DNA from: Astropecten irregularis
Lineage: Eukaryota; Echinodermata; Asteroidea; Paxillosida; Astropectinidae
NCBI GenBank assembly: GCA_963971285.1
Contig: OZ020244.1
Span: forward strand, 1,984,001 to 2,048,000
Direction of reading: 5' to 3'
DNA: 64,000 nt
Of this stretch, positions 1 to 64,000 are shown in pieces (the first letter of the stretch is position 1; each line of letters begins with the position of its first letter). Both the position numbers and the translations under genes were made by a program. The notes under the pieces were generated by a model. The model did not search any database. It saw only the letters and a list, made by a program, of their open reading frames with translations, and had not been told where the DNA came from.

Positions 1-149
1 AGGACTCATTTGTCGCTGCAGATTCACCCATTCAGTTTTATTGTTAAATTTGTTGAATTTTATTTAGATAAATGTATGGTTCAGGATTTATTTTAGTTTT
101 ATTATTTCATGTAGTTGATGTAGGACGGTAAATTTATAATTTCAAAGCA

Positions 150-475
150 TGTTTTCCATGTGTTGGAAAAAATTTGATCTCATTACTTTGTCCTTGCTAG
201 TGTTTCCCATGGGTTGGAAAATATTTTACCTCATCACTTTGTCCTTGCTAGTGTTTTCCGTGGGCTTGAAAATATTTTACCTCATCACTTTGTCCTTGCT
301 AGTGTGTTCCATGGGTTGGAAAATATTCTACCTCATCACTTTGTCCTGCCTAGTATTTTCCACGGGCTGGAAAATATTCTACCTCATCACTTTGTCCCTG
401 CTAGTGTTTTCCATGGGTTGGAAAATATTCTACCTCATCACTTTGTCCTTGCTAGTGCTTTCCATGGGTTGCCAA
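150..475. repeat. 51-bp minisatellite (about 6 units), left arm
   Basis: About six copies of a 51-bp unit containing the core TCATCACTTTGTCCTTGCTA. Because 51 is divisible by three, the array stays open in more than one frame and mimics a repetitive protein. It recurs in reverse at 20,415-20,690, where flanking sequence contains an extra short insertion. Confidence 0.9.
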
Positions 476-1039
476 ACACCTATGTTAACTTTTTTTGAAG
501 TGTTTGCCATAGTTTTAAGTTACCAGATTATGCATTTAAGTAGGTCTACATTAATTAATCCTGAACCATACCTTAAATTATATGTATTTAGTTTTAAAGC
601 AAAGAGCAGGGGATATTTTTTCTTAACCTGGCTTGCAAATGTGCTAATTAAAAACCACTAGACACATTCCAAATTCTTTTATTTATCAACTCTTCCCAAT
701 TTTGCCGGCAAAAGTCAATTGCGCTGCGCTATTCAATCTTGTGCACTTACAACCACCACATAATGTCTGCACTGCGTATGACACTACACTGCTTGATAGT
801 TCAAAACCTGTACTTTTCATTCAATTTTTTTTTTTTTTTTAATGATTTCAAATTCCATTAATGCGGTCTGACTGTTTGGATGTGCGATGATGAAAAGCCA
901 GATTAGTTGAAATATCCACTGCTGTTTGATATTGCATGTATGTAATTTTTTGTGTCTGTCCAAATCAGACTGTAACTTGGTACAATAGGACGCTGCGTAA
1001 TGCACTTCATTCAACTCATCTGAATAGATTGCGTTTCTT

Positions 1040-1395
1040 TACAGTAAAAATGCAGGACATTTAGAATATGCACGCTTCCACCAAAAACAAATGAGGAATT
1101 CTTTGCAAAATGCAAAACCTTGAAACTAAAATCACATTAGAAATCTTTTTTGCGCATTTTTGTTCAGTACAAATTTACAATTTTTGGAATACACCAAAAC
1201 ATAATTTTATTTTTAAACAAAATTCAAAATCTTAAGGCTAAACGAAAATCACATTGAAAACTTTTTTGCACATTCTTGTACGATAGAGATTAGGAATTTT
1301 TATAATGTGCGCGTATAAACCAAAACAGAGTGAGCCGTTTTTTGCAAAATCTAAAAGAAATTCTGCGCCTGAATCACAAATGCAAAACTTTTTTT
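1040..1395. repeat. Diverged ~115-bp tandem repeats, left arm
   Basis: Three degenerate copies share the order TTTTTTGCAAAAT, then AAACCTTGAAA-like, then ATCACATT, then TTTTTTGCGCATT-like and a TGTAC-like motif. The mirrored copy lies at about 19,470-19,835. A related pair lies outside the palindrome at 59,270-59,450. Confidence 0.55.
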
Positions 1396-2799
1396 CAGCC
1401 AGTTACATGTGTGCCTGATTTGGACAGAAAGTGTAATGTACATTTATGTGTAGTCAATATGAGAATCACTCCATCAAACTGAGTCCAATACCGCATTCTA
1501 AAACAAGCAGCGCAGCACAGTACATCTGCACACCCTACTCACAAACATATGAAATAAGAATGAAAATTGTGTGAAATTTTAAATTGATAAGGATAATTGT
1601 GCGGATTTCTCACATTAGATCTCAAAATTCAAGTTCTTACCCTAAAATTTGAAAAATGCATCTTACATAGGCTTTCTTTTTTCTTTTTTGAAATTCTTTT
1701 TGATGAAATGAAATTCCTTTTGAAATTTTTTTTTTTTTTTACTCACAATTCACACTTGGTTTGGCAGAGTGGTTCTCATTTTGAAATGCACTTTACTGGA
1801 ATGCTTTAAGGTTTCATGAAAAAACAAACAAAAACAAATGCAAACGTGTGCTGCTGGTTGGCGCCCTCTACTGTCTGCAGCATGTAACAGCCAGAAATAA
1901 CCCAAGTGTTATGGGTGGTAGGTCCTCTGTTGGATGAAATCTGCTCAGTGTACTACTGTTGTTCTGCATCATCGGTATCTAAACTCACATGATTTGACAA
2001 GCTTATTGGCCAAAACGTACGACATCCTCTAAAAGCGCGGTATAGAGAAGAAAGGATTCCTGTTGCTACCTAAAGTCTTTGGGGTCTGTATGGGGCGGGG
2101 ATTGAGGGCTGATTCTTTATTTATCCTTTTGTTAGTTCCCGTCATCTTATTAACTTGTTCCTGTGTAACCAGGTCTCTTTTCAGGCCGGTCATGATGACC
2201 AACTATTTTCTGCATGAACAGGACGACTGCTTCTGATCTGAGGGGGCTCGTGACCTGATGGATGACAGTGACCTCTTTCCAGGTGTTGGTGTGAGGGTTG
2301 GATAAATAGTGTTCTTACATGGCTGATTCACTTTGACCAAAAAAGTACTATGGAACAGGTATTCAGGTTTTACTTTGGTTTCACTTGTGTAGTATGAACT
2401 AAATACATGAAGTGCAGGAAATATCAAAGATGACGTTGGTTTTATGTAGGAAGGGAAGCTGGTCCTTTATCATAAACTCAATGCTTAAGCAAGCTGCTGT
2501 TCTGAGTCAAGTGCAATTTTTATACCTGTCACTTCTGTTTGTCATGGGGTGGCCTATTCATTGCTCTGGGTGAGCATCTCTTTACAGTCTGATCCTACAT
2601 ACAATCATCTGTTTAAGGCTGAAATGGCAGGGCCATTGAACTTGGTGTTGAATACAGTGCCTTTTGAAAATTTTGCACCATGTTCCAACTGGCAGATAAA
2701 TTATCAAAATTGTACTTTTTTGACCTTATACTGCCATTGTATCCACTTGCAAATATGCCTAGTTACATATTTTGCTGTATGGGTAAACACTCGAAAGTG

Positions 2800-3735
2800 T
2801 GTGTGATATTGCATATTTTGCAGCACCATTATAGAAACACTGTGCAGTGTTGCAGGTGTGCTATTGCATATTTTGCAGCAATGGTATAGAAACACGAGGC
2901 AGTGTTGCAGGTGTGCTATTGCATATTTTGCAGCATTGGGTATAGAAACACTAGGCAGTGTTGCAGGTGTGCCATTGCATATTTTGCAGCATTGGGTATA
3001 GAAACACTAGGCAGTGTTGCAGGTGTGCTATTGCATATTTTGCAGCATCCGTATAGAAACACTAGGCAGTGTTGCAGGTGTGCCATTGCATATTTTGCAG
3101 CATCCGTATAGAAACACGAGGCAGTGTTGCAGGTGTGCTATTGCATATTTTGCAGCATTGGGTATAGAAACACGAGGCAGTGTTGCAGGTGTGCTATTGC
3201 ATATTTTGCAGCATTGGGTATAGAAACACTAGGCAGTGTTGCAGGTGTGCTATTGCATATTTTGCAGTTTTGGGTATAGAAATGCTAGGCAGTGTTGCAG
3301 GTGTGCTATTGCATATTTTGCAGTTTTGGGTATAGAAACACTACGCAGTGTTGCAGGTGTGCTATTGCATATTTTGCAGCTTCGATACTGAAGACTATAT
3401 AGGCAGTGTTGCATGTGTGCTATTGCATATTTTGCAGCAGTGTTGCAGGTGTGCCATTGCATATTTTGCAGCAGTGTTGCAGGTGTGCTATTGCATATTT
3501 TGCAGCAGTGTTGCAGGTGTGCCATTGCATATTTTGCAGCAGTGTTGCATGTGTGCTATTGCATATTTTGCAGCAGTGTTGCAGGTGTGCTATTGCATAT
3601 TTTGCAGCAGTGTTGCAGGTGTGCTATTGCATATTTTGCAGCATCGATACTGAAGACTATATAGGCAGTGTTGCATGTGTGCTATTGCATATTTTGCAGC
3701 AGTGTTGCAGGTGTGCCATTGCATAATTTGTAGCA
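2800..3735. repeat. Two-period minisatellite (56-bp and 34-bp units), left arm
   Basis: The first part (to about 3,390) is made of ~56-bp units: a 34-bp core containing GTGCTATTGCATATTTTGCA plus a GGGTATAGAAACACTAG-type linker. From about 3,400 the linker is mostly lost and the 34-bp core repeats alone about nine times, broken by a CGATACTGAAGACTATATAG spacer. Frames through it read as cysteine-rich repeats but are by-products of the repeat. Confidence 0.92.
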
Positions 3736-3749
3736 ATGAGGACTGTCAA

Positions 3750-3930
3750 CTCCAGCTAGATTGGCAGTTGAATGGTTGAGACACCTGCATGTACAAGCAG
3801 GATGTTGTTGGTTCAAATCCAGCTTGAGTTGGTCTGTGTTCTTTCCCTCTCACAGATAAACCAAGCACTTGATACACACATATTAATCAATGGAGCACAA
3901 CCTAATCTAACTTGTATCTTAGATGATGAT
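3750..3930 (+). repeat. tRNA-derived SINE, degenerate
   Basis: A tRNA-like head ends in a B-box-like GGTTCAAATCC near 3,810 and is followed by a body with CTCTCACAG and AAGCACTTGATACA. These resemble the bodies of the better preserved SINEs at 29,345 and 44,710. The mirrored copy is at about 17,115-17,290 on the minus strand. Confidence 0.5.
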
Positions 3931-4149
3931 AACTCAGACAGCAGCATGCTTAATGTTCTTATACATCGTGGATATAAGTCCGTGTGCCTCCTCCATTTCG
4001 CTTTACAAATTTGCCCGAGAGATCATAAGTTCAACTTTCTATGTGCTCATATGACAAGCTTGGCAACAGAAAAGGTTTTAGTATTACTTGTGTGGTTCAA
4101 AATGGTCAAAATTGTCATCAGATACAAAGCTCTCATTTGATTCTCGGCA

Positions 4150-4310
4150 GAATCAAAGCAATGCAAACTCCCTGGTCATTGGACCACCTCATCCCTCCTT
4201 AGACAATCTCAACTCCTTGCGGAGTACGCAGCTCTGGCTGCTGTTCAGACACACAAAGGCTAATCAAATACAAAGCCAACACCTACCCTTACAAATAACC
4301 TAGAAAATCA
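4150..4310 (-). repeat. SINE tail fragment
   Basis: Reverse complement of the 3' body of the SINE family seen complete at 44,405 and 45,537: the 'gagttgagattgt' segment, the pre-terminal 'tgaccaggga' and the 'aggctaatcaaa' box are recognisable. The mirrored copy is at about 16,745-16,905. Confidence 0.6.
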
Positions 4311-4529
4311 GAAAATCAAACCCCAGTGTTTAAGAACTGGAAGTCAAAATATCAAAGTCAACAAGTCAACAAGTCAACGATGAGAATTCCTTGGTCATGC
4401 ATATAGAAAAGGTTAAAGGTTGAGGTCAAAGGTATTACATCCTAGTTCAGCTCACTGTAATAATGCAAATAATTCAAAAATACGCTCATCTGACTGTTGA
4501 AATTGCAATGCAATTTGATCACATGACGT

Positions 4530-4745
4530 GTCTGGTCACTGGGCCAAATTATCAGTCCAGAGATCATCTAAACTCTGTGGGGAGTATGCATCCCAAGCTG
4601 CTGTTGAAGCACACAGAGGTTAATTAATTATACAAATATTCATTACTACCCTTACAGGTAACTCATTTACTCCTTGTTGGAGAGAAACATTTAATTGCAA
4701 AGTGTCTTGCTTAAGGACACTTGATCTCCTTGACTGGGCTCAAGC
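4530..4745 (-). repeat. SINE body fragment
   Basis: Second copy of the same SINE family. On the minus strand it reads through a 'cttaagcaagacactttgcaa' type box, an 'aaggagtaaatgagtacctgt' type box (partly altered) and the 'actccccacagagttt' segment. Mirrored at about 16,315-16,530. Confidence 0.65.
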
Positions 4746-6145
4746 CCATAAACTCAAATCAGCTTCGTGAGAATAATGCATCAGACCTAATAGCCACAGC
4801 ACCACAATGTAGGAATATCAGTCAGGCACACTTACATGCTAAGCTTGTGCCTGAACTGTTTAGTCCTGTCAAAATTATGACAAAATCGGACACCAAAAAG
4901 GAAAGAAATGATTCCAAACCACACTGAATTTGAATGTTATCAAGTATTATTGAGCATTCATTAAGTTATGCAAATATTACATTTGAAAAGATAACCAAGT
5001 TTAAACGAGTAAGGACACAGATTTGGTGTTCATCTCTAATTCATTTTAAATTACGGTACGTGTACTGTTCACAAGCAGAATTCATAGACTAAAACATGTT
5101 CCGTCAACTGTGTATCAATAGTTTGATGTCTGAACTAATCTCATTACGGTCGCTGCTTCTGTAGAGTCCAAGTTTGTCATATGAGCCATACGGGTATTTT
5201 CCAACGTCACATTTGGGTTTTATATTGCTTAAATTTCTCCTTCATAAGCTCAATGTCATCTACAATATTTCCTGTTTGGATATTTTGCCTTTAACTGCAT
5301 ACAGCTTACTGTTTTCAATCACCTTTATCATTCAGCTTAACTAAAATACAAGCGTCCTAAAAAAAATGCAAAGCAAGTGTAACAGATATCTTGCAGTAAT
5401 CTAGGTGTGATCATTCTTTTGTACAAAACCCAAGAATACGTTGATATTAGTTACTTTTTCATCACTTAATCAGTGATGAAGTATCTCAATTCAAATATTA
5501 AATTATTTTGATTCATTAAGTTCTTACGACACAAGTGAAACCAATTAAAACTTGAGAACCAGCCTCACTCAAAGTGCCACAAACGTTTAGATTTTTCCAA
5601 TTTCCGTTGTGCCGAGAGCAGGAACTATAATCTTTGCCAAAACAGTGAAATCCAGCCATGTTTGAATGTTATTTCTCTTACCAGCACATGATCATCTGCG
5701 CTGAAGTTGTTGTCATTCTGAGGGTCAAGGACTCAATTAGTGATGTTGTGGAAGTTCTAGTAAATACGGCCTTTAATTTTTTGCTTTTTTATCCAAAAGT
5801 CATTTCCCAAAACCGTTTTCCAAGAACATATAGCGGCCTGATTGCCTGAACAGGGGGTGACATCCGAAAAACCCCCATACCGGTCCAGCAAAGTTTGAGC
5901 GAGCAACAAAGAATCCTTTCTGACCTTTGTTATTATAATTATTGACCTTTTCAATGGCGCGAACCTAAACCACAATAGCTTGTCAATCATGTGTTGTAGG
6001 ATACCGGTGCATGCAGGGCACCAGTTGTACATTGGCAGATTTTGGCCAACAGAGGGCCTACCACTCATAACACTTGGGTTATTTTTGGTTGTTACATGTT
6101 GCAGACAGTAGAGGGCGCCGACCAGCAGCACACGTTTGCACTTGT

Positions 6146-9100
6146 TAAAAAAAAATTTTTTTTTTTTTTGAAAAAAAATTTGAATAGGGGTCCCCCTGTA
6201 ATAAATCTTTGCGGAAAAAAGTAACCTACCCTCTTTCGTGTCCTTTTTTAAAACGTTGAAAAGCCCCTCCCTCCTGAGGAGGTGGAGAGGAGCTTTGTGG
6301 TTGACCAAGGATGCTTCATTCAAAAATGAAGTAAAAGTGGCTACATCCCTCATTAGAAACGCCCCCAAAATACAACCTCTATGGTCATTAGCATTTAACC
6401 CCTACACCTTAATTATGCAGAGGTCATATGATAATGATCAAAAGATAGCATTTGTGGGATATATTTCAACAAGCAATGTAACCCCTTTTAATGACACCGT
6501 TTCCCAACATGCTCTGTGACCTTCCTGCGCGCTACATGCTAGACTTCTATTGTGCATGAAACTACCAGTGGGTGCTTGAAAAATTGGCCATGTAAATGTC
6601 TTGCAGCGCAAGTAATTGTACTGGGTTTTTTGTTAGGTAAAAAAAAAAACACGACCGAAACAAATGCTTATGCTCTGAACTTATGACTGTTAGCAGTGCA
6701 AGTATCTTTTGATTTTTGTTTTATTTTTCAAAATGTTCACAATAGTTGAACCAAAATGTTTATGTACTGAACTTATGATTATGAATGTTAGCAGCGTGAT
6801 CAAATGATTTGGTTTTTTGTTTTACTTTTCAGAACTTTTACAACAGTTGGACCACAATATATGCATCATCACTTGCGCCAAATTTGTACGCATAATTAGA
6901 GTGTCAGAAGATGAAAGGTCACAAAACAAGGTAAGAAACAACACCTTATAAGCACACAGCCTGCTACTTTGTAACGAGTCGGACCAAGATGTGTTTTGAC
7001 AAAGTTTTGATGCGCATAACAGTTTTATTTCAACAATGAAACACGCGGTCTTTTCTTTTAATTACCGACATAAATAGCTTACAACCCATCTTCTTAAAAA
7101 GGATGTCCAGATAAAAGAAAATTTATTTCAATTCAGCCAATTTTGGCATTGTACGCAAATTTGGATTTGGCTTTGGACGCAATGCTTGAAAATTGGAAGC
7201 AATCTGTGCTGCTTCATAAAATGTGTAGTTTGCAAAACAGTTTGGTTCTTATGGCGCTATTTCAATTTTGAAATTATACGCAAATTTGCTGATTTTGTTT
7301 GACGCAATGCTTGCAAATTGGAAATGTGCTAAGCTGCTTCATAAAAATGCTTAGTTTGCTAGACAGCGAGGCTTCTTAATTACACTTATTTGATATTTTG
7401 GCATTGTTCGACATTAGTAAATTGAAAAACTAAGAAATAATCAATGCACGCAATTTAGGATCCGACTCATTGTACAGTAACATGCTACATACTTTATCCT
7501 TGGTCAACCATTTATTGGAGTTTTTCATTAGCCACCTGATGTTCAACCATTACTCTATGATTTTTGGATTTGAACTGCGCGATTTAAAAAAAAAAAAAGC
7601 TATGATCGACCATTACTCTTTTATTTTGGAATTTGAAATTTCAACAAGACTTCTAAAGCTGCGCCAATTAAAAAAAAAAAAAAAACAACAACCCTTTTTT
7701 TCAAGCAACAGAATTTAATTGAATTGAAATAAAGTAGAAAAATGAACAACTTTCCACAATTGCAGAAAGATTTTAAATACACAAGGTTTTTGGACTTTTG
7801 ACAAAAGGAAACAAACCGTCCGTGTAGCATCATCACACAGGACTTGACGCGCAATTTATCTTGTGTATTTGTTTTGTTCAATAAATGTTTAAACATCAAA
7901 CGGCAAACTTTCCTCCTTTTTTGATAACCCATTCAGTCAGCTAATGAATCACAAAACAATGGAATGCCACAGGCACTCAAAATGAGCAGTTTTACTTTTC
8001 ATTACTCAATATGAACCTAGTTTGAGAGACCCATTTTATGGTTTGTTCCTTTTTCATGAAATTGTTGCCAGAAATCTTAACTTTGACTACTTTGTCCAGA
8101 AGTTAAATAACGACGAAAATCTGTTGTGGAACTCAGTGAAAGATCAGACGCTAAACAGCATTTTATCATAAACCTTATGTCAATTTATTTGAAATGGATA
8201 TATTTTATCATTGGTCTGGAATCCAAATTCAAGGGGATCTTTTAAATTAATTATTTTGCAGATACATGTAATCATTTGGAATTGTATATTTTTTTTCTGT
8301 TTCTGGGTAATTTTTTTTAGGCTTAACTAATTGCATGTTTTCTTCTTTTTCTTCATAACAGGCAGTTAACTACTGTAGTTCATCTGGTTACACTCCTCGT
8401 CAACACGGTACACGAGCAGACCTGGACACAACATCGTAGACTTCGTAGATGCAGCAGGATTTCATTTTTCTCCTGAAAAATATAATTGAAAATTTTGAAA
8501 ATTGAGAATGACACTACGTAATGGATAGTCAGTTCAGTTTTAAGGTAGAATAATGTTCAACTGTGCTTATGTTTTTTATTTCAACAAAATGTTGTGCAGT
8601 AGCCACTCAAAAAGGAAACGGGTTAACTCATCAATAACTTAGCTTTTACCCGAGATAAGTCTTCCTCTGTACTTGTGTTTCAAGTTGATTTTTATTGTTT
8701 TGTATGTTTGTGACACCAAGGATGGATAAGTATTTTTTTTCCATTAAAAGTTTGATTCATTATGGAGGACTTTGAACTTCTCACAGGCAATACCTAATTG
8801 AAGAATCTTTGCCTTAATATGGAAATAGCAACATAAATGGGGGTGGAAGTAGTGGGTAGAACGTGATTCTCAAGAAGTATGTAGGCTATGGGATTTTATG
8901 CGTCCAAATTGTAAATAATTTTGGAAAATGCCTGACCTGCACTTTGAATTTATTCAGGAATTTGTTTGTACATCTTGGCTTTTAAATGGACATTATTTTC
9001 TTCATGGAATCAAATATGTCTTCGTCAATGTAATAAATTGAGAAATGACTTGAAAGTTGAAGCCGAATGAAATGAAAAGCCTACGGTTTGAAAATGTTTT

Positions 9101-9640
9101 CTAGTGCTATAGGACCCCAAATCTCCAACCTCCCTGCCCGACGGAAAAACTATAGAGCAGACGTTTTATACTAGATTGAAATTGTAGTAGAAAAAATGAG
9201 AGGCCCGAAGTAAAACTAGAAGAAATACAAGGCGATTTTTGTTCAACCTAAAATGGCCGCCATGGCCATGCTTGCTCAACACTGTGCTATTAAATTTAAG
9301 TTCTCTGAAAAAATGGACATTTTCCGCTGAAAAATTTCCCCTAAGCCCCACAAAATGTTCTTAAAATTAATTACTTTACCTTTGAATGCCTCATATGTTT
9401 GGCAGTCTTGGATTCACGAAACAGAAATTTTCGACGAGAAGATTTTTCCGATTTTGAAGAGAGGTAAGATTTACTGGCCTTCTCGTGTGATGACGAACCT
9501 CATGAATGAATGAATTTCCCGCCGCGCCCAAGATAGTACCCAGAATCCCTTGCAAGCCCATTCATAAACGCACGTGTAACAATGGATAGTACATTACATA
9601 GGGGCGTGGGAAGGGGGGGGGGCTGTATTTGTGTATGAAT
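6146..9640. other. Left-arm stretch without recognised genes
   Basis: No convincing exon was seen. Two short tandem duplications are visible: about 115 bp at 6,645-6,860 (ends near TGTTAGCAG and ATGTTC/TTTTCA segments) and about 120 bp at 7,136-7,370 (GACGCAATGCTTG and GCTGCTTCATAAAA). The whole stretch is mirrored at about 11,520-14,920. Confidence 0.6.
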
Positions 9641-10504
9641 ATTAATCCCCGTCTAGAACTAGGAGTGGCACCCCCTGTCAGAAATCTACCCCGGGGGAAC
9701 CACTCCTAGATGAAAGCCGCTATATAAGACCATTGAATTTACGGTCAATTACGATTATTTTAAGAATAGGAGTGGAACCCCTACATTATGACCGTGAGCT
9801 CCATGCTCTGGCCAACCCGGGGGGACCACTCCTAGATGAAAACAACTATATAAGACCATTGAATCTACGGTAAATTAATATTATTAAGAATAGGAGTGGC
9901 ACCCCTACAATATGACCGTGAGATCCATGGGCTAGCCGGGGAAACCACTCCTAGATGAAAGCCAGTATATAAGACCATTGAATTTATGGTCAATTAAGAT
10001 TAATCTAGGAGTGGTTTCCCCGGCTAGCCCATGGATCTCATGGTCTTAAGATCGGGGAGCCACTCCTATTCTTAACAATAATAACAATAGGAGTGGCTCC
10101 CCCGACCTTAAGACCGTGAGCTCCAAGATCTGGCCAACTCGGGGGGACCACTCCTAAATAAAAGCAGTATATAAGACCATTTAATCTACGGTAAATTAAT
10201 AATATTGTTAAGAATAGGAGTGGCTCCCCGATCTTAAGACCGTGAGATCCATGGGCTAGCCGGGGAACCACTCCTAGATTAATCTTAATTGACCATAAAT
10301 TCAATGGTCTTATATACTGGCTTTCATCTAGGAGTGGTTCCCCGGCTAGCCCATGGATCTCACGGTCATAATGTAGGGGTGCCACTCCTATTCTTAACAA
10401 TAATATTAATTTACCGTAGATTCAATGGTCTTACATACTGGCTTTCATCTAGGAGTGGTCCCCCCGGGTTGGCCAGATCATGGAGCTCACGGTCATAATG
10501 TAGG
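9640..10504. repeat. Central array of ~119-bp units, before the gap
   Basis: Tandem units contain CCACTCCTAGATGAAA, a TATATAAGACCATTGAAT box, a TAAGAATAGGAGTGGC box, ATGACCGTGAG and GGGCTAGCCGGGG. Units run in one direction to about 10,078 and then reverse. Residues 10,043-10,078 pair with 10,203-10,238, and 9,892-9,908 pair with 10,373-10,389. This leaves an asymmetric spacer of about 124 bp (10,079-10,202) as the palindrome centre. Confidence 0.85.
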
Positions 10505-10704
10505 NNNNNNNNNNNNNNNNNNNNNNNNNNNNNNNNNNNNNNNNNNNNNNNNNNNNNNNNNNNNNNNNNNNNNNNNNNNNNNNNNNNNNNNNNNNNNNNN
10601 NNNNNNNNNNNNNNNNNNNNNNNNNNNNNNNNNNNNNNNNNNNNNNNNNNNNNNNNNNNNNNNNNNNNNNNNNNNNNNNNNNNNNNNNNNNNNNNNNNNN
10701 NNNN
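10505..10704. other. Assembly gap, 200 N
   Basis: Exactly 200 unknown bases, a fixed-size scaffolding gap rather than a measured one. The flanks are copies of each other (9,853-10,504 and 10,705-11,357), so the gap probably has no real length. Confidence 0.97.
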
Positions 10705-11520
10705 AGACCATTGAATCTACGGTAAATTAATATTATTAAGAATAGGAGTGGCACCCCTACAATATGACCGTGAGATCCATGGGCTAGCCGGGGAAACCAC
10801 TCCTAGATGAAAGCCAGTATATAAGACCATTGAATTTATGGTCAATTAAGATTAATCTAGGAGTGGTTTCCCCGGCTAGCCCATGGATCTCATGGTCTTA
10901 AGATCGGGGAGCCACTCCTATTCTTAACAATAATAACAATAGGAGTGGCTCCCCCGACCTTAAGACCGTGAGCTCCAAGATCTGGCCAACTCGGGGGGAC
11001 CACTCCTAAATAAAAGCAGTATATAAGACCATTTAATCTACGGTAAATTAATAATATTGTTAAGAATAGGAGTGGCTCCCCGATCTTAAGACCGTGAGAT
11101 CCATGGGCTAGCCGGGGGAACCACTCCTAGATTAATCTTAATTGACCATAAATTCAATGGTCTTATATACTGGCTTTCATCTAGGAGTGGTTCCCCGGCT
11201 AGCCCATGGATCTCACGGTCATAATGTAGGGGTGCCACTCCTATTCTTAACAATAATATTAATTTACCGTAGATTCAATGGTCTTACATACTGGCTTTCA
11301 TCTAGGAGTGGTCCCCCCGGGTTGGCCAGATCATGGAGCTCACGGTCATAATGTAGGGGTGCCACTCCTATTTTTAAAATAATCGTAATTGACCGTAAAT
11401 TCAATGGTCTTATATAACGGCTTTCATCTAGGAGTGGTTCCCCCGGGGTAGATTTCTGACAGGGGGGTGCCACTCCTAGTTCTAGACGGGGATTAATATT
11501 CATACACAAATACAACCCCC
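10705..11520. repeat. Central array of ~119-bp units, after the gap
   Basis: Bases 10,705-11,357 repeat 9,853-10,504 in direct orientation with one extra G in a G-run (near 11,114). The rest continues as the reverse units that open the right arm. If the duplicated part is collapsed, the arms become symmetrical about one centre. Confidence 0.88.
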
Positions 11521-14500
11521 CCCCTTCCCACGCCCCTATATAATGTACTATCCATTGTTACACGTGAGTTTATGAATGGGCTTGCAAGGGATTCTGGGTA
11601 CTATCTTGGGCGCGGCGGGAAATTCATTCATTCATGAGGTTCGTCATCACACGAGAAGGCCAGCAAATCTTACCTCTCTTCAAAATCGGAAAAATCTTCT
11701 TGTCGAAAATTTCTGTTTCGTGAATCCAAGACTGCCAAACATATGAGGCATTCAAAGGTAAAGTAATTAATTTTAAGAACATTTTGTGGGGCTTAGGGGA
11801 AATTTTTCAGCGGAAAATGTCCATTTTTTCAGAGAACTTAAATTTAATAGCACAGTGTTGAGCAGGCATGGCCATGGCGGCCATTTTAGGTTGAACAAAA
11901 ATCGCCTTGTATTTCTTCTAGTTTTGCTTCGGGCCTCTCATTTTTTCTACTACATTTTCAATCTACTATAAAACGTCTGATCTATAGTTTTTCCGTCGGG
12001 CAGGGAGGTTGGAGATTTGGGGTCCTATAGCACTAGAAAACATTTTCAAACCGTAGGCTTTTCATTTCATTCGGCTTCAACTTTCAAGTCATTTCTCAAT
12101 TTATTACATTTACGAAGACATATTTGATTCCATGAAGAAAATAATGTCCATTTAAAAGCCAAGATGTACAAACAAATTCCTGAATAAATTCAAAGTGCAG
12201 GTCAGGCATTTTCCAAAATGATTTACAATTTGGACGCATAAAATCCCATAGCCTACATACTTCTTGAGAATCACGTTCTACCCACTACTTCCACCCCCAT
12301 TTATGTTGCTATTTCCATATTAAGGCAAAGATTCTTCAATTAGGTATTGCCTGTGAGAAGTTCAAAGTCCTCCATAATGAATCAAACTTTTAATGGAAAA
12401 AAATACTTATCAATCCTCGGTGTCACAAACATACAAAACAATGAAAATCAACTTGAAACACAAGTACAGAGGAAGACTTATCTCGGGTAAAAGCTAAGTT
12501 ATTGATGAGTTAACCCGTTTCCTTTTTGAGTGGCTACTGCACAACATTTTGTTTAAATAAAAAACATAAGCACAGTTGAACATTATTCTACCTTAAAACT
12601 GAACTGACTATCCATTACGAAGTGTCATTCTCAATTTTCAAAATTTTCAATTATATTTTTCAGGAGAAAAATGAAATCCTGCTGCATCTACGAAGTCTAC
12701 GATGTTGTGTCCAGGTCTGGTCGTGTACCGTGTTGACGAGGAGTGTAACCAGATGAACTACAGTAGTTAACTGCCTGTTATGAAGAAAAAGAAGAAAACA
12801 TGCAATTAGTTAAGCCTAAAAAAAATGACCCAGAAACAGAAAAAAATATATACAATTCCAAATGATTACATGTATCTGCAAAATAATTAATTTAAAAGAT
12901 CCCCTTGAATTTGGATTCCAGACCAATGATAAAATATATCCATTTCAAATAAATTGACATAAGGTTTATGATAAAAAGCTGTTTAGCGTCTGATCTTTCA
13001 CTGAGTTCCACAACAGATTTTCGTCGTTATTTAACTTCTGGACAAAGTAGTCAAAGTTAAGATTTCTGGCAACAATTTCATGAAAAAGGAACAAAACATT
13101 AAATGGGTCTCTCAAACTAGGTTCATATTAAGTAATGAAAAGTAAAACTGCTCATTTTGAGTGCCTGTGGCATTCCATTGTTTTGTGATTCATTAGCTGA
13201 CTGAATGGGTTATCAAAAAAGGAGGAAAGTTTGCCGTTTGATGTTTAAACATTTACTGAACAAAACAAATACACAAGATAAATTGCGCGTCAAGTCCTGT
13301 GTGATGATGCTACACAGACGGTTTGTTTCCTTTTGGCAAAAGTCCAAAAACCTTGTGTATTTAAAATCTTTCTGCAATTGTGGAAAGTTGTTTATTTCTC
13401 TACTTTATTTCAATTCAATTAAATTCTGTTGCTTGAAAAAAAGGTTTGTTTGTTTTGGTTTTTTTAATTGGCGCAGCTTTAGAAGTCTTTTTGAAATTTC
13501 AAATTCCAAAATAAGAGTAATGGTTGAACATCAGGTGGCAAATGAAAAACTCCAATAAATGGTTGACCAAGGATAAAGTATGTAGCATGTTACTGTACAA
13601 TGAGTCGGATCCTAAATTGCGTGCGTTGATTATTTCTTAGTTTTTCAATTTACTAATGTCGAACAATGCCAAAATATCAAATAAGTGTAATTAAGAAGCC
13701 TCGCTGTCTAGCAAACTAAGCATTTTTATGAAGCAGCTTAGCACATTTCCAATTTTCAAGCATTGCGTCAAACAAAATCAGCAAATTTGCGTATAATTTC
13801 AAAATTGAAATAGCGCCATTAGAACCAAACTGTTTTGCAAACTACACATTTTATGAAGCAGCACAGATCGCTTCCAATTTTCAAGCATTGCGTCCAAAGC
13901 CAACTCCAAATTTGCGTACAATGCCAAAATTGGCTGAATTGAAATACATTTTCTTTTATCTGGACATCCTTTTTAAGAAGATGGGTTGTAAGCTATTTAT
14001 GTCGGTAATTAAAAGAAAAGACCGCGTGTTTCATTGTTGAAATAAAACTGTTATGCGCATCAAAACTTTGTCAAAACACATCTTGGTCCGACTCGTTACA
14101 AAGTAGCAGGCTGTGTGCTTATAAGGTGTTGTTTCTTACCTTGTTTTGTGACCTTTCATCTTCTGACACTCTAATTATGCGTACAAATTTGGCGCAAGTG
14201 ATGATGCATATATTGTGGTCCAACTGTTGTAAAAGTTCTGAAAAGTAAAACAAAAAACCAAATCATTTGATCACGCTGCTAACATTCATAATCATAAGTT
14301 CAGTACATAAACATTTTGGTTCAACTATTGTGAACATTTTGAAAAATAAAACAAAAATCAAAAGATACTTGCACTGCTAACAGTCATAAGTTCAGAGCAT
14401 AAGCATTTGTTTCGGTCGTGTTTTTTTTTTTACCTAACAAAAAACCCAGTACAATTACTTGCGCTGCAAGACATTTACATGGCCAATTTTTCAAGCACCC

Positions 14501-16314
14501 ACTGGTAGTTTCATGCACAATAGAAGTCTAGCATGTAGCGCGCAGGAAGGTCACAGAGCATGTTGGGAAACGGTGTCTTTAAAAGGGGTTACATTGCTTG
14601 TTGAAATATATCCCACAAATGCTATCTTTTGATCATTATCATATGACCTCTGCATAATTAAGGTGTAGGGGTTAAATGCTAATGACCATAGAGGTTGTAT
14701 TTTGGGGGCGTTTCTAATGAGGGATGTAGCCACTTTTACTTCATTTTTGAATGAAGCATCCTTGGTCAACCACAAAGCTCCTCTCCACCTCCTCAGGAGG
14801 GGAGGGGCTTTTCAACGTTTTAAAAAAGGACACGAAGGAGGGTAGGTTACTTTTTTCCGCAAAGATTTATTACAGGGGGACCCCTATTCAAAATTTTTTT
14901 CAAAAAAAAAAAAAATTTTTTAACAAGTGCAAACGTGTGCTGCTGGTCGGCGCCCTCTACTGTCTGCAACATGTAACAACCAAAAATAACCCAAGTGTTA
15001 TGAGTGGTAGGCCCTCTGTTGGCCAAAATCTGCCAATGTACAACTGGTGCCCTGCATGCACCGGTATCCTACAACACATGATTGACAAGCTATTGTGGTT
15101 TAGGTTCGCGCCATTGAAAAGGTCAATAATTATAATAACAAAGGTCAGAAAGGATTCTTTGTTGCTCGCTTAAACTTTGCTGGACCGGTATGGGGGGTTT
15201 TCGGATGTCACCCCCTGTTCAGGCAATCAGGCCGCTATATGTTCTTGGAAAACGGTTTTGGGAAATGACTTTTGGATAAAAAAAGCAAAAAATTAAAGGC
15301 CGTATTTACTAGAACTTCCACAAAATCACTAATTGAGTCCTTGACCCTCAGAATGACAACAACTTCAGCCCAGATGATCATGTGCTGATTAGAGAAATAA
15401 CATTCAAACATGGCTGGATTTCACTGTTTTGGCAAAGATTATAGTTCCTGCTCTCGGCAAAACGGAAATTGGAAGAATCAAAACGTTTGTGGCACTTTGA
15501 GTGAGGCTGGTTCTCAAGTTTTAATTGGTTTCACTTGTGTCGTAAGAACTGAATGAATCAAAATAATTTAATATTTGAATTGAGATATTTCATCACTGAT
15601 TAAGTGATGAAAAAGTAAGTAATATCAACGTATTCTTGGGTTTTGTACAAAAGAATGATCACACCTAGATTACTGCAAGATATCTGTTACACTTGCTTTG
15701 CATTTTAGGACGCTTGTATTTTAGTTAAGCTGAATGATAAAGGTGATTGAAAACAGTAAGCTGTATGCAGTTAAAGGCAAAATATCCAAACAGGAAATAT
15801 TGTAGATGACATTGAGCTTATGAAGGAGAAATTTAAGCAATATAAAACCCAAATGTGATGTTGGAAAATACCCGTATGGCTCATATGACAAACTTGGACT
15901 CTACAGAAGCAGCGACCGTAATGAGATTAGTTCAGACATCAAACTATTGATACACAGTTGACGGAACAAGTTTTAGTCTATGAATTCTGCTTGTGAATAA
16001 TACATGTACCGTAATTTAAAATGAATTAGAGATGAACACCAAATCTGTGTCCTTACTCGTTTAAACTTGGTTATCTTTTCAAATGTAATATTTGCATAAC
16101 TTAATGAATGCTCAATAATACTTGATAACATTCAAATTCAGTGTGGTTTTGAATCATTTCTTTTTTTTTTGGCGTCCGATTTTGTCATAATTTTGACAGG
16201 ACTAAACAGTTCAGGCACAAGCTTAGCATGTAAGTGTGCCTGACTGATATTCCTACATTGTGGTGCTGTGGCTATTAGGTCTGATGCATTATTCTCACGA
16301 AGCTGATTTGAGTT

Positions 16315-16905
16315 TATGGGCTTGAGCCCAGTCAAGGAGATCAAGTGTCCTTAAGCAAGACACTTTGCAATTAAATGTTTCTCTCCAACAAGGAGTAAAT
16401 GAGTTACCTGTAAGGGTAGTAATGAATATTTGTATAATTAATTAACCTCTGTGTGCTTCAACAGCAGCTTGGGATGCATACTCCCCACAGAGTTTAGATG
16501 ATCTCTGGACTGATAATTTGGCCCAGTGACCAGACACGTCATGTGATCAAATTGCATTGCAATTTCAACAGTCAGATGAGCGTATTTTTGAATTATTCGC
16601 ATTATTACAGTGAGCTGAACTAGGATGTAATACCTTTGACCTCAACTTTTAACCTTTTCTATATGCATGACCAAGGAATTCTCATCGTTGAGTTGTTGAC
16701 GACCAACTTTGATATTTTGACATCCAGTTCTTAAACACTGGGGTTTGATTTTCTGATTTTCTAGGTTATTTGTAAGGGTACGTGATGGCTTTGTATTTGA
16801 TTAGCCTTTGTGTGTCTGAACAGCAGCCAGAGCTGCGTACTCCGCAAGGAGTTGAGATTGTCTAAGGAGGGATGAGGTGGTCCAATGACCAGGGAGTTTG
16901 CATTG
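16315..16905 (+). repeat. Two SINE body fragments, right arm
   Basis: Mirrored copies of the SINE pieces at 4,150-4,310 and 4,530-4,745, here reading on the plus strand at about 16,315-16,530 and 16,745-16,905. Diagnostic segments are the 'aagacacttt' box, 'aaggagtaaatgagttacct' and 'aggagttgagattgtc'. Confidence 0.62.
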
Positions 16906-17318
16906 CTTTGATTCTGCCGAGAATCAAATGAGAGCTTTGTATCTGATGACCATTTTGAACCACACAAGTAATACTAAAACCTTTTCTGTTGCCAAGCTTG
17001 TCATATGAGCACATAGAAAGTTGAACTTATGATCTCTCGGGCAAATTTGTGAAGCGAAATGGAGGAAGCACACGGACTTATATCCACGATGTATAAGAAC
17101 ATTAAGCATGCTGCTGTCCCAGTTATCATCATCTAAGATACAAGTTAGATTAGGTTGTGCTCCATTGATTAATATGTGTGTATCAAGTGCTTGGTTTATC
17201 TGTGAGAGGGAAAGAACACAGACCAACTCAAGCTGGATTTGAACCAACAACATCCTGCTTGTACATGCAGGTGTCTCAACCATTCAACTGCCAATCTAGC
17301 TGGAGTTGACAGTCCTCA

Positions 17319-18180
17319 TTGCTACAAAATATGCAATGGCACACCTGCAACACTGCTGCAAAATATGCAATAGCACACATGCAACACTGCCTATATAGTC
17401 TTCAGTATCGATGCTGCAAAATATGCAATAGCACACGTGCACTACTGCGTAGTGTTTCTATACCCAATGCTGCAAAATATGCAATAGCACACCTGCAACA
17501 CTGCCTCATGTTCCTAATACCCAATGCTGCAAAATATGCAATGGCACACCTGCAACACTGCCTAGCATTTCTATACCCAATACTGCAAAATATGCAATAG
17601 CACACCTGCAACACTGCCTAGTGTTTCTATACCCAATGCTGCAAAATATGCAATAGCACACCTGCAACACTGCCTAGCGTTTCTATACCCAATGCTGCAA
17701 AATATGCAATAGCACACCTGCAACACTGCCTAGTGTTTCTATACCCAATGCTGCAAAATATGCAATAGCACACCTGCAACACTGCCTCGTGTTTCTATAC
17801 CCAATGCTGCAAAATATGCAATGGCACACCTGCAACACTGCCTAGTGTTTCTATACCCAATGCTGCAAAATATGCAATAGCACACCTGCAACACTGCCTC
17901 GTGTTTCTATACCCAATGCTGCAAAATATGCAATAGCACACCTGCAACACTGCCTCGTGTTTCTATACGGATGCTGCAAAATATGCAATGGCACACCTGC
18001 AACACTGCCTAGTGTTTCTATACCCAATGCTGCAAAATATGCAATAGCACACCTGCAACACTGCCTCGTGTTTCTATACCATTGCTGCAAAAATATGCAA
18101 TAGCACACATGCAACACTGCACAGTGTTTCTATATAGGTGCTGCAAAATATGCAATATCACACACACTGTCGAGTGTTTA
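17319..18180. repeat. Two-period minisatellite, right arm
   Basis: Reverse-complement partner of 2,800-3,735. Here the ~56-bp unit makes up almost the whole array and only about two of the short 34-bp units remain, at 17,319-17,400. The two arms have therefore changed their repeat numbers independently. Confidence 0.9.
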
Positions 18181-20414
18181 CCCATACACCAAAATATGTA
18201 ACTAGGCACATTTGCAAGTGGATACAATGGCAGTATAAGGTCAAAAAAGTACAATTTTGATAATTTATCTGCCAGTTGGAACATGGTGCAAAATTTTCAA
18301 AAGGCACTGTATTCAACACCAAGTTCAATGGCCCTGCCATTTCAGCCTTAAACAGATGATTGTATGTAGGATCAGACTGTAAAGAGATGCTCACCCAGAG
18401 CAATGAATAGGACACCCCATGACAAACAGAAGTGACAGGTATAAAAATTGCACTTGACTCAGAACAGCAGCTTGCTTAAGAATTGAGTTTATGATAAAGG
18501 ACCAGCTTCCCTTCCTACATAAAACCAACGTCATCTTTGATATTTCCTGCACTGCATGTATTTAGTTCATACTACACAAGTGAAACCAAAGTAAAACCTG
18601 AATACCTGTTCCTTAGTACTTTTTTGGTCAAAGTGAATCAGCCATGTAAGAACACTATTTATCCAACCCTCACACCAACAACTGGATAGAGGTCAGTGTC
18701 ATCCATCAGGTCACGAGCCCCCTCAGATCAGAAGCAGTCGTCCTGTACATGCAGAAAATAGTTGGTCATCATGACCGGCCTGAAAAGAGACCTGGTTACA
18801 CAGGAACAAGTTAATAAGATGACGGGAACCAACAAAAGGATAAATAAGGAATCGGCCCTCAATCCCCACCCCATACAGACCCCAAAGACTTTAGGTAGCA
18901 ACAGGAATCCTTTCTTCTCTATACCGCGCTTTTAGAGGATGTCGTACGTTTTAGCCAATAAGCTTGTCAAATCATGTGAGTTTAGATACCGATGATGCAG
19001 AACAACAGTAGTACACTGAACAGATTTCATCCAACAGAGGACCTACCACCCATAACACTTGGGTTATTTCTGGCTGTTACATGCTGCAGACAGTAGAGGG
19101 CGCCGACCAGCAGCACACGTTTGCATTTGTTTTTGTTTGTTTTTTCATGAAACCTTAAAGCATTCCAGTAAAGTGCATTTCAAAATGAGAACCACTCTGC
19201 CAAACCAAGTGTGAATTGTGAGTACATTTTTCAAATTTTAGGGTAAGAACTTGAATTTTGAGATCTAATGTGAGAAATCCGCACAATTATCCTGATCAAT
19301 TTCAAATTTCACACAATTTTCCTTCTTATTTCATATGTTTGTGAGTAGGGTGTGCAGATGTACTGTGCTGCGCTGCTTGTTTTAGAATGCGGTATTTGAC
19401 TCAGTTTGATGGAGTGATTCTCATATTGACTACACATAAATGTACATTACACTTTCTGTCCAAATCAGGTACACATGTAACTGGCTGAAAAAAAGTTTTG
19501 CATTTGTGATTCACGCGCAGAATTTCTTTTAAATTTTGCAAAAAACGGCTCACTCTGTTTTGGTGTATAGGCGCACATTCTAAAAATTCCTAATCTCTAT
19601 CGTACAAAAATGCGCACAAAAATTGTCAATGTGATTTTCTTTTAGCTATAAGATTTTGATTTTTTTTTAAAATAAAGTCATGTTTTGGTGTATTCCAAAA
19701 ATCCTTAATTTGTACTGAACAAAAATGCGCAAAAAAGATTTCTAATATGATTTTAGTTTCAAGGTTTTGCATTTTGCAAAGAATGTCTCATTTGTTTTTG
19801 GTGGAAGCGCGCATATTCTAAATGTCCTGCATTTTTAATGTAAAGAAACACAATCTAACATTTGAGTTGAATAAAGTGAACTACGCAGCGTCCTACTGTA
19901 CCAAGTTACAGTCTGATTTGGACAGACACAAAAAATTACATACATGTAATATCAAACAGCAGTGGATATTTCAATTAATCTGGCTTTTCATCATCGCACA
20001 TCCAAACAGTCAGGCCGCATCAATGGAAATAAATGGAAAAAAATAAATAAATAAAATGAATGAAAAATACAGGTTTGGAACTATCAAGCAGTGTAGTGTC
20101 ATACGCGCAAAGCAGACATTATGTGGTGGTTGTAAGTGCACAAGATTGAATAGCGCAGCGCAATTGACTTTTGCCAGCAAATTTGGAAAGAGTCGATAAA
20201 TAGAAGAATTTGGCATTAGTCTAGTGGTTTTCCTTCGCACATTTGCAAGCCAGGTTAAGAAAAAATATCCTATGCTCTTTGCTTTAAGACAAAATACATA
20301 TAATTTAAGGTATGGTTCAGGATTAATTAATGTAGACCTTCTTAAATGCATAATTATTTGTTAACAAAAACTATGGCAAACACTTCAAAAAAGCCAAGTT
20401 AACATAGGTGTTTG

Positions 20415-20690
20415 GCAACCCATGGAAAGCACTAGCAAGGACAAAGTGATGAGGTAGAATATTTTCCAACCCATGGAAAACACTAGCAAGGACAAAGTGA
20501 TGAGGTAAAATATTTTCCAGCCAACGGAAAACACTAGCAAGGACAAAGTGATGAGGTAGAATATTTTCCAACCCATGGAAAATACTAGGCAGGACAAAAT
20601 GATGGGGTAGAATATTCTCCAACCCACAGAAAAAACTAGCAAGGACAAAGTGATGAGGTAGAATATTCTCCAACCCACAGAAAACAGTGG
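20415..20690. repeat. 51-bp minisatellite, right arm
   Basis: Reverse-complement partner of the array at 150-475, with about five units containing the core TAGCAAGGACAAAGTGATGA. Confidence 0.88.
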
Positions 20691-20859
20691 CGGATCTCTA
20701 AAGTGCTTTGAAATTATAAATTTACCATCCTACATCAACTACATGAAAAAGTGAAACTAAAATAAATCCTGAACCATACATTTATCTAAATATAATTCAA
20801 CAAATTTAACAATCAAACTGAATGGGTGAATCTGCAGAGACAAATGAGTCCTTTCCACT

Positions 20860-22755
20860 CCAAGAAACAAATGAACACATTTTCTGACATTCCCACTCCA
20901 GAGAAGAGATGCACAAAGTTTCTTATATTCCCTCTTCAGGGAAGAGATGCACAACGTTTCTGATATTCCCTCCCCAGGGAAGAGATGCACAAAGTTTCTG
21001 ACATTCCCCATGTTTCTAACATTCCCACTCCAGGGATGAGATGCACACATTTTCTGACATTCCCTCTTAGGGAAGAGATGCACAAAGTTTCTGACATTCC
21101 CTCTTCAGGGAAGAGATGCACAAAGTTTCTGATATTCCCTCTTCAGGGAAGAGATGAACAAAGTTTCTGACATTCCCAATTTTAGGGAAGAGATGCACAA
21201 AGTTTCTGACATTCCCAATTTTAGGGAAGAGATGCACAAAGTTTCTGACATTCTCTCTTCAAGGAAGAGATGCATAAAGTTTCTGATATTCCCTCTTCAG
21301 GGAAGAGATGCACAAAATTTCTCCCATTCCCATTCCAGGGAAGAGATGCACAAAGTTTCTAACATTCCTTCTTCAGGGAAGAGATGCACAAAGTTTCTAA
21401 CATTCCCACTCCAGGGAAGAGATGCACAAAGTTTCTGATATTCCCTCTACAGGGAAGAGATGCACAAAGTTTCTGACATTCCCCATGTTTCTAACATTCC
21501 CACTCCAGGGATGAGATGCACACATTTTCAGACATTCCCTCTTAGGGAAGAGATGCACAAAGTTTCTGACATTCCCTCTTCAGGGAAGAGATGCACAAAG
21601 TTTCTGATATTCCCTCTTCAGGGAAGAGATGAACAAAGTTTCTGATATTCCCTCTTCAGGGAAGAGATGCACAATTAACAAAGTTTCTGACATTCCCTCT
21701 TCGGGGAAGAGATGCACAAAGTTTCTGACATTCCCTCTTAGGGAAGAGATGCACAAAGTTTCTGATATTCCCTCTTCAGGGAAGAGATGCACACAGTTTC
21801 TGACATTCCCTCTTAGGAAAGAGATGCACAAAGTTTCTGACATTCCCTCTTCAGGGAAGAGATGCACAAAGTTTCTGACATTCCCTCTTCAGGGAAGAGA
21901 TGCACAAAGTTTCTGATATTCCCTCTTCAGGGAAGGGATGCAAAAAATTTCTCCCATTCCCTCTTCAGGGAATAGATGCACAAAGTTTCTGACATGCCCT
22001 CTTCAGGGAATAGATGCACAACGTTTTTGATATTCCCACTGCAGGGACGAGACGCACAAAGTTTCTGATATTCCCTCTTCAGTGAAGAGATGCACAAAGT
22101 TTCTGACATTCCCTCTCAGGGAAGAGATGCACAAAGTTTCTGACATTCCCTCTTCAGTGAAGAGATGCACAAAGTTTCTGACATTCCCTCTTAGGGAAGA
22201 GATGCACAAAGTTTCTGATATTCCCTCTTCAGGGAAGAGATGCACAAAGTTTCTGACATTCCCTCTTAGGGAAGAGATGCACAAAGTTTCTGATATTCCC
22301 TCTTCAGTGAAGAGATGCACAAAGTTTCTAACATTCCCTCTTTAGGGAAGAGATGCACAAAGTTTCTAACATTCCCTCTTCAGTGAAGAGATGCACAAAG
22401 TTTCTGATACTATCTCTTCACGGAAGAGATGCACAAAGTTTCTGACATTCCCTCTTCAGGGAAGAGATGCACAAAGTTTCTGACATTCCCACTCCAGGGA
22501 AGAGATGCACAAGGTTTCTGGTATTCCCACTCCAGGAAAGAGATGCACAAAGTTTCTGATATTCCCTCTTCAGGGAAGAGATGCACAAGGTTTCTGGTAT
22601 TCCCACTCCAGGAAAGAGATGCACAAAGTTTCTGATATTCCCTCTTAGGGAAGAGATGCACAAGGTTTCTGGTATTCCCACTCCAGGAAAGAGATGCACA
22701 AAGTTTCTGACATTCCCTCTCCAGGGAAGAGATGCACAAAGTTTCTGACATTCCC
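20860..22755. repeat. 38-bp minisatellite of about 50 units
   Basis: Unit GGGAAGAGATGCACAAAGTT followed by TCTGACATTCCCTCTTCA, 38 bp, with variants (CACTCCA for CTCTTCA, GATATT for GACATT). A larger block is itself duplicated: the odd segment with CCCCATGTTTCTAACATT occurs at about 21,000 and again at about 21,480. Many apparent reading frames on both strands are caused by the repeat. The array begins right where the palindrome arm ends in this window. Confidence 0.95.
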
Positions 22756-23620
22756 ACCAAAGGGGGTGGGTTTGGAGTGAACTCATTTTGTCTCCTTAAT
22801 TCACCAAGCAGTACATCCAGTTGATTATTATTGTATTTTAGCCTTAATAAACAAACTAACAGTTCTAAACTCATGTGCTTGAACACCATTTTCAAAACAT
22901 TCTTTTAGAATATCTTCCCATTGGGCAGAGCATTGTGGTTTTTGTCACATTTTAAAGTTTTGTGTAATTTAACTAAATGTGACTTTCTGTTGCTTTGGTG
23001 GACATACAAAAAAGTTGTGGTATGTGCTTAAAGTGTAAAATGTCAGTGTAGCTTTCATGCCATGCCAAACATTTATATTTTGAAAATGTGAAAGTTTTGG
23101 GCCGGTTGTCTTTTAAATTGGTGAGCAATGTTTTTTTTCAAGATTTCAATCACATGAGTTTAAGAACCAAATAAAAGTAGCAATTACTTTATGATGGGGC
23201 TCTTCATCTTGTCGCTTCTTCTTGTCGAAGGTGTAGCATCGTCATGGAAAATTTGATGATGAGGTCCTCAAATGGTAAGCTGGCCTGTGGAAACAAATAA
23301 AATCAATAAAAAGGGAAAATCAATGCAAGTTCTATGCAAATAAAATGGCCTTAAGTCAGTTAAGTAAAAAGGTAGCTACCAAGCAAAGAAATCCCTCGAC
23401 AGAGCAGCAGAAGGTAGTAATTAATTATTGCCATATTTTGGTCATGCAAAAAAATGAACATAAAGATAAAATTTGAAATAAATTAAGATAACAATAATAA
23501 CTAAAGAGTTATGTAAATTAATTTTGGGCAATGGTATGGCGAAATGCTAAATGTATACACAACTAGGCTTTTAATATGAAGTGAGGCTTGAGGCTAAGCT
23601 TGGGATTTATTTTGCTACCA
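22756..23620. other. Intergenic, nothing recognised
   Basis: AT-rich sequence between the minisatellite and the LINE. No exon, RNA or repeat family could be supported. Confidence 0.5.
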
Positions 23621-26560
23621 TCATTTTGTGTCCAATCAATCAACCTTCGAGTGGTACTCTTTTGGTCTTCTGATCAGTCCATCCCTGAGGCAGCCACATA
23701 ACGCATCCCCATCTCAGCATAATAACGATCTATCTGAGGCAACCATATGTGTGTCATGCAGACGCCCTACCAGGCGAGTCCTACCAAGAGGTTCTCTCAT
23801 AGAGAGAATTCACCTCCGCAGGATCGCTTACAGGGAATCTAGTCACACGACCATACAGTTGCATCTAACGCTCACATATCATGCAGGTAATGGGTCTCAT
23901 TTGACTTTCCCTGAGTAACCTCTTGTTAGACACATGGTCCGACCTGCGGTACCCAGGGATCCTCCTCAGAGACCCAGTACAGAAGACATTGAGTCGTCTT
24001 CCCAGGCCCCCAGTCAAGGTCCATGTCTTACAACTGTAGAGTAAGACAGGCAAGAACAGGGACCTGCTGAGTGAAGACCCAAATCTTTGTCACCTTGCAC
24101 AGATATCGCAAACGCGACACAGACCGGTCCAGTGAGTCCATCACTCCACAAGCCCTACCAATCGGCTTGTTGAAGGAATTTGAAGAAATGGATATCACTG
24201 CCGAGATAAGTGAACCTATCGACCAATTCAACATTCTCACCACATATGGGGACTGACTGAAGTGCATCACCCAAAGAGTCACTGGAGACCTGGATCTTGG
24301 TTTTTACCCAAGACACCTTTAGCCCAAGGGGTTCCAACTCGGAGCACATTGTCTCAAAAGCGCACACCAGCAGCTGCAGAGTCTCCGCAAAGTAAGAGCA
24401 TCATCGGCAAAGTCAAGGTCAGTTTCCCTGACATTGGCAAACGATACTCCACAGCCTGAATCCTCCACTGTGCTCCCTATAGCCAACTGTCCATACAAGT
24501 GTTGAAAAGTGTTGGTGCCTCAACCCTTCCTTGTCCCACACCAGTCGAAACTGGGAAGAACTCAAGAGATTGAACCCCCACACCTCACAGCACTTTTGGT
24601 ACCTGAATATAGTTTGAATAGTGGAGTCATCAGAGTCTACGGTACCCGACGGAAATACAGAAGCCGCCACAGGGCACCTCGATTCACAAAGTCAAATGCC
24701 ATGCAGAGATTGATATAGGCTGCAAAGAACCTACTAGGATACTTCTGCATGCGCTCCGAGAGGACAAGCAGTGCCAAAATACGGTCAATCGTCGATCTCT
24801 TTGGAGTGAACCCAGACTGCTTAGGTCGCTGATGCTTAAGCAACTGAGGTTGAAACCTGGCCAGAAGAATCTTAGTAAGAACCTTGCTGGGCACAGAGAG
24901 CAAGGTCACACCTCGATAGGCATTGCAATCCTGGCGATCTCCCTTGCCCTTACAGAGAGGAGCTAGAATGCCCCTCTTACAGTCAGATGGGATCTCGCCA
25001 GTGGTCCATATTGAACCTTGTATGTCATGCAATGCCTCAACTGCACTGTCCCCACCAGCTTTTAAGAGTTCTGCATGAATATCACAGATCCATGCCACCT
25101 TCCCACTTTTCAGGCTGTTCACCGCAGCCCTCGTTTCCAAGAGCGTAGGTGGATCACAGTCAATTGGTGGGTCAGCAACTTATGGTGGTTCCAAGATATT
25201 CAGGCAGTTAGCCGGTGGATCAGCACGGTACAACTGCTCACAGTATGATGCCCAACAAGCCCTCACCACCTCCTCCGTCAGCAACTCGCTGCTCACAGAC
25301 CTGACCGAGCCTACCCCCGAAACAAACTTAGAGGAACGCAATGCATGAATCTCCCAGTAAGCGGCCCAAGAATCCCCCATATATGGGTGACTCTTGATCC
25401 GCTCACACACAGACCATGCATGCGCCTCCTTGTCAGCCCTAAGAGATCGCACGGCCAAGCGCCTCAACTTTCTAGGTTGCCATTCAGTCTAGCCTACTGA
25501 CTCATGTCTATCAGCCTGAGCGTACCCTCAGAGACAAAACTTCTCCTGGCCACTCTTAGAGATCCAAGCCTTTCACCAGCAATCGGCATAGTGGTGGCCT
25601 TGAAGAAACTCCGTATCACCTCCTGGCCTTCTCGAGTGGGCATTCCCCCAAGCCGATCGCAAAGCTTGCGCTCAAACTCATCTGCCAAGGCTCCATCCCA
25701 AAGACGACTCACATCAAGCCTCTGCTTAGATGGAGCTAGACTCCTGGGCTTGAGCCGCACCCGAAGAGTTGCAACAAGCAAACTGTCATCGGTGTTGGAG
25801 AACTGTGCACCCTGAAAACCCTGACAGTTCAGGAGAATCCTCAAATGGCCGTCCACAAGAACATGATCGATCTCCATTGCAACAACGCCTGTATTGGAAT
25901 ACCAAGACCAACGATGCCGCTCAGGACGCTGATACCAGGAGCCAGTAACTCTAGGTCCCGACCCTTTACAAGATCAAGGAGCCTAGTGCCATTCTGCCCC
26001 CTGATACCAGACCCATGGGGACCAATACACGTCTTGACCCTGTCAGCACCGGTGGAGGCATTGAAGTCTCCCATGATCAAGAGTGTGTCTCCGTGAAGAC
26101 ACCCATCCAGAACATACTCAAGCTAGGTGTAAAATGTATCCTTGTCTGATGGTTAACTTCAGTCGGAGCATACATTGAGACCACCGAGATAACACCCAAA
26201 GAGTGTTTAATCCAGAGCTTTATCATTCGCTCCTTGATCGGTACAGCCTCCATTACCATCTGAGTCAACCAGTCCGAAACCGCAACTGCTACCCCCCAAG
26301 TGGTAGCCATGGAGACGGCCAGACCAGTAGTGTATCCACCAATACTGATTTCACCGCTCTTTGGATGGAGTACCTCTCAGAGAGCAGCAATTGCAACGTG
26401 GAGCCGACTGAGCTCTCATGATAGCAGAAGACGATGATCATCATCTCCTAGAGAGAGAACATTCCACACAGCCACCTGCTAGGACCACCTCAGGTAAAAT
26501 CGAGGAGATCACCGTCCAGCAGATGTCATGGTGGATATATTCTTGAAGGCCCAGTCCACA
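23620..26560 (-). mobile_element. Degenerate non-LTR retrotransposon (LINE)
   Basis: On the minus strand the order is: apurinic-type endonuclease (start near 26,470; GVAVAVSDWL and VVSMYAPTEV near 26,200-26,300; MGDFNAS near 26,070; EIDHVLVDG near 25,870), a linker, then reverse transcriptase with KGKGDRQDCNAYRGVTLLSV near 24,920, QSGFTPKRSTIDRILAL near 24,800 and an intact FADD catalytic box near 24,400. The C-terminal region has SCKTWTLT and RRIPGYRRSDHVSN near 23,960-24,040 and ends near 23,625 with an RPKEYHSKVD-like tail. The frame is broken many times by stops and frameshifts, so it is dead. This domain order is known for LINEs of the RTE/I/Jockey kinds; the exact clade was not settled by eye. 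It is close to full length in domain content. Confidence 0.9.
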
Positions 26561-26739
26561 AAGCCCAATTCAAACAAAATGAAGGGCTTGAGATATGTGG
26601 CAAAGCTGGATCATTTCTTCTGTTTTGTTATCTGGTCAGGTCCCTTTTTTGGTTTTGTGGGCCTCACATGGCGGTAGCGAAATAAGTCCCAAGCTTTAGC
26701 CTGAAGTTAGGTTTTGTAAAGGTCCCTAATAAAGACTGT

Positions 26740-27083
26740 ATGGATGAGGAAATACTTTACAAGGATTCTTCCAGTCAGCTACTCAGTAACTTCCAAGCTT
26801 CAGCGCCAGCCCATGAGTTGCAGTACATTCACTACACAAAGCAAAAGGTAAGATACAAACCAAATCACTTATTATGCAAAGGGTTCAAGCTTTGTCTGTG
26901 CTTTGTAAAGAACATTTTCCATGTGTGTAGTCTGTGAGCAAACTGTCACAAGATCAAAACCATATTCCAATGCAGGAAGCAAGAGGATTTTCAGACAGAG
27001 AGTTGTCCGGATTGTCAAACAAAGTATTCAGACATGAGCATTGCCACAATGCAAGCCTCCTACTCGGGTCACTCCTCTTTTAA
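26740..27083 (+). CDS. Possible small two-exon gene, unidentified
   Basis: I do not recognise this product. An ATG at 26,740 opens 36 codons that end at a good donor (AAAAG|GTAAGA, intron from 26,848). An acceptor (CCAATGCAG) at 26,975 continues in the same frame for 35 codons to a TAA at 27,081-27,083. The joined product would be 71 residues, hydrophilic, without signal peptide or membrane segment. The second exon contains GFSDRELSGLSNKVFRHEHC, which is not low-complexity. Against it: the stop lies at the edge of a local repeat, the intron is only 128 bp, and chance GT/AG pairs are common. It could also be the end of a larger gene or a pseudogene piece. Confidence 0.28.
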
Positions 27084-27455
27084 AGAACAGGCTAGTATCT
27101 AGGCAATGGGGCTAGAATTTGTGCGCTTAACATACAAGAACAAAATTGAATCTGTAAAGAACTTACCAGAAACATGTTGGGTCATAGCTGGCTGACTGGC
27201 TGATTGGTAACATTTCACAGGGGGACTACGGGTAGGTTACTGGTAAGCAGGTGATGAGGCTGGCTGGCTGGCCTTCAGAGGGGGACTGTTACAAAATTAT
27301 AAAGTCACATTTCAATATGGGCTACATGTGTCAGATGTGGACTAGTGAGTATTTTCTCACGGGAAGGGTGTATGACACTAAATAAACTCCCATTGACCTC
27401 GGTGTAAAATCCCTAAAATTCACAGTTCAACAAAACCCATCCAGGAGTCTCTCAG

Positions 27456-28331
27456 TACCAGGGGCTGATTTCACTAAAGTCCTGTTTTGCGATCATCGCT
27501 ATTGAGCTAGCGATGGGATGAATACCTGCAAACCCATCGCACTTGCGATGACGTTGATTTTACCTTTTACTAAATCATCGCAATTGTGATGGCATAAACA
27601 CGAAAATAAACGTTTTCTTCGAGGCTAAAAACGTGACGTTTGACATTTACTTAATACAATCACGCGACGTCACTGTAACTTTTCACCATTGATCTGCACA
27701 TTTTTTCAGCATGATTACTTCATATGGCAGAGAAAACGTGCTTAATAATAGACACATTATTTGGATGAGCCGGAACTGTGAAGTTAAGATTTAGGAAAAA
27801 TGCTTTTGACTTAAAATTATGTAAACAAAATCTTATAGGCCGGTGTTTGATATAGCTAGTCCGCTTAACATGTTGGTCCCTCAATCCCTAATGTTCACGA
27901 TATCGATAACGAGGGCATCTACCACACTGTGAATGATTCTGTATGCATGTACTTACTTCAGCCCGTAGCTAAAAGCGAAGCACAACAAAAACTTGCTTTA
28001 TCCATGAAAACCCTGCTCTCTGTGTAAAGCCAGAGCATTGTTTACGCACAATAGATGTAAATACATATATCTATTCATTATTTAAACACAAGTTATGTGA
28101 CTTATCACCTTGAGGTATGTTTTTGCGATGAAAATTATAGCTTTGCAGGCACTAAATGGTCATCGCAAGATATTCATCGCTAAATGAACGCATTGCGATG
28201 AGAAATTCATCGCAAAGTTTTAGTGAAATCCGTCTTTAAAATTAATCGCTACTTTGCCATCGATTTTCCGTTTAGCTAAGGATTTGGGCTTTAGAGATGA
28301 TCGCAAAGCTTAGTGAAATCGGCCCCTGGTT
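27456..28331. mobile_element. MITE with CAGGGGC...GATTTCACTAA ends (~875 bp)
   Basis: The termini CAGGGGCTGATTTCACTAAA and its near-complement ending in GGCCCCTG are inverted. The subterminal regions are packed with CATCGCNA/TTGCGATG motifs in both orientations. No transposase frame was seen. The inverted ends suggest a non-autonomous cut-and-paste DNA element; the superfamily was not assigned. Confidence 0.8.
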
Positions 28332-28521
28332 CCAAAATTACCAGTGAAAGCACAGCACTAGTCACTCCACTTCTAAAGAACAAGCTAGTATCTTATCAAA
28401 GGGGCTACAATCTATGCGCTAAACATGCAAGAACAACATTGAATCTAATGGTGAACAAATTTTAAAAGTTATTTGTCATGGTGGAGATCACATAAAACAA
28501 AATGAAACGTACTTAAATCTC

Positions 28522-29113
28522 TTGTCACACGATATGGTCAACGATAGAGATTGTGACATTTCATATGCAAACTGTAATACTTCATCACACGATGGCAGTA
28601 GTCACGTAAGTGCTCCTTATATCCAGTTCCGCAGGATCCAAGGTGCATGGCCTTGTACCGGGCCGATTGGTCTATGCCATAGCAGGTGCTCCATGCTGTC
28701 TCACAGTACAGGTCAACGCCTCAGGGATTTCGATGCCGTTATCTCTGTTGATGTTGCTGGGGTGGAGACGGATCTAGATGGCCTCCTTGACCTGTCGGGT
28801 AAACCAGTACGGGTCTCTGTCCACACACGTGACTCCGTCCCGGTTCTGGGTGTGTCCCTTCCTCCAGATGTGTTTCGCAACCTCCGAGCCGTGGCAGCAT
28901 GCAAGTCTGATGACTGCAACAGCGTGTACACCAGAGGGATGTAAGGTTTGCACGCACCGACAGCTCGACAGTTACGGAACATGTCTGGGGAAAGGGACAC
29001 ACGCTACAACGCCATGCACCTTGGATCCTTCTATCCAACTTGACTACTGATGAAGTATTGCAGTTTGCATATGAAACGTCACAATCTCTACCGTTTAACG
29101 CATCGTGCGACAA
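28522..29113. mobile_element. Foldback Penelope-like element remnant, copy 1
   Basis: Both ends carry the same sequence inverted; read inward from either end they encode SYANCNTSS-like segments. On the minus strand about 28,910-28,680 reads AKHIWRKGHTQN then DRDPYWFTRQVKEAIWIRLH and NINRDNGIEIPEAL. This is the typical C-terminal tail after the GIY-YIG endonuclease of Penelope-like elements. On the plus strand about 28,955-29,100 reads TVTEHVWGKGHTLQ, the same tail in the opposite direction. Two truncated 3' ends of one element are therefore joined head to head. No reverse transcriptase domain remains. Confidence 0.72.
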
Positions 29114-29339
29114 TAGATGAGCACAATTTATTTTAACATTGAATCCGAAAAGAACTTACCAACATGTTGGCCCATAGCTGGCTGATAGTTCACAGTACAC
29201 CGGGGGGAAATACTGGTAATCAGGCAATGAGATTGACTGATGGAGTAAACTTCACAGGGATACTGGTGATGAGACTTGCTGGCTGGCTGGCTGAGTAGCC
29301 TTGAGAGTGGGACTCTGTTACAAAATTATAAACCATTTC

Positions 29340-29515
29340 AATATTGGATTCGATTGGATTCGGTAAGGCATCTGCACTAGTAAGCAGAAGGTCGTCGGTT
29401 CGAATCCCACCTGAGCAAGCATGTGATTTTTTTCTCACATGCTCTCACAAGCACTGAGTATACAGTGCTCATCCACGTTGGTGAAGGGCAAGCCTAATTT
29501 GCATATTATTTCAAT
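29340..29515 (+). repeat. tRNA-derived SINE
   Basis: A tRNA-like head with B-box GGTTCGAATCC (about 29,397-29,407) is followed by a body with CACAAGCACTGAGTATACAG, TGCTCATCCACGTTGGTGAA and a TTTGCAT tail. The same body occurs inverted at 44,710-44,900, which defines a family. Confidence 0.8.
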
Positions 29516-30394
29516 ATGGCACTACATGTGTCAGACATTGACTAGAGAGGGCGTTTTTTTTCTCACACCACATTATAAGTAAACTCCCATTGACCTTAGT
29601 GTAAAATCCCTCAACTGCAAAGTTTAACAAAACCCAATCCAGGAGTCTGTCATAGCTCAGTGTTTGGGGTGATACTGCAAATGGCAGTTTGATCCCTCAT
29701 CTACCTAATTCTTATCAATTTTTCAATTTCAATGTTTAATTTATATTAATTTGCGGTACAAGCCCATTTGGGAAACGGGTACCCAGTTCCAAAATTACCA
29801 GTGAAGGCACAGCCCTAGTCACTGCACTTCTAAACAACAGGCTAGTAGTAGTATCTTAGTATAGGGGCTACAATTATAATGAGTTTAACATGCAAGAACA
29901 ACATTGAATCTCAAAAGAACTTTCCAGGAACATGTTGGGTCATAGCTGGCTGACTGGCTGATTGGTCACAGTTCACAGGGAGACTACCGGTGGGTTACTG
30001 ATAAGCAGGTGATGAGGCTGGCTGGCTGGGCTGAGTATCCTTCACGGGGAGACTAGGTTACAAAATAATAAACTCACATTTCAATATGGCGCAACATGTG
30101 TCAAATATTGACTAGAGAGGGTGTTTTATTCTCATTTTCGTTCAACTAAATTCTTATCAATTTTTCATGGGTTTTTATATATTGATTTCCGGGCACCCAG
30201 TTCCAAAATTTCTGCACCAGTCACTCAACTTCTAAAGATCAGGCAAGTATCTTATCAAAGGGGCTACAATCTATATGCGCTAAACATGCAAGAACAATAT
30301 TGAATCTAAAAGTGAACAAATTGAAAAAGTTATTCATCATGGTAGAGATCAAATAAAACAAAATAAAACATATAATTATCAAATGACCACAAGG

Positions 30395-30902
30395 GAAACT
30401 GACAATGTGGTCAACGATAGAGATTGTAACGTTTCATATGCAGACTGCAAATCTTCATCAGATGATGGCAGTAGTCACGTACGTGCTCCTTATATCCGGT
30501 TCCAGAGGATCCAATGTGCGTGGCGTCGTTGATACGGGCCGATTGGTCCATGCGGGTCTCTCACACACGTGACTCTGTCCCAGTTCTTGGTGTGTCCCTT
30601 CCCCCAGACGTGTTCCGCAACCGCCGAGCTGTCACAACGTGCAAGTCTGACATCTGCAACAGCGTGTATATTGGGGAGACAGGCAGACCCATTGACGAGC
30701 AGATCAAGGAACACCGGATGATAGACTTGCACGCACTGACGGCTTGATAGTTACGGAACACGTCTGGAGGAAGGGACACATGGTACAACACCACGTATCT
30801 TGGATCCTTGGATCCAACATGACTACTGCCATCCCCTGATGAAGTATTGCAATTTTCAAACGAAACGCCACAATCTGTACCGTTTACCACATTGTGCGAC
30901 AA
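30395..30902. mobile_element. Foldback Penelope-like element remnant, copy 2
   Basis: Same architecture as copy 1. On the plus strand about 30,641-30,720 reads SDICNSVYIGETGRPIDEQI then KEHR, the GIY-YIG endonuclease core with its YIGETG motif, and further on TEHVWRKGH. On the minus strand about 30,650-30,560 reads AVAEHVWGKGHTKNWDRVTC. The outer ends carry the same inverted 'gcatatgaaacg...caatctctaccgtt' segment. It is truncated, without reverse transcriptase. Confidence 0.75.
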
Positions 30903-30949
30903 TGTACATTTTATCTTATTTTAACATTGAATCTAAAAAGAACTTACCA

Positions 30950-31345
30950 GGAACATGTTGGCCAATAGCTGGCTAACTGGCTGATTGGTCACAGTTCACA
31001 GGGGGAAATACTGGTAAGCAGGTGATGAAGCTGACTGATGGAGTAGCCTTCAAAGGGATACTAGTTACTGGATGTTAGCAGGTGATGAAGCTGGCTGGCT
31101 GGCTGGGTAACCTTCACAGGGAGACAAGCTAGCTAGTTACTGGTAAGCAGGTGATGAAGCTGGCTGGCTGGCTAGATGGGTAACCTTCACATGGAGACTA
31201 GGTTACTGGTAAGCAGGTGATGAAGCTGGCTGGCTGGGTAGCCCTGGGAGACTAGGTTACTGGATGTTAGCAGGTGATGAGGCTGGCTGGTTGAGTAGCC
31301 TTCACAGGGAGAGTAGGTTTACTGGTAAACACATGATGAAGCTTG
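30950..31345. repeat. Tandem ~60-bp repeats rich in GCTGGCTGG
   Basis: About five degenerate copies of GGTTACTGGTAAGCAGGTGA, GAAGCTGGCTGGCTGG and TAACCTTCACAGGGAGAC. Single copies of the same unit occur at 27,190, 29,200 and 29,960. Confidence 0.8.
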
Positions 31346-33528
31346 GTAAAGCATCGGTACGGTATCCAGGGGGTTGCAGGTTCCAGTAAATTTTGTCATT
31401 GTTCACCTTTCAATTATTTAACCAGTAATGATTTCACTTTTCCAGACTAGAGTGTTTTCAGATGTATCTCTCAGATGAATGGACGGTCAGTGGATGAGAT
31501 AAGTGCACTGCATCAACTGCTGAAATGAACATTGTAAAACAATTTGTTACATGGAAAAGGTGTCTACAATTACTTTCTAAAGGCTAAATACATGAAAGAC
31601 CTAGGCTTGGGTGGTTTTCAATTTTCACTAGCCGGTATACAGGCACCCAGTATTCAGTATTAACCGGCAACTTCTAAAGGTACAAATTATGTCATCTTAT
31701 CTTTTGATCGGACACCGACATTAATCTTAAAAGTGTGTCATACAATCAGGAGTGGTTCAGCTGCTAGATTTCTTGCCAATCCTTAAGGTGTTTTGGTTTA
31801 TGATATTTGATAGAAATCTTTAATAATGTGCATTTTATTGGCAAGAATTTAATTCAATGGGCTAGCTGTGAAACAACATCGTTCAACCATAAATAACTAT
31901 TTTATTGCAATTAGTGCAATTTCGAATTTAACATTCATGATTTGTTTACCGTGGCACATAGCTAGCCTACCTTTACTTCAGTTAAATTATGCCTAGGTTA
32001 AAAACGTTGGTCACAGGTTTTCTTAAAAAACAAGTCACTTCGGACAAACTGTTAAATTAAAGAAGATTGCACCGGGTTGAAAGATTGCACTCAACAGGGC
32101 TAACGAATAACGTTAGGCTACATCATCATGTACTTTAATTTATGTTGATGTCAGAAAGCTAAATTTGTATTTTGTTATAGAAAGTTGGTGACATGGGTGA
32201 AGGGGAGGTTCCGAGTTTGAAGTGAAATTTGCTAGACTGGACTATAAAAGCAGCATAATGCTTAACCTGCACTTGATCTACTCCCTCATACGCTCAAGCC
32301 TGGTCACGCCCCCACCCAACTAACCACGTCAGATGATCCATGCTAACTACACGAGAACCAATCGGCACTACGGCAGCAACATATTTTAATAATTTTTCCA
32401 AAACGAATGGCGTTATCGGCCCTAATTTGATTTGCTTTGATGCCTTATACCGTAATGTCCATTTTACACACAGTTTTCTAAGAAGACATGGCCTTTTTAA
32501 AGGTAAAACGTACGGTTCAATCTCAACACAAAATTATAAACTCACGTTTTAACATGGCGTCACATGTATTAGATGTGGACTACAGAGGGCGTTTTTCTCA
32601 CGAGAAGAGAGCACAGAGAGGGCGCTGTTTACATTGCGCGATGCCGCAGACCAATAATTATTTCCCAAACTAGGCCAGTCCCATGCAAATGGGAGAATAT
32701 TACAAAATTCAAAATACATGTACTCACAAGTTGCTAAGGCAATCAACCCATACAGCAAAATAAAGCTGACAAATTCAATTCGTATTTCATTTTCAATTTG
32801 GTATAGGTTAACCGGTGACTTTTAGCTAAAAAGTCATTAGAAAGTATCCCTAAAATGCCAAATTGACCAGTGCCAGCCAGCAAACTAAACAAAAATAGAA
32901 CGACGTTAATAGGGCCTTATTTCATCCAAACTACTCAAAGTTAAAAGTCCAAACTCTGATGAACTACTTTAAAAAATGCTTTAACAAAATGAGGGTTTAC
33001 AAAAAAAGTAAATAATAATGACCTCCGCGGACTGAGTTGGACCTATATCTTTGATCTACACCCTTTCGGGGAGCAAGATTATATAATATGACCAAACAAC
33101 GTCACACTTTACAAAATAACAGAAAATTTTGACCTTCCATTTGCAAAACTCTAAGTATCCAGATTGTGTATTAATCTAAGTCTCTGTCGACCGATGAATG
33201 CTTTATTTTAAAGATTTGAGTCGGCCATATCTCAGGAAATTAAGTATTATATTTTCGTAATCAAGTACTGCATTTCTTAATAATAACATTTTTTGGAGAG
33301 CAAAATTACTTTGCAGCAGCTAATTTAGTGCATAATTGAAGTCGGAGTAAAAAAAGTAAAAACAGCACAGGAAAATCACTTTTTAAATATTTTGCATCAG
33401 TTGTATTAATGCGGTCCTGATATCAATCCACTTCATTATACACCACGCCAATAAAAATTGGTTTGCTTTTTTAAAGGACGCCCTCATTGACATGTTGGGG
33501 ATAGTGTGGTTATATGCGCCAAAATATT
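31346..33528. other. Intergenic, nothing recognised
   Basis: No supported gene. A stretch near 32,540-32,610 is a diverged copy of the 'acatgg...acatgta...gatgtggact' block of the 27-31 kb repeats. The short frames here lack family signatures. Confidence 0.45.
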
Positions 33529-33657
33529 AGGTGCGTTCGTTTAGCCTCCACGATGCAACCCTGACATGGGAATGGTTGTGTATACTACACAAAACAAGCG
33601 AGAGTATGAGGACGAGGCTTACTGGTGTCGATTCGAGGAAGATAAACGAACGCACCA
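33529..33657. mobile_element. Very short MITE (~128 bp)
   Basis: It opens with GGTGCGTTCGTTTA and closes with TAAACGAACGCACC, a perfect 14-bp terminal inverted repeat, with a further partial match inside (GCCTCC against GGAAGAT). It is flanked by ATTA/AATTA-like sequence on both sides. It has no coding capacity. Confidence 0.75.
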
Positions 33658-35063
33658 ATTATAACAACATTAGCTCAAAATTGTATCTATTACTATTCAA
33701 AATATAAAAGAAAAATAAGCAAGAGAAGGAAAACAAGTTGTATTTGCTGATAAGTTGATAACACATTTTTATTGTTTAACATTTTCCCACTGCAGCAATT
33801 ACAAACTTTTATTATCAAGCATAAACAAATTACTTAATTGTTTTGACAAAATATTGATCAAGCACAAATTAATAATCACTTGACCCTTGTAGCTTCCTAG
33901 GTATATTAGTAAAGGCAATGATAATGTTGTTATGAATTTACCTGGAAAAGCCTGTTAGCCGTCATATAAACTTAAAAAGGCCGAGTGTATTTAAAGCTGA
34001 ATTACAATTATCCATTGGTCTTTCATGATCTTAACAAAATAATTGTTTGTACATTAGGCCTACACTGGGCAGGCATCCAGACATAAGCCAGAACCTGGCC
34101 CACAAACCAAAATAGTTTCTCATTATTAAATAAAGCAAAAAACCCTCTCAAAATGATTCAAAACCAAGATTTGCAGCTTTTTTGGTTTATCACATTTCCT
34201 AAGAAGAAACATCATACAGTCGTTTAAATATCTCTGTTTCTTCCAGGGCCTCTCTTAGGAAGTTAGGGCAGAGTTATTCTCAGCTACATTTAAAAAGGAC
34301 TGCAAATATTTCTCGTGTTTCTTTTATAGCTGGATTCACATCAGACAAAGGCACATGACTTCAGATAAATATAATCAAGCAATAAATAAATAAATTACCA
34401 TTAACTGAAAAAGATGACATAACATAATGTTAGCATTTTGCACAGAGCTGGACTCCCACTGGTAAAGAAAGGTAACAAGATAATACTACACCATTCAGTT
34501 TCTAAAGATAATCGTCAAACTGAATGTCCTGCTGTGGCTTGGCTAAAATGGTGTTATCAATAAAAGTGCAATTTTCAAGCCATAAAATAAGCAAACTAAC
34601 TTGTACACTGAGTTTTGTTTAACACATGCGATTATAAAGCTAGTTGACATATAATCATTTTGTTTTCTTCTTCCCATGCACTTTTGATCCCATTTTGTGT
34701 TTAATTAACTCTCTGATATAAATTACAATGCATATTGAAAGTTAGCTCATTAAATTTACATGAAACTACAGTTCTTTCAATGGAACTTTGCATCATGTTA
34801 AATTAAGTATATTTCTGCCTTTAATAGTTTAAGGATTGGAAAAATGTAGTCAGATAATGATGTGCATACCGGTATACAATTAGGCTAATTATCAATATTA
34901 CCAGGTAATAAACCTTACCCAAACATCTGAAAATAGTTCATAATTATAGAAAACATAAATAATTATATTACAAAATGACTAAATATCTAGTATTTTGCAG
35001 AAATACAGACAAAATGATATATATATATATATGATAATCAAATATATTTGTTTCTATCAGACA
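33658..35063. other. Intergenic, nothing recognised
   Basis: AT-rich sequence with a short (AT)n run near 35,020. No exon could be supported on either strand. Confidence 0.45.
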
Positions 35064-35458
35064 ATCTGTAAAGCCCTGACTGCACTGGACTTTTTTTTCC
35101 GGGGGTTTGACCGAGCCAATGGGTAAATGAAAAATGGGCAAATATTAGCGGTGTCCACACTTGAACTTTTGACTAGGGTAACTTAACTGTGCACGCGTGG
35201 AAGAATTACCGAGCTATCAATACTAGGCTCATGAGGGTACCCGATTCGCACTGTCCGCACTGGACTTTTCGTCTTGGGTAAAGTGTCTCAGGAATTCTTC
35301 CTGGGCAGAAGTTGGCCAGTAGAAATGCCAGCGCGGGTCGGGAAAAGTAACTGAGAGGAAGACTTCCTGAGACATCCACACTGGACTTAAAATGGGTAAA
35401 GTACCCAGCGTCTCAGTAACGTTGCTCCAAAAAGTCCAGTGCAGACAGGGCTTAAGGA
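35064..35458. mobile_element. MITE with AGCCCTG-TGCACTGGACTTTTT ends
   Basis: The left end 'aaagccctgactgcactggacttttt' is matched by the inverted right end near 35,430-35,458, with internal repeats of GCACTGGACTT/AAGTCCAGTG and GGGTAA blocks. Part of a second copy occurs at 53,674-53,760. No transposase was seen. Confidence 0.75.
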
Positions 35459-35806
35459 GAAACGGCATCATCTTTAAGTTTTCATATGATTTTCTTGGGC
35501 ATACAGAGAAACCAACAGAGGAAAAAAGGACTTTTGTGCCATTAAATTGTCTTCTTTGAATGTGGTGTACATAGTTGGTTGCCTCCAAGTTGCCTGTAAA
35601 CATTACCTTGTGTGACTAAAATGGTCCTTAGTGGAGTGAAATGGAAGACATCTTATAGGCATTGGGTGTAGTCCTTACAGACGGAGTTGCCTGTCAGTGA
35701 ACTTGGAGTCCAAACTGTCCTCTGCCTGCACCTCAAGGGTGAAGTGACCAGCGTCCTTCACGTCAAAATTCCACAGCATCTGTATGGAGACGGTTGAATT
35801 GACCAC

Positions 35807-35844
35807 TCAGAAGGTTGGAATGGTATCAGATTTGAGGACACCAT
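35807..35844 (-). CDS. Possible terminal exon following the dynein fragment
   Basis: On the minus strand an acceptor (TTTTCACAG) at 35,845 opens a reading in the phase left by the exon at 36,316-36,383. It gives DGVLKSDTIPTF and a TGA at 35,807-35,809. After this stop the same frame stays open for another 44 codons (with LWNFDVKDAGHFTLEV) before a TAA. None of this resembles the conserved end of dynein heavy chains, so it may be a wrong exon, a decayed one, or part of another gene. Confidence 0.25.
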
Positions 35845-36315
35845 CTGTGAAAATGAAAATCATATCCAGGAGACTTAAATGAGTTATAAATGTTGCAAAT
35901 CATCATCCCTCGCTCATTTCTCCTGACTGAGGTATCATTTGAAAGGGCAGGAAATGTACTTTCTAGAAATGTGATTCTTTCTTTCAAATTCAGCTATCAT
36001 TGTGCAAACAATTTTTTGATAGCCTTGCTTCATATTGGCTTTATACATTCATGCGTGAAGTACAGTATATCATATGAATGATATCAATGGAAAGATGATG
36101 AACTATAAGCTTTTCAGATATGTGTTATTTATTATTCAAAAGTGATATTAAAATATGATTAAACATTGATAAATCACGGTTTTGTTTTTTCTGGGAGACC
36201 CTCTATACATTAAAAGTCAACTTGGGAAATTTATTCAGAATCAAACTAAACACTCCAATGCTTGGACATAATCCAAATCACAGAAATACATAGACTGTGT
36301 TGCTCAGGAACTTAC

Positions 36316-38564
36316 CAGGTTTGACCCAGATGACTGGAACAGGATCAAATAGAACCTTAGGCATTGACTCAGCGAGAACCCCCCTGGAAATACAACAGCA
36401 ACATTCAGCGATATTAACAATAGTGCTCAACAATAGTACATAGCCAAGACTACCAATTTGCAAAATAAATATTTGAGATACATTTAACTGATTGATTAAT
36501 AATTATTGACTGATTGATTGATAAAGGTCTATACAGGGTGTCCCCCCAAAAAAAACGCAACACTTGTGTCGAGAACTATTATATAAAAATTAAACTGTTT
36601 ATCACTTCAAGATTCAGATATGTGATACAACTATGTCTTGGCTATCACCATGTAGAATTTGAGCAAAATTTGACTAAAATTGAGTGAAAAAACTAAGACT
36701 GAACTACCCAACCTCAAAACCCGATTTTCATCTTTCTTTCATACACATGATTATGTGTGTATTGACCACTATGCGTGTTATCCTTGCAAATTTGTTTTTA
36801 AGGAGTACTCTTTCAATTGGTCATATTTTCGCCAATTTCAGCCCCAATATGCTTAAATTCTACATGGTGATAGCCAAGACATGGTTGTATTACATATCTG
36901 AATCTTGAAGTGATAAACTGTTTAATTTTAACATAATAGGTTCCCGACGCAGTATTGCGTTTTTTTCTGGGACACCCTGTATAGGCCCTAACTGCTTATG
37001 GATTGAATGACTAATAATTGAATATACGATTGACTGCAGGACTGATTATTGACTAATTTACTGAATAATGACTGACTTCATGATTGCTTATGTAGTGAAT
37101 AATTATTAACAGAATGGAAATTGATTATTAACTGAATGATTGATTACTGTCAGATTGAGTACTGACTATAAAATGATCAACAGATTATTAATCGACTGCT
37201 ACCTACCGAATGGCTGATTAAAGGTAGTATCATACTTCGTTTTTTGTCAAAGAAATACAGATTCATGGGCAAAAATATCAGGGTAAATACAGTACAGTCA
37301 TCTGTAAAAATGTCAGTCCCATACGGTGCCCACTTTTTGAGAAAACAGTGAAAACGGCCACTGTATTTCTTAAGTCTTTTCTCTTTTATTTTTTATCTTT
37401 AAAAGATCAAAAATTTTAGGTTTACTATTAAAGGTAGTATCATACTTTGGTCTTTATCAAAGAAATGCAGATTCATGGGCAAAATATCAAGACAGATACA
37501 GTAACAATCATCTGTGAAAATTTCAGTCCCATACAGTGCCCACTTTTTGAGAAAACAGTGCAAAACAGCCGCAGTAATTTCTTAAGTTTTTTCTCTTTTA
37601 TTAAAAGATTTTCGGTCATTGTTTTACTAATTTCTGGATAAATACACCATTTCAGGCGGTATGTTTCTACCACCACCATCTTCATACCCTGTAAGTTATA
37701 GGTAAATCTGTGAACATTTCTGTTTTGGTTCCTTACCAAAGTATGATACTACCTTTAAACTACTTCATGGTAACTTTTGATGGTGCAACTGACAGACCAA
37801 AAGATCAAATGATCAACTGATTCTGAGATGGAGTGACTGCAAGCTACTAAACTTACTTCATACAATGCCAGCATGCTCCATCTAAGAACAGCCCATTGAC
37901 ATACACACCATCTTCTGGAGGATTCTCTACAGTTTCACAGGGCAAAACCTATGAGTTTCAAAAGAAAAAGATTGGAAACAGTTACAATTTCATTTGCAAG
38001 AAGTAAGACAAATCCTTTCATCTTCTTGTGGCAAAATATCACACAGGGCAGAAATTAACTAATTAACAGTATCATGTACTAATTAACATGTACTCTACTT
38101 GCTATGCCAATGGCACTACATGGACTACAATTCTGCCCAATTCTGCCAATGGCATATCACTAGCTAGACTGTGGAGATCTTAGGAGACAACAGCCCTATA
38201 CACCCTGACAAGCTCAGGCCCAAATGGGCAAGGAGTTCACAGAATGCAAACTTGGAGTACTGGAGTTGGATTCAGGAATGATCCTGGCCAAAATGCTTGC
38301 AGATTTGGGGTTAGTCTAAGCCAACATACCCACCTCAAACTCAAAACTGCACTTGTCGATGGGGATGGTGTACTTCCTGGCGTAGTTCTGCATGGCGCCT
38401 GTCAAGAAGGCCTGGGTGAAGAAGAAACCTGACAGCCAGAAGATGTCCAGCTTCAGGTTGTCGTACCAGTCCTGGAGGAACTTGAGGCGGGCCAGAAAGT
38501 AGGTGATGTACCTCCCCAGGGGCTTCAAGGAGGAGTAGGATCGTTTGGCCCACATCTCAGGAAC
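36316..38564 (-). CDS. Axonemal dynein heavy chain, C-terminal exons (partial)
   Basis: Three minus-strand exons join in frame: 38,564-38,334 (77 codons, phase 0/0), 37,948-37,857 (92 nt) and 36,383-36,316 (68 nt), all with AG/GT borders. They read [56 protein letters not shown], then [18 protein letters not shown] and [18 protein letters not shown]. This is the C-terminal domain of axonemal dynein heavy chains, the motor subunits of cilia and flagella; it resembles the inner-arm single-headed type, but I cannot name the paralogue. The rest of a ~4,000-residue protein is not seen to the right, and the conserved last ~60 residues (the STTGHSTN region) are not seen to the left. It is thus either a duplicated fragment or part of a gene with very long introns, with the receptor gene nested on the other strand. 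Residues CWHCMK replace the usual RWDRK-like segment. Confidence 0.82.
36485..37216. repeat. Degenerate GATTGACT-type simple repeat
   Basis: Both sides of the MITE at 36,530 are full of GATTGATTGA, TGACTGA, TTATTGACT and AATGACT words, an old microsatellite drifting to a degenerate state. The element appears to have inserted into it. Confidence 0.6.
36530..36984. mobile_element. MITE with TATACAGGGTGTCCC ends (~450 bp)
   Basis: Left end TATACAGGGTGTCCC and right end GGGACACCCTGTATA are inverted. The arms stay paired for about 140 bp each, including TTTATCACTTCAAGATTCAG and TGGCTATCACCATGTAGAAT and their complements. TA at the borders and CAGGGTGTCCC ends are typical of Tc1/mariner-like non-autonomous elements; that assignment is inference. 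Confidence 0.85.
37218..37758. mobile_element. TTAA-flanked MITE: half copy plus complete copy
   Basis: The complete copy (37,428-37,758) begins TTAAAGGTAGTATCATACTT and ends AAGTATGATACTACCTTTAA. A left half of a second copy (37,218-37,427) abuts it directly. The inside holds AAATGCAGATTCATGGGCAA, CCCACTTTTTGAGAAAACAG and CTTCATACCCTGTAAGTTAT. The perfect inverted ends and TTAA at each border suggest a piggyBac-type non-autonomous element. No coding capacity. Confidence 0.85.
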
Positions 38565-38922
38565 CTACATGTAAGACCAAGAAAGTGATAATGAGGACGG
38601 AGATTGTTGGTTCAGACTGGTCATACTTCTGCTGAAATGTTCATATTTAGATTTATTTTAGAGAAGGAAACTTCAGACCAGCCATTGAAAAGCCAGGACA
38701 GGTCGGGACTGGGCTTTGCCTGGGGTCTTGGACTTCTATAATCCCTAGCCTTGAATCATCAACTTCAAGCCCCTGCTTGTGTCCTGGATCAGAGTTGTGA
38801 TTGAATCTATATCGATCAAGGAAAAAATCCAGAAGCTGGGCCTTACTAATTTCAATCAGTTTCTCTGAATTGATGTTCAGAGTTGACTAGTGGAGCATTT
38901 CAGGCCCGAACAGTATAATACT

Positions 38923-38987
38923 GTCACACTTTATAGGGAGAGAAAAATTAATACTGTATTAATGTTTCTCTCCCTATAAAGTGTGAC
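38923..38987. other. 65-nt near-perfect hairpin
   Basis: Two 32-nt arms pair with one mismatch around a single central base (38,955): GTCACACTTTATAGGGAGAG at the left and CTCTCCCTATAAAGTGTGAC at the right, with ATTAATAC/GTATTAAT inside. It could be a very small mobile element or a hairpin RNA source; neither is shown by sequence alone. Confidence 0.85.
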
Positions 38988-40330
38988 ATGAGTACAGGCA
39001 TGTATGAGGCACTTGACTGAAAAGTATGACAATAGAGAGGAGCATGTTATCATTGCCATGTGAGCAGAGGGAGGTGTCTAATGTGACAGATAACCAGCCT
39101 ATAAGAGGGGACATATCTCAGGTCAACTAAAGTGTAAGAGTTTGTGTATGGAGCCATGTTGAATAAAATTACACAAAGTTGTTAGCAAACCGAGCTACAA
39201 TTTTTGTGGTGTTATTTGCATCCCAAATTGTTTAAATACGTATCCCCTCCAATAACATAACATGATTCCCATCAGGTTTAATTGAGACAAGAAATAGAAA
39301 TACCCTACCATTATGGACAATTGCTATCTCTATTCCTATCAGAATTTTTAGGGCAATCACTGCACAAACTAACAAAGCAGAAAAGAAGAGATCTCAAAAC
39401 ATTAAAGCTACTTTTCAGAGTGAGAATCAACAGTCTATATTCTGTAAATTACGGTAAACCTACGGCCATCATGTCCCGCGACGTCACGAATATCAACTTT
39501 ATCAAGCCACAAAGAAGGTGACTTTGATGTGGCAGGGCCAACCTTATGTTCAACATGGATTCAAATCATCTATTGGGCTCGCGCCTCTGCGGCCAAAGAT
39601 AAGGCAGAATGAAGATGCAGTTGCAGCCACGGCCGTAGTCAGCGGCCACAGCCAGAGATTTGGGACATGGCCCTGGTGACCCCACAACCTATAAGTTTTT
39701 ATTGTGTTTAAAGATTAAAATTTCCAGTATTTAAATTGCATGCAATAACAACTAAATTTGCTCTAAGAAATACACATTTCAAGTTGACATAAATTCACAT
39801 GCAGTTTATCATGACCTTATGCCAAACACTTCCATTTGTTTGATTGTCTGTTTGGTTTGGTTTTGTTTTTGTTTATTGTTTTTCATCAGTATTATTTGAC
39901 TTTTAAGTTACACCAATCTACAAAATACTTGAATAAAAATAAACAATACATTGCAACTAATGTTTTTTTAACATGGCACTTGCACTCACGCTCGCACTCA
40001 GGGTTGCCGGCTACCAGCAAATGATTTGCTCAGTGTAAATAATCGTTTGTGCCAGAGCAGCATAGAATGTCATCACCATTAGTTGCAAACTGCCAGGCCT
40101 ATGTATTATCATTGTATGATGGCACCTGATAGATTCAATACCACAATGAATTTGATGTTTTCCTTCGGCCTGTGCTGCGGTTTTTAATAGTGATTTTCTT
40201 AGAATGTTAAGTACGGTGCACTCACCTGAAAGCCCACGTACAGTTAGAGGAATATAAAGGTTAATGGAATTATGATGCATTGAATTGAGACATCCATTAG
40301 TCAGCTGTTGACCAGCTTTTAAACTTTTAA
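38988..40330. other. Intergenic, nothing recognised
   Basis: No supported exon on either strand between the dynein exons and the duplicated block upstream of the receptor gene. Confidence 0.45.
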
Positions 40331-40416
40331 ATATGAAGTACCGGATGTCCTACTGCTAGCCTGGTTTTGCAGTGATCAATCAACCCATAAACTTGCTAAG
40401 ACATAGAGAGTCGTGC

Positions 40417-40871
40417 TTAAAGGTAGTATCATACTTTGGTAAGAAACCAAAACAGAAATGTTCACAGGTTTACGTTGACTTACAGGGAATGAAGATGGTG
40501 ATGGTAGAAACACACCGTTAAAATGTTTCCGCCTGAAATGGTGTATTTATCCAGAAAATTAGTAAAACAACCACCGAAAATCTTATTAATCTTTTAAAAG
40601 ATCAAAAATAAAAGAGAAAAGACTTAAGAAATACTGTGGCTATTTTCCACTGTTTTCTCAAAAAGTGGGCAACGTATTGGACTGAAATCCACGGTATATT
40701 TAAATCTCTTCACAGGATTTTTTATCTTACGAAAATCAAAATTATTTTTGGTCAATTGGTTGTACTTTTTGCTGGATAAAAACAGCATTTCAGGGAGACA
40801 ATATTTTCCATCAGGACAATCTGTGGAGATTTCTGTTTTAGTATGCTACCAAAGTATGACAGTACCTTTAA
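40417..40871. mobile_element. TTAA-flanked MITE copy
   Basis: Ends TTAAAGGTAGTATCATACTT and CCAAAGTATGACAGTACCTTTAA-like, with the shared family interior. It belongs to the first copy of the segmental duplication. Confidence 0.8.
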
Positions 40872-41620
40872 ATAAATGGAGTACATGTAATATTAAATTG
40901 AAACTACCATAAAACAGACTTTCCTGAGTTCCGGCTTAGTAAAATTCCTTAAGTCCTTCTCAGGGCTAATGTGCATTAGATTTTTCTAATTAATGAAAGG
41001 ATAAAATAACAGGAAGATTTCATTAGAATTTCATGGAAATATTCAATGTCATTTCATGGTTTAATTGATGGCATCCTTCGGACATGATATCCTAATATAT
41101 GGAGTTGTGTGGTTGTTATTTAAAAACGATGTAAATGATCACACTGATGTGTAATTGTAGAAGATAGATGAGCTTTATATTAGGAGTCGACAACTAATTA
41201 TGCCTTCATTAATATAATGCCTCCATTTTCATAATGACTCTTCTTAATGTAGGATTACATGTAGCACTTTTCAAATTGCAACTTTAATGTTTCTCACTTT
41301 AACTATATATTTTTCAAACCTGTAAAACTGAAATAAATTAATATATTCATAGGCCTAAGTATTAAATGAATACATACATTAAAAAAAATACGTTTAACAG
41401 TATGTCATCAAAAACACCAAGGTTTGCAAGAACATTCATTATAGGTTTTGTAAAGACCGTAGCTTTGGTGGCCAAGGTGGGTTTGATAGAGATACCTAAG
41501 AGCATTTTTTTAATTAAGAGATATTCAGAAAGCCTGTTTTCTATTAAAAACAAAAATCCTCAAGATGCAAGTTTGCGAGTTAAAATGCAATAAAGGAATA
41601 ATAAGTAAATAATGCATAAT

Positions 41621-41658
<38 letters not shown>

Positions 41659-42247
41659 TTCCAATGGATATGCTGTGACCACAGCTTACATTTTTTTTTA
41701 TCTGTTTATAAAAAACTACTGTAATACTAAAATTGAATGGCTCTGTTTGTTTTCTGACGAATTCATCTCAATAGGAAGTGAACTTCTGGGTTCATTTGTT
41801 GACTAAGTAGTTTAGGAAGTACATGTAGAGGATGTTCTACTGCTAGTCTGGTTTTGTAGTGGTCAATTCAACCCATAAACTTGTATAAAAAAAGATTGGC
41901 ATACAAAATTGAAATAATTATATGACAGTTGGTCATGGCTGTGTATGCCCAGTATATTTCATTAGGGCTTGAAATCATTGTTTTTGCACGCCAGCTGTCG
42001 ACCAATCACAGTGGAATCACGTTACCAGATCTTAGTGTGCTTGCAAATTGAGGACTGACTTTGCGCGTCACTGCTGTCAGACATTGTCAGTCGTGGCTCA
42101 TGTTATAGAAGTGTGGTGCATGAGCGCTGTTTATGTTATACAGACTCCACAATGTACTGGTGCATTACTGTTGAAGACAGCACTGATTGGTGTTAAAAAC
42201 CTGCATCTATTACAGCATCATTGACGCAGTTAGAGGATTTTTCAACC

Positions 42248-45200
42248 ATGGAGCTGGTTCAGATTGTTCTCGTTTCTGCAGTGTTGCTACAAACTGCCCT
42301 TGAAGGAAATGCAGGTAAGTTATAGACTTCAGAACTTGTGATGATGTGATGCCAATTATATAGAGTCGTGCTTAAAGGTAATATCATACTTTGGTTTTTG
42401 TCAAAGAAATACAGATTCATGGGCAAAAATATCAAGGAAGATACAGTAACAGTCATCTGTGAAAATTTCAGTCCAATATGGTGCCCACTTTTTAAGAAAA
42501 CAGTGAAAAACGGCCACAGTATGTCTTTTTAGGTCTTTTCTTTAAAAGATCAAAAATAATTTAAGTCACTGGTTTGACTCTTTTCTTGATAAATACAGCA
42601 TTTCGGGCAGAACAATTTTAACGGTATGTTTCTACACCCACTATCTTCATACCCTGTAAGTTATACGTACATAAAACTGAGGACATTTCTGTTTTGGTTT
42701 CTTACCGAAGTATGATACTACCTTTAAATAAATGGAGCGAGATTATACTGCAACTACCATAAAACTGTATTTCCCGAAACCAACTTTTAAAATTCCTTAT
42801 CAGTTTTTCTCAGGGCTGGCAGAATATGATAAATTTGTGTTTCTGAACTTGTGAAACAGGGTGCAGACATTTGCTTTTCTAATAAAATGACAGGAAAATT
42901 TCATTAGAACTTCAATGGATATTATTCCAAGTCCTTCCGCTGTTTAATTGCATTAAGGTTTTGCGTCATCCTTCTATCATAATGTATGAGTAATGAGTAT
43001 AGCATGGTTATAATTTAAAAACGATGTAAATGATCCCACTGATATGTGTCATTGGAGAAGATAGATAAGCATTGTATTAGGAGTTGTCATCCAATTATAG
43101 CTCCATTAATATAATGCTTCCATTCTCATAATGACTCTCCTCTATGTAGCACCATTCAAATTGCGACAATAAATGTTTTTCGCATTCTTTGTCTATTTTG
43201 CAACCACCTAAAAAATGGAATATATATCTATAAATTCATGGATAAATGAATACATAAGTAAAAAATGAAAATTGATGCAATAACCGGCTGTGGCTCAGTG
43301 ACCCATACCGTAGTCATATCAGTTGGCCATGGAATCCAATAAAATGACTTATAATATCATAATGTATGGAGTAGCATGGTTGTTATTATTAAAAACCAGA
43401 ACAGCGAAGCTGTCATGGCTCGCTGCAGCCTTATGTGTAGTTATCAACATGATCGCAAAATTAACAAAATATAGCTCAGCAGAATGAAGAGAAAAATTTC
43501 TTAAGAATTCCAATCAAAGGAACCCTAGTATAGTGCACAAAAGTTTGATATTCCAAGCCCTGCATGCACGATGCACAATTTCATGATTAATATGTACACG
43601 TATGTATGTATATACACTGTGTTCTTAAAGTGTTTAGGTCTCCACAAGGTTTTCACAAACTGATATTTGGAATGAACTTTAAAGGAGGAATTCCCAAGGT
43701 ATACTTATCATTGGAAAAAGAAGTATCTTACAATGTATATAAGGGATATTCACTTGAAATTTCAACCCAGGAAAGTGATTCTGGTTCAAATGGGAGCGAT
43801 TTTAATTCTGCTCTTTGGACAGCGTTCATTAGTACACAAGAACAAAGCCATGTCTCCACAAAGGTACAAATTCTAATATATACCGGTACATGTATGCACA
43901 GAAATGGTGAAAAAATCTGTGATAAGAGAATTTCATTTTTTCAAATTCAATAAAATCCTATCGCAGGAGGACTGTGCCAAATCATTTTCGGTACACACAG
44001 TGATGTGGTAAATCAATTAATGTCACATTATGCATTTAACTGGATTTTAGTTTGATTTGGTAGTTCACAAATAAATTTTGAATCCCTAGTTCAAATCCCA
44101 CTCTGGTCAATTTTTCTTTGTTCACTTTTCATTGACTTGGCCTAGTGTATCATACTCAATCTACAGATGGGTTCGAATCCAGCCATGGGCTATTGGTTCT
44201 TGCATCCTTGGGCAAGACACTTGAATAATATGATATTATTGCTCCTTTTCACCAAGGAGTAAATTGAGTACCTGTGGGGAAAGAGATGGCTTTGTGTTTG
44301 ATTTGCATTTGTGCGCCTTACAGCCAGACAGCAGCCGGGGCCATTATAGGCCTAGTCACCAGGGAGTTGAGATGGTTTCAGGAATGTATGTAGCCCAATG
44401 ACCAGGGATAATAATCCTAGTGGTCTGACGTGTCATACTCAAGATCTTGTGGTCAATCTACAGATTGTGGGTTTGAATCCAGTCATGTGCTAATGGTGCT
44501 TGCGTCCTTGGGCAAGACGCTTTATAACATTATTGCTCCTCTTCACCCAGGTGTAAATGGGTACCTGTGAGGGTAGAGATGGCTTTGTGCTTGATTAGCC
44601 TTTGTGTGCCATACAGCAGCCTGGGCTGTATACTCCCCAGGCAGTTGAGATTTGGGAGTTGGGAGTTTCAGGAGTGTAAAAATGTAGCCCAATGACCAGG
44701 GATAATAATAATTATTAGGCCTAATATGCAATTTATGCTTGCTCTTCACCGACGTGGATGAGCACTGTATACTCAGTGCTTGTTGAGTGCACATGAAAAA
44801 ATCATGCTCTGGCTCAAGTGGGATTCGAACCCACGACCTCCTGCTTACTAGGGCAGCTGCCATACCGCTAGGCCACAGAGCTACAGTACCTGGGGTCAGC
44901 GGGGTGAATCAAATTGAATTAATATTCAATATTAGCCATATTAGGCGGATACCAAGAATCTTTTTGCTTTGCTCATTTAATACCAATTAGTGGATCAATA
45001 CAGTTGACTGATTTATGTTTTCATACAGGAAATTCTACCATAGACATTCGTCTGGTTGATGGGCGTTACCCTAATCAAGGGCGTGTGGAAGTCAACCCAG
45101 CTGGTGAGGATGTATGGGGATCCTATTGCTCCAATGACCATCCACATCCCAGCGGCCGAGTTGTCTGTCGACAACTTGGATATCCCGCGCTTTTCTCGGC

Positions 45201-48200
45201 CACAGCAATTGCACAGTTTGGTCTGGGTACCGGTCCCATCTGGTTCCAATCTGTCTATTGTAATGAGAATATGATTACGATAACAGCTAAATCAACTTTG
45301 GATGACTGTTTAACATTGAGATGGTTTCCAAGCTACACGGTCTGCGATCATAGATTTGATGTCGGACTGACTTGTTTCACAGGTAAGTCACTCTCAATAT
45401 TCCTGATGATTTGCAACAATTGGATATAGCCCTTTGAAGGCGCACACACTGGCTATCCTTATAAACTTTTGAAAGTTAATTCAGGGCAGGTTTGGAATTG
45501 CTATTAAAAAAAATGATAAACTAATATGCACGGGCACGGGGTGCTGTGGCCTAGTGGTCTGGCGTGTTGAACTCAAAGTCTTGTGGTCAATCTACAGATT
45601 GTGGGTTCGAATCCATGGGTTAATGGTGCTTGCGTCCTTAGGCAAGACGCTTTGGCACATATTGCTCCTCTAATACCCAGGTGTATATGGGTACCTGCGA
45701 GGGTAGAGAGGGTAGAGATGGCTTTGTGGTTTGATTAGCCTCTGTGCACTGAATACGGCAGCCAGGGCTGTATACTCCCCAGGGAATTGAGATTGTTTCA
45801 GGAATGTTAATTATGGCCCGATGACCAGGGATAATAATTGATTTGCGCCATGAGCGTCATGTTTGGCGGATATACCAGCGCATTATAAGTGTCCTTAAGC
45901 TTAGCACACACTTAAAAGTGTCAAATCATGCTGGATGGGGGAAGAAACAAACGTTATTAGTGGGTGAGACTTTAGCCCTGACAGAAGTTGTGGGGATGTC
46001 TGTAGGCCAAGATAATGTTTTCTGGGATTGCCCTGAGGTGACGGTCCAAGGTGTGAAGAATGTGATGGCTATCATTGGTGATTCTGCACAAGGGAGATGG
46101 AAAGAAGTAACTAGCGCAACTTTCTAATTAGTATCCATAAAGATCCTGCTAGAATTGAAACGTCAGGCCCTCCTAACTCCAAACAATAAGAAACATGTTC
46201 AAGTTTGGACAGGTAGTCAATTACATCTTGCAAGGTTTTAGAAGTAACAACTGTCTCGCGTGGTCAAACATTCAAGGATCGTTATTCAGAGTTTCACCAC
46301 ACTGTATATTTTGCATAAATTTGCAATGAATATGTTCATAATATTTAAGTACAGAAGATTTTAAAAAACTCCATGTGTCGATTAAAGGTAGTATCATACT
46401 TTGGTAAGACACCAAAACAGAAATGTTCATAGATTTATGTATAACTTACAGGGTATGAAGATGGTGGTGGTAGAAAAATATTTCCGCCTAAAATGGTGTA
46501 TTTATCCAGAAATTAGTAGAACAACGACCGAAAAAGTGGGCACTGTATGGGACTGAAATTTTCACAGATGACTATTACTGTATCGTTCTTGATATCTTTG
46601 CCCATGATTCTGTATTCTGAGAAAATATGACTCACCTAAAGGATCAATTCCCCCACCCCCCTCCTAGGTCTGAGGACCTGTCTATGCCACTGACTTTGCG
46701 GTTAATCTCCAAACTAATGCGTCAAGGCATCAACAATGCATTGCTTTTACATACAAAAAATGGTGTTGTTGTGATAGGTAGATTTTGTAGGCTATATTTG
46801 AAAACGGGTTTAAAAACTTAACCACAGCATTGTGGTGTGCCAGATAGTGTTGGTTTTTCTTACTGTTGAGGACCATTGTGAAAAGAAAACATTGGCAATG
46901 ATTCTTTTCATGGTTTTGTTGGAACATAAACGTACATTTACAACTTTTTTGGTAATGCTGTTGAGCCTATAAGTTATACGCTGTTAAATGATGATGAAAT
47001 GATATGCTATATTGCTGATATAAAGCCTGCTTCATTTGTTGGCAGGAAACATCCGTCTTGTTGGTGGGCAGAAGGCGCAAGAGGGGACAGTACAGGTTCA
47101 TTTGGGAGGAGATGAATGGGTCTTGCTTGAATCAGAAGTCCCCGAATTCATGGACCCGGATACTATTTGTTCACACCTTGGTTACCATTATGCAATAGGA
47201 CCTACCACAAGCACGGTGCATGAAACCAATCACAATGTGCTCTGTCGGTACGGTCATTGTCACACTCGTGGCCACGTCAGAAAATTCTTCAGTTGTATCG
47301 ATGAAGTTACTCTGCACCTCTGTTCAAGCAATGTCAACAAAACCGTGCTCGGAGTGGTGTGTGCCACAGGTAAGAATACAAATTGTTCCCATTGAACAAA
47401 CATTAAGTCAGTAAGACCATGGAGGAAGGCACGCCTTAATAGTCTGAGTGTAAGCTCTAAGTTTCAAGCCCATGTGGGTAGGCATACACAACAAAACTAC
47501 AAACGTAACATCTGACCACCCAAATCATTTCAGTTGCCAGTACTAGACTCCATTGTTATCGATGTGGTTGATTTCAGATGAGGATATTCTTCCGGTCAAC
47601 CCAGACTTGAAATTTCACCTGGCTTCAACTAGCAACAGCTCCGAGCACACTGGATTCATAGAAGCCCAGTACAATGGATCCAGTTGGAAAACTGTCTGCG
47701 TTAAGGTTTTGAGAGACTGGCAGGCCAATATCATAGCCAATGAGGCTTGTAGGGCCAGTGGTTATCCCTGGGCCTACACCTTCAAGTTGATCCCATATGC
47801 TGAATCGTCTGGTTACTCGACTACTGGAAATGAATTCATCATGAGAGACGTATTCCTAGATGGTTATGATGAGTTGCAGTGGATGCATGGAGAGCACGCT
47901 TGTAGCACTCACCATTACAGCCTGGTCTTCGTGGAATGTCAAAAAGGTACCGTCTTAGTGGTCCAGCAATTCAGACAAGAAAATCAACTCATCAGTCGAT
48001 TGATTCATAATGTTTACTCATTGATGATATTGAATCAAATTTCATTCAGATGATAACAGCGACTCATCATTAATCACAATGTCATTTTGTTTATTCCTTT
48101 AGGTATATTGCAGTATGGACTTGTGGTATGGCCCTGTCCCACACAGACATGTCGTGATCGCTGTGGAGAGCCTGCTACCGATGTACAGTGTGGCTGTGAT

Positions 48201-51200
48201 GTATTATGCTCTCATTGTCATGACTGCTGCTATGATTACAACGAGTGGTGTTCCATCCAGCATGATACAGGAAATGACACTAGGATTATATCGGAGAAAG
48301 TGGCAGCAATATCGGGATCCTCAGTCTGTAAGATCGTTAACTTTCATAAAAGATCAATCATCATAAATGGATGCAGCCAGGAATGGAATGACACACAGGA
48401 GGCCCATCAATGCAGCAACGATACATCTTCTGATCTAGTTGAATATGTAGAGGGAGTATTATTCAAGAACTTATATTGCGCCCAATGTAACGGTCTTAAC
48501 GCTTCTGACATGAACAATGTTAACCCTGATATATACTGGGTGTATGATATCAATGAAGGTTTGGATGAGTGTAGTAGTAATATGACTACTTCTCTAGACA
48601 TAATATCCGGGTGCCATTCCTACTCGGGCTATGCTTTTACAAATGGGAATAAGTACAAGAATCCCCACTGCGCTCACTGCAACTTTGTAAACATTTCTGC
48701 TTGGGATTACTGTCCCTTTTCTGCTACTGAAGTACAACCTGGATATTTGGAGATACTTCTTGGCAGGCCTGTTGAACCTTGGTTTCCAGAAATGTCTGAT
48801 CTCTTGACAGAGGGAGAAATGAAATGCTACAATGTGCATCACCAGCTCCATGTACTACCAGACGTGAGCTACAATTCTTCAGGAGGTAGTCTGTCATTGT
48901 ATACTGGACCGATGACCCAGATTACATACTGCTTCCTTACCACTCTTGGCTGGCAGAACGTTCAGTTGACTTGGCCATTCTTTTTGGCATATTTGGCTAC
49001 CCCCAAGAATGAATCCTCCGTGTTGACGACTCAGTTTCTCTCTAACGTTTCAGATTTTAAAGTCATGCTGGATAAGACTGTCTTACCTTCCTATGAAAAA
49101 GACAGCTCACGGGATTGGATAGTTAGGTGCGGAGTCGGACAAGTTGACTTTATTGAGACTTGCGAAACAAGTTTGAATGAAAGTGAACAGCGTTGTACGG
49201 ATTCTGAGTTTGTTACCAAGGCAGAATATGTAAGAGCATTTAATATGAGTGGAATCCAGATTATTTACATCGGTGATGGAAAGCTCATTGAATCCAAGTT
49301 CGTTTCATTTGTCAGAACCTATGAATACCAGTCCTTGACAAGTTCCCATGAGGATATAAAGGTACTAGTATGCGGAGAAAGGTTTGAGAGTGCTGAGTGT
49401 CAATTGCCGATGGTTAATGAAACACAAACACTGACTACAGCAGATGGTGACAGAGTGTTGATGTACAACGGTTATAGGTTTTTGCAAGACCAGGTTGTTT
49501 GGCTTCCAGATGATCATATTCTCATTTGCTCAAGTATCTTCTTAACATCTGAGAAACCGTTTATCAATTTGTCTGAAGCACTCACAATTTTAAATTGCGT
49601 TGGCTACAGTTTGTCCATGGCAGCCCTCTTGGTAACCTTTTGCAATTATTGCCTGTTCTCCAGCCTGCGAAACATTCCAGGTAGAGCTATCATGAGTCTG
49701 ACTGCTGTCTTGTTCCTGGCGCAGCTTCTGACTGTGACAGTGCTGGATAAAGCTGAGAATAGATCTTTCTGCACTGCAATGGCTATCCTGATGCACTTCC
49801 TTTGGCTGTCTACTTTCACTTGGATGAATGTTCTAGCCTTTGATCTAATGAGGACCTTCTCATCCAGCCAAGCTTGTCGCTCTGACAATAAAACCTTCCT
49901 GAAGTATAGCATGTTTGCATGGGGTGTACCTCTTCTACTTGTAACCTCATGCATAATTATCAACTTCACAAATGGCCAAAGCATCGGGTTCCAGTATGGT
50001 GGATTGCAGTCATGTTGGGTAGTTGGAAAGTATGCAATGCTTTGCGCATTCCTAGCTCCCATTATATGTAGTTTGGTGGCCAATGCTGTCCTCTTTGGTT
50101 GGACCGTCCGCGGAGTACATTCATCAATGGTTGCAGCGGCAATGGTTCATGCTGACAAATCCAAGGCAAAGAAGACTCTGAGAGAGATATGGATTTACCT
50201 TAAGGTGAGTAACAGGACTAATGTTCTAATTATATATAGATGTTGAATTAATTGATTAGATACATTTATTAAACATGGTTAAGATGTGCCTGGGTGGAAT
50301 GGAGAATTGAGCAGCTCCTTCCCCTCCGAAGTAGGCCTACCCCCATCAGATAGTACGCCTTCTCAAGATGAACCTCTAACCAAATCTTACTGTCAGGCTG
50401 CTCATGCCAACCCTGTTTCTGGCGCTATAACTAGTTGCTCCGGGTAGAAGGAGTTTGATAGCTTTGGGTAGTAGTCCATCGAGGAGAAGTACAACTCTGA
50501 TTCCAAACCCGGGTAGCTAGGTGGAACTCGTAAGCCTGGTCCAGCGGTCTGCCTAGGAGAAGGCAGGACAAGTGATTTGAAGCCTAGGCTGCTGGTGCTC
50601 TTCAGTCTTGGTCAATCCCCAGCATTGGGGAAATAGCTCCACTGCCTTGTGGGTTCCTTGGAAGAAAAAAGGCTAATTCTACTTCTAGAATTAATTCTAA
50701 TTCTACAAGGATATGAAGGACATCATGTAGGCCGTGCCTGGAACTGACAAGCTCATCAATCTCGGGGACTTCAACGTAGCTGTCGGTCGAGACCACATGT
50801 CGTGGGAGACCGCCCTGTCTGGTGGTCACTTGTGAGATTGGGAGTGTCTGGCTTTGAAGAGAGGTGCATCAGGGACATAGAACAGAAACACCAGAAGGAG
50901 ACCATGATCATGGCAGCTCTACCTCTAAGCCTGGTCCAGCACCTCACATCCCCTGTCCCGACTGCAACACATTTCTGAGCGAAGATTGGCCTTAACTCAT
51001 CCATCTCCACATTCATCCCACCCCTAGATGAGAAGTCATGGTCATCTTGAAAGACGAACATCAGTATCATTTCATTTCATATTCCAACCCTTTCCTTCCT
51101 ATCAATGGATAGGACTAATCTTTATAATGAACAATTCTAAGAGTCTAGCATTATTTTTCACTCAATTGCACCATTCATTGAACTGAATCAAACAGGAATT

Positions 51201-51646
51201 TGTGAATTTTGTATGTTTCGCTTGTGTGGTCATCAATGCAGTTTTGAAGGATAATGAAGTGTCACATAGAAAAAAGGACTACGAAAGTTACGTTAATTGG
51301 ATAAACTTACCGGTATTCTTGTTTGGCCCAACAGATTTCCTGTGTGATGGGTTTCAGCTGGATCTTTGGTTGCCTAGCTTCATTCTTCAACTACCAAGCC
51401 ATCTGGTACATCTTTGTCATTCTCAATTCACTGCAGGGGGTCTTTATCTTTGCGTCCTTTGGCTTCAACCTCCGCATCCGGGATCTCTGGAGGGAGAAAT
51501 TGGGCATGAAAAAGAGGTCAAAGGTCACAAAGTCACAAAGGACATCTAGTGGCTTGGCTACTACCACTACAACTGTTCCAATTATATCACTTCAAGAAGA
51601 CACAAAGCTCAAAAATCATCCAAAAACATTAAATACTAGTACTTGA
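42248..51646 (+). CDS. SRCR-somatomedin B-like adhesion/Methuselah-like GPCR
   Basis: Six exons: 42,248-42,314, 45,029-45,382, 47,046-47,369, 47,578-47,946, 48,103-50,204 and 51,335-51,646 (TGA at 51,644). All introns are GT/AG; introns 1-4 are phase 1 and intron 5 is phase 0. The product is 1,175 residues. Residues 1-22 are a signal peptide (MELVQIVLVSAV...). Exon 2 is a classic SRCR domain (about 29-139: VVCRQLGYP, FGLGTGPIWF, six Cys); exons 3 and 4 are diverged SRCR-like modules (about 142-247 and 255-370). A somatomedin-B-like Cys knot follows (about 383-423: CRDRCGEP, CGCDVLC, CCYDY). A long glycosylatable ectodomain leads to seven helices (about 862 to 1,118), with ISCVMGFSWIFG in helix 6 and a basic, Ser/Thr-rich tail. 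Helices resemble family B/Methuselah receptors (SLRNIPGRAIMSL). No GPS autoproteolysis site was found. Ligand and G protein are unknown. A TTAA MITE begins 25 bases after the stop. Confidence 0.88.
42372..42727. mobile_element. TTAA-flanked MITE in receptor intron 1
   Basis: Complete family member starting TTAAAGGTAATATCATACTT and ending GTATGATACTACCTTTAA, 58 bases after the exon-1 donor. It corresponds to the copy at 40,417 in the duplicated block. Confidence 0.85.
44150..44400 (+). repeat. tRNA-derived SINE, 5' truncated, receptor intron 1
   Basis: B-box GGGTTCGAATCC near 44,170 is followed by CTTGGGCAAGACACTT, a 'ttgctcc...caccaaggagtaaattgagtacctgt' block and an 'agttgagatggtttcagga' tail. 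Same family as the next copy. Confidence 0.78.
44405..44708 (+). repeat. tRNA-derived SINE, receptor intron 1
   Basis: Head with GGTCTGACGTGTCATACTCA and B-box GGGTTTGAATCC, then CTTGGGCAAGACGCTTTA, CACCCAGGTGTAAATGGGTA, CTGTATACTCCCCAGGCAG and the terminal 'caatgaccagggataataat'. One of the better preserved members. Confidence 0.85.
44710..44900 (-). repeat. tRNA-derived SINE, second family, receptor intron 1
   Basis: On the minus strand a tRNA-like head (A-box region TGGCCTAGCGGTA, B-box GGGTTCGAATCC near 44,825) is followed by CAAGCACTGAGTATACAGTG, CTCATCCACGTCGGTGAA and an ATTGCATATT tail. It matches 29,340-29,515. Confidence 0.85.
45537..45838 (+). repeat. tRNA-derived SINE, receptor intron 2
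   Basis: Full-length member: TGTGGCCTAGTGGTCTGGCG head, B-box GGGTTCGAATCC, GGCAAGACGCTTTGGCACA, ACCCAGGTGTATATGGGTAC, TGTATACTCCCCAGGGA and the terminal 'gatgaccagggataataatt'. It lies 155 bases after the exon-2 donor. Confidence 0.88.
46382..46620. mobile_element. TTAA-flanked MITE, truncated, receptor intron 2
   Basis: Begins TTAAAGGTAGTATCATACTT. The interior matches the family to about 46,620 and the far inverted end is missing. Confidence 0.75.
50400..51075 (+). mobile_element. LINE deletion derivative in receptor intron 5
   Basis: Around 50,755-50,810 the plus strand reads KLINLGDFNVAVGRDHMSWE, the GDFN metal-binding core of a LINE endonuclease. Around 50,954 it reads CPDCNTF and a degraded zinc-finger end typical of the 3' end of such elements. 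The reverse transcriptase in between is missing, so it is an internally deleted dead copy. The sequence from 50,400 may be its 5' part. It is different from the LINE at 23,620-26,560. Confidence 0.65.
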
Positions 51647-51670
51647 AGGTCTGTTGTAGAACAATGTAAC

Positions 51671-52024
51671 TTAAAGGTTATATCATACTTTGGTTTTTGT
51701 CACAGAAATGCAGATTCATGGGCAAAAATATTAAGAAAGATACAGCAATAAAAGTCATCTGTGAAATTCCCAGTCTCATACGGTGCCGACTTTTTGCATG
51801 CCCACGGAATGTCTTTAATCTTTTAACCGTTATTTTTGATCTTTTAAAGATTAAAAATATTTTCGGTCGTTGCTTTTACTAATTTCTTGATACATACAGC
51901 ATTTCAGGCGAAAAAAATGTAACGGTATATTTTTACCATCACCATCTTTATATCCTGTAAGTTATAGGTAAATCTGTGAAGATTTCTGTTTTGGTTTCCT
52001 ACCAAAGTATGATACTACCTTTAA
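51671..52024. mobile_element. TTAA-flanked MITE just after the receptor stop codon
   Basis: Begins TTAAAGGTTATATCATACTT and ends GTATGATACTACCTTTAA. It is likely part of the receptor's 3' untranslated region unless polyadenylation is very early. Confidence 0.85.
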
Positions 52025-53425
52025 CTAAACAATGTAATGAAAGCTTTTATGTGATGTGGCGGTTATTTTACTCACTTAAATATAGCTGTCTTTGGAGTTG
52101 GCCTTAAAAAAGTGAATTAAAGAAAAGAGTTTTTCTGCAATGTCATTAAAATTTACAAAAAGGAATCTTATTAATTTCAGCTCAAATTACTGCAATTTTA
52201 TTCCCTCACTCGCTATTTTTTTCATTGTATTAAAAGTCATTGTATTAAGTAAATATGTTGTTTTCACTCAAAGTTGTGGATGAGTATTTTGTGATGACAT
52301 TTTGCTTACTTTAAGGCAAGTACATTATTTTGCAAAATGTTAAAAGTACTAGGCCTACACTGGTTTGTATCCAAAATAGGTCTAAGCATTTGGTCAAAGA
52401 GTGCTGTATGTACATGAGGGATCTTCATTTAATGCAAAATACACTGCTTAAAAGGATGTTTTTCAGTAGAACTTTAGGACTACACAGATTCAACATTTTC
52501 AAGGTTGAGTACACAGATCCTGGTAGTCTATTCTGATTGAAAGCATTTATCCCAATCATGAAGTTTTCAGAATGCATTCCTGGCCTTATTTAATGGAATC
52601 TGTTACTGTAAGCAGAAATTCTTCGCTTAAAATGGTAACAGAAATATTTTGCTTACAGTTAGCTAAGCAGGAAATTTCAACAAAACGTACATAAAGCAAA
52701 AAGTGAAAAAGTCATGAATGTCGTCTGCTCCTGCTTGTAAAAGCACTACAGAATACAATAATAGGCTAAACATGACCGACAACTTTGAGAAAAAATCAAA
52801 AAGGCAACTCCTTTCACTCCTGAAATGGATGTTGCTTGTTTGGTCTTTTGACCAAATTGTCAATCCTCAAAATTTGTAGGATTTGCATGGTGGAAGTAAA
52901 AAAGTAAGGTTTGTGAAGACACCATAAATTCTTTCCTAGAAGTACGGTTCTGAAACGAACCGGTTAGAAGTAGTCTCGACGTTCCGGACAGTGTACTCTG
53001 GCCGTCCTCATGAGAGAGGACAATTTGTTGAGCTGATTTTGAATACAACAATCTGTACCAGCAAATACACTAGGAACGTGCACAAAACAACAACCTGTTA
53101 TTTGACACCAATTTTGTCAAGAAAATTTTCAAAGGTCAGTTTTTATGACATGTATTTTGAGAACTATAAAAAAAATAAGTGCCTCCTTCAAAACACGAAC
53201 AAAACATATAAAAACAGGCAAATAAAACAAAAAGACAAATCACCCCCCAACAATAAAAAATCAATAGAAAAAAAATTATGTATGTAGTGTACATTTAATT
53301 CACATTTTTTGTCAGAACCATATGCACTTATTGTGGTGGTTAGAATACTTGTAAATATGCAGCTTTTAGGAGTGATTTAATAGTACCTGTAAGTTTCCAT
53401 GAAGGTGAATACAATAACATGATAT
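52025..53425. other. Intergenic, nothing recognised
   Basis: AT-rich sequence downstream of the receptor. No supported exon; a clear AATAAA polyadenylation signal for the receptor could not be fixed. Confidence 0.45.
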
Positions 53426-53426
53426 C

Positions 53427-53657
53427 AGCGGCGGATCTAGCTTTTTGCTAGGGGGGGGGGTTTACCCGGAGTAAAATTTTGTTTAGTAGCCAGGCACTGC
53501 GACGGAGCGGAGCGACCAAGCTCGATGGGCGTGAAGCGCCAGAAGGGGGGGAGCTTTTTTTTTTTTTGGTTAATTTTTCTTTAACATTATTTTTGGGGGG
53601 AGCCCAAGGGGGGTTTAACCCCCCCCCCCCCCCCCCCTAGTAGATCCGCCACTGAAA
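53427..53657. mobile_element. Short hAT-like MITE (GGCGGATC ends)
   Basis: Left end CAGCGGCGGATCTAGC and right end TAGTAGATCCGCCACTG are inverted. The inside holds long G and C runs and the block GGAGCGACCAAGCTCGATGG. CAGTGGCGGATC-type ends are characteristic of hAT-like non-autonomous elements; this is assignment by ends only. Confidence 0.8.
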
Positions 53658-53673
53658 ATATAGTAGAGGTCGA

Positions 53674-53760
53674 TCTTATTCTAAAGCCCTGTTTGCACTG
53701 GACTTATTTTGGGCAAACTAACTGAGCCAATGGGTAACTTACCCATTTTGACCTTAACAA
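53674..53760 (+). mobile_element. Fragment of the AGCCCTG...GCACTGGACTT MITE
   Basis: It starts AAAGCCCTGTTTGCACTGGA and continues with 'gagccaatgggtaa', matching the left end of the element at 35,064. The right half is not present. Confidence 0.65.
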
Positions 53761-54017
53761 ATGTACTTCAACAAGTTATCAACAGAAGTGAAGAAATCAT
53801 GGAGTGCGTATACTTCAAGGCAACTTGTGCCAGCTTGGTTATTCTAACCGCGTTTGTGTTCTGAAACCATCGAGTATGGATAAGAAATGTGTGTGATCTG
53901 TGCTATAAGGATGATCGTGCACAGGCTACTATTTAGTGTGCATGTATGTGCCATGTCAGTGTGTGCTGTTGTTAATACCCAATGTATATTATACAATTAC
54001 TGAATTATATGGATAAA

Positions 54018-54260
54018 AAGTTATCAATTATAATCATCAAATAACCACAAGAGAAACTGACGGGATTAATTTTAGGGCCTGACATTTCAGGTCATTATTT
54101 TGGTTAATGAGCAGTTTGCAGTGCAGTTTATTACTAGTATCAATTAATTTTAAGTAATTGAAAAGTGAATCCCAACATACACTGGAGCTGGATTTGATCC
54201 TCCAACGTGGAAATATGGTACCGACACTCTACCAACTGTGGATTGACTTTGTTCTTTTGC
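54018..54260 (-). repeat. tRNA-derived SINE, third family
   Basis: The plus strand shows the inverted 3' end 'ATCAAATAACCACAAGAGAA' followed, after an AT-rich body, by an inverted tRNA-like head (B-box-like GGATCAAATCC on the minus strand near 54,190-54,200). The same 3' end occurs at 30,377, 56,523 and 62,420. Confidence 0.6.
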
Positions 54261-54524
54261 CATTCAGAAGCCATTAAATCACTCACATACAGCTATATAT
54301 TGCAAGAAAACGATTTATGGCCTCCGGAGATGGTTTAATAATACCTGCAAGTTTCTGAAAGAGATTGTCAAACAGACATTTATTAGATCATAAAGATTGC
54401 ACCTTTCAACCTCGGTGACTGTCTTTAAATACAGTATAATCAAATCCTTGCTATTAATCAACAAGTATAATAAACTGCTGCAAACTACTCACCAACGCAC
54501 ATAAAAGCTCAGTCTTTAAAAGAG

Positions 54525-54680
54525 TCTGATATTTCTATGATGATATTTCTATGCTATTTCTATGTTATTTCTATGTTATGTCACACTACATTAGTGACTC
54601 CTATGATATTTCCATAATATTTCTGTTATATTTCTATGATCTTTTCTATGATATTTTGTTGACTTTTCTATGAAATAGTT
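54525..54680. repeat. Degenerate TATTTCTATG simple repeat
   Basis: Many repeats of TATTTCTATG, GATATTTCTATG and TTTCTATGATAT over about 150 bases. Confidence 0.75.
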
Positions 54681-55410
54681 CCCTCTGAAACGCTTCCATC
54701 ATTGGGAAAACTGCCTTCTAATGTGACCAAATATATCAGCTGATTTTTAATTGTAAGCAAAATAAAGCACTTAAAACTAAAATCTTGTGAACACTAAATT
54801 TGATGAAATGTTCACAGCATTTGGAAAAATTAGAAGCTCAGCGTAAAATGCAAAATTGCTGTAGTAGCAGCATTCTATTTTTTTTTTTAGATATTAAACT
54901 ATAAATAAATCACATCAAAGTAATCAAGAACGCAATTGTTATTTGCAGTATTTGAATGATGCTAGGTGAATTGTATACAGTGTACATAATTGTCATATCT
55001 AAAGCAAAATGTAAACATTGTATTTTAAATGGTTTGGTTTGCAATTTGTTTTGTTAATGGGAGACTTTTGAGACGTCGACTGAAAGTCTCTTTTTGCTTT
55101 CTCTGAGCATGCACGCGCATTGTGAGCAAGCGCGCGTTGTAGTGCGCGTGCATACATATATGCATTCGCTGTTGACTTCAAAGACCGATGCTCTAAAGTC
55201 TACCATAGCGCACAATTCATAACACCGAAATAATCAATGGTCCTGCATTATAATATTGTTCTTTGATTGTGTATACATGTAGGCCTACCCATACTTTTCC
55301 TTTATTCCTTGTTCAACCCAGTAAAAGTCAGAACTGTCAACAATGTTTTAAATTTATTATTAAAAAGTAGATTTGGAATATTGGTGTAAAAAGTTTTTTA
55401 AAAATGATTG

Positions 55411-56157
55411 TAGACTAGACCCAGTAACTGGGGCGCTGAACTCCCTTTTTTTATTTTTGGGGTTGACGGTCAGTCTAGCGCCCCAGTGAATCCCATAAGG
55501 TTAAATGTGTTGTACACGGAAAAAATTGCAATTTTTGTACTTCACGGTACTTGCGCTGAAAATGTCCCCAAATGACAACAAAGACATCACAAATCAGCTT
55601 GAAAATCGCTCCATCTCCTCTCCGATTGTCAGGGATGAAATTCAGCTTATTTATTTGTACTCACAATCATTCCGTTTGATGAAAATAAATGTTTCCGATG
55701 AAAATCCAGACGATCGTTTCAGACATTTTGGATTGTCCGCCATCATGTGTGGTTCTCCGCCACACACACGTGACTTCATGCTTGTTTGTAATTGGCGGAG
55801 AGTCAATCCAAGATGGTGGAAGATCTTAAACGATGTAAAAATTGGTCAAAATTTCCATCGGAAAACATCGATTTTCATCCAACGGAATTATCGTGATTAC
55901 AAATAAATAAGCTGCATTTCATCCCTGACAATCGGAGAAGAGATGGAGCGATTTTCAAGCTGATTTGCGATGTCTTTGTTGTCATTTGGGGACATTTTTG
56001 GCGAAAGTGCTGTGAAGTACAAAAATTGCAATTTTTCCGTGTACAACACATTTAAGCTTATGGGATTCACTGGGGCGCTAGACCGACCGTCAACCCCAAA
56101 AATAAAAAAAGGTTCAGTGCCACAGTTACTGGGTCTTATTGTAGACTAGATTCTCAA
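55411..56157. mobile_element. Foldback element with ~280-bp inverted arms
   Basis: The left arm from TAGACTAGACCCAGTAACTG pairs with the right arm ending CAGTTACTGGGTC...TAGACTAGA. Paired blocks include GCGCCCCAGTGAATCCCATA, TTGTACACGGAAAAA, TGTCCCCAAATGACAACAAA and GATTGTCAGGGATGAAA with their complements. About 200 bases of centre remain. An open frame of 133 codons crosses it but has no domain and is probably chance. Confidence 0.87.
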
Positions 56158-56519
56158 GATGTATGATCATGTAAAACTTTGAAAGGAATCCTTCACAATG
56201 TGAAACATAAAATTGTTTTCCCATAAGTCTGAGAATTGCAGCTGTTAAACGAGTAACAGGACTCAGTGGTGAGATTTGTCTGAGAAACAGGCAATCATCA
56301 AGATGTACACTTTGAGAAGATTAAACTGCTATCTCTAGATAGTCTTGTACCGTAGTGGCTTGACTCCAAGACACAAAAATGAATTTACAGAATAAACTGC
56401 AAGGTAGAAGAAGTTGCTCTAGTGCTGTAGTGTTGGTGGTCAGTTGAGAAAGAGGACAGAAAGATTAAAACACATGAAACATGAGGGGTGGCACGTTTCA
56501 ACCTATTTGTTGACTATGA

Positions 56520-56700
56520 ATAAATTCATCAAATAACCACAAGGGAAACTGCTCTGTTTTTTATTTTAGGTCATTATAAAGTGAAAAAAAAACAGAAACA
56601 ATTGACTAGAGCGAGATTCGAGCCAGCGACCGCAAAAACAACAAAAATACTTCGGCATCCGTAGACATAAGTCCAATTCTGGTTGGTCTGGTACCAAGCT
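56520..56700 (-). repeat. tRNA-derived SINE, third family
   Basis: The inverted 3' end ATCAAATAACCACAAGGGAA is followed by 'ttttaggtcattataaagtgaa' and an inverted B-box region (GGCTCGAATCTCG on the minus strand near 56,610). Similar in layout to the copies at 54,018 and 62,420. Confidence 0.65.
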
Positions 56701-57364
56701 TCTACAGTAAAGTAAATCACCTAAACATGCTAAATAGGATTTCTGTTGGGTCTGGGTACCACGTACCAGACTATAAATTAGACTACGAATGTCCATGCAC
56801 GAACGCTGATAGTTCTCTATACAAGTTACAGCTTTTGAGATAATGTTGATACCATTGGGTTTCTCTCGAAATTCTCTTTCCAATGATACTAAATGTCTGA
56901 GAGTCCAACAAAAACCCCTGAAAAGTGCCAGATTCAATCGCCGTGTTATTTTTGTATACAACTAAAATTAAAATGAACTGAACCCAAATTCACAAGTCAC
57001 AAGTTAAGGGGCCTAACTCACATGCTCACCCAAACTTTCGTACTCAAATTCCATTATTATTCCTACGGCCCGTATCTTCTCCTAGAATCACTGGGGTGCT
57101 TAAGAGAGGTGAAGGTTGTCTGGAATAAGTTCTCAGAATTGACAAATGTCAAAAAAATACGAAGAAATTCGGTTCTAAACTTCTAACATCAACTCTGACA
57201 TGACAGCCACCAGCAAGATGTTGGCCACCAGCTGACAGGTGGCCAACATTCTAAACTTTTTGCACCTGCACGAAAGAGGGCGCTATTTCAATATAACGGG
57301 CAGCAGCTGCAATGTCAGTGCTTGAGGCTCGCTAGGCTCGGGATTAGATCCAAACAGATTGAAA

Positions 57365-57510
57365 AATACTGTGAGCGTGTTTCACTGTTTTCTCAAAAAG
57401 TGGACATCGTTTTGGACTTGAAATTTCAAAGATGACAGTCACTCTATCTTTCTTAATATTTTTGCCCATGAATCTGCATTTCTTTAACAAAAACCAAAGT
57501 AAGATAAGTT
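57365..57510. mobile_element. TTAA MITE fragment, no ends
   Basis: Interior of the family in reverse orientation: CTGTTTTCTCAAAAAGTGG, then TTTTTGCCCATGAATCTGCA and ACCAAAGTA-like end. It is 26 bases upstream of the tRNA gene. Confidence 0.65.
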
Positions 57511-57535
57511 CTTTCTGCGAACCTACAAAATATGA

Positions 57536-57541
57536 GCCGGA

Positions 57542-57591
<50 letters not shown>

Positions 57592-57608
57592 AATCCCGGG
57601 TTACGGCA
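57536..57608 (+). tRNA. tRNA-Phe (GAA)
   Basis: The 73-base cloverleaf without intron has D arm GCTC...GAGC, anticodon stem TCAGA/TCTGA with loop CTGAAGA (anticodon GAA), variable AGGTC, T arm CCTGG-TTCAATC-CCGGG and discriminator A. Acceptor stem GCCGGAA/TTACGGC has one mismatch (position 5, G against A), where canonical animal tRNA-Phe has A-T. Internal promoter boxes TAGCTCAGTTGG and GGTTCAATCC are present. It could be a true gene or a recently decayed copy; 3' CCA is not encoded, as expected. Confidence 0.85.
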
Positions 57609-57629
57609 ATTAGCTATTGTTTTTTATCC

Positions 57630-57925
57630 TTAAAGGTAATATCATACTTTGGTTTTTGACAAAGAAATGCAGATTCATTGGCAAAAATATCAAGGAAGAT
57701 ACATGCAGTAACAGTCCGCTGTGAAAACTTCAGTCCCATAAAATTATACGGTGCCCACTTTTTGATCAATTGTTTTGGGTCATTGGTTCTGTTATACTCT
57801 TTTCTGAATAAATACAGCATTTCAGGCAGAAAACTTTTAACGGTATGTTTCTACCATCACCATCTTCATACCCTGTAAGTTATAAAATCTGTGAAGATTT
57901 CTGTTTCGGTATGCTACTACTGACT
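57630..57925. mobile_element. TTAA MITE copy downstream of the tRNA
   Basis: Begins TTAAAGGTAATATCATACTT 22 bases after the tRNA. The interior matches the family, with a deletion, and the right end is decayed (GGTATGCTACTAC). Confidence 0.78.
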
Positions 57926-58189
57926 CCCCTTTAGAGGCAGCGCACAGGATTTGCAAGGCCTCCCAAAAAATTATTGAGTTTGAGAGAGAAACAAAATTGA
58001 CTGTCGAGTCCATTTTCTGTCTCAAAATCAATAATGACTGTTGAGTTCGTAAACAGTGAAAACAGTCACCATGGGAAATCTTGGTTCATCAGATGAATGG
58101 GTTTTTCAAGGAAATCAAGATTCCGTTATTATTTCCATCTGAAATGGTGTATTTATTCAGAAATTATATAGTAAAGACCGAATTACAGT

Positions 58190-60200
58190 TTTGATCTCGG
58201 GTACCGAGATCAAAACAATTCTTCATAAGAAAATGTTTAGTCGGGTTTGCGCTATTTTCTCGTGACTCATGTAGGCCTACATATTTGATCAAACAGTATA
58301 GGCTGTCCTGTGATGACCTTTACCAATCATGTATTTTACAGAGCTGGCGAATATGAAAGGTCAAGAAAGTGTCAAGAGAAATAGCACAATGGGATGGTAG
58401 AAGATCAAAGGTGGAGTGGCGAAAAACGGGAATTGAAAATGGCACTTTTCGGAATTAAAATCATGTATTTGAAAACAGGCCGGTTGTTTGTGATGGGAAT
58501 CCAGGGTTGATTATAAACATAAACAGGTAAAGACAAACACAAATTGTGATTAATGATTCATCTTCATGATATTAAAACCATTAATGGGCGCAAAGTCTCC
58601 TCCCAGCTATAAATACAGACCAGACCAGATACAGACGGTGACCAAGCAAGCTAACTTTCAGTTCCCCTACCCCGGGTTGTTTGGTTAGAGACATAATTTA
58701 TTACTATCAAAAGGGGTATAATTATACGATAGCCTACTGGTACTACTACTGGTAAACAGTAAGCAGTTTGCAGACGCAATTAGTGTCATAGGTATAGTGC
58801 TTTAGGCCTACGGGGTTCAAATGAGGTGCTAATCGATTCGCAAGCTTCTTACTTCGCTGCTCACTCAAAAGTTTGCTGAGTGTGCAGAGACGTCTCCGCA
58901 ACGTCTCATCAGTCTTCCACTCCCAGGCCAAGTATTTCATAGGCTGTTACCATGCTTAAGCACCAACATTGGCAAATTAGCTTAAGCACCGAAAACCATG
59001 GTTAATAAAAAACAGTAATTGAATAATATTTTGTCCTTGAGAAAGATGATTAAAATTAATGAAGGATAAAAAGGCAGGCACATGCAAATATATGCCTTGG
59101 CCTACATTTATTTCTTTCGAACTTCTCATGTCCCCGGGGAAGTTATATCAAATCTTTCTGTGGATCTGCCATTTCATAAAAACACAATTTGGATTCCTCG
59201 AATAGTAAATACAAAATCGAAAGTACTCTTGATTTGAGAATAGTCGGTAACCAAAGCTTCCGCGTTTTTTCTGTCATACTCAACGAAATTCTTTGCAAAA
59301 ATCAAAATCTTCAAAAGAATATAAATACGCTGAAAACTTTGCGCGTTTCTGTACAATAATTAAAAATAAAGGAGAATGTGCGCGCATCCAACAAAACAAG
59401 ACATTTTTTGCAAACTTCAAAACCCTGAAAAGATTATTACAATGAAAAAATTCATGCCAACCATAATAATTGCCGAAGCCTGGAGACTATTTCTGTCTTA
59501 ATAAAAACAGGATTAACAACCAAATGTCCATGTGTTGTGTATCACTGTGATTGTTCTTTGGCTGTTGTTCACTAACCGTGAAAGTTAGGTTTATTGGGTA
59601 ATACTTTTTGTGCTAAGCATTTTTTGGTGCTTAGCAGACTTGGCATGCACCTGTTGTTACATCAAATCACTTTATCGATCGTGGTCCGCTTTACAATCAT
59701 AGTTTGCACACGATGACTCATTTTACCTGGAATTGCAATTATTTCAAAATCAACATTTTGCAAATCATTTCCAATATATTAATAATTATTTTATTGTCAT
59801 ATATAAATCGCGCCGACCACACGCCCGTCCCCCGTATTTGGAAGCTCATTGCAGTTTGCACGCACTGCATGATTTACGCAGCCTTTGAGTTTGACCGTGT
59901 TTTCTAAACGATTGCGCAATGAAAGGCTTCGGGGGATAGACTTTACAACGAGTCGGTTAGAAACTACTCGTGCATTTTGCAATTGGTGTTAAGTGACCCG
60001 GAACCACCACACTGCTTCAAATAAGTCTACCAATGCATGTACACACAAATGGGTTTCAACTGTTCGTGTGTAAACACGGAATGTAATAGTTGTGCATTTT
60101 ACAACCCGGATACGATTGATATAGAGTCGTTTCAAGCTTCATGGATGTATCACTGATGTTCTGTACCATGTTGTTAAAGGCACCGTTGACTTGTGACAGG
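58190..60200. other. Intergenic, nothing firm recognised
   Basis: Contains a perfect short palindrome (TTTTGATCTCGG-GTA-CCGAGATCAAAA near 58,192-58,220). At 59,270-59,450 it has two diverged copies of the ~115-bp repeat found in the palindrome arms (TTTGCAAAAATCAAAA..., TGCGCGTTTCTGTACAATAA). No exon could be supported. Confidence 0.5.
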
Positions 60201-60298
60201 TACCGTGATTGTAAGTGAATCGTGATCAGCTAGCAGACACAGGCTCCTCACTCGCCCGTGGCTCACGGCTGGTGAGCTCAGCGTTTCACGCTGGCAAG

Positions 60299-60439
60299 AT
60301 GACCATCTCCGCAGTTATCGTGCGTTTCTTCCTGGTAGTGATCGTCATTTCTTGCAGTAGCACAGCCACGTCGGGGAAATATAAACAGCCATTTTTTGAT
60401 CCCAGTTGTTACACACTAGACTGCTCCTGGTCGTGGCAA
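60299..60439 (+). CDS. First coding exon of an unidentified secreted or membrane protein
   Basis: I do not recognise the protein. The ATG at 60,299 (context GCAAGATGA) opens 47 codons ending at a strong donor (CAA|GTAAGT) at 60,440, phase 0. Residues 1-25 are a hydrophobic signal or anchor (MTISAVIVRFFLVVIVISCS...), followed by KYKQPFFDPSCYTLDCSW and a Trp-rich end. The short mature start with two cysteines would fit a peptide precursor or small secreted protein, but nothing proves this. An upstream in-frame ATG at 60,215 would put 28 polar residues before the signal and is less likely. Downstream exons were not found, so the gene probably leaves the window to the right. Confidence 0.5.
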
Positions 60440-60734
60440 GTAAGTCATTCGTTTTATTTCTTTGTTTTTTGACAATCTTTCGAGAAAGAAAATGCATTTC
60501 TGAATGTTATTGTGTGCAGGTTGGTCTTGGGCCCACCATGGGCTTTTATTATGTAGTTATGCATGCACAATCCGTGATTCTTCAAAGGTGTAATACATGA
60601 TAGGGAAACTAAGAACAGCACCCACACTTTGTCTATACCAGCATGTACATCAAATAATAAACCTGTGAAAATTTGAGCTACATCTGACTCTGAGTCACGA
60701 GAAAATAACAAAATAATTTCTTTTAAAAAACATC

Positions 60735-60925
60735 AATGGTTTTGATCTTACCCCGAGATCAAGACTGTTTTCGGTCATTGTTTTACTAATTTCTGGATAA
60801 ATACACCATTTAAGGCAGAAAGATTTTAACGGTATGTTTCTACCAGCACCCATCTTCATACCCTGAAAGTTATATGTAGGGGGCCTATGTCTGTGAACAT
60901 TTCCGTTAAGTGGGTATGTTACCAA
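60735..60925. mobile_element. TTAA MITE fragment in the following intron
   Basis: Interior and right side of the family: TCGGTCATTGTTTTACTAAT, AATACACCATTTAAGGCAG, TTAACGGTATGTTTCTACCA and CTTCATACCCTGAAAGTTAT. The end is decayed. Confidence 0.7.
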
Positions 60926-61670
60926 TCCTGTAAGTCCTTTAACATGTGTGTTTAAAATAAGCTGCATTCATTCTGTCAAACTGTTTGTTAATTAAGATTT
61001 TACCGGGTAATCAAAACATTAAAATATTTAAAATAAATACTTAAATTGACTACTGATCAGTGTTTCCCCCTTCCCACCGTAATTTGCTACATGAACCCTC
61101 GATCCTTGCCCTTCTGGCTAATACCGCTGATTTGATAATTGGGATGATTTTCATCTTAATATTTTAATTGTGACCTACCGTGTAGGCCTACACTTTGACA
61201 GAATTACCTTAATATTAACCTGTGAAAAACTTAGAAAACACTTACATGTACCGGATAGTTAAAATTCTTCCGTTCAGTCCCACAGGTTTTGTGCTCTGGG
61301 GTGTCAAGTGTTGTCGTATATGGGAATCTTTTACTTTATATCTTTAAAAGTTTAGACATAGTGTTCATGTATTAGGCTTGATGACCCCACTATGCAAGAT
61401 CTGAGCCCAATAATGTGCAAGAGATCATACATAGTGCACTGCATATATGACCAAAAACTGACAATGTTTTCCTTCAGGTTCAAGAGAAACATCAATTCCT
61501 ATTATTTTATAATCAGCTCTACTGATCGAGCATTGCCCCTTGGCTTTGAGTGAACACTGCATAGACCTCATCTATAGCATTATGGCCATGGCGGAATAAA
61601 CTTGACATGGCTTTGAAGTCTCAGTACTCTGTTGGCTGATTTAAACTAAGTACAAGTTTTTGCTCTCCCA

Positions 61671-62332
61671 ACATATCGTCGCCGTCCCCACGAACTGACA
61701 CCCACCTAACAAGAAAATGTATCTATATTTTGAGATATAGCCGTTTGAAGTTCACGACTTTTTAAAACCGGTATATTTCAAATAAAATCTAAATGTTACG
61801 ACCTTTTTTGCTTCCCTCTCAAAAATTTGTTTATTCATTGTACTAGTTGACGTATTTTAAGTTGTTTACGTGTATTAATTAACTAGTAATTAAGCCTAAA
61901 ACATGCGTGTCAGTTTGTGAACAATTATGTAAACGTTATTAATTCGGCTCCACGAAGTGACACGCGCGCGCATAAAAGCATAGGCGCACTGTTTGTATAA
62001 CATGGATAGCATCGTTTTCACAAACTGACACTGAGGTGCGTGTCAGTTTGTGAAACCGATTTTTAGCAGACGCACACAATGAGTGTCCATACTGTTTACT
62101 ATGGGGAAATGACTTGCGTGTCAGTTTGTGAAACCGAATATCGGTGCAAACTCGAAAAGTGACGCTCCTAATTAGTCTAATTAGCTAAGTTTTGGTAAAA
62201 ATAAAGACTTGTAAATTGGTATACAGGCAGATATACACTCAAATTGTCCAAATGGATGATAAAATTAAAATCGAAAAAAATGCACACATTTGATGCAGAG
62301 GTTGTCAGTTCGTGGGGTCGGCGACGATATGT
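61671..62332. mobile_element. MITE with GACGATATGT ends and internal GTGTCAGTTTGTGA repeats
   Basis: Left ACATATCGTCGCCG..CCCCACGAACTGACA pairs with right TGTCAGTTCGTGGGG..CGGCGACGATATGT, about 30 bp with one mismatch. Inside, GCGTGTCAGTTTGTGA recurs at about 61,905, 62,040 and 62,115, with an inverted TCACAAACTGACAC at about 62,018; the same word (TGTCAGTT) also closes the terminal repeats. Non-coding. Confidence 0.82.
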
Positions 62333-62414
62333 AACTTTGCTTCTTCATAATTATTCATTTACACTGAGTATGTTTTGCTTGCTGGCTTGTTAAATTTGTT
62401 TTACAACAAAATAA

Positions 62415-62545
62415 ATTTGTATCAAATTACCACAAGGGAAACTGACTGATTTTTAAGTCATTAAAAAGTGAACAAAGAAAAATGACTGCCGGGATACCCT
62501 ACTGGCATTCCTACCAACTGAGCTATCCAGCCCTTTATGTTGGTG
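62415..62545 (-). repeat. tRNA-derived SINE, third family
   Basis: The inverted 3' end ATCAAATTACCACAAGGGAA is followed by a short body and an inverted tRNA-like head. On the minus strand the head reads GGGCTGGATAGCTCAGTTGG with its A-box intact. Confidence 0.7.
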
Positions 62546-64000
62546 GTGTCCCAATAATAAATTATCGTTGTTCGTTTGACAGTCATAAGCCATGAAACCA
62601 GTAACATTCAATACCGTTTTACCAACTATATCCCAAGGATCATTTACATAAGATACGCGCAGCTGTAACTAACAGAGTATTTGATTGACGCACAAAATGT
62701 TCCGGTTGTTTAAATACTTACTTTCTGTTAATGGACATGTTCATTCATATTTGTTTTAAATATCACAATTTTCTATTTTCAAAAGTACCAGCACTATTCA
62801 AGCTTTTTTCAATTTACCTGCAATATGAAAATCATTCACTTTTAAGAGTTAATGTTGCATCCGGGGTGAAATTACACAGCCCTTTATTTGACGTTTTTTA
62901 TTATCTGTCAATTAAAACCTTTACAAATTGTGAATAGAGATTGTACGTGTATAGTATACATTTGTCCCTCTATAACAAATAGGCCTATTATTATGATAGA
63001 TTAACATTCAGCCATTAAATATCAGTTATTATATTTTTTTTTTATAAATTGCAATTTACAAACAAATAGGCCTACTTGCCTCATTTTAATACTGTAGGGC
63101 CTACATGTACGTACGCAAGTACATATAACGTTCAAGGGTTTGGTACAAATTTTGCACATAAATCTACTACTTTAGAATACTGAAAATAAAATTTGAAAAG
63201 TGTGACTAATTGATGTAGTGAATTACATACATGTATAGGGCCTAAACAGGGATGTGACTGGCCAGTGGTCATACACAAAAATCTGAGAACACCAAGGAAA
63301 AAGCTGACATTTTGTATTTAAAAGTTCCAATATTTTTGTACAGAGAAAGCTGAAATTCTGAGTTAAAATCTAAACCACAAAAACAGACTAAAATCAGATT
63401 AAAAGTCTCACATCCCTGAAAAGAGAGTTTTACTTTTAGCATAGAAATGAGTCAAATGACATTAACATATTATGAAGTTATGATTCATTTCTTCCTCAGT
63501 GCAATGTAATCACTAGTGTAGTACCATTTCTCTGCTAAGTCATTGCAGATTTTGTGAACATGGAATTCCAAAATTTGTCAATTACTTTTGATGTGAAAGT
63601 CGGAGCTAGTAAGTTGTGCAAAGTACTGTAGTACATCTGTTTTGTGTACCGTGGTGCGTGGGATGGTCAATTTTGTTCCATTAACAATATCCAAACTGAA
63701 TGTACGTGTTCTGTATTGTTCAATCTGTTCAAGGATACACACAATCATTGTGACTGTAGTATTGTCCTATGGGATTTCTTTGAATAGCAATAATACCTGT
63801 ATTATAGTGTGTAGTGTGCAGGGAACGTAAAGGGGGTTTCCCCTGGTCTCCTGGCAAATCACTATTGATCGGCTTTTATCTTTTTGTTGACCAAATAACT
63901 GCAGTGCATATGTACATTTGTATGATGCTGATTTTATTTTGCATAATGCATGGAGATGTAACCTCAAAATTCAATTTTCTGAGATTTTTAGTACATTTTT
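62546..64000. other. Intergenic or intronic, nothing recognised
   Basis: AT-rich, with several 'taggcctac' and 'acatgta' words that are common across the right half of the window. No further exon of the 60,299 gene could be supported here. Confidence 0.45.

Follow-up and report, generated by a model that had tools for sequence, protein, structure and literature searches.

The window, which is the whole stretch of 64,000 nucleotides of Astropecten irregularis DNA that was analysed, carries a palindrome that belongs to a family of about 30 divergent pairs located near scaffold ends. According to the reading that we hold to be very probable, this palindrome of about 33 kb would have originated by head-to-head duplication at a central foldback array and spread by duplication near chromosome ends, the inner 8.5 kb being kept alike via arm-to-arm gene conversion, perhaps aided by the hairpin-prone centre.

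Extent and centre of the window palindrome

Alignment of positions 1-20852 with their reverse complement revealed an inverted repeat in which 9492 positions match and 288 mismatch, with 33 gap openings, including the unmatched end of the given stretch; this match level is far above chance. The repeat copy numbers of the arms are unequal, as the initial annotation had also described. That annotation gave the size as about 20 kb, and here the inverted repeat was real but the size was not; the left arm, cut off by the window start, continues upstream to C1:1978074 and the right arm ends at window 27456, giving a true span of about 33 kb, or roughly 16 kb per arm. The two long inverted arms lie on one chromosome and are separated by a short spacer, as had been noted, which was determined to be 122 bp long, asymmetric and placed on the axis within an array of short inverted repeats. 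In the left contig, this central array occupies 9658..10504, and its units are bounded by GGAGTGG/CCACTCC (boundaries by eye); the spacer lies at 10081..10202, with the same bases again at 10933-11054. No strand applies to these central features.

A scaffold gap of 200 N is found at the palindrome centre (10505-10704). The sequences on its two sides, 9853-10504 and 10705-11357, proved to be one sequence present twice, with 652 of 653 columns identical and one indel. Because both contig ends carry the identical centre, we conclude that the gap is spurious and that 10705..11357 is the redundant repeat of an overlap between contig ends that was left unmerged. The spacer lacks self-complementarity (56 identities, 10 mismatches and 112 gap positions), and its orientation is identical in both contigs, so that the earlier argument that contig ends reading through the centre speak against a simple haplotype join is sound.

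Arm divergence and the family of divergent pairs

Scattered differences between the arms had been reported; the arms do differ, but unevenly. Outside the arrays, a change point at 1318/19565 separates an inner zone with 103 differences at 7248 sites (1.42%) from an outer zone with 72 at 834 (8.63%), with an lnLR of 58 compared with at most 9.0 across 200 permutations. By arm alignment and change point, the left arm (minus strand) was divided into an outer part at 1..1318, which has its continuation upstream of the window, and an inner, presumably homogenised part at 1319..10080; the right arm (plus strand) comprises the inner part at 11055..19564 and the more diverged outer part at 19565..27456. 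The latter holds a 38-bp tandem array (20855..22755, plus strand), and its divergence is itself uneven, amounting to 4.6-6.2% at window 22829-24807 and 7.5-10.1% at 24808-27251. Arrays of 56-bp and 34-bp units, to which no strand applies, are present at 2801..3735 in the left arm and, with other copy numbers, at 17320..18163 in the right arm. The zone of alike arms in the window has a sharp outer limit.

Among type-1 palindromes, divergence between the arms of one palindrome ranged from 53/6640 to 216/5696 sites (0.8-3.8%), compared with up to 20% between palindromes, and the arms of one palindrome are more alike than arms from palindromes of other subgroups. In 14 of 15 quartet comparisons, the informative sites placed the two arms of a palindrome together, with counts of 554:1:0 for the window and copy E and 589:0:1 for the window and copy K. 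This pattern of concerted evolution supports the partial gene conversion that the initial annotation had allowed for. The sole reversed comparison was that of copies B and C (1:47:1), where arm C_L hardly differs from B_L and is perhaps a misplaced allele. Because divergent type-1 palindromes keep low arm divergence and their arms group by palindrome, we infer that arm-to-arm gene conversion probably keeps the arms alike, in the window to about 8.5 kb from the centre.

The grouping by palindrome is less clear-cut among close relatives, since arms mix within subgroups (window-D, F-G and A-B-C). The window arms are 1.5% apart and only 1.9% from copy D, whose other arm is missing; over 14 segments, W_R had D_R as its nearest arm in 6, and W_L had it in 3. 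B_L was never the nearest arm to B_R, and G_R was often nearest to F_R. In favour of conversion, arm A_R is pieced together from stretches resembling different arms, one 500-bp segment showing 0 differences from B_L and others 0 from B_R.

Two noncoding blocks are kept between palindromes, with 54/1349 differences for the window and copy E against 613/4564 elsewhere, and also between scaffolds C1 and C18 (E and K, 80/1337 against 692/4435); the blocks were picked after the profile had been viewed, so that their p-values are too small. Block 1 lies at 14655..15255 in the right arm (plus strand; left equivalent at about 5815-6415, minus strand) and block 2 at 18455..19205 (plus strand), for which window 18440-19205 gave a left-arm equivalent at 1759..2524 (minus strand). 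Module m1 (15137..15412, plus strand; about 80% to type-2 sites) occurs in both type 1 and type 2, between which the arms otherwise align little; its left-arm copy at 5639..5948 (C1:1989639-1989948, minus strand) was obtained as a match to window 15120-15430. Module m2 (18629..18843, plus strand) is present at type-2 sites too.

Searching the genome with the 35-bp core of m1, located at 15332..15366 (plus strand) and 5703..5737 (minus strand), gave 68 matches, compared with 0 for the reversed control. These matches form 30 pairs and 8 singles; all 30 pairs are divergent, with the cores 8555-12268 bp apart, and 67 of the 68 matches lie at most 3.7 Mb from an end of C1, C18, C15 or C23, the family being located in the terminal 0.06-3.7 Mb of a few scaffolds. 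Constant divergent geometry and near-confinement to scaffold ends are therefore observed features of the family. Nine pairs examined comprised seven inverted repeats and two hybrids, and hybrids of one type-1 and one type-2 arm account for three of the 30 pairs. The central array is common to nine C1 loci and lies at their axis; copy K on C18 has a centre that differs from those on C1, so that the family may have had more than one origin. As a separate observation, TTAGGG was found at scaffold ends, and an SRCR/7tm_2 receptor match was also seen, both of which point to an animal.

In a Pfam search at E 0.001, none of 46 arm ORFs gave a match (best E 0.015 for 10 ORFs and 0.0083 for 36), these ORFs being part of those listed, of which the right arm alone has 101 of at least 45 aa. 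The earlier statement that the arms hold no recognisable gene thus stood for the ORFs scanned, qualified by a reverse-transcriptase match in the outer right arm that was weak (E 1.2e-05, failing Pfam's cut-off) and lay beyond the 1-20852 range to which the statement referred. In none of the three blocks examined did an ORF stay open across all arms, the best p of a codon-position scan (0.0016 among 590 overlapping tests) was not significant, and m1, judged by eye, showed no lasting reading frame; together with the Pfam result for the 46 ORFs scanned, these observations led us to reject protein-coding arms. The conserved blocks do not stand out as structured RNA either, since a control block (-3.5 to -5.6) matched or surpassed their best alifold z of -3.6. 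With a lax threshold, an Rfam scan of the right arm gave nothing better than sub-gathering matches, such as a tRNA-like stretch at 17224-17297 (minus strand, 27.2 bits compared with 29) and, on the central hairpins, microRNA models. A search of viral_contigs for relatives with the exact 21-base central-array pattern and a 214-aa ORF gave none.

Alternative explanations and possible function

An assembly artefact, in which two haplotypes of one locus were scaffolded head to head or a read folded back, would account for the 200-N gap at the axis, and arm divergence of 1.4-8.6% is compatible with heterozygosity. Moreover, four of the nine C1 type-1 loci show a right arm only, after a gap, and C_L beside copy C may be a misplaced B_L allele. 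We nevertheless consider an artefact highly improbable. The match that two alleles would show ends near C1:1978074 and window 27456, and in the list of the 40 best matches, those between the left contig beyond the arms (C1:1964001-1978073) and the right flank are confined to repeats of 815 bp or less at 76-79%. Copy B (C1:994001-1014000), at a distance of 1 Mb, forms a palindrome without a gap whose arms are distinct (140 differences at 6863 sites); three pairs on C18 are also gap-free, and the type-2 locus L053 on C18 is a gap-free inverted repeat. Given the unlike outer flanks and the absence of a gap in copy B, a haplotype join is rejected; together with the spacer orientation and the common geometry of all 30 module pairs, these findings speak against a fold-back read too, in agreement with the initial preference for a real inverted duplication. 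As far as one assembly can tell, the window feature is a real palindrome. In line with this, 9 of the 10 type-1 loci contain a 200-N gap, lying either immediately before the arm or no more than about 1 kb from the axis; these gaps and the single arms imply that palindrome centres break assemblies. A literature search for haplotigs in inverted orientation found no paper. If the palindromes had been made anew recently, per locus or subgroup, arm identity would reflect age rather than conversion; the same grouping of arms by palindrome is predicted, the common central array could be a hotspot for repeated head-to-head duplication, and the hybrid loci show that a divergent pair is possible without alike arms. 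This is judged quite improbable, given that the axis array is common to nine C1 loci, that the alike zone of the window ends sharply inside longer arms and that A_R changes its nearest relative along its length.

Duplication followed by conversion is thus preferred over recent formation, and it was also weighed against a giant foldback-type transposon family with copies inserted at many sites. The long, internally repetitive inverted repeats with a foldback centre resemble those described in parts of the report on Tetris (PMC4079207), and the central array is common to the C1 copies; yet the copies compared do not end at a common point (the match of the window arms is lost near 27456, whereas in B and C the arms extend to homologues of window 32.3-33.0 kb), the module copies are not dispersed but fall, with one exception, in four terminal domains, the 46 arm ORFs scanned yielded no transposase or other element protein, and three loci join a type-1 and a type-2 arm. 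We therefore regard a transposon family as improbable. Subtelomeres readily duplicate and exchange. It is possible, though short of probable, that the loci are neutral near-telomere junk for which duplication and conversion suffice, the modules having been retained through exchange among loci or a low mutation rate. This would fit with the modules showing no gene, Rfam family or specific structure, and with the blocks being no less diverged inside the window palindrome (20/1351 compared with 75/4988); against it stand the conservation of these blocks between C1 and C18 copies, the sharing of m1 by types 1 and 2 and the constant orientation and spacing of all 30 pairs. Tentatively, each arm may be a noncoding unit with two conserved modules, the locus working as a head-to-head pair with possibly two outward noncoding transcripts. 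Rather unlikely, in our estimate, is a previously unrecognised near-telomere element made up of some 30 head-to-head pairs of noncoding units with conserved modules, near-constant spacing and orientation and a hairpin-prone centre. If it existed, it could serve, for example, in pairing chromosome ends or as a bidirectional noncoding locus that yields small RNAs, and the hybrids would mean that divergent architecture is preserved, rather than sequence.

Comparison with known systems

The best-known cases of arm-to-arm conversion in large palindromes are repeats on mammalian sex chromosomes that bear genes. A multi-copy family with no recognised genes near the ends of several chromosomes, in which hybrids serve as natural controls, would make it possible to ask what conversion needs (length, identity or a hairpin centre) and what keeps palindromes with no gene at stake. 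Passages on human Y P6 (PMC3723533) and on the primate X (PMC8981503) describe large inverted repeats with arm-to-arm conversion in multi-kilobase tracts. The present loci are likewise large inverted repeats with arms that are probably kept alike in this way; however, their cores are 96-99% alike, compared with >99.9% in mammals, no gene was found in the arms, and about 30 pairs with common modules lie near the ends of several scaffolds. Arm identity in the window core is 98.5%, and among six palindromes only E (99.2%) exceeds 99%. GC, which is raised in the primate X palindromes according to the part of PMC8981503 concerned, is not raised here (0.380 and 0.382 in the window arms and 0.383 in the flank), a point against the conversion reading.

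Maintained long inverted repeats of Caenorhabditis, as portrayed in sections of PMC1803023, resemble the present loci in that arms of one locus are closer to each other than to homologous arms elsewhere, which was read there as active maintenance. Those repeats contain pairs of paralogous genes, their intergenic arms measure 124-160 bp, and the comparison was made between species, whereas the present arms have no recognised genes, are alike over about 8.5 kb and were compared between loci of one genome. The Tetris transposons, in the portions of the report cited above, share inverted repeats built of internal tandem repeats and the foldback centre; the present copies differ in lacking common ends among those compared, in being near-confined to scaffold ends and in their length of tens of kilobases. 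Several large palindromes per invertebrate genome are also found in Folsomia candida, with 11, and Adineta vaga, with 17 as cited in the same source (PMC5490193, in part). There, they are palindromic gene blocks with a wide Ks range, and the Folsomia authors concluded against concerted evolution as the explanation; here, by contrast, the arms group by palindrome in nearly all quartet comparisons.

Extent, axis and divergence of the window palindrome

Self-comparison of the window confirmed an inverted repeat over the whole of 1..20852, as the initial annotation had claimed; the size estimate of ~20 kb given there proved too small. The arms run past this range, with C1:1978074-1983972 (C1 being scaffold OZ020244.1, on which the window occupies 1984001-2048000), upstream of the window, matching window 27456-21563 in reverse at 89.6%. 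Past the arm ends, the 40 top-listed matches between the flanks are no more than repeats (≤815 bp, 76-79%). Thus, the palindrome covers about 33.4 kb of scaffold, with an arm length of about 16 kb. A weak reverse-transcriptase match (RVT_1, E 1.2e-05, under the curated cut-off) was seen in the outer right arm at 24640-25179 (-), and the left arm also matches this stretch.

In the assembly, comprising 475.7 Mb and 168 contigs, the axis is a junction of two contigs, with a run of 200 N at 10505-10704. The end of contig 1 (9853-10504) and the start of contig 2 (10705-11357) are equal at 652 of 653 columns, the sole difference being one indel in a G run; therefore, the gap is spurious and the second central copy (10705-11357) is redundant. 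The 122-bp axis spacer at 10081-10202, present again at 10933-11054 in identical orientation, was found to be without self-complementarity (56 identities, 10 mismatches, 112 gap positions). The palindrome centre is formed by short inverted repeats within an array, and the central 652 bases, folded as single-stranded DNA, gave -291.6 kcal/mol versus a mean of -72.5 kcal/mol for 20 shuffles.

The arm alignment contains 9492 matches and 288 mismatches; of its 33 gap openings, one is the unmatched end. Outside the tandem arrays, 175 of 8082 sites differ, with a change point at 1318/19565 separating an inner zone (103/7248, 1.42%) from an outer one (72/834, 8.63%; lnLR 58, maximum of 200 permutations 9.0). 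Unevenness of the differences over 28 bins of the inner zone was not significant (p 0.12). Directly beyond it, at 19565-19900, the left and right arms differ at 31 of 335 sites (9.3%), close to the level that separates the right arm from those other C1 arms in which 60 or more sites could be compared (9.7-17.3%, with the top value based on 81 sites). Farther out, divergence is uneven, being 4.6-6.2% at 22829-24807 and 7.5-10.1% at 24808-27251. In the related copy E, the zone of alike arms extends further out (1/335 at 19565-19900 and 8/264 at 19900-20250). The GC content of the window arms (0.380 and 0.382) is not raised over that of the flank (0.383), in contrast to the raised-GC signature described for primate X palindromes (PMC8981503).

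Related loci and probable concerted evolution of the arms

A search with the centre revealed related C1 sites near 0.88, 1.00, 1.17, 1.76, 2.21, 2.37, 3.13 and 3.47 Mb. At each of these, 20 kb were read (copies A to H), as was one locus on scaffold C18 (copy K). The window central array matches the centres of all C1 copies at 77-96%; no match to it was found in the centre of K. Copy B is a palindrome without a gap; in the window and in C, E, G and K both arms are present and a 200-N gap lies at most about 1 kb from the axis; A, D, F and H consist of a gap followed by the right arm alone. Since nine of the ten loci break at or close to the centre, it seems to be the palindromic structure that makes assembly fail; the missing arms of A, D, F and H may have been purged. 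Both sides of B and C extend to homologues of window 32.3-33.0 kb, so these palindromes measure at least about 40 kb. The left flanks of F and H (C1:2357001-2367138 and C1:3459001-3469077) share homology, at 87% over 5.9 kb and at 90% over 3.0 kb, and become repeat-rich towards the gap.

Sixteen arms resembling those of the window (type 1) were aligned, including 14 of 14 on C1 and two of five on C18. Left-right differences amounted to 107/7161 in the window, 140/6863 in B, 181/6314 in C (including a gap-spoiled bin of 298 sites at 17.8%), 53/6640 in E, 151/6699 in G and 216/5696 in K (including two badly aligned outer bins). Between palindromes, divergence was lowest for the right arms of A and B (0.9%) and the left arms of B and C (1.1%), intermediate at about 6% and 11.5%, and highest, at 20%, for the right arms of B and A against that of K.

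In quartet counts, nearly all informative sites unite the two arms of the same palindrome in 14 of 15 palindrome pairs, with the window giving 242:0:0 against B, 235:1:1 against C, 554:1:0 against E, 498:3:1 against G and 589:0:1 against K, and E-G giving 137:0:0. The sole exception is B-C (1:47:1), where the left arm of C is almost identical to that of B, either through recent duplication or as a misplaced allele; this result shows that the test is able to detect the opposite outcome. The test covers the six palindromes with both arms present, the other arms of D, F, A and H being missing. Within subgroups there is mixing. The window arms are 1.5% apart and 1.9% from the right arm of D, which is the closest arm for 6 of 14 segments of the right window arm and for 3 of 14 of the left one; the nearest arm to the right arm of G is often that of F. 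Along the right arm of A, the nearest relative switches from the left arm of B (0 differences, one 500-bp segment) to the right arm of C and then that of B (0 differences, two segments), a pattern that conversion tracts would give.

Conserved modules and paired geometry

Two blocks, 14655-15255 and 18455-19205, picked post hoc from the divergence profile, show lower divergence between palindromes than the remaining sequence does (window-E, 54/1349 vs 613/4564; E-K, 80/1337 vs 692/4435; window-B, 61/1351 vs 316/4789). No such reduction is seen between the two arms of the window palindrome (20/1351 vs 75/4988). Module m1 (15137-15412, 276 bases) has 21 further sites at about 80% (40 scored of 69 candidates), and m2 (18629-18843, in the second block) has 13 sites beyond type-1 arms (40 scored of 89 candidates), 12 of which have an m1 core 2.2-2.9 kb centre-ward in the same orientation. 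Neither module holds a lasting reading frame, alifold support was no better than that for a control block, and in an Rfam search of the window nothing within the arms reached the gathering score.

The 35-bp core of m1 has 68 genome matches at ≤2 mismatches (reversed control, 0), comprising 30 pairs and 8 singles, with 35 on C18, 26 on C1, 4 on C15, 2 on C23 and 1 on C28. On C18, C1, C15 and C23 the cores lie 0.06-3.7 Mb from the nearest scaffold end; TTAGGG arrays terminate C18 and C23, and none was found at the C1 start or C15 end in the fetched sequence. All 30 pairs are ordered minus then plus at a spacing of 8555-12268 bp, the distance listed for the window being too long as it includes the gap and redundant overlap. 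Nine pairs were read, the other 21 being known from module pairs alone; the window, B, C, E, G, K and a locus of a second arm type sharing m1/m2 (type 2) are inverted repeats, and two are hybrids. The type-2 locus (C18:20212900-20222600), without a gap, has arms that are 97.4% identical across 872 columns and about 94% identical in the 0.8 kb that follow; its matches to the window arm are confined to m1 and a single stretch of 107 columns. In three of the 30 pairs (C18:17890378/17899483, 18998588/19009419 and 19618975/19627987) one arm is of type 1 and the other of type 2, as assigned by one base of the core. The two hybrids read are both without a gap, and the likeness between their arms lies for the most part in m1 (78-79%) and in a central foldback 0.7-0.95 kb long (83-89%).

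The invariant of the family is its geometry, an outward-facing unit pair flanking a hairpin-prone centre. This tentatively points to a locus of noncoding units arranged as a head-to-head pair, and a neutral alternative to such a function is a serious competitor. Conversion between arms, for which the foldback centre may provide the priming, probably keeps most pairs palindromic, and the hybrids would be pairs not (yet) homogenised. The nearest precedents are human Y palindrome P6 with gene conversion (PMC3723533), the maintained inverted repeats of Caenorhabditis (PMC1803023) and the 11 palindromes of Folsomia, for which the authors do not invoke concerted evolution as an explanation (PMC5490193, also citing 17 palindromes in Adineta). 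Among the listed titles and abstract starts on palindromes in animals, subtelomeres or invertebrates, no gene-free subtelomeric palindrome family was found.

Neighbouring features

Window 44923-50243 (+) and C1:2166931-2169150 (-) encode SRCR, somatomedin-B and 7tm_2 domains (adhesion-type receptor). Of 103 candidates, 61 were scored; among these the 729-aa receptor frame has a single close paralogue (pieces at 90% and 80%), mirror-placed on the left side of palindrome E. This position hints at a larger inverted duplication with its centre near C1 2.10 Mb. Many more frames, 700-850 codons long, match the receptor at about 30%, with C23 and C19 carrying many of these. A separate imperfect palindrome (720 bp, 85%) lies at 55417-56136, and smaller ones at 36526-36987 and 38922-38988. 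A tRNA-like stretch without clear anticodon (45.2 bits) was located at 44810-44882 (-), and a tRNA-Phe(GAA) gene (64 bits) at 57536-57608 (+).
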